Of a DNA stretch of 55,844 nt, positions 1 to 55,844 are shown in pieces (position 1 is the first letter of the stretch; each line of letters opens with the position of its first letter). The notes beneath the pieces are model-generated. The model searched no databases. It saw nothing but the letters and a program-made list of their open reading frames with translations, and was not told where the DNA came from. This stretch comes from Phycisphaerae bacterium (GTDB lineage: Bacteria; Planctomycetota; Phycisphaerae; Phycisphaerales; SM1A02), in assembly GCA_002709295.1 (NCBI GenBank), contig PAQL01000032.1, positions 1-55,844 on the forward strand, written 5' to 3'. The position numbers and the translations under genes are program-made.

Positions 1-1481
1 CTGCCGGTGCCCTCCGGGGCGATCTTCAGCCGCCATTCCACGGTGTTGGCGTCCAGCTTCTCGAACGCCTCGTTCCGCTGGGCGATCTCCCATGTCCTCC
101 ACCGGTAGAGGTGTTCTCGAACCACGACGTTCTGAACGACCTTCTTCTGGTTTCGAACCTCGATCTCCACGGTCTCGGACATGGTTCGTCGTGCCTTGTC
201 CAGCTTGAAGTCGACGATCTTTCGCTCCCCGACCACGTCGAAGGAGTTCCCAAGCTTGATCCGGACGGTCTCGTTTCGGGGAGTGTGATCGATCAGATCC
301 TCGCCGATGAACTCGAGCGTTCCATCCTTCGGATCCTGCTTGTAGGCGCGGATGCGTCCCTTGGGCAGCGGCATGCCGAGGCGGTTGGCCTCGGTGTTCC
401 GGAAGGCGACGAAGACCCCGATCTTGTTCGGTCCGGAGGGGACGAATCCCTGATTGGTGTAGGGCTCCCTCCCGAAGCCCATCCGGGCGGTCGGCTCGTA
501 GACGAGTTCCTTGGTGATGTCGGCCCCGCTGACCGAGGGGAACAGGGTGATCTGCTGGGTGCTGTTGCTCGCCACGTCGGTGCGGCGAGGCAGGGTGTAG
601 AGGTGGTATTCGAAGAACGACTGCTCCTCGAACCCGGCGTCGGCCGCCATCTCCATGGCACCGCCCCGGGCGACGGGAGACCCGAAGTTGCGGGGTCGAT
701 CCGGCTGGATCCGCTGGACGTCGCCGGCCACGAGCTTGAGCTGGGTGTCGGGATAGGCGGTGCCCGAGAGGTTGAGCAGGGTGACCCAGGCGGTCAGATC
801 GGCACTGGTGTCCTCGGCGTTCAGGACGAGGTTGTAATCGGCTCGCCAGGTCAGTCCCGCGGTCTGGTAGGTGGTGCGGATCCGGTGGGCTCCATCCTGT
901 CCGGCGAGCAGGTCCCAGACCAGGGTGGGGCGGGTGAGGAAGCCTTCCGGGAGTTCGGTGAGACCGATCTGGGTCCCCTCGGCGTCCACGATCTCGATGC
1001 CCTTGTCGGTCTTGATGACCAGCCGGCCCTGGGTCGAGGAGAGCAGCACCCCCTCGACGCTCCGACTGGTGTCGCCCATCGGCACCTGGGCCCGGATCCG
1101 ACGGTCGAGGTACTTCTCGAGCAGCTTGCTGGGGCTGACCAGGTCGAACTGGAAGGACTGTTCGAGGACGCTGGTTCCGGGATCGGTCAGATCGCTGAAG
1201 CCGACGGTGGTGGGATCGAGAAAGGCGGCGACATCGGTGAAGGAGACCGTGTTGCGGCCGGATTCCAGATCGAAGGTCCGAAGCTGCTTGACCACACCGA
1301 AGCCGGGGACCTGCCAGGCGGCGTTCGGGGTGAAACCGTTCCGCTGCTGGGCCACGTATCGAGTGGGGTCGAATCCTGCCGGATCGGCGGAGGAGTAGAT
1401 GGTCAGGCTGGTGGCGGGGGGGTCCGAGATTCCGGTGCTTGCGGCGATGACGGAGGCGATCAGAACGCTGGGAATGGGCAT
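1..1481 (-). CDS. DUF4139 domain-containing secreted protein, C-terminus cut by the window edge
   Basis: The minus strand is open from an ATG at 1481 to the left edge, giving 493 residues with no stop seen. A good Shine-Dalgarno GGAG lies 6 nt before the ATG. The first 20 or so residues (MPIPSVLIASVIAASTG) look like a signal peptide. The region from about residue 195, with TYQTAGLTWRADYNLVLN followed by a TAWVTLLNLSG segment and KLVAGDVQ, matches the DUF4139 family, whose members are mostly uncharacterised beta-rich envelope proteins. The C-terminal part (VEIEVRNQKKVVQNVVVREH) also fits that domain. The function is not known and nothing nearby suggests one. It is divergent from the epimerase gene, with 181 bp between the two starts. 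The family call is made by eye from the motif pattern. The frame is certain, because every competing frame is broken or of unnatural composition. Confidence 0.82.
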   Translation of the reverse strand, partial: MPIPSVLIASVIAASTGISDPPATSLTIYSSADPAGFDPTRYVAQQRNGFTPNAAWQVPGFGVVKQLRTFDLESGRNTVSFTDVAAFLDPTTVGFSDLTDPGTSVLEQSFQFDLVSPSKLLEKYLDRRIRAQVPMGDTSRSVEGVLLSSTQGRLVIKTDKGIEIVDAEGTQIGLTELPEGFLTRPTLVWDLLAGQDGAHRIRTTYQTAGLTWRADYNLVLNAEDTSADLTAWVTLLNLSGTAYPDTQLKLVAGDVQRIQPDRPRNFGSPVARGGAMEMAADAGFEEQSFFEYHLYTLPRRTDVASNSTQQITLFPSVSGADITKELVYEPTARMGFGREPYTNQGFVPSGPNKIGVFVAFRNTEANRLGMPLPKGRIRAYKQDPKDGTLEFIGEDLIDHTPRNETVRIKLGNSFDVVGERKIVDFKLDKARRTMSETVEIEVRNQKKVVQNVVVREHLYRWRTWEIAQRNEAFEKLDANTVEWRLKIAPEGTG

Positions 1482-1662
1482 GGCAGGCTCCGAATGGTCG
1501 ATTCGATGGTCGTGAGCGGACAATACCCCGTTCCATGGCCGTTCCGGCCGTCCGGTCCACGCCCTTTCCCCCGATCCGGCTACATTTGGAGTCTTCACCC
1601 ACGGTTCCTCAGGTACGGGCGTCTCGTCAGGCTCCGAACCAGGCCCGCCAGGATCATCGCTC

Positions 1663-2673
1663 GTGCCAGTGCTCGTCACCGGTTGTGCCGGCTTCATCGG
1701 ATACCACCTCGCCGAAGGCCTGCTGCGCCGCGGCGACGAGGTGCTCGGCGTCGACTCGATGAACGCCTATTACGACCCCGCCTTGAAGGAGGCCCGGCTC
1801 GAGCGGCTCGAGGGACGGGCGGGTTTCACGTTCGAGCGTCTCGATCTCTCCGATCGCGGCGCGATCGATCATCTGAAGGATCGTGGCATCGATCGAATCG
1901 TCCACCTCGCGGCTCAGGCCGGCGTTCGACATTCCATCGAGCAGCCGTTCGACTATCTCGATTCGAATCTCGCGGCCCAGCTGGTCGTGCTCGAACTCGC
2001 CCGGCGGATCCAGCCTCGACACCTGGTCTTCGCCAGCAGCAGTTCGGTCTACGGAGGCAACGAGGTCCTGCCGTTCGCGACCGGGCATGCGGTCGATCAC
2101 CCGCTCTCGCTGTACGCCGCCACGAAACGGGGTGGCGAGCTGATGGTTCACGGGTATGCCGGTCTCTACGGCATTCCCAGCACCGGTCTCCGCTTCTTCA
2201 GCGTCTACGGCACCTGGGGGCGGCCGGACATGGCCTTGTGGCGATTCGCCGACGCGATCCGGGATGGCCGACCCATCGAGCTCTACAACGAAGGGCGGCA
2301 TCGTCGCGACTTCACATGGATCGACGACGTGGTCGAAGGCGTGCTCCGGGTCCTCGATCGCCCCGCGGAACCCGATCCGGAGTTCGATCCCGCGAATCCC
2401 ACCCCGGACCGGAGCGATGCGCCGTTCCGCATCTACAACCTCGGCAACGACACCAACGTCGATCTCCTCCGGTACGTCGAGCTGATCGAGGAGGCGATGG
2501 GCCGATCCGCCGAGAAGGTCCTGCTTCCCAGGCAGCCCGGTGATGTGGAGGCGAGCGCCGCGGACGTCGGTCCGATGCGCCGCGACTTCGAATGGGAACC
2601 CACCACCTCCGTCGAGGTCGGAGTCCCGACCTTCATCGAGTGGTGGCGGGAATGGATCGCGTCGCGGTCCTGA
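1663..2673 (+). CDS. NAD-dependent epimerase, UDP-glucuronate 4-epimerase type
   Basis: This 336-residue short-chain dehydrogenase/reductase-like epimerase probably converts UDP-glucuronate to UDP-galacturonate in the cytoplasm, feeding polysaccharide synthesis. The N-terminal Rossmann motif GCAGFIG (residues 7-13) binds NAD. The catalytic set appears as the SSSSVYG segment (about 124-130) and YAATK (about 151-155). The insert NAYYDPALKEARLERL (about 34-49) and the segment FFSVYGTWGRPDMAL are typical of the LspL/CapI-like UDP-glucuronate 4-epimerases, rather than GalE. The start is a GTG immediately before the Rossmann strand; no in-frame ATG precedes it. The stop lies 6 bp from the stop of the convergent rny gene. 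It is 20 kb away from the polysaccharide locus, so a link to that locus is inference. The substrate is assigned by motif similarity only; another UDP-sugar is possible. Confidence 0.88.
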   Translation: MPVLVTGCAGFIGYHLAEGLLRRGDEVLGVDSMNAYYDPALKEARLERLEGRAGFTFERLDLSDRGAIDHLKDRGIDRIVHLAAQAGVRHSIEQPFDYLDSNLAAQLVVLELARRIQPRHLVFASSSSVYGGNEVLPFATGHAVDHPLSLYAATKRGGELMVHGYAGLYGIPSTGLRFFSVYGTWGRPDMALWRFADAIRDGRPIELYNEGRHRRDFTWIDDVVEGVLRVLDRPAEPDPEFDPANPTPDRSDAPFRIYNLGNDTNVDLLRYVELIEEAMGRSAEKVLLPRQPGDVEASAADVGPMRRDFEWEPTTSVEVGVPTFIEWWREWIASRS

Positions 2674-2679
2674 CCAGCC

Positions 2680-4278
2680 TCAGCGGGCGACCGCCTCGGC
2701 CCGGACCTCGCGAAGCACCGTGACCTTGATCTCGCCGGGGAAGGTCATCTCCTCCTCGACCCGCTTGGCGATGTCCCGGGCGATCTTGTGGGCGGTCGCG
2801 TCGTCGGCCTTGCTGGCGTTCAGGATGACGCGGACCTCCCGACCGGCCTGGATCGCGTGCGCCTCGTCGACGTAAGGCTGCTCGGTGGCGATCCCTTCCA
2901 GCTGCTCGAGTCGCTTGATGTACATCTCCATCGACTCGCGTCGGGCGCCGGGGCGGGCTCCGCTGATGGCATCCGCGGCCATGACGATCGGGGTGTACGG
3001 GGTGGTGGCGGGGATGTCGCCGTGGTGACCCCCGATGGCGTTGAGCACCGCCTCGGACTTCTCGCCGAACTTCCTGGCGAACTCCATCCCGATCGCCGGG
3101 TGGCCGCCCTCGATCTCGTGATCCATCGCCTTGCCGATGTCGTGCAGGAAGCCGCAGCGCCGCGCCACCTGCCCGTCGAGACCGATCTGGTCGGCGATCA
3201 TCTGGGAGAGGAACGCCACCTCGATCGAGTGGCGAAGGACGTTCTGGCCGTAGCTGGTGCGGAAGCTGAGCTTGCCCATCGCCTCGGCGATCTTGGGATG
3301 CACACCGCGAAGATTCGCCTCCACGATGGCGTCCTGGCCGGACTTCTTGATCCGCACCTCGATGTCGCGCTTCGTCTGGGCGACGACTTCCTCGACCCGC
3401 GAGGGGTGGACCCGACCGTCGGCCACGAGCTTCTGAAGGCTCTCCGCCGCGATGGCCTGGCGGACCCGGTCGAAGCAGCTGACGCTGATCACGCCCGGGG
3501 TGTCGTCGACCAGGATGTCGGCCCCGGTCGCCTTCTCGATCGAACGGATGTTCCGACCTTCACGGCCGATGATCCGGCCCTTCATGTCGTCGGAGGGGAT
3601 CTTGACCGCTCGCACCGTCGAGTCGCTCACGTTCTCGGAGGCGTATCTCTGGATCGCCATCAGGGTGATCTCACGGCTTCGTTCGTGAGCCTTCTCCTCG
3701 GCGGCTTCCACCACCTCCTGTTCGATCTTGGCGGCTTCGTGCTCGATCTCCTGCCGGGTCTCCCGAAGCAGGATGTCCCGAGCCTCCTCGCGATTCATCG
3801 CGGCGACCTGTGAGAGTCGGTTTCGCAGCTCCTCCGTGCTGGTCGTCACCTCCTCGAGCGCGGCCTCGCGTCGGCTGGCCAGCTCGTCGATCCGGTTCTC
3901 CTTCTTCTCGAGCTTCTCCTCCCGGCGAGTGAGCTGGTCCAGCTTCTGGTCGAGCGTCTCCTCCCGCTTGGCGGAACGGGCCTGGGAGTCCCTGGCCTCG
4001 GCCAGCATGGTCGTGGCCTCCTTCTCGACCGCCTGGCGGCGATCCTCGACCTTCTTCTCGGTCTCCGATTCGATGCGCCGGGCCTCGGCCTGGGCCTCGC
4101 TGCGGGCCTTCTCGACGATCGATTCACCTTCGGCTCGAGCCGTCCGGATCGACTTGCCGGTTGTCGCTCCGATGAAGAGCCAGGTGCCGATGCCGCCGAC
4201 GACGACGCCCATGCCCGCGCCGATGATGATGCCGAGCGGCTCGATGGCTGCAATGAGGAATGTGGTCGGGGTCGACAT
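2680..4278 (-). CDS. rny: Ribonuclease Y
   Basis: This is a membrane-anchored endoribonuclease that starts bulk mRNA decay. The protein has 532 residues, close to the usual length of about 520. Residues 7-37 form one transmembrane segment, and 40-210 are a charged Glu/Arg/Lys coiled coil. The KH RNA-binding domain contains GRIIGREGRNIR (234-245). The HD phosphohydrolase domain contains FLHDIGK, with the metal ligands H379 and D380, followed by EGGHP. All catalytic landmarks are present. The frame extends 29 codons further upstream, but the ATG at 4278 is preferred because AGGAAGG sits just before it and the membrane anchor follows directly. A 619-bp non-coding stretch lies upstream. The order of domains and the motif matches leave little doubt about the identity. 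Confidence 0.97.
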   Translation of the reverse strand: MSTPTTFLIAAIEPLGIIIGAGMGVVVGGIGTWLFIGATTGKSIRTARAEGESIVEKARSEAQAEARRIESETEKKVEDRRQAVEKEATTMLAEARDSQARSAKREETLDQKLDQLTRREEKLEKKENRIDELASRREAALEEVTTSTEELRNRLSQVAAMNREEARDILLRETRQEIEHEAAKIEQEVVEAAEEKAHERSREITLMAIQRYASENVSDSTVRAVKIPSDDMKGRIIGREGRNIRSIEKATGADILVDDTPGVISVSCFDRVRQAIAAESLQKLVADGRVHPSRVEEVVAQTKRDIEVRIKKSGQDAIVEANLRGVHPKIAEAMGKLSFRTSYGQNVLRHSIEVAFLSQMIADQIGLDGQVARRCGFLHDIGKAMDHEIEGGHPAIGMEFARKFGEKSEAVLNAIGGHHGDIPATTPYTPIVMAADAISGARPGARRESMEMYIKRLEQLEGIATEQPYVDEAHAIQAGREVRVILNASKADDATAHKIARDIAKRVEEEMTFPGEIKVTVLREVRAEAVAR

Positions 4279-4897
4279 GACGCCCTTCCTGTCTGTGAGA
4301 CCGCGGGCCCGCGGATCGAGTCCGGGGTCGGCAGGGCGACGAGAGGCCTCATCATCTGGTTTCATTCACCAGCGGACCCCGGGTAGGGGGTCCGACGACG
4401 GTCCGGTGCGCTGGATGGGCGCAGATGTCGATGCATCAATCCGGTCACCATCTCCGGGCGAGCAGGAGGTGGATCACGATTCGAAATCGCGAGGATCTTG
4501 ATGGATCGTTCGAGTCTTGGTCGGATCGAGGACTCGGGAGGGACTCGGGAGTGGGTGAAGGAAACGGGAAGAACGAAGAGGAATCTATGCAGCCCGGGTT
4601 TCCAGCCGTCAATCCTTCGTCGTGGAGGAGGCTGGTCGGACTGTCGCTGGTTCGAGGCCTTCCAGCCACCCCCCGGAGACGGGGTCTGGTCGGTATCGAT
4701 CCTGCGAGGATCGGTCGTCGCCCGACCGAACGGTCGGGAGTGCCGTATGAACCGGCGGGCCGCCGCGCGACCCGTACCGGTGTGTAAACGCTAGTATGGC
4801 GACACCCACTGGAGTGTCAAGATGTGGGGGGACAGAGACGGTTTTCGAGGCCGTTCAGGTCCTTTTCGGGGCCGATAGCGACGATTCGAGAGATTTC
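4279..4897. other. Non-coding stretch between divergent rny and ABC permease genes
   Basis: This stretch of about 620 bp separates two divergent genes. The short frames inside it have the composition of shadow frames (Arg/Pro/Ser-rich, no domain), so no gene is called. It should contain promoters for both sides. One candidate -10 hexamer for the rightward gene is TAGTAT at 4792-4797, without a convincing -35. Right after it, 4800-4817 is an imperfect inverted repeat (GACAC...GTGTC), which could be an operator or simply chance. No riboswitch or small RNA was recognised. Confidence 0.4.
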
Positions 4898-6736
4898 ATG
4901 CCAGCACCCCTTCAATGGTTGTCGGATCTCCTTCCGACGAATCCGATCATCGTCCGATTGGTCCAGGGCGGCTCGACCCGGGGGCGCCATCTGCTGGTTC
5001 GAAGCGGGTATCTCGCGATTCTCATCGCGGTGCTGCTGCTCAACCTCGTGACCAGCAGCGTGGGCGGGGAACCCAGCCTGCGGCAGCTCGCCCAGAGCGG
5101 CTCGGAGGCCTTCGTGATCGTCGCCTTCGGGCAGGTCGGTCTGATCTGTCTGCTGACGCCGATCTTCATGGCGGGAGCGATCGCGCAGGAGGCCAATCCA
5201 CGGACCTGGGACATCCTGCTCACCACGCCGCTCAATTCACTGCAGATCGTCCTGGGGAACCTGTTCGGGCGGCTGTTCTTCATCGTGGCGCTGCTGCTCT
5301 CGTCGCTTCCGCTCTTTCTGTTCATCCAGGCCTTCGGGGGCGTGCCGGGACGGTCGATTCTTCTGAGCTACCTCGTCGCCGGTGGGAGTGCCCTGATCGT
5401 CGCGGCGATCGCCGTCACGCTGAGTGTCACCAGGACCGCGGGTCGTCGAGCGGTCTTCGCGTTCTACGTCTCGGTGATCGTCTATCTCGCGGTCACCTGG
5501 CTGATCGACAACCGTCTGCGAACTCCGATCGCGGTGGGAAGCCTCGCGGATGCGACCACGATCATCACTCCCCTGAACCCGTTTCTCGCTCTGGAGAGCC
5601 TGCTGGCATCGAATCGATACGTGCCGCTGGATCCGGGGCCCGACGTCTCGGCATTTCACCGCTGGTGGCTGACGAGTCCCATCTCGGTGTTCGTCTGGCT
5701 GTCCGCCCTCTCGAGCCTGGTTCTCGTGGTGTTCTCCACGATCCGGCTGAGGGTGATCGGAGCGAAGGTGGGACAGGTTCCCTGGTACCGACGGGTCCTT
5801 CGTCTCGAAGCCGCGGCGAGCGAGGAGGCTCGGACCCCTCGGACGCCCGGGACCAACCCGATAGCCTGGCGGGAGACGAGTTCCCGAACCCTGAGCACCG
5901 TCGGTCTGCTCGGACGCTGGGGTTTCGTGGTGATCGCGGCGCTCACCACCGTGGTGGTGCTCTGGCTTTTTCATGTCGGAACCCTCGGACTCCCCGACCT
6001 GCGCGCCTCACTGCTCGCGATCGTGGTCGCGGAGGTCGCGATCGTCGTGCTTGCCGCGGTGAACATGAGTGCCACGGCGGTCAGTCGGGAACGGGAGGAC
6101 GGCACGCTGGACATCATTCTGACCACGCCGATCCAGCCCGGTCCCTACCTCGCAGGCAAGCTGCGAGGGCTTGTCCAGTACCTGCTGCCGATGCTTCTGG
6201 TCCCGGTGGTCTCCCTCGCGATCATCTTCGTCTACGCGATGGGTCATCCCTCCACCACCACCACCGTGAACACCACCATGGTGGCGGGCGGCACCGCGAC
6301 CTCGGTTCCCCTCGTCTCCCTCGGAGGTGTTCTGGCCATGCTCCTCCTCATGCCCGCCTTCACGGCCTTCGCCGTGATGGTCGGGCTTCAGTGGTCGATC
6401 CGGAGCAAGGGGACCATCGGTTCGGTCGTCGCCGCGGTGATGGTGCTCTCGGTGGTCGGGGGGGTGATCGGCTTGTGTGGTGCGGCCGGAGGAGGGATCC
6501 CCATGGTCGGGGCGGTCGTGAATGCCGCAAGTCCGATCAACCTCGTGATCTCCACGCTGATGCCGGAGGCCCTGGTCGGATCGACTCTCGCCAACGGATC
6601 CGACGGCCTGTTCGGAGCACTGCTGATCGGTGGCGTGATCGCGGCCGTGATCTACTGCTGCATCGTCTACGGCATGCACGCCAGCATGAAGAAGAGCTTC
6701 ATGATGACCGTCCGTCGACTCGCTGGCACGAAGTGA
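4898..6736 (+). CDS. Double-length ABC-2 type transporter permease
   Basis: This 612-residue integral membrane protein has about 12 hydrophobic segments and no ATPase motifs, so it would be the membrane half of an ABC exporter or efflux system. It contains two copies of the ABC-2 permease signature. The first is around residues 96-120 (AQEANPRTWDILLTTPLNS), the second around 392-410 (SREREDGTLDIILTTPIQP). Typical ABC-2 permeases have one copy and 250-400 residues, so this looks like an internal duplication or fusion. The frame is open 34 codons upstream, but the ATG at 4898, with GAGAG before it, directly precedes a normal N-terminus. No ABC ATPase lies nearby, so the partner is encoded elsewhere. 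The substrate cannot be inferred. Confidence 0.85.
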   Translation: MPAPLQWLSDLLPTNPIIVRLVQGGSTRGRHLLVRSGYLAILIAVLLLNLVTSSVGGEPSLRQLAQSGSEAFVIVAFGQVGLICLLTPIFMAGAIAQEANPRTWDILLTTPLNSLQIVLGNLFGRLFFIVALLLSSLPLFLFIQAFGGVPGRSILLSYLVAGGSALIVAAIAVTLSVTRTAGRRAVFAFYVSVIVYLAVTWLIDNRLRTPIAVGSLADATTIITPLNPFLALESLLASNRYVPLDPGPDVSAFHRWWLTSPISVFVWLSALSSLVLVVFSTIRLRVIGAKVGQVPWYRRVLRLEAAASEEARTPRTPGTNPIAWRETSSRTLSTVGLLGRWGFVVIAALTTVVVLWLFHVGTLGLPDLRASLLAIVVAEVAIVVLAAVNMSATAVSREREDGTLDIILTTPIQPGPYLAGKLRGLVQYLLPMLLVPVVSLAIIFVYAMGHPSTTTTVNTTMVAGGTATSVPLVSLGGVLAMLLLMPAFTAFAVMVGLQWSIRSKGTIGSVVAAVMVLSVVGGVIGLCGAAGGGIPMVGAVVNAASPINLVISTLMPEALVGSTLANGSDGLFGALLIGGVIAAVIYCCIVYGMHASMKKSFMMTVRRLAGTK

Positions 6737-6763
6737 GCGGGGGGGTGGGGGGACTCTCCGGAA

Positions 6764-8797
6764 TCATCCCCAGTTGACCAGCATCAGCCCGATGTCCGCT
6801 CCGCCGACCACGCCGTCTCCATTGAGATCCGCCGGGCAGCCCGCACAGGGGCCCCAGGCGACGAGCAGGAGTCCGAAGTCGGCACCGTCCACCGTGCCGT
6901 CCCCGTTCAGATCGCCGGGGATCGTGGTCTCGATATCGATCGACATCGTGTCCATCGCGACGGGAGCGGACTTGCCGTTGGATTCCCAGAGATCGTAGGC
7001 CTTCTGGCCGAAGTCGTCGGTGACGTTGGTGTCCCTGAGGAACTCCATGTACTCGCGGCTGCTGGTCTGGAAGTAGAGCGTGGCCACGGCCTGGCTCGCT
7101 CCGGCGGGGATCTGGTACAGGGTGTCGTCCCAGTACTGTCCGTCCGCGTAGGAGTAGTCGACGGGAGCTCCACCGAACGCTGCGAAGGTGGCATTGTTGA
7201 ATCCGCGGGGCGGGATCCGGTTGTCGAACAGCACCATGTTGTTGAGGGCGAGGTGCAGCGACTTGCCGGCCTTGAGGTTCGTGGCGTCGGCCACCTCCTG
7301 ACTCATGCCCATCAGCTTCTCGTAGATCTTGGTCGTGCTGGACTCCTCGAGGGTCGCAGTGGCGAAGTCGTAGGCGCCGTCCTCGGCGATCAGATCTCCC
7401 GAGTCGTCGAGAAACTGCACGTTGATCCACATCCGCCGTCCCTCCGGATAACCGGTGGGCAGCGAGTGACCGCTCTGGTTGACCACGCGAACCTTCAGAT
7501 CATCGCCCTCGATCGAGAGCTCCATGTCGCTGGCATCGCGGAGCATCTGCTCGGTGCGGGCGTTCGCGGCATCCACTCGATCGGTGGTCAGTCCGTAGAA
7601 GCTGGCGTCGTCTCCGAGATCCTCGACGATGGCATTGAGGACCCAGGTGTTGCCACCCGCGAAGGAGTGGGCACCGACATCGTCGCGTTCGAAGAACGGG
7701 GGACCGGTGTAGAACCCGCAGGCCCCACCGACCTGGTCGGGCATGTGGCAGTCCTGACAGCTCGACACGGGGAGTTCGTCGGGCAGGGCACCACCGAAGC
7801 GGCCGTCGGGAAAGACCACGCCACCACTCGCGAAATCGCTGTTCAGCCACTCCGAGTAGGTTCGCTGCTCCGGCACCATGTCGGCCATGTCCTGCGTCGG
7901 ATGAGGGAGGCCCATGGGGGTGATCTCGCCGGTCTCGCCGGCGGTGTCCATCACGAACACCGGATTGCTCACCTCGTGACATGTGCCGCAGAAGGCGCTG
8001 TCCCGGTGATAGGGGGAAGTGATGATCGGGATCATGTTCCCGAACTGATCGACCCCGTGATAGTTCGCCGGAACATCGTCGTAGGGACCACGACGACTGT
8101 CGGCGGGATCGAGCACGACCTGGGCGTTTCCAACCGAGACGGGCATGTGTCCACTGGCCAGGAGATCGGCGAGGATCGGTCCGTCGGGATCGACCGGATC
8201 ACCGGGATACCCGACCGCCGTGCCCGCCGGGTCGACCACCCGGTGGCAGAAGTTGCAGTTGATGCCGTCCATGTCCTCTTCGCTGAAGAAGGGGATCTCG
8301 GCCTGATCTCCGCCACCCCGATAGTGATTGGCGGGGATGTGGCACTTGATGCAGAACGCTCCGGCCTTGTCGGCATCCTGATTGGCGATGGTGAACGTCG
8401 CATGGAAGACCGGGTCACGAGCCGACTGGGCCATCAGGCTGGTCACCCACGTGTCGTAGGGAGCGGCCTGAAGGTCGTAGTCGCCATGGCAGAAACTGCA
8501 GCTGATCGATGAGACCACGGGAGCGATCTCGTAGGGATCGGTGCTCGGCTGGGTCCCCAGGGACTGGAAGTCCTCGAGCGAGGTCGGCAGCTGGATCTGC
8601 GGGCCTCCGTCGGATCCGCCACCTCCGCCGGGTCCACCGGCGCCGCCACCCTTGCCTCCACCCTTGCCTCCGTCTCCGCCGCCGCCACCGGCGATGGCGA
8701 GCGGCGCGACCAGGCCGAATGCGACCACGCCGATCATCACCCGGGTGCGGGTGAGAGAGGTGTCGGTGGGATCATCGGATCTTCGGAACATCGACAT
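6764..8797 (-). CDS. Secreted pentahaem cytochrome c with C-terminal dockerin-type repeats
   Basis: The protein has 677 residues. Residues 19-36 form a signal peptide, followed by a Gly-rich stretch (about 37-66). Five CxxCH haem-binding motifs follow, starting at C100, C149, C181, C270 and C347. Motifs such as GHSLPTGYPEGRR (about 443-455) are typical of large multihaem cytochromes, where extra His residues can serve as distal ligands. The C-terminus carries two dockerin-like calcium-binding repeats, GDLNGDGTVDGADFG (from about 628) and ADLNGDGVVGGADIG (from about 656). Such paired repeats end many planctomycete exported proteins. A role in periplasmic or extracellular electron transfer is likely, but the partner is unknown. 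Two ATGs (8797 and 8791) compete; neither has a strong Shine-Dalgarno. It is divergent from the lipoprotein gene. Confidence 0.9.
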   Translation of the reverse strand: MSMFRRSDDPTDTSLTRTRVMIGVVAFGLVAPLAIAGGGGGDGGKGGGKGGGAGGPGGGGGSDGGPQIQLPTSLEDFQSLGTQPSTDPYEIAPVVSSISCSFCHGDYDLQAAPYDTWVTSLMAQSARDPVFHATFTIANQDADKAGAFCIKCHIPANHYRGGGDQAEIPFFSEEDMDGINCNFCHRVVDPAGTAVGYPGDPVDPDGPILADLLASGHMPVSVGNAQVVLDPADSRRGPYDDVPANYHGVDQFGNMIPIITSPYHRDSAFCGTCHEVSNPVFVMDTAGETGEITPMGLPHPTQDMADMVPEQRTYSEWLNSDFASGGVVFPDGRFGGALPDELPVSSCQDCHMPDQVGGACGFYTGPPFFERDDVGAHSFAGGNTWVLNAIVEDLGDDASFYGLTTDRVDAANARTEQMLRDASDMELSIEGDDLKVRVVNQSGHSLPTGYPEGRRMWINVQFLDDSGDLIAEDGAYDFATATLEESSTTKIYEKLMGMSQEVADATNLKAGKSLHLALNNMVLFDNRIPPRGFNNATFAAFGGAPVDYSYADGQYWDDTLYQIPAGASQAVATLYFQTSSREYMEFLRDTNVTDDFGQKAYDLWESNGKSAPVAMDTMSIDIETTIPGDLNGDGTVDGADFGLLLVAWGPCAGCPADLNGDGVVGGADIGLMLVNWG

Positions 8798-8942
8798 GCT
8801 CGAATGCTCTGGCGGGACGGATCTGAATGCTGGTTGATCAACAGGGTCGGCGGGGAGTCGTCCCTTGCAGTGAGACGGTTCTCCCCAGACGGAGTTCATC
8901 CATCTGAAGGGTATGATCCGATCCTCGAGGGTCAAGGCGTCC

Positions 8943-8975
8943 ACGACTAGTCGTCTCCGATAATCATTTTCGGAG
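8943..8975. promoter_or_regulatory. Palindrome plus adjacent hairpin in a divergent intergenic region
   Basis: Between the divergent cytochrome and lipoprotein genes, 8943-8954 is a perfect 12-bp palindrome (ACGACTAGTCGT). It is followed immediately by a 6-bp stem, 8955-8960 with 8970-8975, and a 9-nt AT-rich loop that contains GATAAT at 8959-8964. The position suits an operator or a promoter for the lipoprotein gene, but no good -35 was found. This is a sequence observation only. Confidence 0.3.
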
Positions 8976-9079
8976 CGCCATTGCGATCGACATGTCCGAT
9001 ACCCGTGTCCGGATACCCGGGAACCGAACGATGTCGGGTTCCCGGGACCCTGAGTTCCCGGCTTCGGTACCCTCCCGAG

Positions 9080-9757
9080 ATGACCTCGAGCCCCCGATCC
9101 GTGATTCCATGGCTGCTCCTCCTGGTGACGGGTGGTCTGGGAGCCTGTCAGTCGACCGGTCCCCGAGCCCTCGAGATTCCTGCCGACCGTTACCAGGTCG
9201 CATTCGATGCCGCCCGCGAGGCCACCCGCGAGGCCGGCATGCCGGCCCTGCTGGCGGATCGCACGGGCGGGATCATCGAGAGCCGGCCCCGTCTGGCCGG
9301 CAGCGTCATGGAGCCATGGCGAATCGACAACACCGGCTCCCAGTGGATGACCAGCACGCTGCACAAGCAACGGCGACGGGTTCGATTCGAATTCCTGCCG
9401 ATCGACTTCTCGCCGGTCGATCCGACCGGGACGGAGGAGCTGGTGGGCGCCCCGCTCCCCGGATCCTCGGAGGAGATCATTCGTTCGGTCGATCTGGACA
9501 CCTTCGATGGTCCGATCGAGATCAGGGTCTGGGTCTGGATAGAACGGGAGCAGGGAGACGAGCTTCGTCGAAGTTCATGGACGAGGATCGATCAGAGCTA
9601 CACCACGAATCCCCTCGAGACCGTGACGCCCGACGACGGCACCACCCGAAGCAGCGGCCGCTGGACACCGGTCGAGCGGGACACCGTGATGGAGCGTCGA
9701 CTCCTCGCCGAGGTTCAGGCCGCGGTGGGGGATGCCGCGACAGGTCGGAGCGGTTGA
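9080..9757 (+). CDS. Putative lipoprotein of unknown function
   Basis: This is a 225-residue protein with a clear lipoprotein signal: positive N-terminus, hydrophobic run WLLLLVTGG, and lipobox L20-G-A-C23. It is therefore expected to be lipid-anchored in the envelope. The mature part has no domain I recognise. It is predicted mixed alpha/beta, with a segment of alternating residues (IEIRVWVWIERE, about 150-161) typical of a beta strand. The frame is open 33 codons upstream, but the ATG at 9080 is preferred because it directly begins the signal peptide. It ends 1 bp before the convergent oppB-like gene. No functional context is evident. Confidence 0.75.
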   Translation: MTSSPRSVIPWLLLLVTGGLGACQSTGPRALEIPADRYQVAFDAAREATREAGMPALLADRTGGIIESRPRLAGSVMEPWRIDNTGSQWMTSTLHKQRRRVRFEFLPIDFSPVDPTGTEELVGAPLPGSSEEIIRSVDLDTFDGPIEIRVWVWIEREQGDELRRSSWTRIDQSYTTNPLETVTPDDGTTRSSGRWTPVERDTVMERRLLAEVQAAVGDAATGRSG

Positions 9758-9758
9758 T

Positions 9759-10709
9759 TCAGATCCTGATCCGCGGGTCGATCCAGCTGTAGAGCGCATC
9801 GACCGCGAGATTGAACAGGACGAGCATCGTCGAGTAGACCAGGACCACCCCCATGATCAGGGTGATGTCCTTGGCCAGCACCGCGTCGACGAAGTGCCGT
9901 CCGATGCCGGGCACAGCGAAGACCTTCTCGACCACGAAGGATCCGGTCATCGCGATCGCGGTCGCCGGTCCGAGGTAGCTGAGCACCGGAAGGAACGCGT
10001 TGCGCAGCGCGTGACCGAGGGCGACCTGCCTCTCCGGGAGACCCTTGGCCCTGGCGGTCCGGACGTAGTCCTTCCGCATCTCGTCGATCATCCCGAAACG
10101 CGTCAGTCGGGCGATGTAGGCCGCGAACGGAAGGCTCAGCGCGACCGCGGGGAGCACGAGGTGCGAGAAGTTCCCCCAGCCTCCGATCGGCAGCAAGCCG
10201 AGCCGGACCGCGAAGATCGCGAGCAGGAGGGAGCCGATCACGAAGCTCGGCAACGAGATGCCGATGACTGCGAGCGCCTGGGTCCCGGCATCCACCCATG
10301 TGTTGGGGCGCAGTCCTCCCAGGACGCCCGCGGAGAGTCCGAGCACCAGTGCGATGATGATCGCGGCGAGTCCGAGGGCGATCGAGACCGGAAGGCCCGC
10401 GGCGAGGATGCCGTTCACCGTCCAGCCCGGGTTCTTCAGGCTCGGGCCCAGGTCGAAGGGTTCCGGAGCGTCACCCAGCAGCCAGGAGATGCCGGTGGCC
10501 TTGCCCAGGTAGCTGAAGTAGAAGGTCACCGGATCGTCGAGGTCGTATTGCGCCCGCATCGCGTCGATGACCGCCTGAGGCGGCCGGCGACCTTCCGGAG
10601 CATCGACCGGGTCGCCGGGGATCACCCAGACCAGGGCGAAGGTCGCGGTGTAGACCACGAGGATGATGAGCGGCAGCTGCAGAAGCCTGCGGAGGATCAG
10701 TCCGGCCAT
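9759..10709 (-). CDS. Peptide/nickel-type ABC transporter permease, OppB/DppB family
   Basis: This is a 316-residue inner-membrane permease with about six transmembrane segments. It contains the N-terminal OppB signature (LILRRLLQLPLIILVVY, then IPGDPVD) and the cytoplasmic coupling loop DYVRTARAKGLPERQVALGHALRNA (from about 222), where the EAA-like motif contacts the ATPase. These are diagnostic of the OppB/DppB family. It lies downstream of the OppA-like gene on the same strand but is separated from it by a UbiA-like gene. No OppC, OppD or OppF follows, since the next gene is convergent. A working importer would need those subunits from elsewhere. The start has no clear Shine-Dalgarno. The gap from the UbiA-like stop is 37 bp, consistent with co-transcription. 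Confidence 0.9.
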   Translation of the reverse strand: MAGLILRRLLQLPLIILVVYTATFALVWVIPGDPVDAPEGRRPPQAVIDAMRAQYDLDDPVTFYFSYLGKATGISWLLGDAPEPFDLGPSLKNPGWTVNGILAAGLPVSIALGLAAIIIALVLGLSAGVLGGLRPNTWVDAGTQALAVIGISLPSFVIGSLLLAIFAVRLGLLPIGGWGNFSHLVLPAVALSLPFAAYIARLTRFGMIDEMRKDYVRTARAKGLPERQVALGHALRNAFLPVLSYLGPATAIAMTGSFVVEKVFAVPGIGRHFVDAVLAKDITLIMGVVLVYSTMLVLFNLAVDALYSWIDPRIRI

Positions 10710-10746
10710 GATCGGATGCTACCCGCTGTGGATCTCGATCCGGGGC

Positions 10747-11637
10747 TCAGGTCGCGGTCGCGAGGGCGGCGAGGAATCGCCAGCTCATCATCGCCATCGC
10801 CAGTCCCGGTTCGTTCCGCCGGAGGACCGGCCAGGCGAACCACGTCAGGGTGAGCCCGAGGCAGCCGGCGAGGCCGATGCGTCGCCACCCGGTCGGGTCG
10901 ATCGCGTCCGAGGCCCCGAGGAGGATCACCAGCACCGTCAGGCCGAGCAGAACGCCCACCAGGGCGTGAATGCCGCGGGCTCCGATCCGCACCGCGATGG
11001 TGCGAAGTCCGAAGTCCCGATCCGCGATCCGGTCTCTCAGGTCGAGCAGCAGGGAGTCGGCGAGCAGCAGGGGCACGAGCAGGATCACCAGCCAGATCGC
11101 GGCGGTGGTGACCGGACGTGCGGGGTCGGGGTCGGACTCGAGGACCGGCAGTCCGACCGCGGCCGCCGCCCAGGCGACCGAGACCACGACCGATTTCACC
11201 GCCGCGAATCGCTTGGTCGCGAGTCCCTTCGAGCGATCGGTCTTCGAGGAGGGCAGGGCATGGAGGAGTCCCAGCCCGCCCACGATCCCGAGGAGGACGA
11301 TGGTGGCGAGGCTGGGGCGAGCGAGGAGGCCGACGGCGACCGCGAGGGCTCCGCTGATCCCCGGCAGCACGAGGCAACGGAACCCACTGCCCCTGAAGAT
11401 CGCGGCTCGTCGAGGCTGGCTGATGGCATCCTCGGCGTCGCAGGAGGCCGCGGAGTCCCGCAGGTAGACCGCCCAGGATCCGAAGAAGGCCGCGGCGTAC
11501 CACCAGGGCGAGATCGGCCGCTGGAGCACCTCGGAGCACGCAAGGACCAGGGCCGCCGCGCTCGCGGCCATCGCGATCTGCGAGAGCACGAGCCACGAGG
11601 CGAACCGGCGAACGGGGTCTTCGGAAGACGCGTCCAT
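10747..11637 (-). CDS. Divergent UbiA-like membrane prenyltransferase family protein
   Basis: This 296-residue protein is very hydrophobic, with about eight membrane segments. The pattern LLLDLRDRIADRDFGLRTIAVRIG at about 198-221 resembles the second Asp-rich motif of UbiA-superfamily prenyltransferases. The first motif is present only in a degenerate form (YLRDSAASCDAED, about 58-70). UbiA enzymes transfer prenyl groups to aromatic or other acceptors in the membrane. The altered first motif means that activity is uncertain. It lies between the OppA-like and OppB-like genes, which is an unexpected place. A hairpin lies in the 82-bp gap upstream. The family is inferred from motif spacing and topology; the substrate is unknown. 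Confidence 0.65.
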   Translation of the reverse strand: MDASSEDPVRRFASWLVLSQIAMAASAAALVLACSEVLQRPISPWWYAAAFFGSWAVYLRDSAASCDAEDAISQPRRAAIFRGSGFRCLVLPGISGALAVAVGLLARPSLATIVLLGIVGGLGLLHALPSSKTDRSKGLATKRFAAVKSVVVSVAWAAAAVGLPVLESDPDPARPVTTAAIWLVILLVPLLLADSLLLDLRDRIADRDFGLRTIAVRIGARGIHALVGVLLGLTVLVILLGASDAIDPTGWRRIGLAGCLGLTLTWFAWPVLRRNEPGLAMAMMSWRFLAALATAT

Positions 11638-11659
11638 GTCCGGACGGTACCCAACGAAC

Positions 11660-11689
11660 CGCCCGCCCCGGCGGAGCCGGAGGCGGGCG
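11660..11689 (-). terminator. GC-rich hairpin after the OppA-like gene
   Basis: An 8-bp stem, CGCCCGCC (11660-11667) with GGCGGGCG (11682-11689), continues inward as CCGG/CCGG. It lies in the 82-bp gap between the OppA-like stop and the UbiA-like start. On the minus strand it is followed by GTTCGTTGG, not a true T-run. It could therefore be a partial terminator or an mRNA-stabilising structure that separates the solute-binding protein from the genes downstream. Confidence 0.45.
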
Positions 11690-11719
11690 ATATGAAGGTC
11701 GGTTCGAACGACGTGAGGA

Positions 11720-13630
11720 TCAGTTCTCCTCGATCCGCCAGCGAGCCGGATGCTGCTCGAGCCGCGGATGGTGGGTGATGCCGCGGACCCGTCCCGGTTC
11801 GTACATGTAGAGCGTCTTGTAGGTGACGATCGGGATCACGGGGAGATCCTCCTCGACCACGATGCGTTCCGCCTCGGCGAGGATCTCGAAGCGCTTCGCG
11901 GGATCGTTCTCGACCGCGGCCTGTTCGAGGAGTCGGTCGAACGCGGGGTTCGAATAATCGCGGTGGTTGTTGCTGTCGCCGGTGCGGTGCATGTCAAGGA
12001 AGGTGGTGGGGTCGCCGTAGTCCCCGAACCAGCCGCCTCTGGACACCATGTACTCGCCCTTCTCGACCTTCTCGCGGTAGTCCTTGCCCGGGCGACCGCG
12101 GATCTCGGTGGGGATCGAGAGTTCTCGTCGCCACATGTCGCGGAGCGCGAGCGAGTTGCCTCGGTATCGCGGACTGCCGGTCGAGTAGAGGATCTCGATG
12201 GTGGGGAAGGCATCCCCCTCGGCGTTGCGTCGCACGCCGTCGTCACCACGGATCCAGCCTGCGGCGTCGAGTTCGGCCCGGGCCCGCTCGGGATCGAAGG
12301 GAAGCCCCTCGGGACCGGTGTAGCCGGGAACCGACTCCGGCGGCACGAGGGTCGGAGCGGGATTCTCCCCCACCTTGGTCACGCGTTCGCTGATCGCCTG
12401 CTTGTCGATGGCGAGGGCCAGCGCCCGACGCACCCGGGGATCGGACATGGGGTTGGGTCGTCCGTCGAAGAGTTCCGGACCGCAGAAGACCTGGAAGTAG
12501 TCGGTGCCGAAGGCATCGAGGGCGTGCAGGTTGCGACGCTCTCCGGCTTCGGGCGTCGGCAGGGCGGCGAGGATGTCGTCGATCGACTCGCCTGCGGCGA
12601 GGCCCTGCGCGATCGTGTCGGCGTGACGCTCGTCGTAGGCCTGTCGCTGGGCGAGCAGGTCCGACTTCTGCTCCGCGGTCACATCAGGCATCCAGTCGAC
12701 CTCGCCCGCGAGGAACGCCATGATCGCGGTGTTGGGATCCTCGATCACCACCGCTTCGATCGTGTCAAGCGGAACCGCATCGCGGTTCCAGTAGTGCCTG
12801 CTGCGTTCGATCCGACAGTCACGCTGATATCGCCAGCGAACCAGCTCGTAGGGCCCGTTGCCGACGAGCCGGCCCGGCTTGGCCCATGCCGGATCCTCAC
12901 GGAGTCGCCCGGTCGCGGCATCGACGGTGGTCGCGGCCTCGAGGGTGGGGCGATGCACCGGGCTCCAGGTCATGAAGGCGACGTAGTCCAGGAGGTAGGC
13001 GAGCGGACGTTCGAGTTCGATCACGATCGTCCGGTCGTCGGGAGTCTCGACTCCGACCGTCTCGTCGAATCGACGCCAGGTGCGCTGGAGGGTCTCTTCG
13101 GGGGTCTCGGCGAGGATTCGATCGGCCTCGGCGGGATCGATCCTTCCCCCGGCCACGATTTCGTCCCGGCTGTCGGGGTCGGCGTGCAGGGCGAGCGCGG
13201 CCTCTCGCCACGTCGCAAAGGGTTCGGCCCCCTTGATCACCCAGAAGAAGCTCGAGTACGGGCCGGCGCTGTCGGGGAGGAGCCCACGACGCCACGCGTA
13301 CTTGAAGTCCTCGCTGGTGACCGGATCGCCGTTGGTGAACCGCAGGTCGTCGCGAAGGCGGAAGGTCCAGCGGAGGTCGTCGTCGGAGACCTCCCAGCTT
13401 TCGGCCGCGGCGGGCACGACCCCGCCCCGGGGATCGATCGCGACGAGGGGTTCGTAGATCGCCTTCGCCATCCGAAGATCGTGCTGGTAGCTCATCTTCT
13501 GCGGATCGAGCGTGAAGAGATCGGACATGTGGACATAGACGAAGTCTGCTCGCGGACGACGGTCCTCGAAACCGATGACCACGGCCACGAGGGCGGCCAG
13601 CAGCAGGAGTGGGATGCAGATCTTCGCCAT
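11720..13630 (-). CDS. ABC transporter solute-binding protein, OppA/SBP_bac_5 family
   Basis: The 636-residue protein begins with an N-terminal membrane or signal segment (CIPLLLLAALVAVVIGF). It contains the family's N-terminal pattern, SDLFTLDPQK...AKAIYEPLVAIDP, then AAESWEVSDDDLRWTFRLRDDLRFTNGDPV and the FKYAWRR segment, all typical of oligopeptide-binding proteins. The C-terminal FGDYGDPTTFLDMHRTG and NNHRDYSNPAFDRLL match the end of the fold. It would bind peptides or similar solutes outside the inner membrane and hand them to an OppB/OppC channel. No lipobox Cys is present, so the hydrophobic segment may stay as an anchor or be cleaved. A large insert around residues 140-190 (charged, with AEADRILAETPEETLQ) is unusual. 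The start has only a weak Shine-Dalgarno. Confidence 0.92.
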   Translation of the reverse strand: MAKICIPLLLLAALVAVVIGFEDRRPRADFVYVHMSDLFTLDPQKMSYQHDLRMAKAIYEPLVAIDPRGGVVPAAAESWEVSDDDLRWTFRLRDDLRFTNGDPVTSEDFKYAWRRGLLPDSAGPYSSFFWVIKGAEPFATWREAALALHADPDSRDEIVAGGRIDPAEADRILAETPEETLQRTWRRFDETVGVETPDDRTIVIELERPLAYLLDYVAFMTWSPVHRPTLEAATTVDAATGRLREDPAWAKPGRLVGNGPYELVRWRYQRDCRIERSRHYWNRDAVPLDTIEAVVIEDPNTAIMAFLAGEVDWMPDVTAEQKSDLLAQRQAYDERHADTIAQGLAAGESIDDILAALPTPEAGERRNLHALDAFGTDYFQVFCGPELFDGRPNPMSDPRVRRALALAIDKQAISERVTKVGENPAPTLVPPESVPGYTGPEGLPFDPERARAELDAAGWIRGDDGVRRNAEGDAFPTIEILYSTGSPRYRGNSLALRDMWRRELSIPTEIRGRPGKDYREKVEKGEYMVSRGGWFGDYGDPTTFLDMHRTGDSNNHRDYSNPAFDRLLEQAAVENDPAKRFEILAEAERIVVEEDLPVIPIVTYKTLYMYEPGRVRGITHHPRLEQHPARWRIEEN

Positions 13631-13734
13631 GACGACTGCTCACGGTAGCCGCGCCGGGCCAGTGCGTCCCGCGACGAGGGCCGGCGTGGCCCGGTTCCGA
13701 AGGAATCCGAGAGCGGCGGGATGGGCGATCAGGA

Positions 13735-14826
13735 TCAGTCGAGCTTCTTGAGGGCCGACTTCAGGTTCGCCAGGGCCTTGTCCCGGGCGGGGCCGTCGGG
13801 GCGGGTCTTGAGCGCCTCGGTCATCGGGGTGGCCAGAGCGTCGACCGCATCGTCGGGGCGTCCGTCCAGCAGGGAGAGGAGCTGGGCTCCGATCCGAAGG
13901 GTGCCCTCGTAGGCGGCATACATCTTCGAGCTCTTCTGCAGGCCGTCCCACTGCTTGACGGCGGCGTTGCCGATCGTGGTCAGCATGTTCCGGAGGGTCT
14001 GGGCGATCTGCTTGTTGCTGACGTCGCTGGCGGTCGCATTGGCGAGAAGGCGGTCACGCAGTCCCAGCATCGCACGATGGATCGAGAAGACCAGCTCGCT
14101 CGGCTGATCGGCCTTCTCGACTCGATCGGCCAGATCGGCATACGCCTCGAACTGCATCGAACGGACTTCCGACCGATTCTGCCTGGTCATCCCGGGGTTC
14201 AGGGCGATGGCGTTCATCGCACGGAGATCCTCCAGAACCACCAGCCAGTCGTTCTCGTCTCGAAGGTTGTTCGACAGCTCGCGGGCGAGCCCGGTCAGCG
14301 CTCCGGAGTTCAGCCCCGACTGGGGGACGGGCTCGACGGCGAGGGGGACCAGGCCGGCCGCCACCAGTCGTTGGCCGCGGTCGGAGACCCGACTGGGATT
14401 GCTGGCGGACACCAGGAGGTCCACCGAGTCGGGAGTGCGCAGGAACGCGAGGATGCGGAGCGAGTTCTCGGCTCGAAGCGGAAAGAGCTCGTCGTCGGTC
14501 CCGGACTTGTCCAGCAGGGTGCGGATGCCGGGAACGAGGGCGGTGGAGTAGGCACGAAGGAACACTCCGGTCACGCCGGGCCGTCGGGCGTCCTGGATGA
14601 TGGTGTCCCGGGCCTCGATCAGATTCGCGGCATCACCCTCGGTGATCCGGGAGAGCTGGGCGTTGGCGAAGTCGGCGACCATCGAGGCCTGAGCGGCGGT
14701 CAGTGGTCGGGTGGTGGTGACGATCTCGCGGTCGAGGGCCTGGCCGGATGCCGGCAGGCAGAGGGCTCCCGAAGAGAGGATGCCGAGGAGACCGGCGAGC
14801 AGGAGGGATCGAGACATGGACCGCAT
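13735..14826 (-). CDS. Secreted protein of unknown function
   Basis: The 363-residue protein has a typical signal peptide (SRSLLLAGLLGILSSGALCLPASGQA, residues 5-30). The rest is predicted almost entirely alpha-helical, with repeated helical units (for example TVDLLVSA-like and GLARELSNNLRDENDWLVVLEDLRAM) reminiscent of HEAT-type solenoids, but I cannot assign a family. The ATG at 14826 is supported by GGAA 6 nt upstream. It lies 104 bp upstream of the OppA-like gene on the same strand, and is divergent from another secreted helical-repeat protein (start 15100). The pairing of two secreted solenoid-like proteins of unknown function is suggestive but proves nothing. Confidence 0.7.
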   Translation of the reverse strand: MRSMSRSLLLAGLLGILSSGALCLPASGQALDREIVTTTRPLTAAQASMVADFANAQLSRITEGDAANLIEARDTIIQDARRPGVTGVFLRAYSTALVPGIRTLLDKSGTDDELFPLRAENSLRILAFLRTPDSVDLLVSASNPSRVSDRGQRLVAAGLVPLAVEPVPQSGLNSGALTGLARELSNNLRDENDWLVVLEDLRAMNAIALNPGMTRQNRSEVRSMQFEAYADLADRVEKADQPSELVFSIHRAMLGLRDRLLANATASDVSNKQIAQTLRNMLTTIGNAAVKQWDGLQKSSKMYAAYEGTLRIGAQLLSLLDGRPDDAVDALATPMTEALKTRPDGPARDKALANLKSALKKLD

Positions 14827-15099
14827 GAGATTTCCGATTTATCGACGGCTGATGGATCGACCGGGGGGGTCGATCAGGGGCGGATACGGCCGGGGGCGGG
14901 AGGGCGTTCCCTCCGTAGCCGACACCTGAGGAATGCTGAATCCAGGACGGTACTCCAGCTCGGTCGAGATCGTCAATGATCCACAGGGGTGCCTCAGGTA
15001 GACTTTCGTTGCCTCGAGAGGCCGCGTGGCGGTCCGGGGCATCTTCAGGGACGGCCCCATGAGGGTGACCGCCCCTGGTGCGTCGCACCTGGGATCGAC

Positions 15100-17691
15100 A
15101 TGACGCCCTCCCCAATCCGTCTACTCGGTCTCCTTTCGCTGGTTCTGGTCTGGATGTCGCCGCTGAAGGCCGTCTCCGCCCAGGGCCTCGAGGTCGACGA
15201 TCGGGACATCGATCAGTGGTCGCGAGAGCGTCTGGCCACGTCATTCGATGCCATATCCGCGGAGTTGCTCTCCAGGCCCGGGATTCTGGTGCCGCAGCTG
15301 GAGCTCGCCTTCGGCCTCGCCCTGGTGGCCACCGAGCTCGAGCCGGAATCCGTGACCGCATGGCGACGACTTCTGCAGGTCTCCACCGCACTGCAGGGAG
15401 ACGTCCCGGGGGGCGCTGAAATCCGTCTTCGGGCGATCGAGCAGCTCGTGAAGCTCGATCCCGACGATGGCGTGATGCGGTTGCGACTTCTGCTGGACCG
15501 GGTCCGGAACCGGCCGACCGCCCAGGAACGGGTGGCCGCCTACGAGACCCTGCTGGAACCGGAGAATCTCGATCGGCTCGGTCGGGAGGCGGGAGCGAGG
15601 ATCGCCTACGACCTTGCTCTCCTGCAGCAGCGGATCGGCGACATGACCGCCTCCGCGGAACGGATCGCCCAGGCCGTCCAGCTGGATCCGTCGTTTCCCC
15701 AGGCCGCCGACATGGCGGCGGGTCTGTTTCGGGCCGTGGCGCCGACCCCGATCGACGAGGCCGAGCTCCTGGCCATCGCCATGACGGCGAGTCCGGGCGA
15801 TGCGATGATCGCTCGTTCACTGGCCGATCTCGTTCTCGGTGCGGGAGCCTACGAACGCGCGGATGAACTCTACGATCTGGTGGGTCTTCTGTATCCCTCC
15901 GCCGCCCCGATCCAGGACATCCTGACCGCGGACCGGATGCTGGCCATGTGGGGGGATCGCAGGAACCAGGAGGCGCTTGATCTCGCGGAGCGGTCGACTC
16001 GAGCCCGCACCCTCCGCGTGAAGCAGCAGCTGAGGATGGAGGGACTCGATGCGGTGACCCTCATGGAGCTCGAGGTGCCCCCTGCGTCCTCGGTGGCCCT
16101 CGTCCTCGCCGTGATCGAATCCAGGGACGGCGACCGGATCAGGCGGGATGCCGCGGTCGAAACACTCTTCGAAAGCTACCGGTTCGAACTGGATGAGATC
16201 GAGCGGAGGACGGAGCTCGCCGAGAACGACGAAGAGATCGACGAGGAGCTTCGCTCGAAAAGGTTGGAGATGCTGGCGGATCGGCAGGCCGAAGTCTTCG
16301 CCGATCAGGCGTGGGCCCGGGCGTGGTTCGGCTGGTCTCCTCCCTCAGGCGGGAACGACGATGAAGGCGAGCGGGCCCGTCTCTCCCTCGAGGACCTGCT
16401 CAACGGAGCCATCCGGGGTGGTGCCCTCGACGAGGCCCAGGAGAAGGTCATCCGTGGATGGGCGGCCATGGAGAAGGAGGATTTCGAGCAGGCTCGGGCC
16501 CTCCTGACTCCGGCCCAGGAGACCTCTCCCTACGCGGAAGCCGGTCTCGCCCTCCTCGACGAGGCGGAGGGTGCCCGAAAGGAAGCGGCCAGGGGGTATC
16601 TGAAGGTCTACAACGCCAGGCCCGGAACCCTGATCGGTCTCTGGTGCCGGAGTCGTCTCGAGTCGATGATCGACGCCCGGGTTCCACGGACCGAGCAGGG
16701 CGACCTGATGAGCGACATGTTGAAGGCGACTCTTCCCGAAGCCGTGGGTCGCCTGATCCGGGATCCCCGTCACGGGGTCCTCTCCCTGACCGTCGAGCCG
16801 GCCGAGCTTCGCACCACGGCATTCGAACCGGTGCCACTCCAGATCAAGCTCACGAACGTGTCGGCGTTGAAGCTTGCCATCGGTCCTGATGCCCCGATCA
16901 GCTCCACCCTCGCCTGCGTGCTCGACGTGGCCGACATCGTCGGGCAGCCCCCCAGGCCAGAGATCGATCGACAGTCACGACCGGTGATCATCGCGCTTGA
17001 TCGCAACTTCGCCCTCGATCCTCAGGAATCGATGGAGATCTCCATCGATCTGACGAGCACGCCGTTCGCCGGCGACTTCGCCCTCGCATCGGTCTACGGT
17101 GGATCCTTCAAGGTTCGGGCGGTGGTGAACTACACAGTCGCACGGTCGGGGAACATCGATGCGGGCCAGTTCGGTCGCGAGGGGATCAGTCCGGTCTTCA
17201 GGCTCGATGGTCTCGATCCGCTGCAGGGGGACCGTCTGACGGGGATCGTCGAGGAGATGAAAGGGGCCAGAACGGTCTCTCAGGCCAAGGACATCGCTGC
17301 GATGGTCATGCTGGTGGTGGGACCTCCGGGTGGAGAGGCCAGGCTCACCGAGGATGCCCTCCGCTTCGCGACGGTCGATGCCTGTCTGGCGCTGCCGCCG
17401 ACCGCCCGGGCCTGGGTGCTGTCGCTCGTGATTCCCGGTTCTTCGGGCACCATTCGCCTTGCCGACCGTCTGGTTGCCGACGGAACCAGGGAATCCATGA
17501 TCCTCGCCCTGGCCCGCTTCTCGGGAACCCCGACCGCAAACGCCATCGTGGCGGGCCTCCGATCCGAGGACCCTCTGATCAGAAGGATGTCTCAGGCGGC
17601 CAAGGAGCTCGCCGAGATGTTCGAGATCCAGAGGGACAGGCAGATTCTGAGGTTCGAGGACGAACCCGAGGAACAGCCCGTTTCTCAGTGA
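15100..17691 (+). CDS. Large secreted helical-repeat (TPR-like) protein of unknown function
   Basis: The 863-residue protein has a signal peptide (RLLGLLSLVLVWMSPLKAVSA) ending near residue 26. Residues 30-520 or so are helical and contain TPR-like units, for example the segment around AYDLALLQQRIGDMTASAERIAQAVQLDPSF and another ending in AMEKEDFEQARALLTPAQE. A highly charged Glu-rich stretch (IERRTELAENDEEIDEELR) sits near 365-385. After about residue 560 comes a beta-rich segment (VLSLTVEPAELRTTAFEPVPLQIKLTN), then a second helical part with HEAT-like units. No catalytic domain was recognised. The frame is open 37 codons upstream, but the ATG at 15100 begins the signal peptide. Its last 7 bp overlap the end of the convergent GH57 gene. 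Confidence 0.75.
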   Translation: MTPSPIRLLGLLSLVLVWMSPLKAVSAQGLEVDDRDIDQWSRERLATSFDAISAELLSRPGILVPQLELAFGLALVATELEPESVTAWRRLLQVSTALQGDVPGGAEIRLRAIEQLVKLDPDDGVMRLRLLLDRVRNRPTAQERVAAYETLLEPENLDRLGREAGARIAYDLALLQQRIGDMTASAERIAQAVQLDPSFPQAADMAAGLFRAVAPTPIDEAELLAIAMTASPGDAMIARSLADLVLGAGAYERADELYDLVGLLYPSAAPIQDILTADRMLAMWGDRRNQEALDLAERSTRARTLRVKQQLRMEGLDAVTLMELEVPPASSVALVLAVIESRDGDRIRRDAAVETLFESYRFELDEIERRTELAENDEEIDEELRSKRLEMLADRQAEVFADQAWARAWFGWSPPSGGNDDEGERARLSLEDLLNGAIRGGALDEAQEKVIRGWAAMEKEDFEQARALLTPAQETSPYAEAGLALLDEAEGARKEAARGYLKVYNARPGTLIGLWCRSRLESMIDARVPRTEQGDLMSDMLKATLPEAVGRLIRDPRHGVLSLTVEPAELRTTAFEPVPLQIKLTNVSALKLAIGPDAPISSTLACVLDVADIVGQPPRPEIDRQSRPVIIALDRNFALDPQESMEISIDLTSTPFAGDFALASVYGGSFKVRAVVNYTVARSGNIDAGQFGREGISPVFRLDGLDPLQGDRLTGIVEEMKGARTVSQAKDIAAMVMLVVGPPGGEARLTEDALRFATVDACLALPPTARAWVLSLVIPGSSGTIRLADRLVADGTRESMILALARFSGTPTANAIVAGLRSEDPLIRRMSQAAKELAEMFEIQRDRQILRFEDEPEEQPVSQ

Positions 17692-18905
17692 TCGACGCGT
17701 TGCTTCATGTTGTCCAGGACGTTCATGAAGTTGATGTACGCATCGTAGGGGCTGTCGTACGGGCTGAAGTACTTGTGTACGTCGCCGTCCGCCCAGTACT
17801 TGGTGCACATGTAGTAGAGGTGGTCGCTGGTGGTCAGCTTGCGCCAGTCCTCGAGCACGTACTCGTCACCGGCCTCGTGTCGTGAGTAGACCGCCTCACG
17901 AAGGGCGTAGAGCTCCTCGACCGCGTTGTCCTGCAGGGGATTCCCGAGCCATGCGGAGAGGTCTCGTTCGGTGTCGGCCCATGAAGTCCAGTTCGGCGCT
18001 GCATACTCTCCGACCGGCTTGTAGCAATCGAGGACCTGCGAGGGGGTGAGGAAGTCGTTGTGTCCGGGGTTCGTGTCGTAGATCGCCGCGGGGAGGGCAT
18101 CGAGGAACTCGAAGATCCCGGTGTCGGCCCACTGGTGCTCGCCGAGGGTCTCGTAGTCCATGAACAGGTTGCAGCAGTATCCGTCGCCGTTGATGTCGTT
18201 CACCCAGCGAGCGAACTTCTCGGTGGTCAGCGGCCACTCCTCCCAGCCTCGATTTCCGAACCGGAAGGCCACGTCGTCGCTGAGCTTGTAGTTCTTGAGG
18301 AGCAGCCTGATCGGGCGTTCGTCGAGTCCTTCGGGCTGGCCCTCGAACTTCGGAGGTGCGTAGACGTAGTTGGGACTCCGGTGCTGGAGGATCCGGTCCA
18401 CGCCTTCACAGAGGATCGCCTTGTGGTCACCGCGTCGGGACATGTGCAAGGCGAGATCGTCGTGGTACATCAGCTCCGTGTTCCGGAACACGGTCGGTTC
18501 CTGACCGAAGAGCTCTCGCACCATCGCTCGATGAGCATCGACCTGTCGGTCGAATTCGTCGCGGCTGAAGATGAAGCAGGGTGAGTGGTGGCTGGTCTCG
18601 CCGATGAACTCGCAGGCGCCGGTGTCCGCGAGCTCCTTGAACATGTCCAGGACATCGGGGGCCCAGGCGGCGAACTGCTCGAGACAGACGCCCGAGATCG
18701 CATAGCTCACGCGGAAGCGTCCCTCGTGTCTCTTGACGAGGTCGAGGATTCGAGCGGTCGCGGGCCGGTAGCACTTGTCCGCGACCTTGAGCATGATCTC
18801 ACGGTTGGCTTCGTTGTCGAAATAGAAGTGATCGTTGTCGAACACCGAATATCGACGAAGACGAAACGGCTGGTGGACCTGGAAATAGAAGCAGACGCTG
18901 GCCAT
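17685..18905 (-). CDS. Glycoside hydrolase family 57 protein, alpha-amylase-like
   Basis: The 406-residue protein has the five-motif layout of GH57 enzymes, which act on alpha-glucans by a retaining mechanism. It has HQPFR at 11-15 (motif 1), GETSHH at 102-107 (motif 2), FRNTEL at 140-145 with the presumed nucleophile E144 (motif 3), and FMDYETLGEH with the presumed acid/base D250 (motif 4). There is no signal peptide, so a cytoplasmic role, such as glycogen or maltodextrin turnover, is expected. The length fits the short alpha-amylase-like subgroup that has been described in several phyla. It is downstream of cysNC (108-bp gap, same strand), so co-transcription is possible but no functional link is obvious. 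No other glycogen gene is in the window. Confidence 0.9.
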   Translation of the reverse strand: MASVCFYFQVHQPFRLRRYSVFDNDHFYFDNEANREIMLKVADKCYRPATARILDLVKRHEGRFRVSYAISGVCLEQFAAWAPDVLDMFKELADTGACEFIGETSHHSPCFIFSRDEFDRQVDAHRAMVRELFGQEPTVFRNTELMYHDDLALHMSRRGDHKAILCEGVDRILQHRSPNYVYAPPKFEGQPEGLDERPIRLLLKNYKLSDDVAFRFGNRGWEEWPLTTEKFARWVNDINGDGYCCNLFMDYETLGEHQWADTGIFEFLDALPAAIYDTNPGHNDFLTPSQVLDCYKPVGEYAAPNWTSWADTERDLSAWLGNPLQDNAVEELYALREAVYSRHEAGDEYVLEDWRKLTTSDHLYYMCTKYWADGDVHKYFSPYDSPYDAYINFMNVLDNMKQRVDH

Positions 18906-19013
18906 GGGTGAAGGATCATACGGCCGAAGGCCGTTCCTGATCGTATCGCTCGGTCGAGATGGCGGATTCCATCACCGGGAGGCGCGAAATCCGCGCTTCG
19001 ACCGGTCTCCTGA

Positions 19014-20942
19014 TCAGCGAAGAATGCCCCGCGTGCGAAGCAGGTCCAGGATGCGGTTGACGGACTCCTCGGGCTCCAGCTCGTGGGTCGGCAGCAGGAG
19101 GTCGGGGGCGTCCGGCGGTTCGTACTCGAAATCCACACCCGGGATGTTCTCGAGCCCCTTGGTCGCCGCCTCCGCATAGAGACCGGTGGCGTCCTTGGAT
19201 CGGCAGTGTTCCAGCGGGGCTGCGCAGTGCACCTCGAGGAAGCGGTCCTCGCCCACGAGTTCCGCGGCCTTCCGCCGGGTGGAGGCGACCGGAGCGACGA
19301 AGGCCGCGATGCAGATCAGGCCCTCGTCGTTGACGAGCTTGGCGGTCTCCATCGATCGGCGGAGGTTTTCGGATCGATCTTCGGCACTGAAGCCGAGGTC
19401 GCGATTGAGGCCTCGACGCATGGTGGTGCCGTCGAGCCGGATCGCCACCCGTCCAAGGTCGAACAAGGCCCGTTCGAGCAGGGCGGCGAGGCTGGTCTTT
19501 CCGCTTCCGGCGAGACCGGTGAGCAGGACCGTGGCGGGTCGCTGGCCGTAGCGGGACTCTCGCTCCGCCGGAGACACCGGATCGGGTTGACCATCGCGGT
19601 CCTCGCCGGAGACCGGGGTGGCCGTCCAGCGGTTGTCCTCGGTCCGTCCTCTGACCATGCCCGCGGCCATCGTCCAGTTGCCGATCCGATCGACGAGGAT
19701 CAGGCTTCCGGTGCCGCGGATCTCCTCATAGGGATCGAAGGCGAGGGGGAAGTCGGTCTCGATCTCGACCCGCCCGATCTCGTTGAGTTCCAGGCCGTCC
19801 ACCGGAGATCGCTCGAGAGTGTCGACATCGAGTCGTTCGACGATCCGCCGCACCCGGCAGGGGGTCACTCGGGTGCCGTGGCGGAGGATGAACTCCCGGC
19901 CCGGGGTCAGACGGTCCTCGTGCATCCACACGAGATCGGCGGTGATCCGGTCGGAGACGATGCAGGGCTGATCCGCGGAGACGATCACGTCTCCCCGACT
20001 CGCATCGATCTCGTCCTCGAGCACGATCGAGACGCTTCGTGGAGCGCCTGCGATGTCGAGGTCTCCGTCGAAGGTCGAGATCCTCGAGACCTTCGATTCG
20101 GTGCCCGCGGGCATGATCTTCACACGATCGCCGGGGCGGACGACTCCGGATTCGATGCGTCCGCCGAAGCCGCGATAGTCGAGATCGGGTCGGATCACGA
20201 GGTTCACCGGCATGCGGAACGCGGTCTCCTGGGCCGCGGCACCGATCTCGATCGACTCGATCAGTTCGAGGAAGCTCGGCCCCTCGTACCAGGGAGCCCG
20301 GGGAGAGGACTCCACCACGAGGTCGCCCTCGAGCGCGGACATGGGGACGAAGTGCTGTTCCCGGGAGGGCAGATCCGAGGCGAACGCCTCGAAGTCCGCC
20401 TTGATGGACTCGTAGGTCTCGCGACTCCAGTCCACCAGGTCCATCTTGTTGATGGCCACGATGATCTTGGGAATCCCGAGGAGCGACGTGATCACGCAGT
20501 GTCGTCGGGTCTGGACGCTCACGCCGTGACGGGCATCGACCAGAAGCACCGCGAGATCGCAGGTGCTGGCTCCGGTGGCCATGTTCCTGGTGTACTGCTC
20601 GTGACCGGGGGTGTCGGCGACGATGAACTTCCGCTTCTCGGTGGAGAAGTAGCGGTAGGCCACGTCGATCGTGATGCCTTGTTCGCGTTCGGACCGGAGT
20701 CCGTCCACCAGCAGTGCGAGGTCGGCATGTCCGCCCTGGGTGCCGTACTTCCTGCTGTCGCCCTCGACGGCGGCGAGCTGGTCCTCGTAGATCCCCTTGG
20801 TGTCGTGGAGAAGTCGGCCGATGAGGGTGCTCTTCCCGTCGTCCACGCTTCCGCAGGTGAGGAACCGGAGAAGCTGCTTGCCCTCGTGCCGCGCGAGGTA
20901 CTCGTCGATGGTGTCGGTGCTGGCGTCGAAGCGAGGGTCCAT
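19014..20942 (-). CDS. cysNC: Sulfate adenylyltransferase large subunit fused to a divergent APS kinase domain
   Basis: The 642-residue fusion begins with a CysN GTPase: G1 GSVDDGKS (31-38), DTPGHEQY (109-116), NKMD (165-168). This part drives the CysD-catalysed formation of APS from ATP and sulfate. After beta-barrel domains comes an APS-kinase-like domain with an intact P-loop, GLAGSGKT (476-483). The next motif, normally DGDN-(I/V/L)-RHGLN, reads DGTTMRRGLN (504-513), and the conserved FxSPxRADRD region reads FVAPVASTRRK. The RDPKGLY signature also reads SKDATGLY. The kinase half may therefore be weak, altered or structural. The start overlaps the cysD stop by one base (TGATG), so translation is coupled. 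An intact cysC lies close by at 21940. Confidence 0.95.
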   Translation of the reverse strand: MDPRFDASTDTIDEYLARHEGKQLLRFLTCGSVDDGKSTLIGRLLHDTKGIYEDQLAAVEGDSRKYGTQGGHADLALLVDGLRSEREQGITIDVAYRYFSTEKRKFIVADTPGHEQYTRNMATGASTCDLAVLLVDARHGVSVQTRRHCVITSLLGIPKIIVAINKMDLVDWSRETYESIKADFEAFASDLPSREQHFVPMSALEGDLVVESSPRAPWYEGPSFLELIESIEIGAAAQETAFRMPVNLVIRPDLDYRGFGGRIESGVVRPGDRVKIMPAGTESKVSRISTFDGDLDIAGAPRSVSIVLEDEIDASRGDVIVSADQPCIVSDRITADLVWMHEDRLTPGREFILRHGTRVTPCRVRRIVERLDVDTLERSPVDGLELNEIGRVEIETDFPLAFDPYEEIRGTGSLILVDRIGNWTMAAGMVRGRTEDNRWTATPVSGEDRDGQPDPVSPAERESRYGQRPATVLLTGLAGSGKTSLAALLERALFDLGRVAIRLDGTTMRRGLNRDLGFSAEDRSENLRRSMETAKLVNDEGLICIAAFVAPVASTRRKAAELVGEDRFLEVHCAAPLEHCRSKDATGLYAEAATKGLENIPGVDFEYEPPDAPDLLLPTHELEPEESVNRILDLLRTRGILR

Positions 20943-21856
20943 CAGAAGTAGCCCTCCTTCTTCTTGTCCTCCATGCTCCCGTCACCGTCGTGGTCGATCA
21001 CGCGACCCTGGCGTTCACTGGTCCGTGCGATGAGCATCTCGGCGATCACATCGGCGAGGGTGGCGGCCTCGCTCTCGACCGCTCCGGTCAGCGGGTAGCA
21101 GCCGAGGGTGCGGAAGCGAACGCTGCGCATCTCGGGCTGCTCGCCGGGTTCCATCGGTATCCGGTCGTCGTCGACCATGATCAGGACGCCGTCTCGCTCC
21201 ACGACCGGTCGAGGTGCGGAGAGGTAGAGCGGGACCACCGGGATCTTCTCGAGGTGGATGTAGCTCCAGACGTCGAGTTCCGTCCAGTTGGAGATCGGGA
21301 ACGCCCGGACGCTCTCGCCGGGTCCGATCCTGGTGTTCCACAGGTTCCAGAGTTCGGGTCGCTGGTTCTTCGGGTCCCAGCGGTGGTTTCGATCCCGGAA
21401 GCTGAAGACCCGCTCCTTGGAACGGCTCTTCTCCTCGTCCCGGCGGGCACCTCCGATGGCGCAGTCGTAGCGACCCGCGGTCAGGGCCTGCTTGAGGGCC
21501 TGCGTCTTCATCACGTCGGTGTAGACGCGGCTTCCGTGAACGAAGGGGCTCATGCCCTGGTCGATCCCCTCCTGGTTGCTGTGCACCACGAGGTCGAGCC
21601 CGAGCTCCTCGGCGGTCCGGTCGCGGAACGCGATCATCTCCCGGAACTTCCACGTGGTGTCGATGTGGAGGAGCGGAAACGGAATCTTGCCGGGAGCGAA
21701 GGCCTTCCGGGCGAGATGCAGCATCACGCTCGAGTCCTTGCCGATCGAATACATCATCACCGGCCGCTGGAAACTCGAGGCGACCTCTCTGATGATGTCG
21801 ATCGACTCGGCCTCGAGTGCCTGAAGATGAGAGAGCTGGTCCTTGATCGCGGACAT
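20942..21856 (-). CDS. cysD: Sulfate adenylyltransferase small subunit
   Basis: This 304-residue protein is the catalytic subunit of ATP sulfurylase, which makes APS and pyrophosphate from sulfate and ATP. The PP-loop-like motif [11 protein letters not shown] (about 38-48) and the segment [21 protein letters not shown] (from about 134) are diagnostic. The ending [15 protein letters not shown] and the C-terminal DKKKEGYF are also characteristic. The length matches the family. It is the first gene of a cysD-cysNC unit and overlaps cysNC by one base. The gap to the divergent cysC is only 83 bp, so the promoters are adjacent or shared. No PAPS/APS reductase or sulfite reductase lies in the window. 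Confidence 0.97.
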
Positions 21857-21939
21857 GTTCGTGAGGCTAGCAGGTCGAAGAGGGCAGGTGACTGGTATCG
21901 TCCCGGATAGGCCCCGGCAATGAATCGAAAGGGATCAGA

Positions 21940-22575
21940 ATGTCCGAGAATCCCACTTCAGAGTCCATGAGTTCGAACGTGGTGTGGCATGCCGGCGGGG
22001 TGTCCCGCTCGGATCGTGAAGACCGGCTCGGTCAGCGTGCCGGAACGGTCTGGTTCACGGGGTTGTCGGGGAGTGGCAAGAGCACCGTGGCGGTGGAGGT
22101 CGAACGGCGGCTCGCGGATGCGGGCCGGCTGGTCTATCGCCTCGACGGAGACAACCTGCGACACGGCCTCAACGGTGATCTCGGATTCTCCGAAGCGGAT
22201 CGAACCGAGAACATCCGACGAACCGGGGAGGTCTGTCGTCTCCTGGTCGATGCAGGCGTGATCGTCCTCGCGAGTTTCGTCAGTCCGTTCCGTGCGGACC
22301 GGGATCAGGTCCGCAGGATGCACGAATCCGCCTCCATGCCGTTCCTCGAGGCCTACGTCCGGGTCCCCCTCGAGGTGGCGGAGGCCCGGGATCCCAAGGG
22401 TCTGTACGCAAGGGCGAGAGCGGGGGAGATCAAGGGCTTCACCGGAATCGACCAGCCCTACGAGGAGCCGGTGGATCCGGAGCTCGTCGTGGACACCTCC
22501 GAATCCTCGGTGGAGGAGGCGGCCGTCAGGGTCATCGACAGGCTTCGTGAGCTCGGGCTCGTTCCCGGGGGCTGA
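21940..22575 (+). CDS. cysC: Stand-alone adenylyl-sulfate kinase
   Basis: This 211-residue kinase phosphorylates APS to PAPS. All family motifs are intact: P-loop GLSGSGKST (41-49), DGDN (69-72) followed by LRHGLNGDLGFS, FVSPFRADRD (about 107-116), RDPKGLYARARAGEIKGFTGI (from about 147) and PYEEP. A GGGA-type Shine-Dalgarno (AAGGGATCAG) precedes the ATG. It is divergent from cysD and ends 6 bp from the stop of the convergent SLC13 permease gene. Together with the degenerate kinase domain of CysNC, this gene probably provides the real APS kinase activity, either for assimilation or for sulfation of carbohydrates (inference). Confidence 0.96.
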   Translation: MSENPTSESMSSNVVWHAGGVSRSDREDRLGQRAGTVWFTGLSGSGKSTVAVEVERRLADAGRLVYRLDGDNLRHGLNGDLGFSEADRTENIRRTGEVCRLLVDAGVIVLASFVSPFRADRDQVRRMHESASMPFLEAYVRVPLEVAEARDPKGLYARARAGEIKGFTGIDQPYEEPVDPELVVDTSESSVEEAAVRVIDRLRELGLVPGG

Positions 22576-22581
22576 GTCCGT

Positions 22582-24393
<1,812 letters not shown>

Positions 24394-24453
24394 CGACCCT
24401 GAATCATCGGCGATTCAGGCCCGATCCGTGCACCCCGGCCTGGATGATCGGGT

Positions 24454-25974
24454 CTACCCCGCCCGGCTTTCGGGGACCGTCAGGCGGGATCGGGGGCTGC
24501 TTTCCTCGACGAGATCGACGATTCGATCGATGACCCGCCGTTGAGCCTCGGGAGCGAGGTTCGATCCGCTCGGGAGGCAGATCCCGCCCTGGAAGAGTTC
24601 GTCGGCGACGGAGCGATCCGGTTCGTGCGACCAGTACTCGCAGTCCTCGAAGAGAGGCTGTCGGTGCATGGGCTTCCACACCGGCCTGGCCTCGATCCGT
24701 GATTCCGCGAGTCGCTCGACGAGCTCGCCGGCGGTGATGCCGGTCCGTTCCGGATCGATGGTCGCCGTCGTGAGCCAGCGGGTGGCGTGATGCCCGGGTG
24801 CCTCCGGCATCCAGGTGATGCCCTCGAGATGGCCGAGTCCGAGCACGTACCGATCGAAGACCGCACGTCGCTGGGCGACCCGGTCGTCGAGGACCATCAG
24901 CTGGCCCCGACCGACTCCGGCGAGGATGTTGCTCATCCGGTAGTTGAAGCCCGTCTCCACATGCTGGTAGTGGGGGGCCGGTTCGCGAGCCTGGGTCGCG
25001 AGGAACCTGGCCTTCTCGATCAGGTCGGGGTCGTCGCCGACCAGCATGCCGCCACCGGAGGTCGTGATGATCTTGTTGCCGTTGAACGAGTAGACCCCGA
25101 GGCGTCCGAAGGTGCCTGCTGCTCGTCGTCCGCAGGTCGCCCCGAGACTTTCCGCGGCATCCTCGAGGATCGGAATCCCGTATCGATCGCAGATGTCGAC
25201 GATCGCCTCCATGTCGGGACTCTGGCCGTAGAGACCGACTGGAACCACGGCCTTCGGCAGTCTCCCGAGGGCGTTCGCGGCGGAGAGAGCCCGTTCGAGC
25301 GCCGCCGGCGACATGTTCCAGGTGCCGGGTTCGGAGTCGATGAACACCGGCTCCGCTCCCAGGTAGCGGATCGGATTCGCGGTCGCCACGAAGGTGAGGC
25401 TCGAACAGAACACCGTGTCGCCGGGGCAGACGTCGAGAAGCTTGAGGCCGAGATGGATCGCGGCGGTTCCACTGCAGAGGGCCGCGGCGTGACCGACCCC
25501 GACCTTCTCGGCGAGTTCACGCTCGAAGGCATCGACGTTCGGTCCCAGAGGAGCGATCCAGTTCGTCGCGAACGCCTGCTCGACGAAGTCCCGTTCATGT
25601 TCCGAGAGATGCGGGGTGGAGAGCAGGATCGGACGGTCGATCTCCCGTCGCAGGTGGACGTGAACCGGCCGTCCCTCGTCGTCGACCACCGGGACCTGGT
25701 CGATCCGGTGACGGTTCATCAGTTCGAGGACGTGGTCGGCATCCGTGTCCTCGGTCACGGTCCAGGACTGATGCGGAGGAAGGACCTCGAGCATCTCGTC
25801 GAGCCCGGTACCCGCCAGAAGCAGGCGCCGAAGATCACCGTCGGTGACGGTGCGGAGCAGCCGGCCCTCGGTGTCGACGAGCAGCAGGACGGTCCGGCCC
25901 GATCGATTCATCCGGTCCAGGGAGGTCCGGATGTGGTCATGACCGTGAACCAGGATGTCTTGAATGGCCTGCAT
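24454..25974 (-). CDS. CBS-domain pair fused to a DegT/PglE-type PLP aminotransferase
   Basis: The 506-residue protein has an N-terminal CBS-domain-like pair (1-112; TVTDGDLRRLLLAG at 42-55, VPVVDDEGRPV at 94-104), which usually binds adenine nucleotides. Then follows a sugar aminotransferase of the DegT/DnrJ/EryC1/StrS family. The PLP lysine is K301 in SFNGNKIITTSGGG. That motif and the ending GGICLPSGSNLAPE match the PglE/EpsN group, which aminates UDP-4-keto-6-deoxy-GlcNAc to give a bacillosamine precursor. The frame is open 74 codons upstream, but the ATG at 25974 has AAGGA before it and starts the first CBS motif. The dehydratase at 30549 could provide its substrate. Control by a nucleotide through the CBS pair is inference. 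Confidence 0.9.
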   Translation of the reverse strand: MQAIQDILVHGHDHIRTSLDRMNRSGRTVLLLVDTEGRLLRTVTDGDLRRLLLAGTGLDEMLEVLPPHQSWTVTEDTDADHVLELMNRHRIDQVPVVDDEGRPVHVHLRREIDRPILLSTPHLSEHERDFVEQAFATNWIAPLGPNVDAFERELAEKVGVGHAAALCSGTAAIHLGLKLLDVCPGDTVFCSSLTFVATANPIRYLGAEPVFIDSEPGTWNMSPAALERALSAANALGRLPKAVVPVGLYGQSPDMEAIVDICDRYGIPILEDAAESLGATCGRRAAGTFGRLGVYSFNGNKIITTSGGGMLVGDDPDLIEKARFLATQAREPAPHYQHVETGFNYRMSNILAGVGRGQLMVLDDRVAQRRAVFDRYVLGLGHLEGITWMPEAPGHHATRWLTTATIDPERTGITAGELVERLAESRIEARPVWKPMHRQPLFEDCEYWSHEPDRSVADELFQGGICLPSGSNLAPEAQRRVIDRIVDLVEESSPRSRLTVPESRAG

Positions 25975-26044
25975 GTCGGCTTGGTCCTTCGAGGAAACAT
26001 CGGCCCTGAGGCCTCGGCTTCTTCGACAAGCCCTGGAATGGCAC

Positions 26045-27325
26045 TCAGTATTCGGCTTCTGCCGATTTCGTCTCGGAATCCGCGTCGAGCCAGTTGGGAT
26101 CGAAGGCGGCGAGGGTGGCGGTGAACCAGAGGAGGCCGAGGACCTGGCCCTGGGCATGCCACTGGTCGAAGAGAGCGGTGACCATCCAGACCGCAAGGCT
26201 TCCCATGGCGAGGGTGCCGATCGGATGCCGCGAAGAAGTCCGATAAGCAGTGCGGCCGATGGTCCCCAGCAACCAGCCCAACAGCATGACCCCGACGATC
26301 CCGCCCTCCAGCAGGGTCTGGAAGTAGACCGAGTGGGGCTGATTGAAGATCGCGAATTTCTTCAACTGCGGGCTCTGCCGAGTCTCGTCCTGGAGCTGGA
26401 GATCACCGGCGAGGGCCTCCTGCGTGCCACCGATGCCGAAGCCGAGGATCGGTCTGGTCTCCCATTGTCGGACGCATGACCGCCACCAGGCGATCCGGAT
26501 GTCCTCCACCTTGCCTTCGGTGACGGCGTCCATCGCGGTGCTCATGCTGCGACGCACCTCGCGGATCGTCTCGTTCTGAGAAACGAGGATGGTGCCACCC
26601 GCGACCAGTGTGATCGTGGAGATGATCACGACGCTGCGCCGGGTCAGGGCTCGACGGATCGCGAGCAGCACGATCACGATGCCCGTGCCGAGGAGGATCG
26701 CCAGAACGCCTCCCCGGGATTCACTCAGCAGGCAGGCGGCGAGGGTGGGGATGAGGCCGAGCAGCCACCACGGCCGCGTGACGATCCGGCCGAGATACGC
26801 GGCGATCAGGCCCACCGAGACGGCTGCGTACCAGACGGCGTTGCGACGAGGATGGCTGTCGAAGCCCGCGAATCCCCAGCCATCCGCCCGAAAACCGTCG
26901 AGGATCACGACGCTCGCATGGAAGGTGCTCTGCACCAGAGTCCCGACGAGCACGCTCAGCAGCAACAGCCTCCAGCGGTTCATCAGAGGCCACAACAGGG
27001 GAGGCAGCGCCAGCCAGGTCTGGGCCCAGACCTGATGCCAGCCGGTTCGCAGGTCGGGCGACCAGAGCAGGCTGAGCAGCAGGTATCCCACCCAGACCAG
27101 GGCCGGGATCATGACCACCCTCGGCCCGGTGGGCAGATGGCTTCGCCAGCAGACGGTTCGAACGAGACCCCAGATCACGAGGCCGATCATCAGGACGCCG
27201 GTGATCTGCCCGTTCAGGGGGAGGGTCGCCAGGGTGCCGCAGGCCAGCCAGAGATGGATCCGATCACCGAATCGGTCCTTCGCGGCGAGTTCGACGAGGG
27301 ATCCTGGGCCGGAGAACGAAGCCAT
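26045..27325 (-). CDS. O-antigen ligase / polymerase family (Wzy/WaaL) membrane protein
   Basis: The 426-residue protein has about 11 transmembrane segments and a large periplasmic loop. The loop contains WWRSCVRQWETRPILGFGIGG and the segment NQPHSVYFQTLLEGGIVG, which is the usual conserved His region of the Wzy_C/O-antigen ligase fold. Such proteins join or polymerise lipid-linked glycans on the outer face of the inner membrane. The ATG at 27325 is chosen because upstream Met codons overlap asnB by more than 20 bp; no strong Shine-Dalgarno is present at any candidate. It follows asnB by 10 bp and precedes the CBS-aminotransferase by 70 bp, all in one orientation. Ligase and polymerase functions cannot be separated by sequence alone. 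Confidence 0.82.
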   Translation of the reverse strand: MASFSGPGSLVELAAKDRFGDRIHLWLACGTLATLPLNGQITGVLMIGLVIWGLVRTVCWRSHLPTGPRVVMIPALVWVGYLLLSLLWSPDLRTGWHQVWAQTWLALPPLLWPLMNRWRLLLLSVLVGTLVQSTFHASVVILDGFRADGWGFAGFDSHPRRNAVWYAAVSVGLIAAYLGRIVTRPWWLLGLIPTLAACLLSESRGGVLAILLGTGIVIVLLAIRRALTRRSVVIISTITLVAGGTILVSQNETIREVRRSMSTAMDAVTEGKVEDIRIAWWRSCVRQWETRPILGFGIGGTQEALAGDLQLQDETRQSPQLKKFAIFNQPHSVYFQTLLEGGIVGVMLLGWLLGTIGRTAYRTSSRHPIGTLAMGSLAVWMVTALFDQWHAQGQVLGLLWFTATLAAFDPNWLDADSETKSAEAEY

Positions 27326-27335
27326 GGTCGTGATG

Positions 27336-29255
27336 CTATCGGGTGGATCGCCGTTCATGCAGCCAGGCACGCCAGCAGTAGACGGTCCAGCAGGCGGTGG
27401 CCAGGTCCCGGCGACCACCCTGGACCTGTTCGAAGAGATCCCGGACCCCGTTCGGGGAGAGCGGGTCCTCGCACGGTTCGATCAGCAACGAGGCCGCATG
27501 TTCCCGAAGCGGTCCGCGAAGCCACTCGAAGATCGGAACCGCGAAGCCGCGTTTTCGACCGGTGTCCGGCAGCCCGAGCTCTCTCAGCGCGCCGCGAAGC
27601 GGAGCCCGGCCGCCCCGCTCGTCGAACAGCGTCTCGGTCGGCAGGCTGCAGGCGTGATGGATCACCTCTCGTCCGAGCAGGGGGGCTCGATGTTCGAGGG
27701 CGACGTTCATGGTGCCGCGATCGATCTTCACCAGCGGATCATCGGGAAGGTAGGTGCGGAAGTCGGCCGCCATCAGGCTTCGCACCTCGGTCATGAGGTC
27801 CCCGACACCGTCCCACGGAGCCGCACCGGCAGCGCGATTCTCGAGGGCCCGGGCCCGTCGAAAGGCGTCCGGATCTCCGGGTCGGGGTCCCAGGCAGGCG
27901 CCCGCATCCCCCTGGGTCTCCCGAAGCGCTACATGACTGGTTCCGCGGGGATCGATCGACCGGCGACGTCGAGCCGCTTCGGCGAGGGAGCCCCGGCCGA
28001 CCGGAATCCGGCCGGTGAGGGCGCCGGGGAGTCGCTCGATCATCCCCGCCATGGCCCGCTCGAAGGAGTTCCACGCGCCACGGCGCCGCATCGCGGCGTG
28101 TCGTCGGTAGCCCCCGAACAGCTCGTCCCCGCCATCACCGCCGAGGGCCACCACGATCGTCTCCCGGGCGGCTCGGGCGAGGAGGTTCGTCGCGACCAGC
28201 GATGAATCGGCGAATGGTTCATCACCGATCCGGGGAAGGGCCAGCACCGTGTCGAGAATCTGCTCCGGGGTGGGGCTGATCACGTGATGCGGACAGCCGA
28301 TCCGCTCCGCGATGTCGCGGGCGTCCGGGGTTTCGTCGAAGGGCCCCGGCATCTGCAGGGTGAAGCAGGGCAGTCCCGGTCGCACCTCGGTCGCCAGCGC
28401 CGCGACGAGTCGGGAGTCGAGGCCGCCGGAGAGGAAGACACCGACCTCGCGATCCGCGCGACACCGTCGGTGCACGCTCTCCCGGACGACGTCCATGGTC
28501 GATCCCGACTCGCGCCGGCCCAGACTGTCGGCGTCCCGCAGGGGTTCGGGTACCGGCGGCGTCCACCATCGACCCCGGCGGACGCTCGCGGTGGCGGTGT
28601 CGACGCGCACCAGGCCCCCGGGGGGGACCTGCTCCACGCCGGGGCGGATGGAACGCGGCCAGGGGACCGCACCGAGTCGCAGAAACCACTCGAGCGAGGT
28701 CTCGTCGATCCCGTCCAGCCGCGAGGCGAAGGGCTCGGGCAGACGTTCGAGGGCTCGCAGGTCGCTGGCGAAGGCGACCACGCCCGAGACCTCGGCGAAG
28801 AGCAGGGGCTTCTGTCCCGCCCGGTCGCGGGCCAGCACCAGTTCACGGCGTTCCCGGTCGTGGACCGCGAAGGCGAACATCCCATCGATCCGATCCAGAG
28901 TGGCCTCGATCCCCCAGTGCTCGAATCCCGCAAGCAGCACCTCGGTGTCGGTCCCGGTGCGGAAGCGTCGACCGGTCGCCTCGAGTTCCGCCCGCCGCTC
29001 GGGAAAGTCGTAGATCTCGCCGTTGTAGACGATCTCGAAACGCCCGTCGGCCGAGGCCATCGGCTGGGCCCCGTCGTCGCTCGGGTCCTGGATCGCCAGT
29101 CGACGGTGGACCATGGCCAGTCGGGTCCGGGGATCGAACGAGGATCCATCGCCGTCTGGACCCCGGTGGCGGATCGCCTCGCTCATCACGACCATCGCCA
29201 TCGCGGGGTCGGCGATGCGATCGGCGGGGGCGAGAAGGCCTGCAAGTCCACACAT
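27336..29255 (-). CDS. asnB: Glutamine-hydrolysing asparagine synthetase-like amidotransferase
   Basis: The 639-residue protein begins MCGLAGL, with Cys2 as the N-terminal glutaminase nucleophile of class II amidotransferases. Its features RGPDGDG (about 32-38) and YNGEIYDF (about 76-83) belong to this domain. The synthetase domain has the PP-loop SGGLDSRLVAAL (from about 270). The length fits AsnB (about 600-650). AsnB paralogues are often found in surface-polysaccharide loci, where they amidate uronic acids instead of aspartate. That role is suggested here by its location between the flippase and the O-antigen ligase genes. The start at MCG is fixed by the need for a Cys2 nucleophile. Asparagine synthesis remains possible. 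Confidence 0.94.
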   Translation of the reverse strand: MCGLAGLLAPADRIADPAMAMVVMSEAIRHRGPDGDGSSFDPRTRLAMVHRRLAIQDPSDDGAQPMASADGRFEIVYNGEIYDFPERRAELEATGRRFRTGTDTEVLLAGFEHWGIEATLDRIDGMFAFAVHDRERRELVLARDRAGQKPLLFAEVSGVVAFASDLRALERLPEPFASRLDGIDETSLEWFLRLGAVPWPRSIRPGVEQVPPGGLVRVDTATASVRRGRWWTPPVPEPLRDADSLGRRESGSTMDVVRESVHRRCRADREVGVFLSGGLDSRLVAALATEVRPGLPCFTLQMPGPFDETPDARDIAERIGCPHHVISPTPEQILDTVLALPRIGDEPFADSSLVATNLLARAARETIVVALGGDGGDELFGGYRRHAAMRRRGAWNSFERAMAGMIERLPGALTGRIPVGRGSLAEAARRRRSIDPRGTSHVALRETQGDAGACLGPRPGDPDAFRRARALENRAAGAAPWDGVGDLMTEVRSLMAADFRTYLPDDPLVKIDRGTMNVALEHRAPLLGREVIHHACSLPTETLFDERGGRAPLRGALRELGLPDTGRKRGFAVPIFEWLRGPLREHAASLLIEPCEDPLSPNGVRDLFEQVQGGRRDLATACWTVYCWRAWLHERRSTR

Positions 29256-29289
29256 GTGATTCGGTCCGTACGGGGCCCATCAGGGCTGG

Positions 29290-30510
29290 TCACGTTCGAG
29301 AGGAGGTTGATCGTGCCTTCAGAAGGAGAACGACTCCGGAGATCAGGAGGAAGACCTGAGAGGCGAACATGCCACGGAGAAGTCCCTCGGTGGCGGAGGA
29401 TCGATCATCTCCCGACAGGAGTGTGATCACGACGAGAATGGTGATTCCCACGAACTGGCATGCCAGTCGAAGGTCGGCCATGCGAGTGGATACTAGAGTG
29501 GCATTGACCGCGATCGATGCGAACCAGATCGGGACGAGCATCGTCATTTGTTCAAGAAAGCCGGCGTAGGTCGAGAAATCCTCGCCGAAGATCGTCGAGA
29601 GCAGCGATGCGGAGAATGGTCGCAGGGCCTGTCCAAGCAGGAGGCCTGCGATCAACATCACCGCTGCCCCGCCCAGACCGAAGGATCGAAGGCGGACGGG
29701 ATCCGTCTCCGACCAATCGTGGAAACGGGGCCTGAGGAGACGCTGGAAGACCGAGATCGGGAGAAGCAGAAGTCCCTGGATGATCGCGAGACATGCAGCC
29801 AATCGACCGGTGTCCGATGCGCCGAGAAGCGGCATCGCCAGCACGATCGGAAGCTGCAGCTCGGCGAATTCGAGGAGTCTGGTTGCCGAGAAGGGAAAGG
29901 AGTGTCGAACGAGTCGAAGCCCCGGCATGCTGGACGCATCGTTCTTCCAGCGTCCGGTCGCTTGAAGTCGGGAGAGGCCGATCCACGCCATGGGAATCAA
30001 TGCGATGGACCAGCCGAGGGGGATCCAGATCGCCGAAGCGCCCAGCGACAACACGACGAGGGCCACGCCCAGACGAACAGCCTGGAATCCGCCCGGCCAT
30101 GCGGCGATGCCGGTGCTGCTTCGTTCGATCTGAAAGGCCAGCATGCCGCCCGTGATGCCGCCCTGGATGATCACGAACGGAATGAACGAGCAGAGGAGTG
30201 CGGGATCCCGGTCGACTTCGCCCGACAGGATCGTCCATGCGATCGCGGTGAGCAGGCCTGCCACGAGGAGGAGGCAGGCAGCCCGGATGCCGGCTGCGAC
30301 ACCGACCGGAGCGGTCCTGCGCAGCATGACCTCGCTCACGCCATGAAAGGCGAAGGTCGCGATCAGGATGGACAGCGAGTAGCCGTTGGACAGGGCCCCG
30401 AACGTTCCGGAATCGAAATTCCGTGCAAGCACGATCTGAGTGGCAAGAGCCAGTCCGGCGGCGGCCATCGCGCCGATCCAGACCGTCCCCGACTGTCGCC
30501 AGATAGCCAT
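29290..30510 (-). CDS. Wzx-like polysaccharide flippase (first of two)
   Basis: This 406-residue membrane protein has about 12 transmembrane segments. The pattern SGTVWIGAMAAAGLALATQIVLARNFDSGTFG at the N-terminus is typical of the oligosaccharide flippases (MVF superfamily), which move undecaprenyl-linked repeat units across the inner membrane. The frame is open 62 codons upstream, through the end of the preceding dehydratase gene, but the ATG at 30510 begins the first membrane helix and is 38 bp after the dehydratase stop. No strong Shine-Dalgarno precedes it. A second flippase is at 37638-38897. The two are not near-identical, so recent duplication is unlikely. Confidence 0.82.
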   Translation of the reverse strand: MAIWRQSGTVWIGAMAAAGLALATQIVLARNFDSGTFGALSNGYSLSILIATFAFHGVSEVMLRRTAPVGVAAGIRAACLLLVAGLLTAIAWTILSGEVDRDPALLCSFIPFVIIQGGITGGMLAFQIERSSTGIAAWPGGFQAVRLGVALVVLSLGASAIWIPLGWSIALIPMAWIGLSRLQATGRWKNDASSMPGLRLVRHSFPFSATRLLEFAELQLPIVLAMPLLGASDTGRLAACLAIIQGLLLLPISVFQRLLRPRFHDWSETDPVRLRSFGLGGAAVMLIAGLLLGQALRPFSASLLSTIFGEDFSTYAGFLEQMTMLVPIWFASIAVNATLVSTRMADLRLACQFVGITILVVITLLSGDDRSSATEGLLRGMFASQVFLLISGVVLLLKARSTSSRT

Positions 30511-30548
30511 GGGGAAGAGGGTACCGGCCTCGAGGATCTGGATCCCGT

Positions 30549-32420
30549 TCAGGAGGAGGCCGGCTTGCGGTCGAGCACCGTCACCTGGCCTCGATATCCG
30601 GTCACGGTTTCCTGGAGGGTCTGCAGGACGGTCTCCTCGTCCCGGCGATCGACCGCTGCCTCGAGACGTTGAAGTACGATCGACAATTCGTTCCACGGAA
30701 GGAAGACCTCCGCGGAGCGGAGGATCTTCGGATGCTCGGTCTCCTCCAGGTCGCCGTCGATCAGAAGCTCTTCATACAGCTTCTCGCCGGGGCGGAGTCC
30801 TGTGAGCTTGATCTCGATGTCGCCTTGCGGATTGGCCTTGCTCCTGACGGAGCGTCCTGACAGTTCGATCATGCGTGCGGCAAGATCGATGATCCTGACC
30901 GACTCCCCCATGTCGAGCACGAACACGTCGCCGCCTTCGGCCAGCGAGGATGCTTGAATCACGAGGTTGGCGGCCTCATGAACGGTCATGAAGAATCGAG
31001 TGACTTCGGGATGAGTGACCGTGACAGGGCCGCCTGCCTTGATCTGTTCGGAGAACATGGGCACGGCCGAGCCCGAGGATCCGAGCACGTTTCCGAATCG
31101 AACCATGCAGAACCGGGTGGCCTGATTCCGGTCATGGATCGCCTGCAGGACGAGTTCGGCAAGCCTCTTGCTCGCCCCCATGACGCTGGTCGGCCGGACC
31201 GCCTTGTCCGTCGAGATGAGGACGAAGTCCCTGACCCCGGCATGAACGGCGGCTTCGGCGGTGCGTGCGGTGCCGAGGACGTTGTTGGCGACCCCGATGA
31301 CCGCATTGGACTCGACGATGGGCACATGCTTGTACGCCGCGGCGTGGTAGACGGTCTCGACTCCATGCCGCGTCATCGTCTGTCGCATCTGGAGAGCGTC
31401 TCGCACGTCGCCGAGGATCGGCACGATCGCCACCCCGTTCGACCGGCACTTCTCGAGTTCCGCGGTGATGCGGTAGAGGTTGTATTCGCTGTTGTCGACT
31501 AGAATCAGGCGGGCTGGAGCGAGATCCACGATCTGTCGGCAGAGCTCGCTCCCGATCGATCCCCCTGCACCGGTCACCAGCACGACCCTGCCCAGGATCT
31601 TCTCTCTGAGAAGGGATTCGTCAGGCGCCACGGATTCCCGCCCCAGCAGATCCTCGATGTTGATCGGTCTCAGGTCGGAGAAGCTGGCGACGCCGGAATC
31701 CAGTTCCGCCATGTCCGGAACCGTCAGGATCTGGATCTGGTGGCGGCTGAGGGACTCGATGACCTCGCGTCGTCTCGCCTTGCTCGCCGAGGGCAGCGCC
31801 AGCATGATCGTGTTGATCTCGTATCGCCGCAGGAGTTCGGGGATCATGTCCGGAGGATGAACGGCGACTCCGCGAACGTCACGATTGCTCATCCGTCGAT
31901 CGTCGTCGATGAAGCACTCGACTCGGACGGCACCGTCCTGCCCGAGCATCGAGAGGAGGCCGGCGCCGGCCTCACCCGCTCCGTATATCAACACCCGCCG
32001 CTTGGGAAGCTGTGATGTCTCGAAGATCCCTCGCCGCTGGATGAGCGTCTTTCCTATGAGCCTGACTCCCACGGTCCCGATGATCGAAGCCATCCAGAAG
32101 GGGAGGAAGGTCACCCTTGAGACGGCGGATTCGTCCCCCCGCAGGAAGCTGAGAGCAAGCAGGATCAGGGTGGTCAGCGTGACCCCGGCGACCCCGCGTT
32201 GAATGACGGTGGGCCCCACGTACCGGATGACTTCCCGGTAGAAGCGAAGCGGAAGCAGGCAGAGGACGCCGACGATCGGAGCCGCGATCAGGCACCATCG
32301 GGCCTCGGGCGGAGGGGTGAAGCTTCCATACCGCACGATGACCGCCACCCAGAATGCTCCAGCGAAGACCGCGGCATCTATTGCTGTGATGGCGATGAAG
32401 TTGAATCGTCTTGACGGCAT
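30549..32420 (-). CDS. Membrane-anchored nucleotide-sugar 4,6-dehydratase (PglF/WbpM/CapD family)
   Basis: The 623-residue protein has four N-terminal transmembrane segments (about 8-125), a CoA-binding-like domain (RRVLIYGAGEAG at 141-152), and a C-terminal short-chain dehydrogenase domain with the NAD motif TGAGGSIG (283-290). The catalytic residues are in STDKAVRPTSVMGASKR: T404, D405, K406, with M414 and K418 in the place of the usual YxxxK. This matches the long PglF/FlaA1-type inverting or retaining dehydratases, which lack the Tyr. The product is a UDP-4-keto-6-deoxy sugar, the expected substrate for either of the two DegT aminotransferases in the locus. It is 69 bp downstream of the wbpD-like gene. 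Confidence 0.93.
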   Translation of the reverse strand: MPSRRFNFIAITAIDAAVFAGAFWVAVIVRYGSFTPPPEARWCLIAAPIVGVLCLLPLRFYREVIRYVGPTVIQRGVAGVTLTTLILLALSFLRGDESAVSRVTFLPFWMASIIGTVGVRLIGKTLIQRRGIFETSQLPKRRVLIYGAGEAGAGLLSMLGQDGAVRVECFIDDDRRMSNRDVRGVAVHPPDMIPELLRRYEINTIMLALPSASKARRREVIESLSRHQIQILTVPDMAELDSGVASFSDLRPINIEDLLGRESVAPDESLLREKILGRVVLVTGAGGSIGSELCRQIVDLAPARLILVDNSEYNLYRITAELEKCRSNGVAIVPILGDVRDALQMRQTMTRHGVETVYHAAAYKHVPIVESNAVIGVANNVLGTARTAEAAVHAGVRDFVLISTDKAVRPTSVMGASKRLAELVLQAIHDRNQATRFCMVRFGNVLGSSGSAVPMFSEQIKAGGPVTVTHPEVTRFFMTVHEAANLVIQASSLAEGGDVFVLDMGESVRIIDLAARMIELSGRSVRSKANPQGDIEIKLTGLRPGEKLYEELLIDGDLEETEHPKILRSAEVFLPWNELSIVLQRLEAAVDRRDEETVLQTLQETVTGYRGQVTVLDRKPASS

Positions 32421-32489
32421 GTGGACTGGTATCTGGCAGTGATCCGTGTGAATCCGAAACCTTTCGCGAAATCCTATCCGATCGGAAAA

Positions 32490-33074
32490 TCAGCAGATCC
32501 GCCCGGCGACCAGACGGTACGAGCGGCCGGTCCCCGGGCATTCCGCCTGGCCATCGCCCTCGACCGGAAGATCCAGGCGTTCCCCCGCTTCGCTCATCCA
32601 CCCGATCTGTCTGGCCGGCACGCCGACCATGAGGGCATGGGGAGGAACGGAGCGATTCACCGTCGCGCCCGCCCCGATGAAGGCGTGCTCACCGATCTCC
32701 ACTCCGCAGACGATGGTGCAGTTCGCGCCAAGGGTCGCACCCTTTCTGACGACCGTGTCCCGGTAGTCATCCTTGCGGGAGACCGCGGACCGCGGGTTGT
32801 AGACGTTGGTGAAGACCATGCTCGGGCCGCAGAACACATCGTCCTCGAGGGTCACGTTGTCGTAGACCGAGACGTTGTTCTGGATCTTCACGTTGTTGCC
32901 GATCGAGACCCGGTTCCCGACATAGACGTTCTGGCCCAGCGAACAGCCCGTGCCGATCCTCGCGCCGCCGCAGACATGGACGAAATGCCAGATCCTGGTT
33001 CCGGATCCGATGGTCGCACCATCGTCGATGATGGCGGATTCGTGGATGAAGACTTCTGGCTCGGAGCCGCTCAT
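32490..33074 (-). CDS. wbpD: UDP-amino-sugar N-acetyltransferase, WbpD/WlbB-like left-handed beta-helix
   Basis: The 194-residue protein has hexapeptide repeats throughout (for example [32 protein letters not shown]). The segments [19 protein letters not shown] and [23 protein letters not shown], and the ending [19 protein letters not shown], are close to WbpD/WlbB. Those enzymes acetylate the 3-amino group of UDP-2-acetamido-3-amino-2,3-dideoxy-glucuronate. The ATG at 33074 is preferred because GAGG lies 8 nt before it. A TTG at 33098 would give 8 more residues and overlap the wlbA-like stop. It is directly downstream of the wlbA-like gene, as in known 2,3-diamino-sugar pathways. Confidence 0.88.
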
Positions 33075-33094
33075 GCTGGCGTCCTCGAACTCGA

Positions 33095-34159
33095 TCAATA
33101 GACAAGGGGCAGGCTGACCGCCTGGCCATCACGTGCAGAGAGATACGCGGCGATGAGGATCTCGAGGCTCTTGAGGCCCTCCCGGCCGTCGGTCTCGGGC
33201 TCGGACCTTCCGCGCAGGACTTCGATGACGTTGCGGTAGTAGCGGGGGTGTCCGTAGCCGTAGACGGAGGTCGTCTCGTAGTTGGCGTTCCGGACGTCCG
33301 CGTCATAGTCGCGATCGTCCTCGAACTCCCAGGTCTGGATCTCGTTCACCGCGACGCCGCCGATACGGACCGTCCCCTTCTCGCCCAGGATCGTGAGGGA
33401 ACCCTCGAGGTTCTTCGGGTAGGTCAGCATGGTCACCGCGACAGATCCGAGAGCGCCGCTGCGCCACCTGACGTTCATGACGCCCGTGTCCTCGACCTCG
33501 ATGTTCCTTGCAAGCGTCGCGGTCATCGCATGGACCCGGTCGATCGGGCCGATCAGCCAGTCGAGAAGATCGATGTAGTGGCTTGCCTGATTCATGAACG
33601 CGCCGCCGTCGAGTTCCCAGGTGCCGCGCCACGCGTCGGTGTCGTAGTACTCCTGGGGCCGGGTCCAGAACACGTTCACGTTGGCCATGTGGATCCGACC
33701 GAATCGCTGCTCCTCGATCGCTCTTCGGAGAAGTTGAAGAGTCGCATTGAAGCGGTTCTGCTTCACCACGAACAATCGAACTCCGGCCTCGTCACAGGCA
33801 TCCACCATGCGAAGCCCGTCCTGCCACCGGGTGGCCATCGGCTTCTCGGTCAGGACATGGGCGTCGGATCGGGCGATCTCGATCGTCTGCCGGGCGTGGA
33901 TTCCGCTCGGAGAGCAGACGGCCACGAGATCCGGACGGGCCGATCCGAGCATCTCGTCGAGCCGGCCGAATCGGGGTGTGTCGTTCGGGATGAAATCCTG
34001 GTCCAGCCGAGAAGGTTCGGAGTCACAGGCTCCAACGAGTTCAAGGTCCTCGGAGAGCTCGGCGATCGCCCGGAAATGGTTCCTCGAGATCCGTCCGCAA
34101 CCGACCACCCCGATGCGAACGGGGCGGTCGATGATGACCTTGTGGTTGCCTGCGATCAC
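33095..34159 (-). CDS. wlbA: Gfo/Idh/MocA oxidoreductase, WlbA/WbpB-like
   Basis: The 354-residue protein has the N-terminal Rossmann motif [10 protein letters not shown] (from about 19), and the family motif TEKPMA (about 103-108), where the Lys is catalytic. [16 protein letters not shown] (about 190-205) and the stretch [20 protein letters not shown] are characteristic of WlbA/WbpB, which oxidise C3 of UDP-N-acetylglucosaminuronate with NAD. The next enzyme in that route, a 3-aminotransferase, is not obvious here (see findings), but the acetyltransferase that completes it follows within 20 bp. A 117-bp gap separates the gene from the aminotransferase upstream. Confidence 0.88.
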
Positions 34160-34276
34160 GGCGAATCTCCGATGGACGGTGGGTCGACCTCGACCTCAAC
34201 CGTCCGGAAGGGAATCGAAAATTGTATCGGTTCAGGCAGACAGCCGTCTCGCCGTGAGTCCTCGATGAGGGTGGGC

Positions 34277-35479
34277 TCAGACGGTGGATGTGCGACATTC
34301 GGACAACGTCGCCGTGATGGCGGTGGTGACCGCGTCGAACTCCTCGTTCGTCATCGCCGGGAACAGCGGCAGCGAGACACACCCCTCGAACCAGGCATCG
34401 GCACCGGGGTAGCCATGGGGATCGAGAATCGCCGTTCGCATCCAGTGTGACATGCGGTGAAGAGGCCGATAATGCACGCTGGTGCCGATCCCGCGCTCGG
34501 CCAGTCCCTCGATGAAGGTGTTTCGATCCACTCCGGTCTCGGAGTCCGTGTGGACGACGAAAAGGTGCCACGCATCCCGATCCGGATGGGGAAGGGCGGG
34601 GGGGAGTCGGAGGCCTTCCAACCCTGACAGTCTTTCGCGATATCTCGAGACGAGATCTTTTCTGGCCTCGTGGAATTCGTGGTTCCGCTCGAGTTGAGCG
34701 AGGCCGATCGCCGCGGCCAGATCGGTCAGGTTGTACTTGAATCCGGCGGCCACCACGTCGTATTCCCACCCGGCACCGACTCGATGATGCCGGTCCCATG
34801 CATTGCGGTCGATCCCGTGCAGGCGCATCCGACGCATGCGTTCGGCCGCCGCGTCGTCGTCGGTGGTGACCATGCCTCCCTCGCCGGTGGTCATGGTCTT
34901 GTTGGCGTAGAAGCTGAAGCAACACGCCGTCGAGCCGATCGGGGAGCCCACGGCATGCTGTTCGTCATAGGTCGCCGGGAAGGCGTGTGCGGCATCCTCG
35001 ATCACCGCGACGCCACGGGACTCGCACAGATCGAGAATGCCGTCGCCCCCGGTCGTTCGCATGAGGCATGCCCTTCCGCCGAAATGGACGGGAAGCACGG
35101 CGCTGGTGGAGGGAAAGCGATCCAGGGCGTCGGCGAGGATCGCGGGCGTGAGCATCGCGGTCTCCGGGTCGACGTCGACGAGTCGCACCTTTCCCCCGAG
35201 GTATTCGACGATTTCGGCGGTCGCGGTGAAGGTCACACTGGGAACGATCACCTCGGAGCCCGGTCCGATGCCGGCCGCTTCGCAGCCGAGATGCAGCGCC
35301 GCGGTGCAGGAGTTCACCGCGATCGCATGCGGTGCACCGACGGCGTCTGCGAATCGACGTTCGAATTCCTGGACCTTGCCGCCGCTCGTGAGCCAGCCGC
35401 TCTCGAGGACCTCTCGGACGTAGTCGAGCTCGTTGCCGGTGGCGTCGATGCGGAAGAATGGGACGTTCATTCCCGGCAT
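34277..35479 (-). CDS. DegT/DnrJ/EryC1/StrS aminotransferase, ArnB/PseC-like
   Basis: This 400-residue PLP enzyme transfers an amino group from glutamate to a keto-sugar nucleotide. The PLP lysine is K194 in FYANKTMTTGEGG. The stretches EDAAHAF (161-167) and RLHGIDRNAWDR followed by FKYNLTDLAAAIGLAQLE resemble ArnB and PseC, which aminate C4 of 4-keto sugars. They do not resemble WbpE, which aminates C3. The start is MPGMNVPFF at 35479, although the second Met at 35470 is also usual for the family. It overlaps the end of the upstream sugar-transferase gene by 13 bp, so translation is probably coupled. The substrate is inferred from its likeness to 4-keto enzymes and the nearby dehydratase. 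Confidence 0.9.
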   Translation of the reverse strand: MPGMNVPFFRIDATGNELDYVREVLESGWLTSGGKVQEFERRFADAVGAPHAIAVNSCTAALHLGCEAAGIGPGSEVIVPSVTFTATAEIVEYLGGKVRLVDVDPETAMLTPAILADALDRFPSTSAVLPVHFGGRACLMRTTGGDGILDLCESRGVAVIEDAAHAFPATYDEQHAVGSPIGSTACCFSFYANKTMTTGEGGMVTTDDDAAAERMRRMRLHGIDRNAWDRHHRVGAGWEYDVVAAGFKYNLTDLAAAIGLAQLERNHEFHEARKDLVSRYRERLSGLEGLRLPPALPHPDRDAWHLFVVHTDSETGVDRNTFIEGLAERGIGTSVHYRPLHRMSHWMRTAILDPHGYPGADAWFEGCVSLPLFPAMTNEEFDAVTTAITATLSECRTSTV

Positions 35480-36105
35480 TCTCCCCGAACGCCGCCTTCG
35501 GGTCCAGCATCTCTTCCCCCGAGGACCGTGGTGAGGGTTCGGGCCAGGATCGCGAGATCGCCGAGAAATGACCGTTCGCGGACATACGCCTCCGAGAGAT
35601 CGAGCTTTCGGGGCAGGATCACGTCCCGGTAGCAGGCTTCGGGATCATCGGCAGAAGCGAGCATCGACTCCTCGTCGCGGAACTCGATCGAGGCCGGATC
35701 CGTGATTCCGGGTCGGACGCTCAGGACGATCTTCCATCGTTCGGGATGTGCGTCCGTCCATTCCGGGACCTCCGGGCGGGGCCCAACCAGGCTCATGTCG
35801 CCTCTCAGCACGTTCCACAGCTGGGGCAGTTCGTCCAGTTTGGTCTTTCGAAGAATGCGACCGATCCCGGTGACACGGGTCGTCTGTCCGGGGGTGAAGT
35901 TCGAGGAATGGGTCGACGGACTCACCGTCATGGAGCGAAACTTGAGAATCGTGAAGCGTCGGCCGTGGATTCCCATTCGGATCTGGCGGAACAGCGGCCC
36001 GCCGTTGCTCGTGACGGCGACGCTCAGGGCGATGCAAAGGATGAGGGGGGACAGGATCGCGATCGCGGCGGCGGATACGAGGATATCCAAGCAACGCTTC
36101 GCCAT
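35467..36105 (-). CDS. Initiating phosphoglycosyl transferase, PglC/WcaJ C-terminal type
   Basis: The 212-residue monotopic membrane enzyme transfers phospho-sugar from a UDP-sugar to undecaprenyl phosphate, the first committed step of glycan assembly. The N-terminal KRCLDILVSAAAIAILSPLILCIALS forms the re-entrant helix, and ILKFRSM (53-59) follows. The catalytic Asp-Glu dyad is D91-E92 in KLDELPQLWNVLRG, followed by MSLVGPRPEVPEW. The short form without the extra N-terminal helices matches PglC, which prefers bacillosamine-like sugars. It is the first gene of the leftward polysaccharide operon, 58 bp from the divergent glycosyltransferase, and overlaps the next gene by 13 bp. Confidence 0.94.
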   Translation of the reverse strand: MAKRCLDILVSAAAIAILSPLILCIALSVAVTSNGGPLFRQIRMGIHGRRFTILKFRSMTVSPSTHSSNFTPGQTTRVTGIGRILRKTKLDELPQLWNVLRGDMSLVGPRPEVPEWTDAHPERWKIVLSVRPGITDPASIEFRDEESMLASADDPEACYRDVILPRKLDLSEAYVRERSFLGDLAILARTLTTVLGGRDAGPEGGVRGECRE

Positions 36106-36163
36106 GACGGCACGCTCCTGATTCGGTTCCCTTCAACGAAGTATAACTGTCGATGAGGCCCGA
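36106..36163. promoter_or_regulatory. Divergent promoter region of the polysaccharide locus
   Basis: The 58-bp gap between the start codons of the divergent phosphoglycosyl transferase and glycosyltransferase genes holds a short AT-rich run, GAAGTATAACTG. On the minus strand it reads TATACT (36145-36140), a good -10 hexamer for the leftward operon. On the plus strand TATAAC (36142-36147) is a weaker one. No clear -35 accompanies either. Being so short, the gap probably has overlapping promoters. This is inferred from the layout. Confidence 0.4.
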
Positions 36164-37357
36164 ATGGAGCGTGATGGAAATCAGATGCGAATAGCGTATG
36201 CAACATCGGTTCATCCCGACTGGGACGTGCGGGTCTGGAAAATGGCGGTCTCGGCGGCGGCGTCGGGAATGGATGTTCAACTGATCTGTCCGTGGAAGGT
36301 CTCCTCCGACGTCCGCCAGGGGGTGCGACTGCGGCCTTTCACGCGATTTCCACGGGGACGCAACCGTCTTTTCGCGGTCAGGCGCGAGGTCCGTGGGATT
36401 CTCGCAGGCATGGATGCTCCCCCCGACATCGTCCACTTTCATGATCCCGACCTTCTTCCGCTCGCCTCTCGACGTCCGACGGAATCCGCTTACATATACG
36501 ACGTCCACGAGAACTTTCACGAAGAGGTGAAGGAACGAGACTGGCTTCCCCGTTTCATGCGTTCGCCGCTGAGTGTCGTGGCCGATCGAATCGAACGTCG
36601 CTGGGCGTCCAGGTGCGACGGGATCGTGTGTGTCGTGCCACCGCAGCTTCCACGATTCGAGGTGACGGGGGCTCGGTTGGAGATGGTCAGGAACTTCGCA
36701 TCGAATTCGGTGTTCGCATGTCCAACCCCGTTCAGGCATGACCGAAGGCCGAAGGTGATCGGTACGACGGCCGCTCATTACGAGTCGAACGGATCGCTCG
36801 TCTTTCTGGAAGCGGCGAGAATCGTCGCCGATTCGCGACCCGATTTTCGATTCGAGGTCGGTGACAGGTTCGCGAGCAGCACCTTTCGATCGCGTTTTCT
36901 CGAGACTCGGACCCGCCTCGGTCTCGAAGAGACCGTTCGGATCGTGCCCAACGTCCCGGCCGAACGGATGCCGGAAAGACTGGCGCGGTGGTTCATCGGT
37001 GTTTCCTCCAATCTCGACGATCGCAAGCAGCGACTGGCCCTGCCGACCAAGGTGTTCGAGTACATGGCGGCAGGCCTGCCGACCGTGGCGAGTCGTCTGC
37101 CACTCATCGAATCGCTGGTGCAGGACGGCCGGGACTGCCTGCTCGTGGATCCCGGCGATCCCGACGAGCTCGCGGGGGCGATCATCGGGCTGATCGACGA
37201 CCCTCGACGCGCCGAGGCTCTGTCGGCGGCGGGCCGTCGCGCCTTCGAGCAGCGGCTGAACTGGGAGTCCGAGATCGATCGTCTCGCGAACTTCTATCAG
37301 GCGATTCTGGATTCCACCGCGAATCGACGGTCCCGGGTTCCCTCTGATCTCGATTGA
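36164..37357 (+). CDS. Glycosyltransferase family 4 protein (first)
   Basis: The 397-residue GT-B enzyme transfers a sugar from an NDP-sugar to a growing lipid-linked glycan. The N-terminal domain begins MRIAYATSVHPDWDVRVWKMAVSAAASG and contains DIVHFHDPDLLPLA (about 88-101). The C-terminal donor-binding domain has the usual E(x7)E-like region, KVFEYMAAGLPTVASRLPLIESL (about 299-321), and then LLVDPGDPDELAGAI. The ATG at 36164 gives an N-terminal extension of 7 residues; a Met at 36185 is equally plausible and starts directly at the first beta strand. It is alone on the plus strand between two leftward blocks. Donor and acceptor are unknown. Confidence 0.88.
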   Translation: MERDGNQMRIAYATSVHPDWDVRVWKMAVSAAASGMDVQLICPWKVSSDVRQGVRLRPFTRFPRGRNRLFAVRREVRGILAGMDAPPDIVHFHDPDLLPLASRRPTESAYIYDVHENFHEEVKERDWLPRFMRSPLSVVADRIERRWASRCDGIVCVVPPQLPRFEVTGARLEMVRNFASNSVFACPTPFRHDRRPKVIGTTAAHYESNGSLVFLEAARIVADSRPDFRFEVGDRFASSTFRSRFLETRTRLGLEETVRIVPNVPAERMPERLARWFIGVSSNLDDRKQRLALPTKVFEYMAAGLPTVASRLPLIESLVQDGRDCLLVDPGDPDELAGAIIGLIDDPRRAEALSAAGRRAFEQRLNWESEIDRLANFYQAILDSTANRRSRVPSDLD

Positions 37358-37637
37358 ATCCAACCATCGGGTTCCTTCGGGCCGGGGGGAAGCGAACTCC
37401 TCGGTTCCCTGTCGATGGCCGACGCGATGGGGCCGGTGGTCGGGAGGCCCGGGCCTGCCGGATGCCGACTTCATGTCGAAACGAGGGCGACCGCCGTGGG
37501 GTCTCCTCGTTCGGATTCGGTGACGTTTCGCGAATCTCCCCGGCAGACAGGCGAGACAAGGGTTCGAGGTCTCACGCCGGATCTCCCTCATGTTCGCGAG
37601 TTCCTCCGTCGGACGAGCACCAGTCCCGGTCCCCGGA

Positions 37638-38897
37638 TCAGGCCGTGGCATCGACCCGGCGGTGTCGGCTCGATCCAGAGTCAGGACGGGCTGCGGCGTA
37701 GAGCACGAATCCAAGCAGGAGGAGGTAGACCCCGAGTTCGGTGATCGCGAGCGTGGAGAGGATCATGCCCACGTCTCCCTGTGGCCCGACGGTCAGCACG
37801 GCCGTCGCAGTGGCGACAAACGCAGTCAGTCGCCAGGTCATTCCAAGGCGATTGTGCCGAGTGGCCCCCAGGGTGGTGCTCAAGGGCGCGACGGCGAAGC
37901 GGGCGGCGATGGCAGGTGCGAGTATCGCTGCAAATCGTCCGGCCTCACGCCAGTCCTCCCCGAGCACGAAGGCGAACAGCGCCGGGCCCCAGATCGCGGC
38001 CACCACTGCCCCGGGGATCGCGATCAGCCAGAGGACGCCGGACGTCCGCAGCACGTGCCGCAAGGCCGAACCTCCGTCTTGCGACAGTCTGGATACGACT
38101 CGAAGATTCACCTGGCCGATGGCGACCATGGCCAGCGCCGCGGGAGCGGCGGTCACGCGAACCATCATGCCGAACTGGCCGAGTTCGGCATCACTGCACC
38201 AGCGCTCGATGGCAAGCACGGGAAGCGCCAGGGTGAGACCGCTGACCAGTCCGCTGCTCGCATTGAAGGTCGGAAATTCGCGATAGCGGCGAAGGGTCGC
38301 CCTGGCGGAGCGGAAGGTGATGGGCACGATCCCACGGGGTCGCAATCCCCAGCGCAGAAGCATTGCGAGTCCGACCATCTGGCCGACGAGGCTTCCTGCT
38401 ATCAGCCCTCCCGTCCCCGCGCCCAGCCATCCGGCGAGCAGCATCATGCTGATCGTCGCCGCGGCAATCACGATCTTGATGTGTCCCAGTCGGGCGAACT
38501 GATCACTCCTGTTCAGGCCGTATTGAAGGATCAGCACATTGCCGGCGAGGAACAGGTAGAGAGGCTCGTAAATGGCGAACCGGCCGCCTGAATCGATGGG
38601 GGACAAGGTCCATATGAGTAGCAGCACGGAAATCAGCAGACAGATCTGAACCGCGAAACCCATGAGTATCCTCGCGGTCCTCTCGGACCGGGGAAGGACC
38701 ATCGCAACCTCGAACTTTCCGCCTATGGCGGGGAGCAGCGCATTGGGCAGGACCAGGAAGGCAGTCAGCATCCCGATCTGTACATCATCGAACAGGCGGG
38801 ACAGAACCGGGGTCGCGGCTACCAGAATGATCTGGGCGAAACCGGTCCCGACCAAGACCACCGCGACGGATTTCCAGAATCGTGTTGGGATCACCAT
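37638..38897 (-). CDS. Wzx-like polysaccharide flippase (second)
   Basis: The 419-residue membrane protein has about 12 helices. The pattern GTGFAQIILVAATPVLSRLFDDVQIGML at the start and the central YREFPTFNASSGLVSGLTLALPVLAIE are typical of the Wzx/lipopolysaccharide-flippase family. It probably moves undecaprenyl-linked repeat units to the periplasm. Its N-terminus and sequence are clearly different from the flippase at 29290-30510. Downstream are 280 bp without a recognised gene, up to the convergent glycosyltransferase. It is 33 bp downstream of the deacetylase gene in the same orientation, which suggests one transcript. Confidence 0.88.
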   Translation of the reverse strand: MVIPTRFWKSVAVVLVGTGFAQIILVAATPVLSRLFDDVQIGMLTAFLVLPNALLPAIGGKFEVAMVLPRSERTARILMGFAVQICLLISVLLLIWTLSPIDSGGRFAIYEPLYLFLAGNVLILQYGLNRSDQFARLGHIKIVIAAATISMMLLAGWLGAGTGGLIAGSLVGQMVGLAMLLRWGLRPRGIVPITFRSARATLRRYREFPTFNASSGLVSGLTLALPVLAIERWCSDAELGQFGMMVRVTAAPAALAMVAIGQVNLRVVSRLSQDGGSALRHVLRTSGVLWLIAIPGAVVAAIWGPALFAFVLGEDWREAGRFAAILAPAIAARFAVAPLSTTLGATRHNRLGMTWRLTAFVATATAVLTVGPQGDVGMILSTLAITELGVYLLLLGFVLYAAARPDSGSSRHRRVDATA

Positions 38898-38930
38898 GGC
38901 TCGGGTCCGCGACCTCGACTGTCTTGATGA

Positions 38931-40406
38931 TCAATCGACCGGGTCGAGGGAAGGGCTCCTGGATGCCCGCGATGATCCACTATCACCCGGATTTCTCCAA
39001 AGACCTGCCCGGAAGAGATCTTCGCCGCGTCGGGGGATGAAGGACGTGTTGTGCCAGAGGATATTGAAATTGCCGCCGTAATGGTGGCTCGTCTTCGCCA
39101 TGGCGCGTGCGATGCCGAGGTCTCGGATCCGATCGCTCTTCGCGTACTGCGCGCTCAGAAGAGTGCGATCCATGAGAACGAGCGGGCGCTGCATGCAGGT
39201 CAGGCCCCGTCGCCCCACGAGATCGAACATCGGGAAGTCTCGGGCGGTGCCTGCTCTGAACCCGGTTTTCTGGGCGTAGCCGAGCGTGGAGTCGTGATCG
39301 ACCCCCGAGGCCTCGCAGAGTGACGGCGTGATCGTGCTCGACCATCGAAGGTAGTGCTGGCGGCTGCCCAGTTCATCCTGCTCGACTCCGAGATCCGCCA
39401 GGGTCTCGCGAAAATGCGTCACCGAATCCGCGTAGGCCTCCGGGAAACGGAAGGTGTTGTACCCGGGGTGGACACCGATTTCATGACCTGCCTCGTGGAT
39501 CCGACGGATGAGACGTCCCGTGGCCGGCTCCTCCGGTCGATTGTCCCCGTCCCGGATCGGATCCGTCGTCCTCGGGATGAAGTGGAACGTGGCGCGAAGA
39601 CCACGTGAACCCGCCTCTTCGAGCAGACGTTCGATCCCCGTCCAGTACGGATTGGCGAATGATCCGTGTCGACGGACGCGCAGATGGTCGAGCACGGTCG
39701 CGGACATGCGTCCGTCGTTCGAGCGGCCGATGAGCTGCCCGGCGAGTCGTCTTGCCAGTCCCTTCAGCGACATGCAGGCAGGGTCGTACAGGTGATCGAC
39801 ATCGCAGGACAACCGGGTCCGCCGGGACCTCGGAGGAGCGGGTACGTCCGGCCAGAGTGCGTGGATCGCGTTCCAGAGGACTTCGACGTACTCGTCCGCG
39901 ATCGGGCGGACGAGCAGATCCTCGTCTCCCAGCACCGATGCGGTGGGTGGGAACCGGTCGTGCTCGTCACGATCGGGAAGGACGCCTTCCTCGTACCGAG
40001 AGAGGAGGAAGAAGATCGTTCCCAGGAGATCGAAGTCGAATCGGATTCGCTCCGACCCGAAGCGTTCCGCCGTCGGTTCACCGAAGAACACCGGTGTGTC
40101 AGCCTCCAGGAGCCGCTCGGAAAGACCGATCGAGGCGGGACTCCAGTTCGACCTTGGCGGAATGGGAAGGGTCGAGGGATCGAGCCAGGCGGCGTCTGCC
40201 CGTTCGAAGAAGGTCAGGGGCGTCTGGATGCTTCTCGCGTTTCGGGAGATGGTCAATGTTGGAGCGTCGGTCCACTCCAGATCGAAGTCGAGCCCGAGGA
40301 ATCGTCCAAGCACGACGTCGACGATCCAACGGAGCTCCGCCCGGCATGTCCGTGGCGCGGTGACTTGGAATCGATTGTCTCTGTGCGTGGGGCCCGCCAT
40401 CTGCAT
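38931..40406 (-). CDS. Polysaccharide deacetylase family protein with an N-terminal extra domain
   Basis: The 491-residue protein has a C-terminal NodB-like polysaccharide deacetylase fold. RLSCDVDHLYDP (about 197-208) presumably carries the catalytic Asp-Asp of motif 1, and HEIGVHPGYNTF (about 306-317) is a motif-2-like His pair (HxxxH spacing: H306 to H311). The N-terminal 190 residues resemble the extra domain (DUF7033-like) seen in some exopolysaccharide-associated deacetylases. The frame is open 87 codons further upstream, but that extension has poor composition, and the ATG at 40406 has GGA before it. It would remove N-acetyl groups, or act on another amide, in the locus's glycan. No signal peptide was seen, so a cytoplasmic substrate is possible. 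Confidence 0.8.
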   Translation of the reverse strand: MQMAGPTHRDNRFQVTAPRTCRAELRWIVDVVLGRFLGLDFDLEWTDAPTLTISRNARSIQTPLTFFERADAAWLDPSTLPIPPRSNWSPASIGLSERLLEADTPVFFGEPTAERFGSERIRFDFDLLGTIFFLLSRYEEGVLPDRDEHDRFPPTASVLGDEDLLVRPIADEYVEVLWNAIHALWPDVPAPPRSRRTRLSCDVDHLYDPACMSLKGLARRLAGQLIGRSNDGRMSATVLDHLRVRRHGSFANPYWTGIERLLEEAGSRGLRATFHFIPRTTDPIRDGDNRPEEPATGRLIRRIHEAGHEIGVHPGYNTFRFPEAYADSVTHFRETLADLGVEQDELGSRQHYLRWSSTITPSLCEASGVDHDSTLGYAQKTGFRAGTARDFPMFDLVGRRGLTCMQRPLVLMDRTLLSAQYAKSDRIRDLGIARAMAKTSHHYGGNFNILWHNTSFIPRRGEDLFRAGLWRNPGDSGSSRASRSPSLDPVD

Positions 40407-40654
40407 CAGGTTCCAGGTGGGTTCCGGCTGTGCCGTGATCCGGGACGGGATCGTATCGCGGCTCCGATCCCGGAGGCTTGCGACCCCGGACCGAGAGGCG
40501 CTTCCATCGCCGGTCGGGGTCCGGGACGAGAAGGTCGCCATCCAGGGCCTTTCGCTATTCTTCGAGGCTGTTGCATCGGTCGGTGAGGGCATTCGACGGC
40601 CCCAGACACGAAACGGGAGGTTCACGGCGATCGATTCGTCGAGAGAGATCCGGC

Positions 40655-41245
40655 ATGGAATTTTCAAGAGACATCAAGTTCGGCTTCAAGGGTGGACGCG
40701 ATTACATCCACGGTCCCGACATGTACGCCGCCGTTCGCGATCGGCTGTTCGACAAGCCTCCCGAGAGAATCATAAATCTCACCATGCATCGTCTTCTTCG
40801 GGGCGACGCACGTGTCGTCGAGCTCGCTCCCGGTCATGAAGACGTCGTGGCTGAGGTCATGGTGGACATGGGTGGGGAAGAGCACCGCCTGGGATTTCAG
40901 CCGGCGGGTGAGGCGAGTATTGCGGTGAGAGCCTATGCGGAGGATGAGATCGCGAACCGAGGCGAACTGGTCTCTGGCGGTGGCCGACTCGATGTGCCGA
41001 CCGGATTCGATTCGATCGAAGAGGCCGTCGCCCTCATCAAGAGCTGGAGCAACAGGTTTCAGCCGGTGTCCGGCCGGTGGGTGGTCGCGAGAATCGATGC
41101 CATCGGCGGTTCTTCGCCGCTACCGCGCACCCGTGATGGCGATCTCGAAATCAGACACGCCGGCGGAATCGCGAAGAAACTCAATCGATTCGAGGTCACG
41201 TGTGACGGTGCCGAGGCGATGGTCTTCTTCGGAGCCCGCGGGTGA
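40655..41245 (+). CDS. Protein of unknown function coupled to a KAS III gene
   Basis: This is a 196-residue soluble protein with no signal peptide or membrane segment, and I recognise no domain. It starts MEFSRDIKFGFKGGRDYIHGPD and has blocks such as NLTMHRLLRGDARVVEL and RFEVTCDGAEAMVFFG. The ATG at 40655 is preceded by GAGAG; the frame is open upstream, but that extension is Arg/Ser-rich with no homologous look. Its stop overlaps the start of the next gene (GTGA), so its translation is coupled to that of a ketoacyl synthase III. It leads a rightward unit with KAS III, ACP and a GNAT protein. A role in making or passing on the acyl chain is an inference from context. Confidence 0.8.
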   Translation: MEFSRDIKFGFKGGRDYIHGPDMYAAVRDRLFDKPPERIINLTMHRLLRGDARVVELAPGHEDVVAEVMVDMGGEEHRLGFQPAGEASIAVRAYAEDEIANRGELVSGGGRLDVPTGFDSIEEAVALIKSWSNRFQPVSGRWVVARIDAIGGSSPLPRTRDGDLEIRHAGGIAKKLNRFEVTCDGAEAMVFFGARG

Positions 41246-42177
41246 GCATCGGAATCATCGACATCGCCTCCCACGTGCCGGACGGCCGTCGCAACGTCGA
41301 GGCCATGGCGGAATCGTTCTCCATGCCGGAGGATTTCCGGGTCGAAAAGCTGGGTACGGATCATCTGCCGGTCGCCGCGGAGGAGGAGGACGCGTGCAGT
41401 CTTGCCGTACCAGCGGTGGATGCCCTGCTGAAGCGGAACCCCGGCCTCGAAGATCGGATCGGGATGCTGGTCGTGGTGACTCAGAATCCGGTCGGCCACG
41501 GTCTGCCACACACCGCGGCGCTTCTGCATGCGGCCACCGGACTGGGGAGGGACGTCGCGGCGTTCGATCTCTCGCTCGGGTGTTCTGGATACGTGCATGG
41601 CCTCGAAGTGGTCAATCGCTTTCTCGAGGGCAGGCCGTCGGACAGGCGACATGGGATCCTGGTCACTTCGGATCCGTATTCGAAGGTCGTCGACCCGACG
41701 GATCGGGACACGGCGATGCTCTTCGGTGATGCAGCGACCGCCACGTTGATCGGGCCGGATCCGATCTTCGAGATGCCCACCGCCGACTTCATGACGGATG
41801 GCACCAAATCCGACGCGATCGCGGTCGACGATGGTGTTCTGTCCATGAAGGGTCGAAAGGTCTTCAACTTCGTCATGTCCAACGTTCCTGCTCAGATCGA
41901 GCGGACGCTGGGCGAAGCAGGACTCGCGGTCGCGGACATGGACCGCTTCCTCTTCCACCAGGGCAGCAGATACATCGTCGAGACACTCGCGAACCGGATC
42001 GGGGCAGATCTCGCGCGGACGCCGGTGCGAATCGGGGAGACCGGCAACACCGTCTCTTCGAGCATTCCGCTGTTGCTCGAGCACGAGCTTGTTGATGAAT
42101 CGGGCAGTAGACTCCTGATCGCCGGATTCGGCGTCGGACTCTCTTCCGGCGTCGGTGTTCTGACCAGGCCTCAGTAG
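41242..42177 (+). CDS. 3-oxoacyl-ACP synthase III-like enzyme
   Basis: The 311-residue thiolase-fold enzyme has the full FabH catalytic triad: C114 in LSLGCSGYVHG, H239 in LFHQGSRY, N269 in GETGNTVSSSIP. It should condense an acyl-CoA or acyl-ACP starter with malonyl-ACP, or catalyse a related acyl transfer. A housekeeping FabH is possible, but the placement inside a polysaccharide locus with its own ACP and an acyltransferase gene suggests a specialised role in making a short acyl group for a sugar. The GTG start overlaps the previous stop (GTGA). It ends 15 bp before the ACP gene. Confidence 0.9.
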   Translation: MSIGIIDIASHVPDGRRNVEAMAESFSMPEDFRVEKLGTDHLPVAAEEEDACSLAVPAVDALLKRNPGLEDRIGMLVVVTQNPVGHGLPHTAALLHAATGLGRDVAAFDLSLGCSGYVHGLEVVNRFLEGRPSDRRHGILVTSDPYSKVVDPTDRDTAMLFGDAATATLIGPDPIFEMPTADFMTDGTKSDAIAVDDGVLSMKGRKVFNFVMSNVPAQIERTLGEAGLAVADMDRFLFHQGSRYIVETLANRIGADLARTPVRIGETGNTVSSSIPLLLEHELVDESGSRLLIAGFGVGLSSGVGVLTRPQ

Positions 42178-42192
42178 CAAGGGACCACTCTG

Positions 42193-42438
42193 ATGAGCGT
42201 TCGATTCGACAGTGATGCCGTGAGGGAGATCATCATCGCCGCCAAACCGGGTTTTCAAGTTGGTGAGATCGCCGACGGAGACGACCTTCGAGAGGCGGGA
42301 ATCGATTCACTCGACATGATGACGATCATCCTCGATTGCTCCGAGAAGGCCGACTTCGAGGTCCCCGACGAGGACATCGATCATCTTGCGACGATCAAGG
42401 GGATCGTGGACTACTTCAACGAGAAGACAGGGGCGTAG
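42193..42438 (+). CDS. Acyl carrier protein
   Basis: The 81-residue acidic protein has the phosphopantetheine attachment site S39 in GIDSLDMM. A good Shine-Dalgarno (AAGGGA) precedes the ATG. Length and charge match ACPs of fatty-acid or polyketide systems. It sits between the KAS III and GNAT genes, so it probably carries the acyl chain made by the former and used by the latter. It is a dedicated ACP, not the housekeeping one, judged by location alone. Confidence 0.93.
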   Translation: MSVRFDSDAVREIIIAAKPGFQVGEIADGDDLREAGIDSLDMMTIILDCSEKADFEVPDEDIDHLATIKGIVDYFNEKTGA

Positions 42439-43505
42439 TCGCCATCGCGTTCCAGTCTCGCGAGTACCGGCCCGGGGACGAAACGGCGATCAACGATCTC
42501 TATCATGCCGTGACGGGAAGATCGCGTTCCGTCGAGGATTGGAAATGGCAGTGGGTCGACAATCCCGCCGGGCGAAGCGAGATGTGGCTGATCGAGGAGA
42601 CCCTCGACGACGGTTCGGCAAGGCTGATCGGTCACCATGGGGTCATGCCGTTTCGTGCGACGATCGATGGCAATGACTGTCTTGTCGGGAAGACGGAGAA
42701 CACGATGGTCCATCCGGATCATCGATCGCGGATTCTCTATCCCCGGTTCGAGCGGCGATTCCTGGCGGCGTACGAACCTCGCTTTGCGATGCTCTTCAGC
42801 ACCACCGGGCCGGCCGCGGCGATCAGGCTCCGCAAGGCGATGGGATACGAATACCGTGATCCGATGTGGATCGATCTGATGCGCCGCGGATTTGGTTCGG
42901 TGATCGATCTGCTTCGGGCCCGTCGTGCGAGAGAACGAAGTCGCGGGTCGAAGGGGCATGTCGGCACACCGCTGGAGACGGGCCGTTTTCGGAATGCATC
43001 CGTTGTTCCTGTGGACGATCAGGGATTTCTCTCCAAGTGGTCCGTAGGTCTCTCCGCTTCGGATGCGTCCGCGGGAGATCTTCGACTCGACCGAAGCCCG
43101 GAGGTTCTCGTCTGGCGCTACGGGAACCATCCATCGGGTGTCTACAGGGCGATTTGCGGTGCCGGTTTTCTGGCCGTGGTGCACGTGCGGCACGAGCGAA
43201 TCCTCTGTGTCAACGAGATCGCCTCGACCGACGGAGATCCGACCCGGGCCTGGGAAGGCATCGGAAGACTGGCCTCCGTCCTCGGGTTCCGCGTGCTGCA
43301 GATCGTGGGGTCCGGCCATGGCGTGGATCACATCGGGGGGCTTGGTCGTGGAGGCTGGAGCCGTTTGAGAAGGACACCGTGCGGGGATCCCCACGATTCG
43401 ATCGGCATGCCCTGTCTCGTCACGGCCCATGGGGCCGGGCTCGGCATCGATTTCGGTCGCTCCGATCTGGGCCCTCTCGTCTTCGAAGGGCCCGGTCGCA
43501 ACTGA
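42336..43505 (+). CDS. GNAT-family N-acyltransferase, start unresolved
   Basis: The GNAT domain begins around FQSREYRPGDE (42447 on), contains TMVHPDHRSR (an acyl-CoA-binding loop similar to RxxGxG/A) and continues to 43505, giving about 353 residues from the domain start. It would acylate an amino sugar, perhaps from acyl-ACP. The coordinates given here use a TTG at 42336, which is the only canonical start codon before the domain, but it lies inside the ACP gene by 103 bp. Between the ACP stop and the domain there is no ATG, GTG or TTG in frame; an ATC at 42444, 10 nt after AGGGG, would be the natural place. The actual start is therefore unknown (see findings). Confidence 0.75.
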   Translation: MLREGRLRGPRRGHRSSCDDQGDRGLLQREDRGVVAIAFQSREYRPGDETAINDLYHAVTGRSRSVEDWKWQWVDNPAGRSEMWLIEETLDDGSARLIGHHGVMPFRATIDGNDCLVGKTENTMVHPDHRSRILYPRFERRFLAAYEPRFAMLFSTTGPAAAIRLRKAMGYEYRDPMWIDLMRRGFGSVIDLLRARRARERSRGSKGHVGTPLETGRFRNASVVPVDDQGFLSKWSVGLSASDASAGDLRLDRSPEVLVWRYGNHPSGVYRAICGAGFLAVVHVRHERILCVNEIASTDGDPTRAWEGIGRLASVLGFRVLQIVGSGHGVDHIGGLGRGGWSRLRRTPCGDPHDSIGMPCLVTAHGAGLGIDFGRSDLGPLVFEGPGRN

Positions 43506-43779
43506 ACGTTCGAGGTTGGTTGATGTCGGTCGGCCTGACTTTCTCGATGCCGAGCAGGTTCGATCACGAACCGCGCGGCGGCACCGGCCCGACGACCTGC
43601 AGGACTCCGAAGGTCTGACGTTAGAGGTCGTTTCGAGTAGTTTGAGGACACTGGTCCCGTCGCCTTCAGCGCCGCGGCCGTTCGAGCATCAGCCATCCAC
43701 CGAGTCTCATCGATGACAGGCTCGCCCGGAGCGTCCCTTGCCGCGGCTTCAATCGTTTCGGGAACCGAGATCCGGATTC

Positions 43780-45207
43780 ATGTCACAAAGTGGCGTTCTT
43801 CAATGGGTGCGTCGGAAATCCTCCGAGGGCGGCCTCGATCGTTCGAGGGCCGCGCTCGCCACGTGTGCTGCACTGTTCTTTCTCTACGTCCCCACGAATC
43901 TTCTCAGTTCCATCGACCATTCCGGGATCCTCAAGCGTGCCGTCTGGTGTGCATTGCTGGCTGCGGCGATTGTGATGACCGTCTTCGACCGTCGATTCCA
44001 GCGATTTCTGCATCGATCGAAGGTGGGTCTCCTCCTCGGTGCATCGGTCCTGTACTTCGGTGTCCACGCACTTCTCATGCCACCCGCATTCGGTCCGATG
44101 CCTCCGATTGCGTTGATCGTGCTGCTTCCGGTCATGACGGTCCTCGGGATCGGGTCGTCGTTTTCGAAGGGGGCCGTCGCGTGGGTGCTTTTCGCGATGT
44201 CGGGGAGCATCGTCGCCATCGGTCTGTTCACGATGTCGACAACCGGATTGCTGACCGATCCCGGCTCCGGCTTCATCCTGTACTTCCCCGGATTCTGGCC
44301 GAGTGATGTCCGTTGGTATCAGACAGTCGCCCTCTTCTGCGGGATGTATTCATTGCTGGCGGTCTTCTTCGTCATGCCGCGGATGACCTCGCGCTCGCTG
44401 ATGGCCCTGTTCGTCCTCTCCGCAGGATTCGCGGCGATGTTCATCGGGGAGCTTGGTGCACGAACCGCCTTGATTTCCACGACCCTCGCATTCGTGGCAC
44501 TGGCCGTCCTGAAGTGCCTGCGTGGAAGGCGCGGCGGTTCGTCGGGATCGGACGTCGGTGTGTCGAATGCAATCTGGTGTCTTGCATCTCTCACGGTCAT
44601 TTCCGCACTGTGGGTCCCTTCCGTTCTCGGCTTTTCGATGGCTTCGGGCGAGGGCACTCTGATTCAGCGGAGATCCAGCTTGACCTACGAGGGTTATGCA
44701 TCGCTGTTGGAGAGCAAGGATCCCGAGCAGGATTCGGATCGCATCCTGAGCCAGGCACCGCGTCTCGCGATCCTGACGGCTGCGACGGATCACTTCCGAT
44801 CGAAGGAATGGAACCTGATGTTCGGGAGCGGCGCGGAGTCGTTCCAGGCTGCGGGAATCGGTCGTGGTTGGCATCCGCATTGCATCCCGCTAGAGTTGCT
44901 TCTGGAGTACGGAATCGTCGGTCTGTGCATGGTGCTTTCGCTCCTTGCCGCCCTTGCACGGGGGGTGGTGCGACAGATTCATTCACCCGGCCGGGATGAT
45001 CTGCGCAACGGCGATGCGGTGCTGGGGGTCGTCGTCATGTTCTCGGTGGCGAGCCTCTTCACCGGCTCCGTGGGAACCTCGATGGCGACGCTGGTGTTTC
45101 TATACGGACTGGTCGGATCGTCCGATGTCGACCCGACCTCCTCCGAGCACGACGAGGAAGCGGCTCGCGGTGCCGGAGAAGAGGAGAGCTCGGCATGCGT
45201 CGCTTGA
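43780..45207 (+). CDS. O-antigen polymerase-like (Wzy) membrane protein
   Basis: The 475-residue protein has 10-12 transmembrane segments and a long periplasmic loop (about 300-365). Near its end, HPHCIPLELLLEYGIVGLCMVL (about 380-401) is the conserved His region of the Wzy/O-antigen ligase fold. It would polymerise or ligate repeat units in the periplasm. A second member of this group is at 26045-27325, so one may be polymerase and the other ligase, or the locus may serve two glycans. The ATG at 43780 is preferred; a TTG at 43738 would add 14 residues. Its end overlaps the next glycosyltransferase by 13 bp. Confidence 0.82.
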   Translation: MSQSGVLQWVRRKSSEGGLDRSRAALATCAALFFLYVPTNLLSSIDHSGILKRAVWCALLAAAIVMTVFDRRFQRFLHRSKVGLLLGASVLYFGVHALLMPPAFGPMPPIALIVLLPVMTVLGIGSSFSKGAVAWVLFAMSGSIVAIGLFTMSTTGLLTDPGSGFILYFPGFWPSDVRWYQTVALFCGMYSLLAVFFVMPRMTSRSLMALFVLSAGFAAMFIGELGARTALISTTLAFVALAVLKCLRGRRGGSSGSDVGVSNAIWCLASLTVISALWVPSVLGFSMASGEGTLIQRRSSLTYEGYASLLESKDPEQDSDRILSQAPRLAILTAATDHFRSKEWNLMFGSGAESFQAAGIGRGWHPHCIPLELLLEYGIVGLCMVLSLLAALARGVVRQIHSPGRDDLRNGDAVLGVVVMFSVASLFTGSVGTSMATLVFLYGLVGSSDVDPTSSEHDEEAARGAGEEESSACVA

Positions 45208-46430
45208 AGATCGTGACGCTCTGGTATCCACCCGAACAGGCGGCGTTCGGGGTGATGATGCAGGAACTGGCTGCACATCTGAAGGACCGTGGATGGGACG
45301 TGGAGATCGTCACGTCGCTTCCCAGCCATCCCCGTGGAATCGTCTTCGAGGGTTGGAGTGGACGAATCGGACGCTCCGAGGAGGACGGCCTCCCAGTCCG
45401 TCGGTTGCGAACCATGATCTCCTGCCGACGTGGCGCACTGTCCAGAGGGATCGCCCAGCTCTCCTTCAGCGTCACTGCGATGAGGGATGTCCTGTTCGGG
45501 CGTCGAGCGGAGGTGGTTGTCGCTCCTCTTCAGCCGCTCTTTCTCGGTCCGTTGCTGGGACTGGCCTGTCGAGTCCGTCGATCGTCGCTGGTCTGGCTCG
45601 TGCAGGACATCCACCCGGATGCGTTGGTGGACCTCGGACTGCTTCGAGAGGGCCTTCTGGTTCGGATGCTTCGTTGGTGCGAGCGAGTCGGGTATCGAAC
45701 CGGCGCCCGCATCATCTCCATATGCCCTGCGTTCGCGAGGCACGTGACCACCAGGCAGGGAGGCAGGACTGACGGGCGATCGGTCGTCATACGCAACTGG
45801 TGCCGTCCGAGCGTGCTTGCGGAGACCATGGAAAAATCCGCCTGTCGAGCGAAGCTGGATCTTCCTGCAGATGGCATCCTGCTCCTGTATGCGGGAACAC
45901 TGAGCTACTCGAGCAACGCATCATTGCTCATTGATGTCGCTCGGCGTCTTCGAGATTCAGCTCCAGAGATTCGAGTGGTCGTCGTGGGCGAAGGACCGCT
46001 CAGAGGGGATTTCGACCGGGAGGTCCGGTTGGGCGGCGCTTCCAACCTGATCATCCGGGACTTCGTCCCTGCGGACATGCTTTCCTGCCTTCTCGGTGCT
46101 GCCGACATCGCTGCCGTCACCATGGATCCGACCTCGGCGAGAAACTCGCTGCCCAGCAAGTCGATCAGTTACCTGGGAGCGGGGATACCCGTGGTGGCGG
46201 ACTGTCCGGAAGGTTCCCCTCTGCACGAGGAGCTGTCCGAGGCGGGGGCGGCCAGATTCGCCGCGCCGGCTGACCCCGATGCCTTCGCAGGATCCGTGGT
46301 CGAACTGGCGAAGTCTGAAGAGGACCGGCGTCGCCTTGGTGATTCGGGTCGCGACTTCGTGAAGCGTGAACTCGTGGCGGAAGTGGTCCTGCCGAAGTAC
46401 GCGGAGATTCTCGAGGGAATCGCACGATGA
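45195..46430 (+). CDS. Glycosyltransferase family 4 protein, WbuB-like (second)
   Basis: The 411-residue GT-B enzyme starts RRLKIVTLWYPPEQAAFGVMMQELAAHLKDRGWDVEIVT, typical of the WbuB group. It has VWLVQDIHPDALVDLG (about 133-148) in the N-terminal domain, and LLYAGTLSYSSNASLLI and PSKSISYLGAGIPVVADC in the donor-binding domain. A good Shine-Dalgarno (GAGGAGAG) lies before the ATG, which is inside the end of the upstream wzy-like gene, indicating coupled translation. Its stop overlaps the following GNAT start (ATGA). The sugar donor is unknown. Confidence 0.9.
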   Translation: MRRLKIVTLWYPPEQAAFGVMMQELAAHLKDRGWDVEIVTSLPSHPRGIVFEGWSGRIGRSEEDGLPVRRLRTMISCRRGALSRGIAQLSFSVTAMRDVLFGRRAEVVVAPLQPLFLGPLLGLACRVRRSSLVWLVQDIHPDALVDLGLLREGLLVRMLRWCERVGYRTGARIISICPAFARHVTTRQGGRTDGRSVVIRNWCRPSVLAETMEKSACRAKLDLPADGILLLYAGTLSYSSNASLLIDVARRLRDSAPEIRVVVVGEGPLRGDFDREVRLGGASNLIIRDFVPADMLSCLLGAADIAAVTMDPTSARNSLPSKSISYLGAGIPVVADCPEGSPLHEELSEAGAARFAAPADPDAFAGSVVELAKSEEDRRRLGDSGRDFVKRELVAEVVLPKYAEILEGIAR

Positions 46431-47068
46431 AATCCGAGAAGACCCGGGGCGAGCTTCGGATCCGACCATTTCGATCCGATTCCGTGGAACAGGCCGTTGG
46501 GATCCATCTCGCCGCGTTTCCGGGATTCTTCCTTGCAAGGCTCGGCCCTCGAGTGCTGCGAATCCTCTATCGGGAGTTTGCAGAACGTCCCGAGGACGTG
46601 GTTGCGATCGAGGCTCGCCTGAACGACAAGGTGGTGGGGGTCGCGGTCGGGCCGTGCAGGCCGGGCGAATTCTTCGAGACCTTCGTACGCAGGCGACGAA
46701 TGTCACTGGCCATGGCGTCGATCCTGTTCATGCTTCGGACTCCCGCCTCCATCCCGCGGATTCTGCGTGCCATCAGGTACCGCGGCGAAGTGAAATCCGG
46801 TCGGGGGGCCCTGCTTTCATCCATCGCCGTTGATCCTGAAATGCAAGGCACGGGTGTCGGCCGGGCCCTGCTCGAGGCGTGGTGTCGAGGCGTGCGGGAA
46901 AGAGGGATCGAAGCCGCGTATCTCACGACCGATCGTCATGAAAACGAGGCGACGGTGATCTTCTACCGCAGACTTGGGTGGGAACCCGGAGGAACCTTCG
47001 TCACCCGTGAGGGGCGGGACATGCTCACGATGACGTGGGATGCAGCCTCGAACATCGCGCCGGAGTGA
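46427..47068 (+). CDS. GNAT-family N-acetyltransferase
   Basis: The 213-residue single-domain protein has the acetyl-CoA-binding motif VDPEMQGTGVGRALLEA (about 136-152) and the C-terminal AYLTTDRHENEATVIFYRRLGW segment, typical of GNAT. It probably acetylates an amino group on a sugar or small molecule. Its first base region overlaps the preceding glycosyltransferase stop (ATGA), so the two are co-translated, and it is the last gene of the rightward polysaccharide unit. A gap of 562 bp follows. Confidence 0.88.
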   Translation: MKSEKTRGELRIRPFRSDSVEQAVGIHLAAFPGFFLARLGPRVLRILYREFAERPEDVVAIEARLNDKVVGVAVGPCRPGEFFETFVRRRRMSLAMASILFMLRTPASIPRILRAIRYRGEVKSGRGALLSSIAVDPEMQGTGVGRALLEAWCRGVRERGIEAAYLTTDRHENEATVIFYRRLGWEPGGTFVTREGRDMLTMTWDAASNIAPE

Positions 47069-47630
47069 TGCCTGCGTGCCTGATGATTGTGGGCTGCCGT
47101 TCGCCTTCCGCGATCCGAGGTCGTGCTCGATCCCGGCGGTGTCACACATCCTGCTGAGCGGAGCGGAATGACGACCGGCCGGACCGGCCCAAGGATGACC
47201 GGGTGAGGATCATTGATCTCGCGGATCGAGTCCCCAACGGCTGGTCCTCTTCGTGCTCTGCCCTTGCCTGACCCGGGGGGCTCGAGGTTGAATCCGGGCG
47301 AGTCTCCGGACCGAAATCCACACCTCCTGGTCCTGAATCGGATCGCCCGGACCGTCATGGGTCCCGGGCCCCGAAGAAGGCCTCCCTGGGCCGTTCCGTG
47401 GGAATCAGCGGCTCTTTCCGCCCTGCCAGGCCCCCGGCTCCCGGTTGAAGATCGCGAGCCGAACCGCCTCTCCTTCGGTGGTTCTTCGTCCCCGACCGGA
47501 AGAAGTGGTGCAACACACGGGGAGTTGTTACGTTCTTTCACATCGGACCTCGATCCGATTTCACAGGTGAACCACGTGAGTCAGGGGCTGCATGACGATG
47601 CAAGTCCCGCAAACAAAGAGGCTTAGAGCG
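47069..47630 (+). other. Non-coding stretch between the polysaccharide locus and the RGG/EF-hand gene
   Basis: No gene is supported here. The frames inside are arginine-, glycine- and proline-rich shadows. The left part presumably contains the end of the polysaccharide transcript, and the right part the promoter of the gene that starts at 47631. Several short GC palindromes occur (for example near 47175), none with a T-run. I recognised neither a riboswitch nor a small RNA. Confidence 0.35.
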
Positions 47631-49406
47631 ATGAGTATCCTTCGGTCCCTCCGGCTGGCCGCCATGGCCGCCGGCGTTGCAGCAGTCTTCGCAGGCGATG
47701 TGGTGGTGGACACCCTCGCCGATTCCAACCTGCTCTCCAACACCGCGGAGGCTCAGGGTCGAGGTGGTCGAGGTGGCGGATGGGGTGGCGGCATGAGCGG
47801 CATGCGGGAGATCCGCGAGCTGCTCGAGCCCGATTTCAGCCGCCGGGACATGCCGCTCTTCGTCGAGCAGCTCAACCTCGACGACGGCCAGCGGGCCATC
47901 GTCGAAGCCCTCCTCGACGACTACGAGGACAGCTTCGGCACCGGCAGCGAGATGGTCCAGGGCGATCTGACCGATCTCGGCCGATCGATGATGCAGTCCT
48001 TCATGGGCGGCGGTGCGATGGCCGACATGCGGGAGCGCATGGGCGAACGCATGCGTGACATCCGGGCCGAACTGGAGGAGATGGAGGCCAACGGCGAGGA
48101 GCTGACCGGCGAGGAACGTCGTGACTACTTCCGCGAGCGGATGCAGGAGACCTCCCAGGACATGATGCAGGACGCGATGGACACCGGAGCCTTCGACGAG
48201 GCCCGGGGCGTCATGACCGAGATGCTCGACATCCTCGAGGAGTGGGTCGCCGAGCGGACACGGCTTCACGACACCTTCGTCGCGGACGTCGAGATCCAGC
48301 TCGACGACGACCAGATGGTCCTCTGGCCCGCGTTCGATCGTTTCCTCACCCGTGAGAAGTCGCTTCCCCGCGGCCGCCTCAGCGGGGAGGACGTGAACCT
48401 CTTCCTGATGATCGACGACAGCGAGCTGAGCGACGCGACCTTCGACGCCCTCGCGGAGATGCTGGACGAGTACGAGCTCGCCCTGCACCAGGCGATCGTC
48501 ACCCGCGACGACTACCTGCTTCAGAGTGCTCCGAAGCTCTTCAAGGCGATGCGCGACGGCGACGTCGATGATGCCGAGCGGGTTCTGAAGCAGCAGGTCC
48601 GCTTCCGCGAGGCGGTCCGCGACACCAACGACCGGTATCGCGAGATCTTCGTGGAGACCATCGCCGATCCCGAGGAGAAGGCCCGTCTCAACGGGGCCAT
48701 CCTCGAGGAGGCCTACGAGCGGATCTACCGACCGACCTGGGCCCACCGCGCCTTCGAAGCGGCGCTCGAGATGGACGATCTCGGCGAGGACACCGCCAGC
48801 GCCGTGATGGCTCTGCAGGCGACCTTCCTGGCCGAGATGGCCAACCGCAACCGCACCCTGATGATCGAGCTTCGCAAGTCCGAAGGGGACGAGCAGATCG
48901 AGCAGGGCACCCGCATGGTCTCGATCATGAGCGGCGACTTCTCCGGCGGCATGCCCTGGGGTGGCGGCCGTGGCGGTCGTGGCGGTCGGGGTGGTGACGA
49001 GGACGATCGCTACCGGGACGGCATGCGTGAGCGTGGCGAGTCCGAAGAGCGTTACGTCGAGCAGCTCATGGCGATGCTGACCCCCGAACAGCAGGAAGCG
49101 CTGCCCGAGCGACGCGGTCGCGGCGGTGAGCGTGGCGGCTGGGGTGGCGGCGACAACGACGAGCGACGCCAGGAGATGATCCGGCGGTTCGACACCGACG
49201 GCGACGGCGAGCTCAACGAGGACGAGCGTCGCCAGATGTTCGAGTCCTTCCGCAACGGCGGTGGCCGAGGCGGCGAGGAGGGCCGAGGCGGCCGAGGCGG
49301 CCGTGGCGGTGGTGAAGCCGGTGGTCGTGGAGGTCGTGGTGGCGAAGGCGGCGGCCGAGGTGGTCGCGGCGGCCAGGGCGGTCGTGGCGGCCGCGGCGAG
49401 GTCTGA
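47631..49406 (+). CDS. Secreted EF-hand protein with RGG-rich regions
   Basis: The 591-residue protein has a signal-like N-terminus (SILRSLRLAAMAAGVAAVFAGD), a Gly-rich segment, then a long acidic alpha-helical region (about 55-435) with patterns such as MRERMGERMRDIRAELEEME. One EF-hand loop, FDTDGDGELNED, is near 520-532. Gly/Arg-rich tracts lie near 442-455 and over the last 48 or so residues. The function is unknown; calcium binding is likely from the loop. I prefer the ATG at 47631 because AAGAGG precedes it and the signal follows; an ATG at 47592 would add 13 residues and also has AGGGG before it. A strong terminator follows the stop. Confidence 0.8.
   Translation: MSILRSLRLAAMAAGVAAVFAGDVVVDTLADSNLLSNTAEAQGRGGRGGGWGGGMSGMREIRELLEPDFSRRDMPLFVEQLNLDDGQRAIVEALLDDYEDSFGTGSEMVQGDLTDLGRSMMQSFMGGGAMADMRERMGERMRDIRAELEEMEANGEELTGEERRDYFRERMQETSQDMMQDAMDTGAFDEARGVMTEMLDILEEWVAERTRLHDTFVADVEIQLDDDQMVLWPAFDRFLTREKSLPRGRLSGEDVNLFLMIDDSELSDATFDALAEMLDEYELALHQAIVTRDDYLLQSAPKLFKAMRDGDVDDAERVLKQQVRFREAVRDTNDRYREIFVETIADPEEKARLNGAILEEAYERIYRPTWAHRAFEAALEMDDLGEDTASAVMALQATFLAEMANRNRTLMIELRKSEGDEQIEQGTRMVSIMSGDFSGGMPWGGGRGGRGGRGGDEDDRYRDGMRERGESEERYVEQLMAMLTPEQQEALPERRGRGGERGGWGGGDNDERRQEMIRRFDTDGDGELNEDERRQMFESFRNGGGRGGEEGRGGRGGRGGGEAGGRGGRGGEGGGRGGRGGQGGRGGRGEV
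49258..49403 (+). repeat. Imperfect tandem GGC-CGA/CGT-GGC coding repeat (RGG tract)
   Basis: The 3' end of the EF-hand gene is built from imperfect repeats of 9-12 bp such as GGCCGAGGCGGC and GGTCGTGGCGGC, coding for about 14 RGG or related units. Repeats of this type are prone to slippage, so length variation among relatives is expected. A smaller tract is at about 48955-48995. Confidence 0.75.
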
Positions 49407-49437
49407 CCCCGACCCTTCCCGAATCCGATACCGAACC

Positions 49438-49465
49438 CGACGGCTCCCAGCGATGGGAGCCGTCG
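49438..49465 (+). terminator. Strong hairpin terminator after the EF-hand gene
   Basis: A perfect 12-bp stem, CGACGGCTCCCA (49438-49449) with TGGGAGCCGTCG (49454-49465), and a 4-nt GCGA loop, is followed by TTCATTCG. It lies 31 bp after the stop and just 21 bp before the serine acetyltransferase start, so it very likely ends transcription of the EF-hand gene. The T-run is short, as is common in GC-rich genomes. Confidence 0.85.
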
Positions 49466-49486
49466 TTCATTCGTAGGATGTCCAGC

Positions 49487-50437
49487 ATGTCCACTTCAGA
49501 TCCGAGACTCGACCCCATGGCCGGTGGGGATTCAGATCCACGGTCCGCCCGCATCGATGCGATCCTGCGTTCGGTGATCGACGATCCCCGCACGCATCGG
49601 ACCTCCGCGACCCCGACCCCCGATGCATCGATGGTCGCGAGCCTGGTCGACCGCTTCCTCTGGCTGGCCTTCCCGGGGTTCTTCGGTCCGAGGATCGACG
49701 CCGCGGATTCCCCCGCCGGCCTTCGACGCCTCATCGCCGCCCTGGTCGAGGACATCACCGGGCGTCTCCACCCGCAGCTGGTGACCGCCTTCGCCTACGA
49801 GGCGATCGATGGAGGCGGCTGCTCTCCGTCGGAGGCTCGACGTCGCACCGATGCGACCATCGAGCGGCTGGTGGATGCCGTCCCCGGGATCCGACGACTG
49901 CTGGCGTCCGATGCCGAGGCGGGCTTCGCCGGTGATCCGGCGGTGGTCCACCCCGACGAGGCGATCCTCTGTCACCCGGGGCTCCGGGCGCTGGTCGTCC
50001 ATCGATTCGCCCACGAGCTCCATGCGGCCGGCGTTCCGTTGCTGCCGCGCATGCTCTCTGAGATCTCTCACGCTCACACCGGGATCGATCTTCACCCGGG
50101 AGCCACCATCGGCGGGTCCTGCTTCATCGATCACGGCACGGGGGTCGTGGTGGGGGAGACGACGGTGATCGGCGAGCGATGCACCCTCTATCAGGGTGTG
50201 ACCCTCGGGGCGAAGCGATTCGAGCGGAAGGAGGACGGGGAGATTCGAAGGGGATATCGACGTCATCCCACCCTGGAGGACGAGGTCACGGTCTACGCCG
50301 GGGCGACCATCCTCGGAGGGGACACCGTGGTCGGCCGCGGATCCGTGGTCAACGGCGGGGTCTTCCTCGTCCAGTCCGTTCCCCCGGATTCCATCGTTTC
50401 CGGGCCCAGGCTCGACATCCAGCTCCGCTCACGTTGA
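49487..50437 (+). CDS. cysE: Serine O-acetyltransferase (EpsC-like long form)
   Basis: The 316-residue enzyme makes O-acetylserine from serine and acetyl-CoA, the carbon acceptor for sulfide in cysteine synthesis. The C-terminal hexapeptide region has [32 protein letters not shown] (from about 197) and [11 protein letters not shown], the core of the left-handed beta helix with the catalytic His residues. The helical N-terminal domain is longer than in E. coli CysE. ATG 49487 is preferred over 49478 because AGGA lies 8 nt before it. It follows the terminator by 21 bp. A link with the sulfate activation genes is thematic, at 25 kb distance. Confidence 0.92.
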
Positions 50438-50540
50438 TCCGTGGCCGGATTCCGGCCTCTTCGGGGAGTATTTGGGATGGCTGTGGTCGGCCACGTACAA
50501 TGATGAACTTGCCGCCGTCCGACCGATACCTGGAGCCCAG

Positions 50541-53288
50541 ATGACCGCTTATGACCCATTCGGAGCCCGAGCCACCCTGGACACTCCCGAGGGGGAGCGT
50601 GTCTGGTACCGCCTCGACGCGCTGTCGGAGCTGGGTGACGTGGCGACCCTCCCGATGTCCATCAAGGTCCTGCTCGAGAGCTGCCTTCGAAACTGCGACG
50701 GGCGGGTGGTCACCGAGGACCATGTCCGAGCCCTCGCCACTTACGAACCCACGAAGGTGGGGGAGACCGAGATCGCCTTCACGCCGGGTCGAGTGGTCCT
50801 GCAGGACTTCACCGGCGTCCCCTGCGTGGTGGATCTCGCGGCGATGCGGGATGCGATGCGGGATCTCGGCGGGGATCCTCAGAAGGTCAACCCGCTGGTG
50901 CCCTGCGATCTGGTGATCGATCACTCGGTCCAGGTCGATGCGTTCAACTCCGGGATCGCACTCACCCTCAATGCGGAGAAGGAGTTCGAGCGCAACAAGG
51001 AACGTTACGAGTTCCTGAAGTGGGGGCAGCAGGCCTTCGACAACTTCCGGGTCGTCCCGCCCGCGACCGGCATCGTGCACCAGGTGAATCTCGAATACCT
51101 CGCGAAGGTCGTCTGGGAACGCGAGGGCGTGCTCTTCCCCGATTCGCTGGTCGGGACGGACAGTCACACCACGATGATCAACGGTCTCGGGGTGCTGGGC
51201 TGGGGCGTGGGCGGCATCGAGGCGGAGGCCGTCATGCTCGGCCAGCCGATCTACATGCTGATCCCCGAGGTCGTGGGCATGCGACTGGTCGGTTCCCTGC
51301 CCGAGGGAACGACGGCGACCGATCTGGTCCTCCGAATCACCGAGGTGCTCCGCAACCACGGAGTGGTCGGCAAGTTCGTCGAGTTCTTCGGATCGGGTCT
51401 CGAGGACATGCCCCTGGCGACCCGGGCGACGATCGCCAACATGGCCCCTGAATACGGGGCCACCTGCGGCTTCTTCCCGATCGATCAGCGGACCCTCGAC
51501 TACATGGAGCTCTCCGGTCGTGACGAGGGACTGATCGGCACGGTCGAGGCCTATGCCCGGGCTCAGGGGTTCTGGCGCAACGACGAGGTCGAGGCGCGTT
51601 TCACGGACGTCCTCGAGCTCGACATGTCGGACATCCGACCGGCGCTCGCCGGTCCCAAGCGTCCTCAGGACCGGATCACCCTGACCGACATGCAGTCGAG
51701 CTGGCATCGAACGCTCGAGGACACCTTCGGACGCAGCGGGGCGGACGGGATCTCCCGGGTCGATCGCTGGTCGGGCGAGGGTGGGGCCGGGAAGGATGCT
51801 GGAGCGGCGGTCGCGGTCAGCGATCCACCGGCGACCGCGGTCGAACTCGATGGTGATCTCTTCGAGCTGCGGGACGGCGACGTGGTCGTCGCCGCCATCA
51901 CCTCCTGCACCAACACCAGCAATCCGAGCGTGATGGTCGGAGCGGGACTGCTGGCGCGAAACGCCCGGGCCCGCGGGCTCCAGCGCCAGCCCTGGGTCAA
52001 GACCTCCCTCGCTCCGGGGTCCAAGGTGGTGACCGACTATCTGGAACGGGCGGAGCTGCTCGACGATCTCGAGGCGTGCGGCTTCTACCTCGTGGGTTAC
52101 GGATGCACGACCTGCATCGGCAACTCCGGACCGCTTCCGGATGTGATCTCGGAGTCCATCCGAGGCAACGATCTCGTGGTCACCAGCGTTCTGAGCGGGA
52201 ATCGGAACTTCGAAGGTCGCATCCACGGCGACATCAAGGCGAACTTCCTCGCCTCGCCGCCCCTCGTCGTCGCCTACGCCCTCGCGGGCACGGTGGATGT
52301 CGATTTCGCGGTCGATCCGATCGGCGTCGGCTCCGACGGCGAGTCGGTGTTCCTGCGAGACATCTGGCCCTCGACCTCCGAAGTGGAGGAGACCGTGGCC
52401 CGGGCCCTTGGACGCGATCAGTTCATCTCCCAGTATGCCGACGTCTTCGCGGGAAGCGAGGAGTGGCAGGCGATCGACTCGGTGGCCGGCGACATGTACA
52501 GCTGGGATGCCGCCTCGACCTACGTGCAGGATCCTCCGTTCTTCAGCGGCATGTCCCTCGAGGTCGAGCCCATCCGGCCGATCGAGGGAGCCCGCTGTCT
52601 CGCCCTCCTCGGCGATTCGGTGACCACCGATCACATCTCGCCGGCGGGAGCCATCAAGAGCGACTCTCCGGCGGGTCAGTACCTGATCGAACACGGCGTG
52701 CCGGTCTCGCTGTTCAACAGCTTCGGATCCCGGCGAGGCAACGACCGGGTGATGACCCGCGGCACCTTCGCGAACATCCGCATCCGAAATCTGCTCGCGC
52801 CGGGCACCGAGGGCGGCTACACCACCGACTTCCTCGATGGTCAGGTCAAGTTCATCTACGACGCGGCGATGCACTACCGGGAGGCCGGCGTGCCCCTGGT
52901 GGTGCTCGGCGGCAGCGACTACGGCATGGGTTCCAGCCGTGACTGGGCGGCGAAGGGGACCAACCTGCTCGGGGTCAAGACGGTGATCGCGAGCAGTTTC
53001 GAGCGAATCCACCGCTCGAACCTCGTCTTCATGGGCGTGCTTCCGCTTCAGTTCCGGGACGGCGAGCATGCGGCCGCCCTCGGTCTCGACGGCACGGAGA
53101 CCTTCGACGTCAAGGTTCCGGAGGATCTGCAGCCCCGGCAGGAGGTGGAGGTCACGGCCCGGGCGACCGACGGCACCGAGCGGACGTTCTTCGCCCTCGC
53201 CCGGGTCGACACCCCGGTCGAGGTCGATTACTACCGCAACGGGGGCATCCTCCACACCGTGCTCAGGAAGATGGCATCGGGGATCTGA
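50541..53288 (+). CDS. acnA: Aconitate hydratase
   Basis: The 915-residue enzyme interconverts citrate and isocitrate in the TCA cycle. The iron-sulfur cluster ligands are C456 or so in [13 protein letters not shown], and the two Cys of [10 protein letters not shown] near 522-525. [24 protein letters not shown] and [21 protein letters not shown] are strongly conserved AcnA motifs; [19 protein letters not shown] and [17 protein letters not shown] mark the swivel domain. The length fits AcnA/IRP-type enzymes (about 890-920). The ATG at 50541 has GGAG 5 nt before it; the frame is open another 23 codons upstream without homologous sequence. A strong terminator follows. Confidence 0.98.
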
Positions 53289-53324
53289 ACGGGGCGACCC
53301 TCGACGACCTTCATTTCGACTTCG

Positions 53325-53365
53325 AACGCAGACCGGCCCGCTTCCCGAGCGGGCCGTTCTGCGTT
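53325..53365 (+). terminator. Long hairpin terminator after acnA
   Basis: A two-part stem is formed by AACGCAGA (53325-53332) with TCTGCGTT (53358-53365) and GGCCCGCT (53335-53342) with AGCGGGCC (53348-53355), with one internal mismatch and a 5-nt loop. It starts 36 bp after the acnA stop. The outer arms are AA...TT, so the structure may act in both directions. The stem length makes it one of the strongest terminators in the window. Confidence 0.85.
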
Positions 53366-53483
53366 TCAGGCGATGTCCGGTTCGGAACCGGGTTTCGAGG
53401 TGATTCCTACCGAACTTCCTCCCGGGATCGAGGATCCGGTTCGGCGAACGTCATGATGAGCGAGGGCCCGGAGATGATGTTCG

Positions 53484-54209
53484 ATGCGTTCGATCGACCT
53501 GACCCGGGGATGTGGTGTGCATGTGCACCAGGTCATGGACGTGCTTCTGGGCATGTCCGCGCCGAGCCGACGTGATGTCGATGCGGCTCTGGCCGAGGCG
53601 TTCGAGTCCTCGGACACCTCCGGATGGTGTCCGAGGATCCGCGGTCCCGGAGGAGCATCCTGCAGGCCGATCGACATCGAGACCCTCACCTCGATCGGCC
53701 GGTATGAAGGCGAGTTGGCGGCGATGGTCGTGACCGCGAAGTATTCGGCGATGCCGGAGGTTCTCGATCGTCTCGGTCGACGTCTGGGCATCGAGATGCT
53801 TGCGAACGCGACCTGGCTCGAGAGGACGAACCGAAGGCCTGTGGTCGTGCCGACACCGATGCCGAGCTGGCGCCGACTGCATCGTGGCATCGACCATGCA
53901 CGAATCATCGCCTGCAGCGTCGCGCGTGAAGTCGATGGAGTGGTGCGTGACTGGTTGTCATGTCGATGGCGCGCGCCTCAGGTCGTGTCCGACCGTGATG
54001 CGAGGCGGGCCATCGAAGCGTGCCTGTCGACCTCCTGGAGATGGCGGGCGGGACGACGTCTCGCCGGCCGAAGACGGATCGACGGGCGTCGTCCGGTCAT
54101 CCTGATCGACGATGTGGTCACGACGGGATCCACGCTGTCAGCGTGCGCGGCGATCCTGCGGTCGCTTGGGATGGAGCGGATTCATGCCGGGGTGCTGCTG
54201 CGGCGGTGA
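53484..54209 (+). CDS. ComF-family phosphoribosyltransferase-like protein
   Basis: The 241-residue protein has VVVPTPMPSWRRLHRGIDHARIIACSVA (about 119-146) and the PRPP-binding loop VILIDDVVTTGSTLSACAAILR (about 208-229), the signature of ComF/GntX-type phosphoribosyltransferases. In naturally competent bacteria ComF is needed for DNA uptake, but its enzymatic role is poorly known. The usual N-terminal zinc-finger (CxxC pairs) is missing or degenerate; only GWCPRIR and GASCRP remain. The start is uncertain, with an alternative Met 17 residues in. It lies 195 bp after acnA, beyond that gene's terminator, and 700 bp before the 16S gene. Confidence 0.8.
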   Translation: MRSIDLTRGCGVHVHQVMDVLLGMSAPSRRDVDAALAEAFESSDTSGWCPRIRGPGGASCRPIDIETLTSIGRYEGELAAMVVTAKYSAMPEVLDRLGRRLGIEMLANATWLERTNRRPVVVPTPMPSWRRLHRGIDHARIIACSVAREVDGVVRDWLSCRWRAPQVVSDRDARRAIEACLSTSWRWRAGRRLAGRRRIDGRRPVILIDDVVTTGSTLSACAAILRSLGMERIHAGVLLRR

Positions 54210-54275
54210 GCCTGGGGAGAGGATGGGGATTTTTGGGGAATCCACGAACCCGGACCCTCCTGGCGACGTTTCAAA

Positions 54276-54345
54276 GGGCCGAGCCCGATTTCCGGGTTCG
54301 AGGCCCCCATGCGGCTCTGCAGCGGCGTTTTTTTTCGGACGCTGC
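54276..54345 (+). terminator. Hairpin and T-run between comF-like gene and rRNA promoter
   Basis: A hairpin pairs GGGCC (54276-54280) with GGCCC (54302-54306) and CCCG (54284-54287) with CGGG (54293-54296). It is followed 22 nt later by a run of eight T (54328-54335), which itself lies in the loop of GCAGCG/CGCTGC (54319-54324 and 54340-54345). The pieces look like a terminator region for the comF-like gene that shields the rRNA promoter from readthrough. It is not a textbook form because the T-run is not directly after the first stem. Confidence 0.45.
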
Positions 54346-54441
54346 TGAAGAGGGGCTCGAATCGGCCGATCCGACGGAGTGCCGTCACCCGGGAGCTTCA
54401 AAAAAGCTCGCCGGGTTGGCGGGATTCACTGGTTGGTCGGG

Positions 54442-54469
54442 TTGACAGCCTCTGGGGTTTCCGTAGGAT
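54442..54469 (+). promoter_or_regulatory. Probable sigma70-type rRNA promoter
   Basis: TTGACA (54442-54447) and TAGGAT (54464-54469) are separated by 16 bp. The -35 is a perfect match and the -10 matches 4 of 6 positions, in an otherwise GC-rich sequence. It lies about 445 bp before the 16S start, in the right direction. A transcript from here would include the long leader described below. Confidence 0.65.
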
Positions 54470-54914
54470 GCCTCGTCTCGGCATTGCGAAAGGCAATGAC
54501 GAGTGCGGCCGGTCTCGACCGGCCGTGACTTCTCTCTGACAAGTGAACGATTCGGACACGCCGCGAGGATGTCGCTGAAGCCGCTCCTGTTCACGCAGGG
54601 TCGGTGGAAGTATCCCAAACCTGGTTCAACCAGGTACAACGGACGGCCCACCACAGCCGGACCGTCCGTCGGACATCCTTCGTGATACCAGTTCATTTCC
54701 TAACAGGGGATCTGTGCGTGACTCGCTTGCGGGTCAGGTATGGATGTCCGTGAACTTTCCGGCAGGCTTGCCACCTGTCGGCATCGACTCGGTCCTTCAT
54801 CCTCGGATGGGGAACCACCTGTGAGTCGGTGATGACCGGCCGCGTTTTCCGACGCGGTCAACCAGGCCAAACCTTCGAATGTAAGACCGGTCCTCGGACC
54901 GGCCATCGATACAT
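54470..54914 (+). other. Structured leader of the 16S rRNA precursor
   Basis: The roughly 440 nt between the promoter and the mature 16S end have no coding frame but at least six strong inverted repeats: CATTGC/GCAATG (54483-54499), GGCCGGTC/GACCGGCC (54508-54525), ACCTGGTT/AACCAGGT (54619-54635), ACGGACGG/CCGTCCGT (54639-54669), CCGCGT/ACGCGG (54840-54857) and CCGGTCC/GGACCGG (54887-54902). rRNA leaders carry processing stems and antitermination sites; the last repeat, just before the 16S start, may be part of a processing stem. The exact mature 5' end was not determined. Confidence 0.55.

Positions 54915-55844
<930 letters not shown>

Follow-up and report, generated by a model that had tools for sequence, protein, structure and literature searches.

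A predicted double hot-dog protein recurs with a KAS III and an ACP in a putative module for the N-acylation of surface amino sugars

What could be the role of four consecutive genes in the polysaccharide locus of a Phycisphaerae bacterium that encode a protein with no recognised domain (hereafter X), a KAS III, an ACP and a GNAT-type N-acyltransferase? In the window, by which we mean the whole stretch of 55,844 nucleotides that was analysed, these genes had been predicted to make a short acyl chain and to attach it to an amino sugar of the surface glycan. The gene order on which this prediction was based was recovered in every detail, including the GTGA overlap, the C-H-N triad of the KAS III, the gap before the ACP gene and the serine site of the ACP (Table 1), and the Pfam scores of KAS III, ACP and GNAT each lie above the cut-off of their own family. 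Since the X-KAS III pair with its fused stop and start is seen again in other genomes, the arrangement is more than chance. The four genes look like a small kit in which a short acyl group is built on its own carrier protein and handed to an amino sugar, and we consider, with a probability of about two in three, that they form a dedicated acyl-ACP module for the N-acylation of a nucleotide-activated amino sugar. Kits of KAS III, ACP and N-acyltransferase at amino-sugar loci are known; what the window adds to these is X and a deacetylase that joins the module.

Table 1. Module genes and surrounding sugar genes in the window, with the evidence for each assignment
Feature	Position	Strand	Evidence
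DegT aminotransferase, C4-type, N-terminal CBS match	24457..26196	-	PDB 1o61, 7e-84
Asparagine-synthase-type amidotransferase	27339..29255	-	TIGR01536, 337 bits, above cut-off; TIGR03108, 347 bits, below cut-off
PglF/WbpM-like UDP-GlcNAc 4,6-dehydratase	30552..32420	-	PDB 5bju (WlaL), 1.5e-85
WlbB/WbpD-like hexapeptide N-acetyltransferase	32493..33098	-	PDB 3mqg/3mqh, E 5e-92
WlbA/WbpB-like 3-dehydrogenase (Gfo/Idh/MocA)	33098..34159	-	PDB 3q2i/3q2k, best E 2.6e-153
DegT sugar aminotransferase, ArnB/PseC-like	34280..35479	-	Family profiles, PDB matches
Sugar-phosphate transferase to lipid carrier	35470..36105	-	PF02397
Flippase-like polysaccharide biosynthesis protein	37641..38897	-	PF13440
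DUF7033/VimE-like polysaccharide deacetylase	38931..40490 (start approximate)	-	PF23019, 2e-23; divergent from X
X, 196 aa	40655..41245	+	ORF read from sequence; ATG start
KAS III	41242..42177	+	Pfam, alignment; GTG start within GTGA, 4-bp overlap with X stop
ACP	42193..42438	+	PF00550, 8e-10; DSLD serine; 15 bp past KAS III stop
GNAT-type N-acyltransferase	42438..43505 (frame)	+	PF13527, 6e-8; relatives in G402, G504 and L047
Wzy-like polymerase/ligase, weak	43738..45204	+	PF04932, 27.8 bits (cut-off 31.7)
WcaI-like glycosyltransferase	45195..46430	+	Pfam; NCBIfam below cut-off

The KAS III carries both domains of its superfamily (PF08541, 1e-17; PF08545, 5e-16), and each of the four sequences aligned (window, G402, G504 and G626) keeps C114, H239 and N269. 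A grouping with housekeeping FabH, which the original prediction had named as contrary evidence, was not borne out: the protein scores below the NCBIfam FabH cut-offs (133 bits where 292 are required, and 169 where 249 are) and is only 26% identical to the one other KAS III of the genome, the presumed FabH, and by its sequence it is not the housekeeping enzyme. Among the best 80 of 426 KAS III relatives, 72 are from Pseudomonas, at 46-48% identity, and the few of them whose surroundings were read adjoin pseudaminic-acid or flagellin genes (by eye), in agreement with the proposed link to Pseudomonas glycan islands. Judged by relatives that lie in amino-sugar or flagellin loci, in the part of the loci read and largely by eye, with G402 as an exception, the enzyme appears to be of the glycan-island (VioS-like) type. 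No X was found in the flanking DNA examined of the 72 Pseudomonas KAS III loci, of L039 or of L109, and X is therefore not needed for every such pathway. A KAS III tree built from 11 sequences of X loci, 17 of the 74 loci that lack X and one presumed FabH, the sole outgroup and on a very long branch, cannot show how these enzymes group.

A very unlikely explanation is that fatty-acid or lipid synthesis genes came to lie in a glycan locus by accident. KAS III and ACP do belong to FAS II families, and the surroundings of the G402 module showed no sugar genes: this module and its deacetylase are found near ORFs that, by eye, resemble EF-Tu, SecE, NusG and the ATPase of an ABC transporter; the 32 kb examined there hold no match to any window sugar gene, and the contig ends 1.4 kb past the GNAT gene. 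Nevertheless, the genome of the window has a separate KAS III, the NCBIfam FabH and ACP cut-offs were all missed, and in the window, as in the majority of the other loci read, the module lies amid sugar genes.

The searches yielded 13 relatives of X, which come from Planctomycetota, from Gammaproteobacteria and from one MAG with a cyanobacterial label. Searches with X alone placed it in nine genomes beside the window, where a KAS III gene directly follows X in seven, an ACP gene lies nearby in eight and an N-acyltransferase gene is present in all nine. Taking all 14 X loci together, a KAS III of one subfamily directly follows X in 12 (the exceptions being L141 and L142), an ACP is near X in 12 of the 13 loci judged, and an N-acyltransferase is present in 13 of 13, one of them cut by the contig end (L071); L077, whose contig ends before either gene, is outside the last two counts. 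In all 12 adjacent pairs the KAS III start lies between -14 and +1 bp from the X stop, with a 4-bp overlap in nine. Accordingly, the expectation that X neighbours KAS III and ACP in glycan loci largely held for the two partner genes but not for the setting, which is not always a polysaccharide locus; some X copies lie in pseudaminic-acid or Fuc3N-like clusters. A single-sequence search of 294 genomes of the phylum matched the window itself only, as did a class-level search (1 of 377, a draw in which G402, G504 and G626 are not necessarily present). With E values up to 1, some match was obtained in 117 of 301 genomes, and only the window, G402 and G504 were accepted; the matches in the remaining 114 are probably due to chance and were discarded, among them G297 (E 6e-4, but covering 102 residues of a frame of 1017 aa) and G220, with E 0.0014. 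When genome contigs were scanned with three X sequences, 587 stretches gave a match but none was confirmed, and single-sequence searches found no viral or plasmid relative.

X had been described as a protein without a recognised domain, for which a hot-dog fold was guessed, and both statements agree with our results. With no Pfam or NCBIfam match at E 0.1, it did not prove to be a known, unrelated family, three X proteins give zero Pfam matches even at E 10, and profiles made from 3 or from 10 X sequences returned nothing useful from PDB or Pfam, two one-member Pfam matches of the X profile (E 0.17 and E 0.25) being judged chance; no published description of X was found among the titles and abstract starts of the part of the literature covered. 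AlphaFold2 predicts a double hot-dog (pLDDT 92.4, pTM 0.90), the nearest PDB matches of which are mostly polyketide synthase dehydratase (DH) domains (for 5hst, E 1.6e-6; Z 11.3, with 173 residues aligned at 3.6 A). In contrast to these domains, X stands alone, falls short of most of the listed DH chains by 60-90 residues, is 4-13% identical to them and lacks the invariant His: in a 13-row alignment, made without the truncated X of G954 (L125), no column holds His in all sequences, position 19 being H, Q or R, and X is therefore no ordinary dehydratase. X represents, in our reading, a new family with this predicted fold that recurs with acyl modules in unrelated bacteria.

The missing His would also suit a hot-dog protein that has lost catalysis and serves just to stabilise or dock a partner, be it the KAS III or the ACP, as would the tight coupling of the X and KAS III genes and the existence of related KAS IIIs without X. 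We regard this as rather unlikely, given that six residues (R15, E96, K129 and W142 among them) are invariant in 13 of 13 sequences, that position 122, on helix 120-135 of the model, is always acidic (E in 11, D in two), and that X occurs in two loci without an adjacent KAS III. From a reading of the secondary structure, E122 would stand approximately at the dehydratase acid, on the second hot-dog helix, and K12 may be placed near the dehydratase His. Another activity to be weighed is the decarboxylation of malonyl-ACP to prime the KAS III, in the manner of MadB or LnmK. Decarboxylases of ACP thioesters with a hot-dog or double hot-dog fold are described in the portion of the literature source consulted (PMC8666670), but the Mad/LnmK enzymes use a catalytic Asn and none is invariant among the 13 X sequences, which makes this role of X highly improbable. 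We favour instead that X plays a part in handling the acyl chain while it is bound to the ACP.

The N-acyltransferases near X are of four types (GNAT, LpxD-like, NeuD/VioB-like and AAC(3)-like), the LpxD-like ones occurring in four loci with matches that are all below cut-off. That X, KAS III and ACP mostly stay while the transferase type changes fits an acyl supply unit. The constancy of X could also mean that X itself transfers the acyl group from ACP to the sugar, like the double hot-dog transferases AfsA/ScbA, leaving just acetylation to the GNAT and LbH enzymes; we find this improbable, as an N-acyltransferase is present in every locus judged, the X-less KAS III locus L039 also has acyltransferase-like ORFs (partly by eye), and none of 10 X proteins has an AfsA Pfam match at E 10. 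LpxD is known to use acyl-ACP, and the window GNAT is presumed to act likewise, as an acyl-ACP:amino-sugar transferase. Its relatives in G402, G504 and L047 are 33-43% identical, it has no NCBIfam match, LpxD included, and its AlphaFold2 model, made from 3 sequences, is of low confidence (pLDDT 49.6). The frame has no ATG, GTG or TTG close to the ACP stop, the nearest in-frame start being a TTG at 42336, within the ACP gene.

With regard to the acceptor, the 4,6-dehydratase and the two DegT aminotransferases of the original prediction are present in the locus. The PDB entries 3q2i/3q2k, titled simply as a dehydrogenase or oxidoreductase, and 3mqg/3mqh we take to be WlbA and WlbB, respectively, and through its match to 5bju the dehydratase is presumably equivalent to PglF. 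Both aminotransferases are nearer to C4 enzymes, WbpE ranking lower for 24457-26196 and not being among the 12 matches listed for 34280-35479. The amidotransferase is possibly a uronamide former, WbpS-like, and two NDP-sugar dehydrogenases above cut-off, candidates for WbpA, are encoded elsewhere in the genome. The deacetylase adjoining the module did not figure in the earlier description of the locus. It retains conserved Asp/His positions and scores 125 bits against the NCBIfam VimE model (202 bits for L047; cut-off 440); a VimE-like deacetylase lies beside the module also in G402, G504 and L047, and a PIG-L one in G626.

The presence of WlbA- and WlbB-like enzymes together with a VimE-like deacetylase points to a possible acceptor other than a 4-amino sugar, or additional to it: a de-acetylated 2,3-diamino uronate. 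The enzymes for the originally proposed 4-amino-4,6-dideoxy sugar, a PglF-like dehydratase and C4-type aminotransferases, are in the locus, and this acceptor finds support in four X clusters that read by eye as pseudaminic-acid synthesis, a 4-amino pathway (L040, from Halopseudomonas oceani, L126, L140 and L125), but such a sugar needs no deacetylase and leaves the WlbA- and WlbB-like proteins aside; we see it as a possible, though doubtful, acceptor.

For the acyl-ACP module that we prefer, the following route may be envisaged. The KAS III, from its class, would start a short chain on the private ACP by converting acetyl-CoA and malonyl-ACP into acetoacetyl-ACP, which a reductase encoded elsewhere may turn into a 3-hydroxybutyryl chain. 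X, made in step with the KAS III, would act on or channel the ACP-bound chain, the VimE-like deacetylase may expose a free amine on a diacetamido sugar, and the GNAT would pass the acyl group to this amine; the neighbouring deacetylase gene suggests such a deacetylate-then-reacylate step. No classical ketoreductase is the best Pfam match of any of 30 window proteins, and one may lie elsewhere in the genome; an SDR motif scan, run without a positive control, gave zero matches in 18 sources and 74 other loci.

Parts of this route have counterparts in known systems. The viosamine island of P. syringae flagellin (vioS, acp, vioR, vioB) shares a KAS III, an ACP and an N-acyltransferase beside amino-sugar genes, and yields an N-3-hydroxybutyryl amino sugar; according to the part of the report consulted, vioS and acp owe their assignment to homology, and that sugar is lost when vioR is mutated (PMC3927599). 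In comparison, the window adds X and the deacetylase, has a GNAT in place of VioB, and shows neither a reductase beside the module nor flagellar genes among those annotated. The Wbp/Vim pathway of Porphyromonas gingivalis likewise has a single locus with genes of the WlbA/WbpB-like, WlbB/WbpD-like, asparagine-synthase-like and VimE-like kinds, and the available portion of its description proposes the same deacetylate-then-reacylate logic, with VimE and then VimA replacing N-acetyl by an amino acid (PMC7468200). In the window, however, the acyl group would come from KAS III and ACP and not from an amino acid by VimA, and the score against VimE stays under its curated cut-off.

Lipid A synthesis provides a further parallel, LpxC deacetylating and LpxD then N-acylating a UDP-amino sugar in an ACP-dependent manner. 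The X modules may share this logic, four of them with an LpxD-like transferase, but differ in their private ACP and KAS III, a putatively short chain and no lipid A. The module suggests that an amino sugar can be deacetylated and then re-acylated from an ACP in pathways other than that of lipid A. We may tentatively go further and hypothesize that X stands for a hitherto undescribed family of double hot-dog enzymes which lack the His and determine which short acyl group, or which stereoisomer of it, is carried by a private ACP. The X-KAS III-ACP cassette, combined with interchangeable N-acyltransferases and in one type of cassette also with a deacetylase, would then be a mobile device that lets unrelated bacteria swap the N-acetyl of surface amino sugars for another acyl group. 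Unusual N-acyl groups can decide the recognition of surface glycans by phages, hosts and antibodies, and their acyl source is often unknown; X beside KAS III and ACP offers a sequence signature for predicting such glycans, and, as an uncharacterised family with a confident predicted fold and few invariant residues, X is directly testable. Two other published gene sets may be noted: the Shewanella sfm genes include a reductase, with no KAS III mentioned in the consulted part of that paper (PMC3765264), and Aeromonas flagellin islands, as far as the portion consulted describes them, carry an annotated acyl dehydratase together with a GNAT (PMC7874193).

The module headed by X, a protein without a named family, is real and recurring. 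X, KAS III, ACP and GNAT were read as ORFs from the sequence in the order and at the places that the original prediction had given them (see table), and the last three pass their Pfam cut-offs; for X, zero matches to known families were returned by Pfam and NCBIfam searches. No ATG, GTG or TTG opens the GNAT frame near the ACP stop (window 42336-42450); the nearest in-frame start is a TTG at 42336, within the ACP gene and 34 codons before that stop. Either the gene uses a rare start codon or a base is in error.

Features of the window and of compared loci (L-numbers; G-numbers are genomes)
Sequence	Feature	Position	Remarks
Window	Sulfate assimilation genes, CitMHS transporter	19017-24393	PAPS reductase, APS kinases, GTPase; adjoining the glycan locus
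Window	PglE/LegC-like aminotransferase frame	24457-26196	CBS-domain match at N-terminus
Window	X	40655-41245	196 aa, TGA stop
Window	KAS III	41242-42177	GTG start; GTGA common to X stop and KAS III start
Window	ACP	42193-42438	15 bp after KAS III; carries DSLD
Window	GNAT	frame end 43505	
Window	16S rRNA gene, bacterial	54915-55844	runs past window end
L034 (G402)	Five-gene module	1-20000	near ORFs reading by eye as EF-Tu, SecE, NusG, ABC ATPase
L124	X-KAS III-ACP, LpxD-like transferase	5144-12686	within RmlA/RmlB-, FdtA-, FdtB-like ORFs, by eye
L125 (G954)	X	6348-7002	N-terminal part missing, after unrelated ORF; KAS III, ACP, transferase remain
L141 (G1022, Pseudomonas group)	X, ACP	8315-8847	300 bp apart, no KAS III between

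Including the window, 14 loci carry X. KAS III lies immediately 3' of it in 12 of them, the exceptions being L141 and L142, whose genomes hold a KAS III of the same subfamily at another place. Since four X loci came through a KAS III scan, adjacency there is built into the search; among those found with X alone it was seen in 7 of 9. From the X stop to the KAS III start the 12 pairs span -14 to +1 bp, with a 4-bp overlap in nine. Likewise, an ACP is found near X in 12 of 13 judged loci (L077 was left out, as its contig ends), 2.4 kb downstream in G626 and missing in L142; those of L140 and L141 were recognised by eye from the motif, the others by tblastn or as ORFs. To the question raised earlier, whether X always neighbours KAS III and ACP, the answer is mostly yes; KAS III is not adjacent at L141 and L142, and the ACP is missing at L142. 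The accompanying N-acyltransferase, present in 13 of 13 judged loci (L077 left out), is a GNAT resembling that of the window in G402, G504, L047 (under the PF13527 cut-off) and L071 (copy cut by the contig end), LpxD-like in G626, G784, G1022 and G1019, NeuD/PglB/VioB-like in L040, G709 and G1150, and AAC(3)-like in G954, names that denote likenesses because all NCBIfam scores fall below curated cut-offs. As this type varies, X seems to go with the supply of acyl-ACP and the transfer of N-acyl groups rather than with any one sugar. The by-eye cluster in L124 reads as dTDP-Fuc3N synthesis, and its acceptor would be a 3-amino sugar.

The logic of KAS III/ACP N-acylation is already known. The new part, and the reason for interest in the module, is X, confidently folded by prediction and with no enzyme activity assigned; one module type also includes a deacetylase. 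The AlphaFold2 model of X (seven sequences; mean pLDDT 92.4, pTM 0.90) has the secondary-structure order of a tandem pair of hot-dogs, the central helix of the second at 120-135, and so reads as the kind of fold that had been suggested. Foldseek against the PDB placed polyketide dehydratase domains on top (5hst, E 1.6e-6); VIA-align gave Z 11.7 with 4u3v, a trans-AT PKS enoyl-isomerase (169 residues, 4.4 A), Z 11.3 with 5hst (173 residues, 3.6 A) and Z about 10 with acyl-CoA thioesterases. Rows at most 1 Z apart were counted as tied, so that these matches point to a double hot-dog and to nothing more specific. All 13 aligned X sequences share R15, G20, E96, K129, W142 and F192, and each has an acidic residue at position 122 (E in 11, D in the other two); two sequences depart from K12 and one from Y17. 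Not one His or Asn is kept throughout, so that neither a classical His-Asp/Glu dehydratase nor a Mad/LnmK-type decarboxylase with a catalytic Asn is supported. In our own reading, the acid on the second hot-dog helix sits where dehydratases carry theirs.

As anticipated, the KAS III is not a housekeeping FabH: it is 26% identical to the only other KAS III of its genome and falls short of the FabH model cut-offs. Outside the family its closest relatives, among the best 80 of 426, are L039 and L077 (50%), L040 (48%) and Pseudomonas (46-48%). In four Pseudomonas loci (L041, L067, L102, L112) KAS III precedes, by eye, a flagellin-like ORF, with no nearby ACP match and no X; with L044 and L109, ACP matches number 0 of 6 in these Pseudomonas/Paucimonas loci. 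Vio genes of P. syringae make N-(3-hydroxy-1-oxobutyl) viosamine, with vioS and acp assigned by homology and a vioR mutant lacking the sugar (PMC3927599). By analogy, the acyl chain may be a C4 oxo- or hydroxyacyl. Since none of 30 window proteins compared with Pfam has a classical ketoreductase as best match, reduction of the chain, if any, would need an enzyme from elsewhere.

Concerning the acceptor, the window holds the PglF-like 4,6-dehydratase and C4-type aminotransferases from which a 4-amino sugar had been proposed, a version we consider possible but doubtful. Other window proteins match PDB 3q2i/3q2k and 3mqg/3mqh, which we take to be the 2,3-diamino uronate enzymes WlbA and WlbB, and an asparagine-synthase-type protein is also encoded. 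The gene divergent from X encodes a DUF7033 protein that partly resembles the deacetylase VimE; relatives of this protein (32-43% identity) adjoin the module in G402, G504 and L047, and a PIG-L deacetylase directly precedes X in G626, so that module and deacetylase occur together in 5 of 14 X loci. In P. gingivalis a diacetamido uronate is made by WbpA/B/E/D; release of its C2 amine is the step proposed for VimE, attachment of Ser or Gly the one proposed for VimA, and the amide comes from a homologue of asparagine synthase (PMC7468200). The simplest reading of the window by analogy would be a Wbp/Vim-type set in which KAS III-ACP-GNAT replace VimA. Against it count the lack of a clear WbpE and of a WbpA in the locus, a VimE match below cut-off and the absence of WlbA/WlbB matches in the stretches examined of G402 or L047; in G504 the WlbB-like protein has a counterpart at 78% and the WlbA-like one a weak match. 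In G402, deacetylase, X, KAS III, ACP and GNAT lie together without a visible glycan locus, the window sugar genes having no match in 32 kb (L034, L130) and the contig ending 1.4 kb past GNAT. The five genes hold together as a unit, and the idea that it always serves a local glycan is weakened. This slightly lowers confidence in glycan N-acylation and slightly raises it for a role in lipid synthesis, which we still regard as quite improbable; acyl-ACP supply for N-acylation of an amino sugar is favoured at about two in three.

The window is planctomycete; its genome, 3.68 Mb in 43 contigs, shares a family with G402 and G626. With X as the query, 301 genomes of the order yielded three accepted carriers (the window, G402, G504), 181 of the family yielded four, counting the window and adding G626, 369 from the class to which G644 belongs yielded four (G644 itself, G784, G954, G709), and 149 in a Pseudomonas genus group yielded three (G1150, G1022, G1019); further searches matched the window or search centre only (1 of 294, 377 and 292). 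The KAS III scan returned 426 relatives, the best 80 loci being retained and their flanks scanned with an X profile; X was present in six, namely L037 (G402) and L038 (G626), both already found with X, and the added L040 (Halopseudomonas oceani), L047 (Thiotrichaceae), L071 (Thiomargarita nelsonii) and L077 (a MAG labelled cyanobacterium). The profile found X in 0 of the 72 Pseudomonas loci among these best 80 of 426, some flanks being short. So rare and scattered a distribution suggests horizontal transfer. The X of G954 is a decaying copy, and in L141 a nearby aminotransferase gene is interrupted by transposon-looking ORFs.
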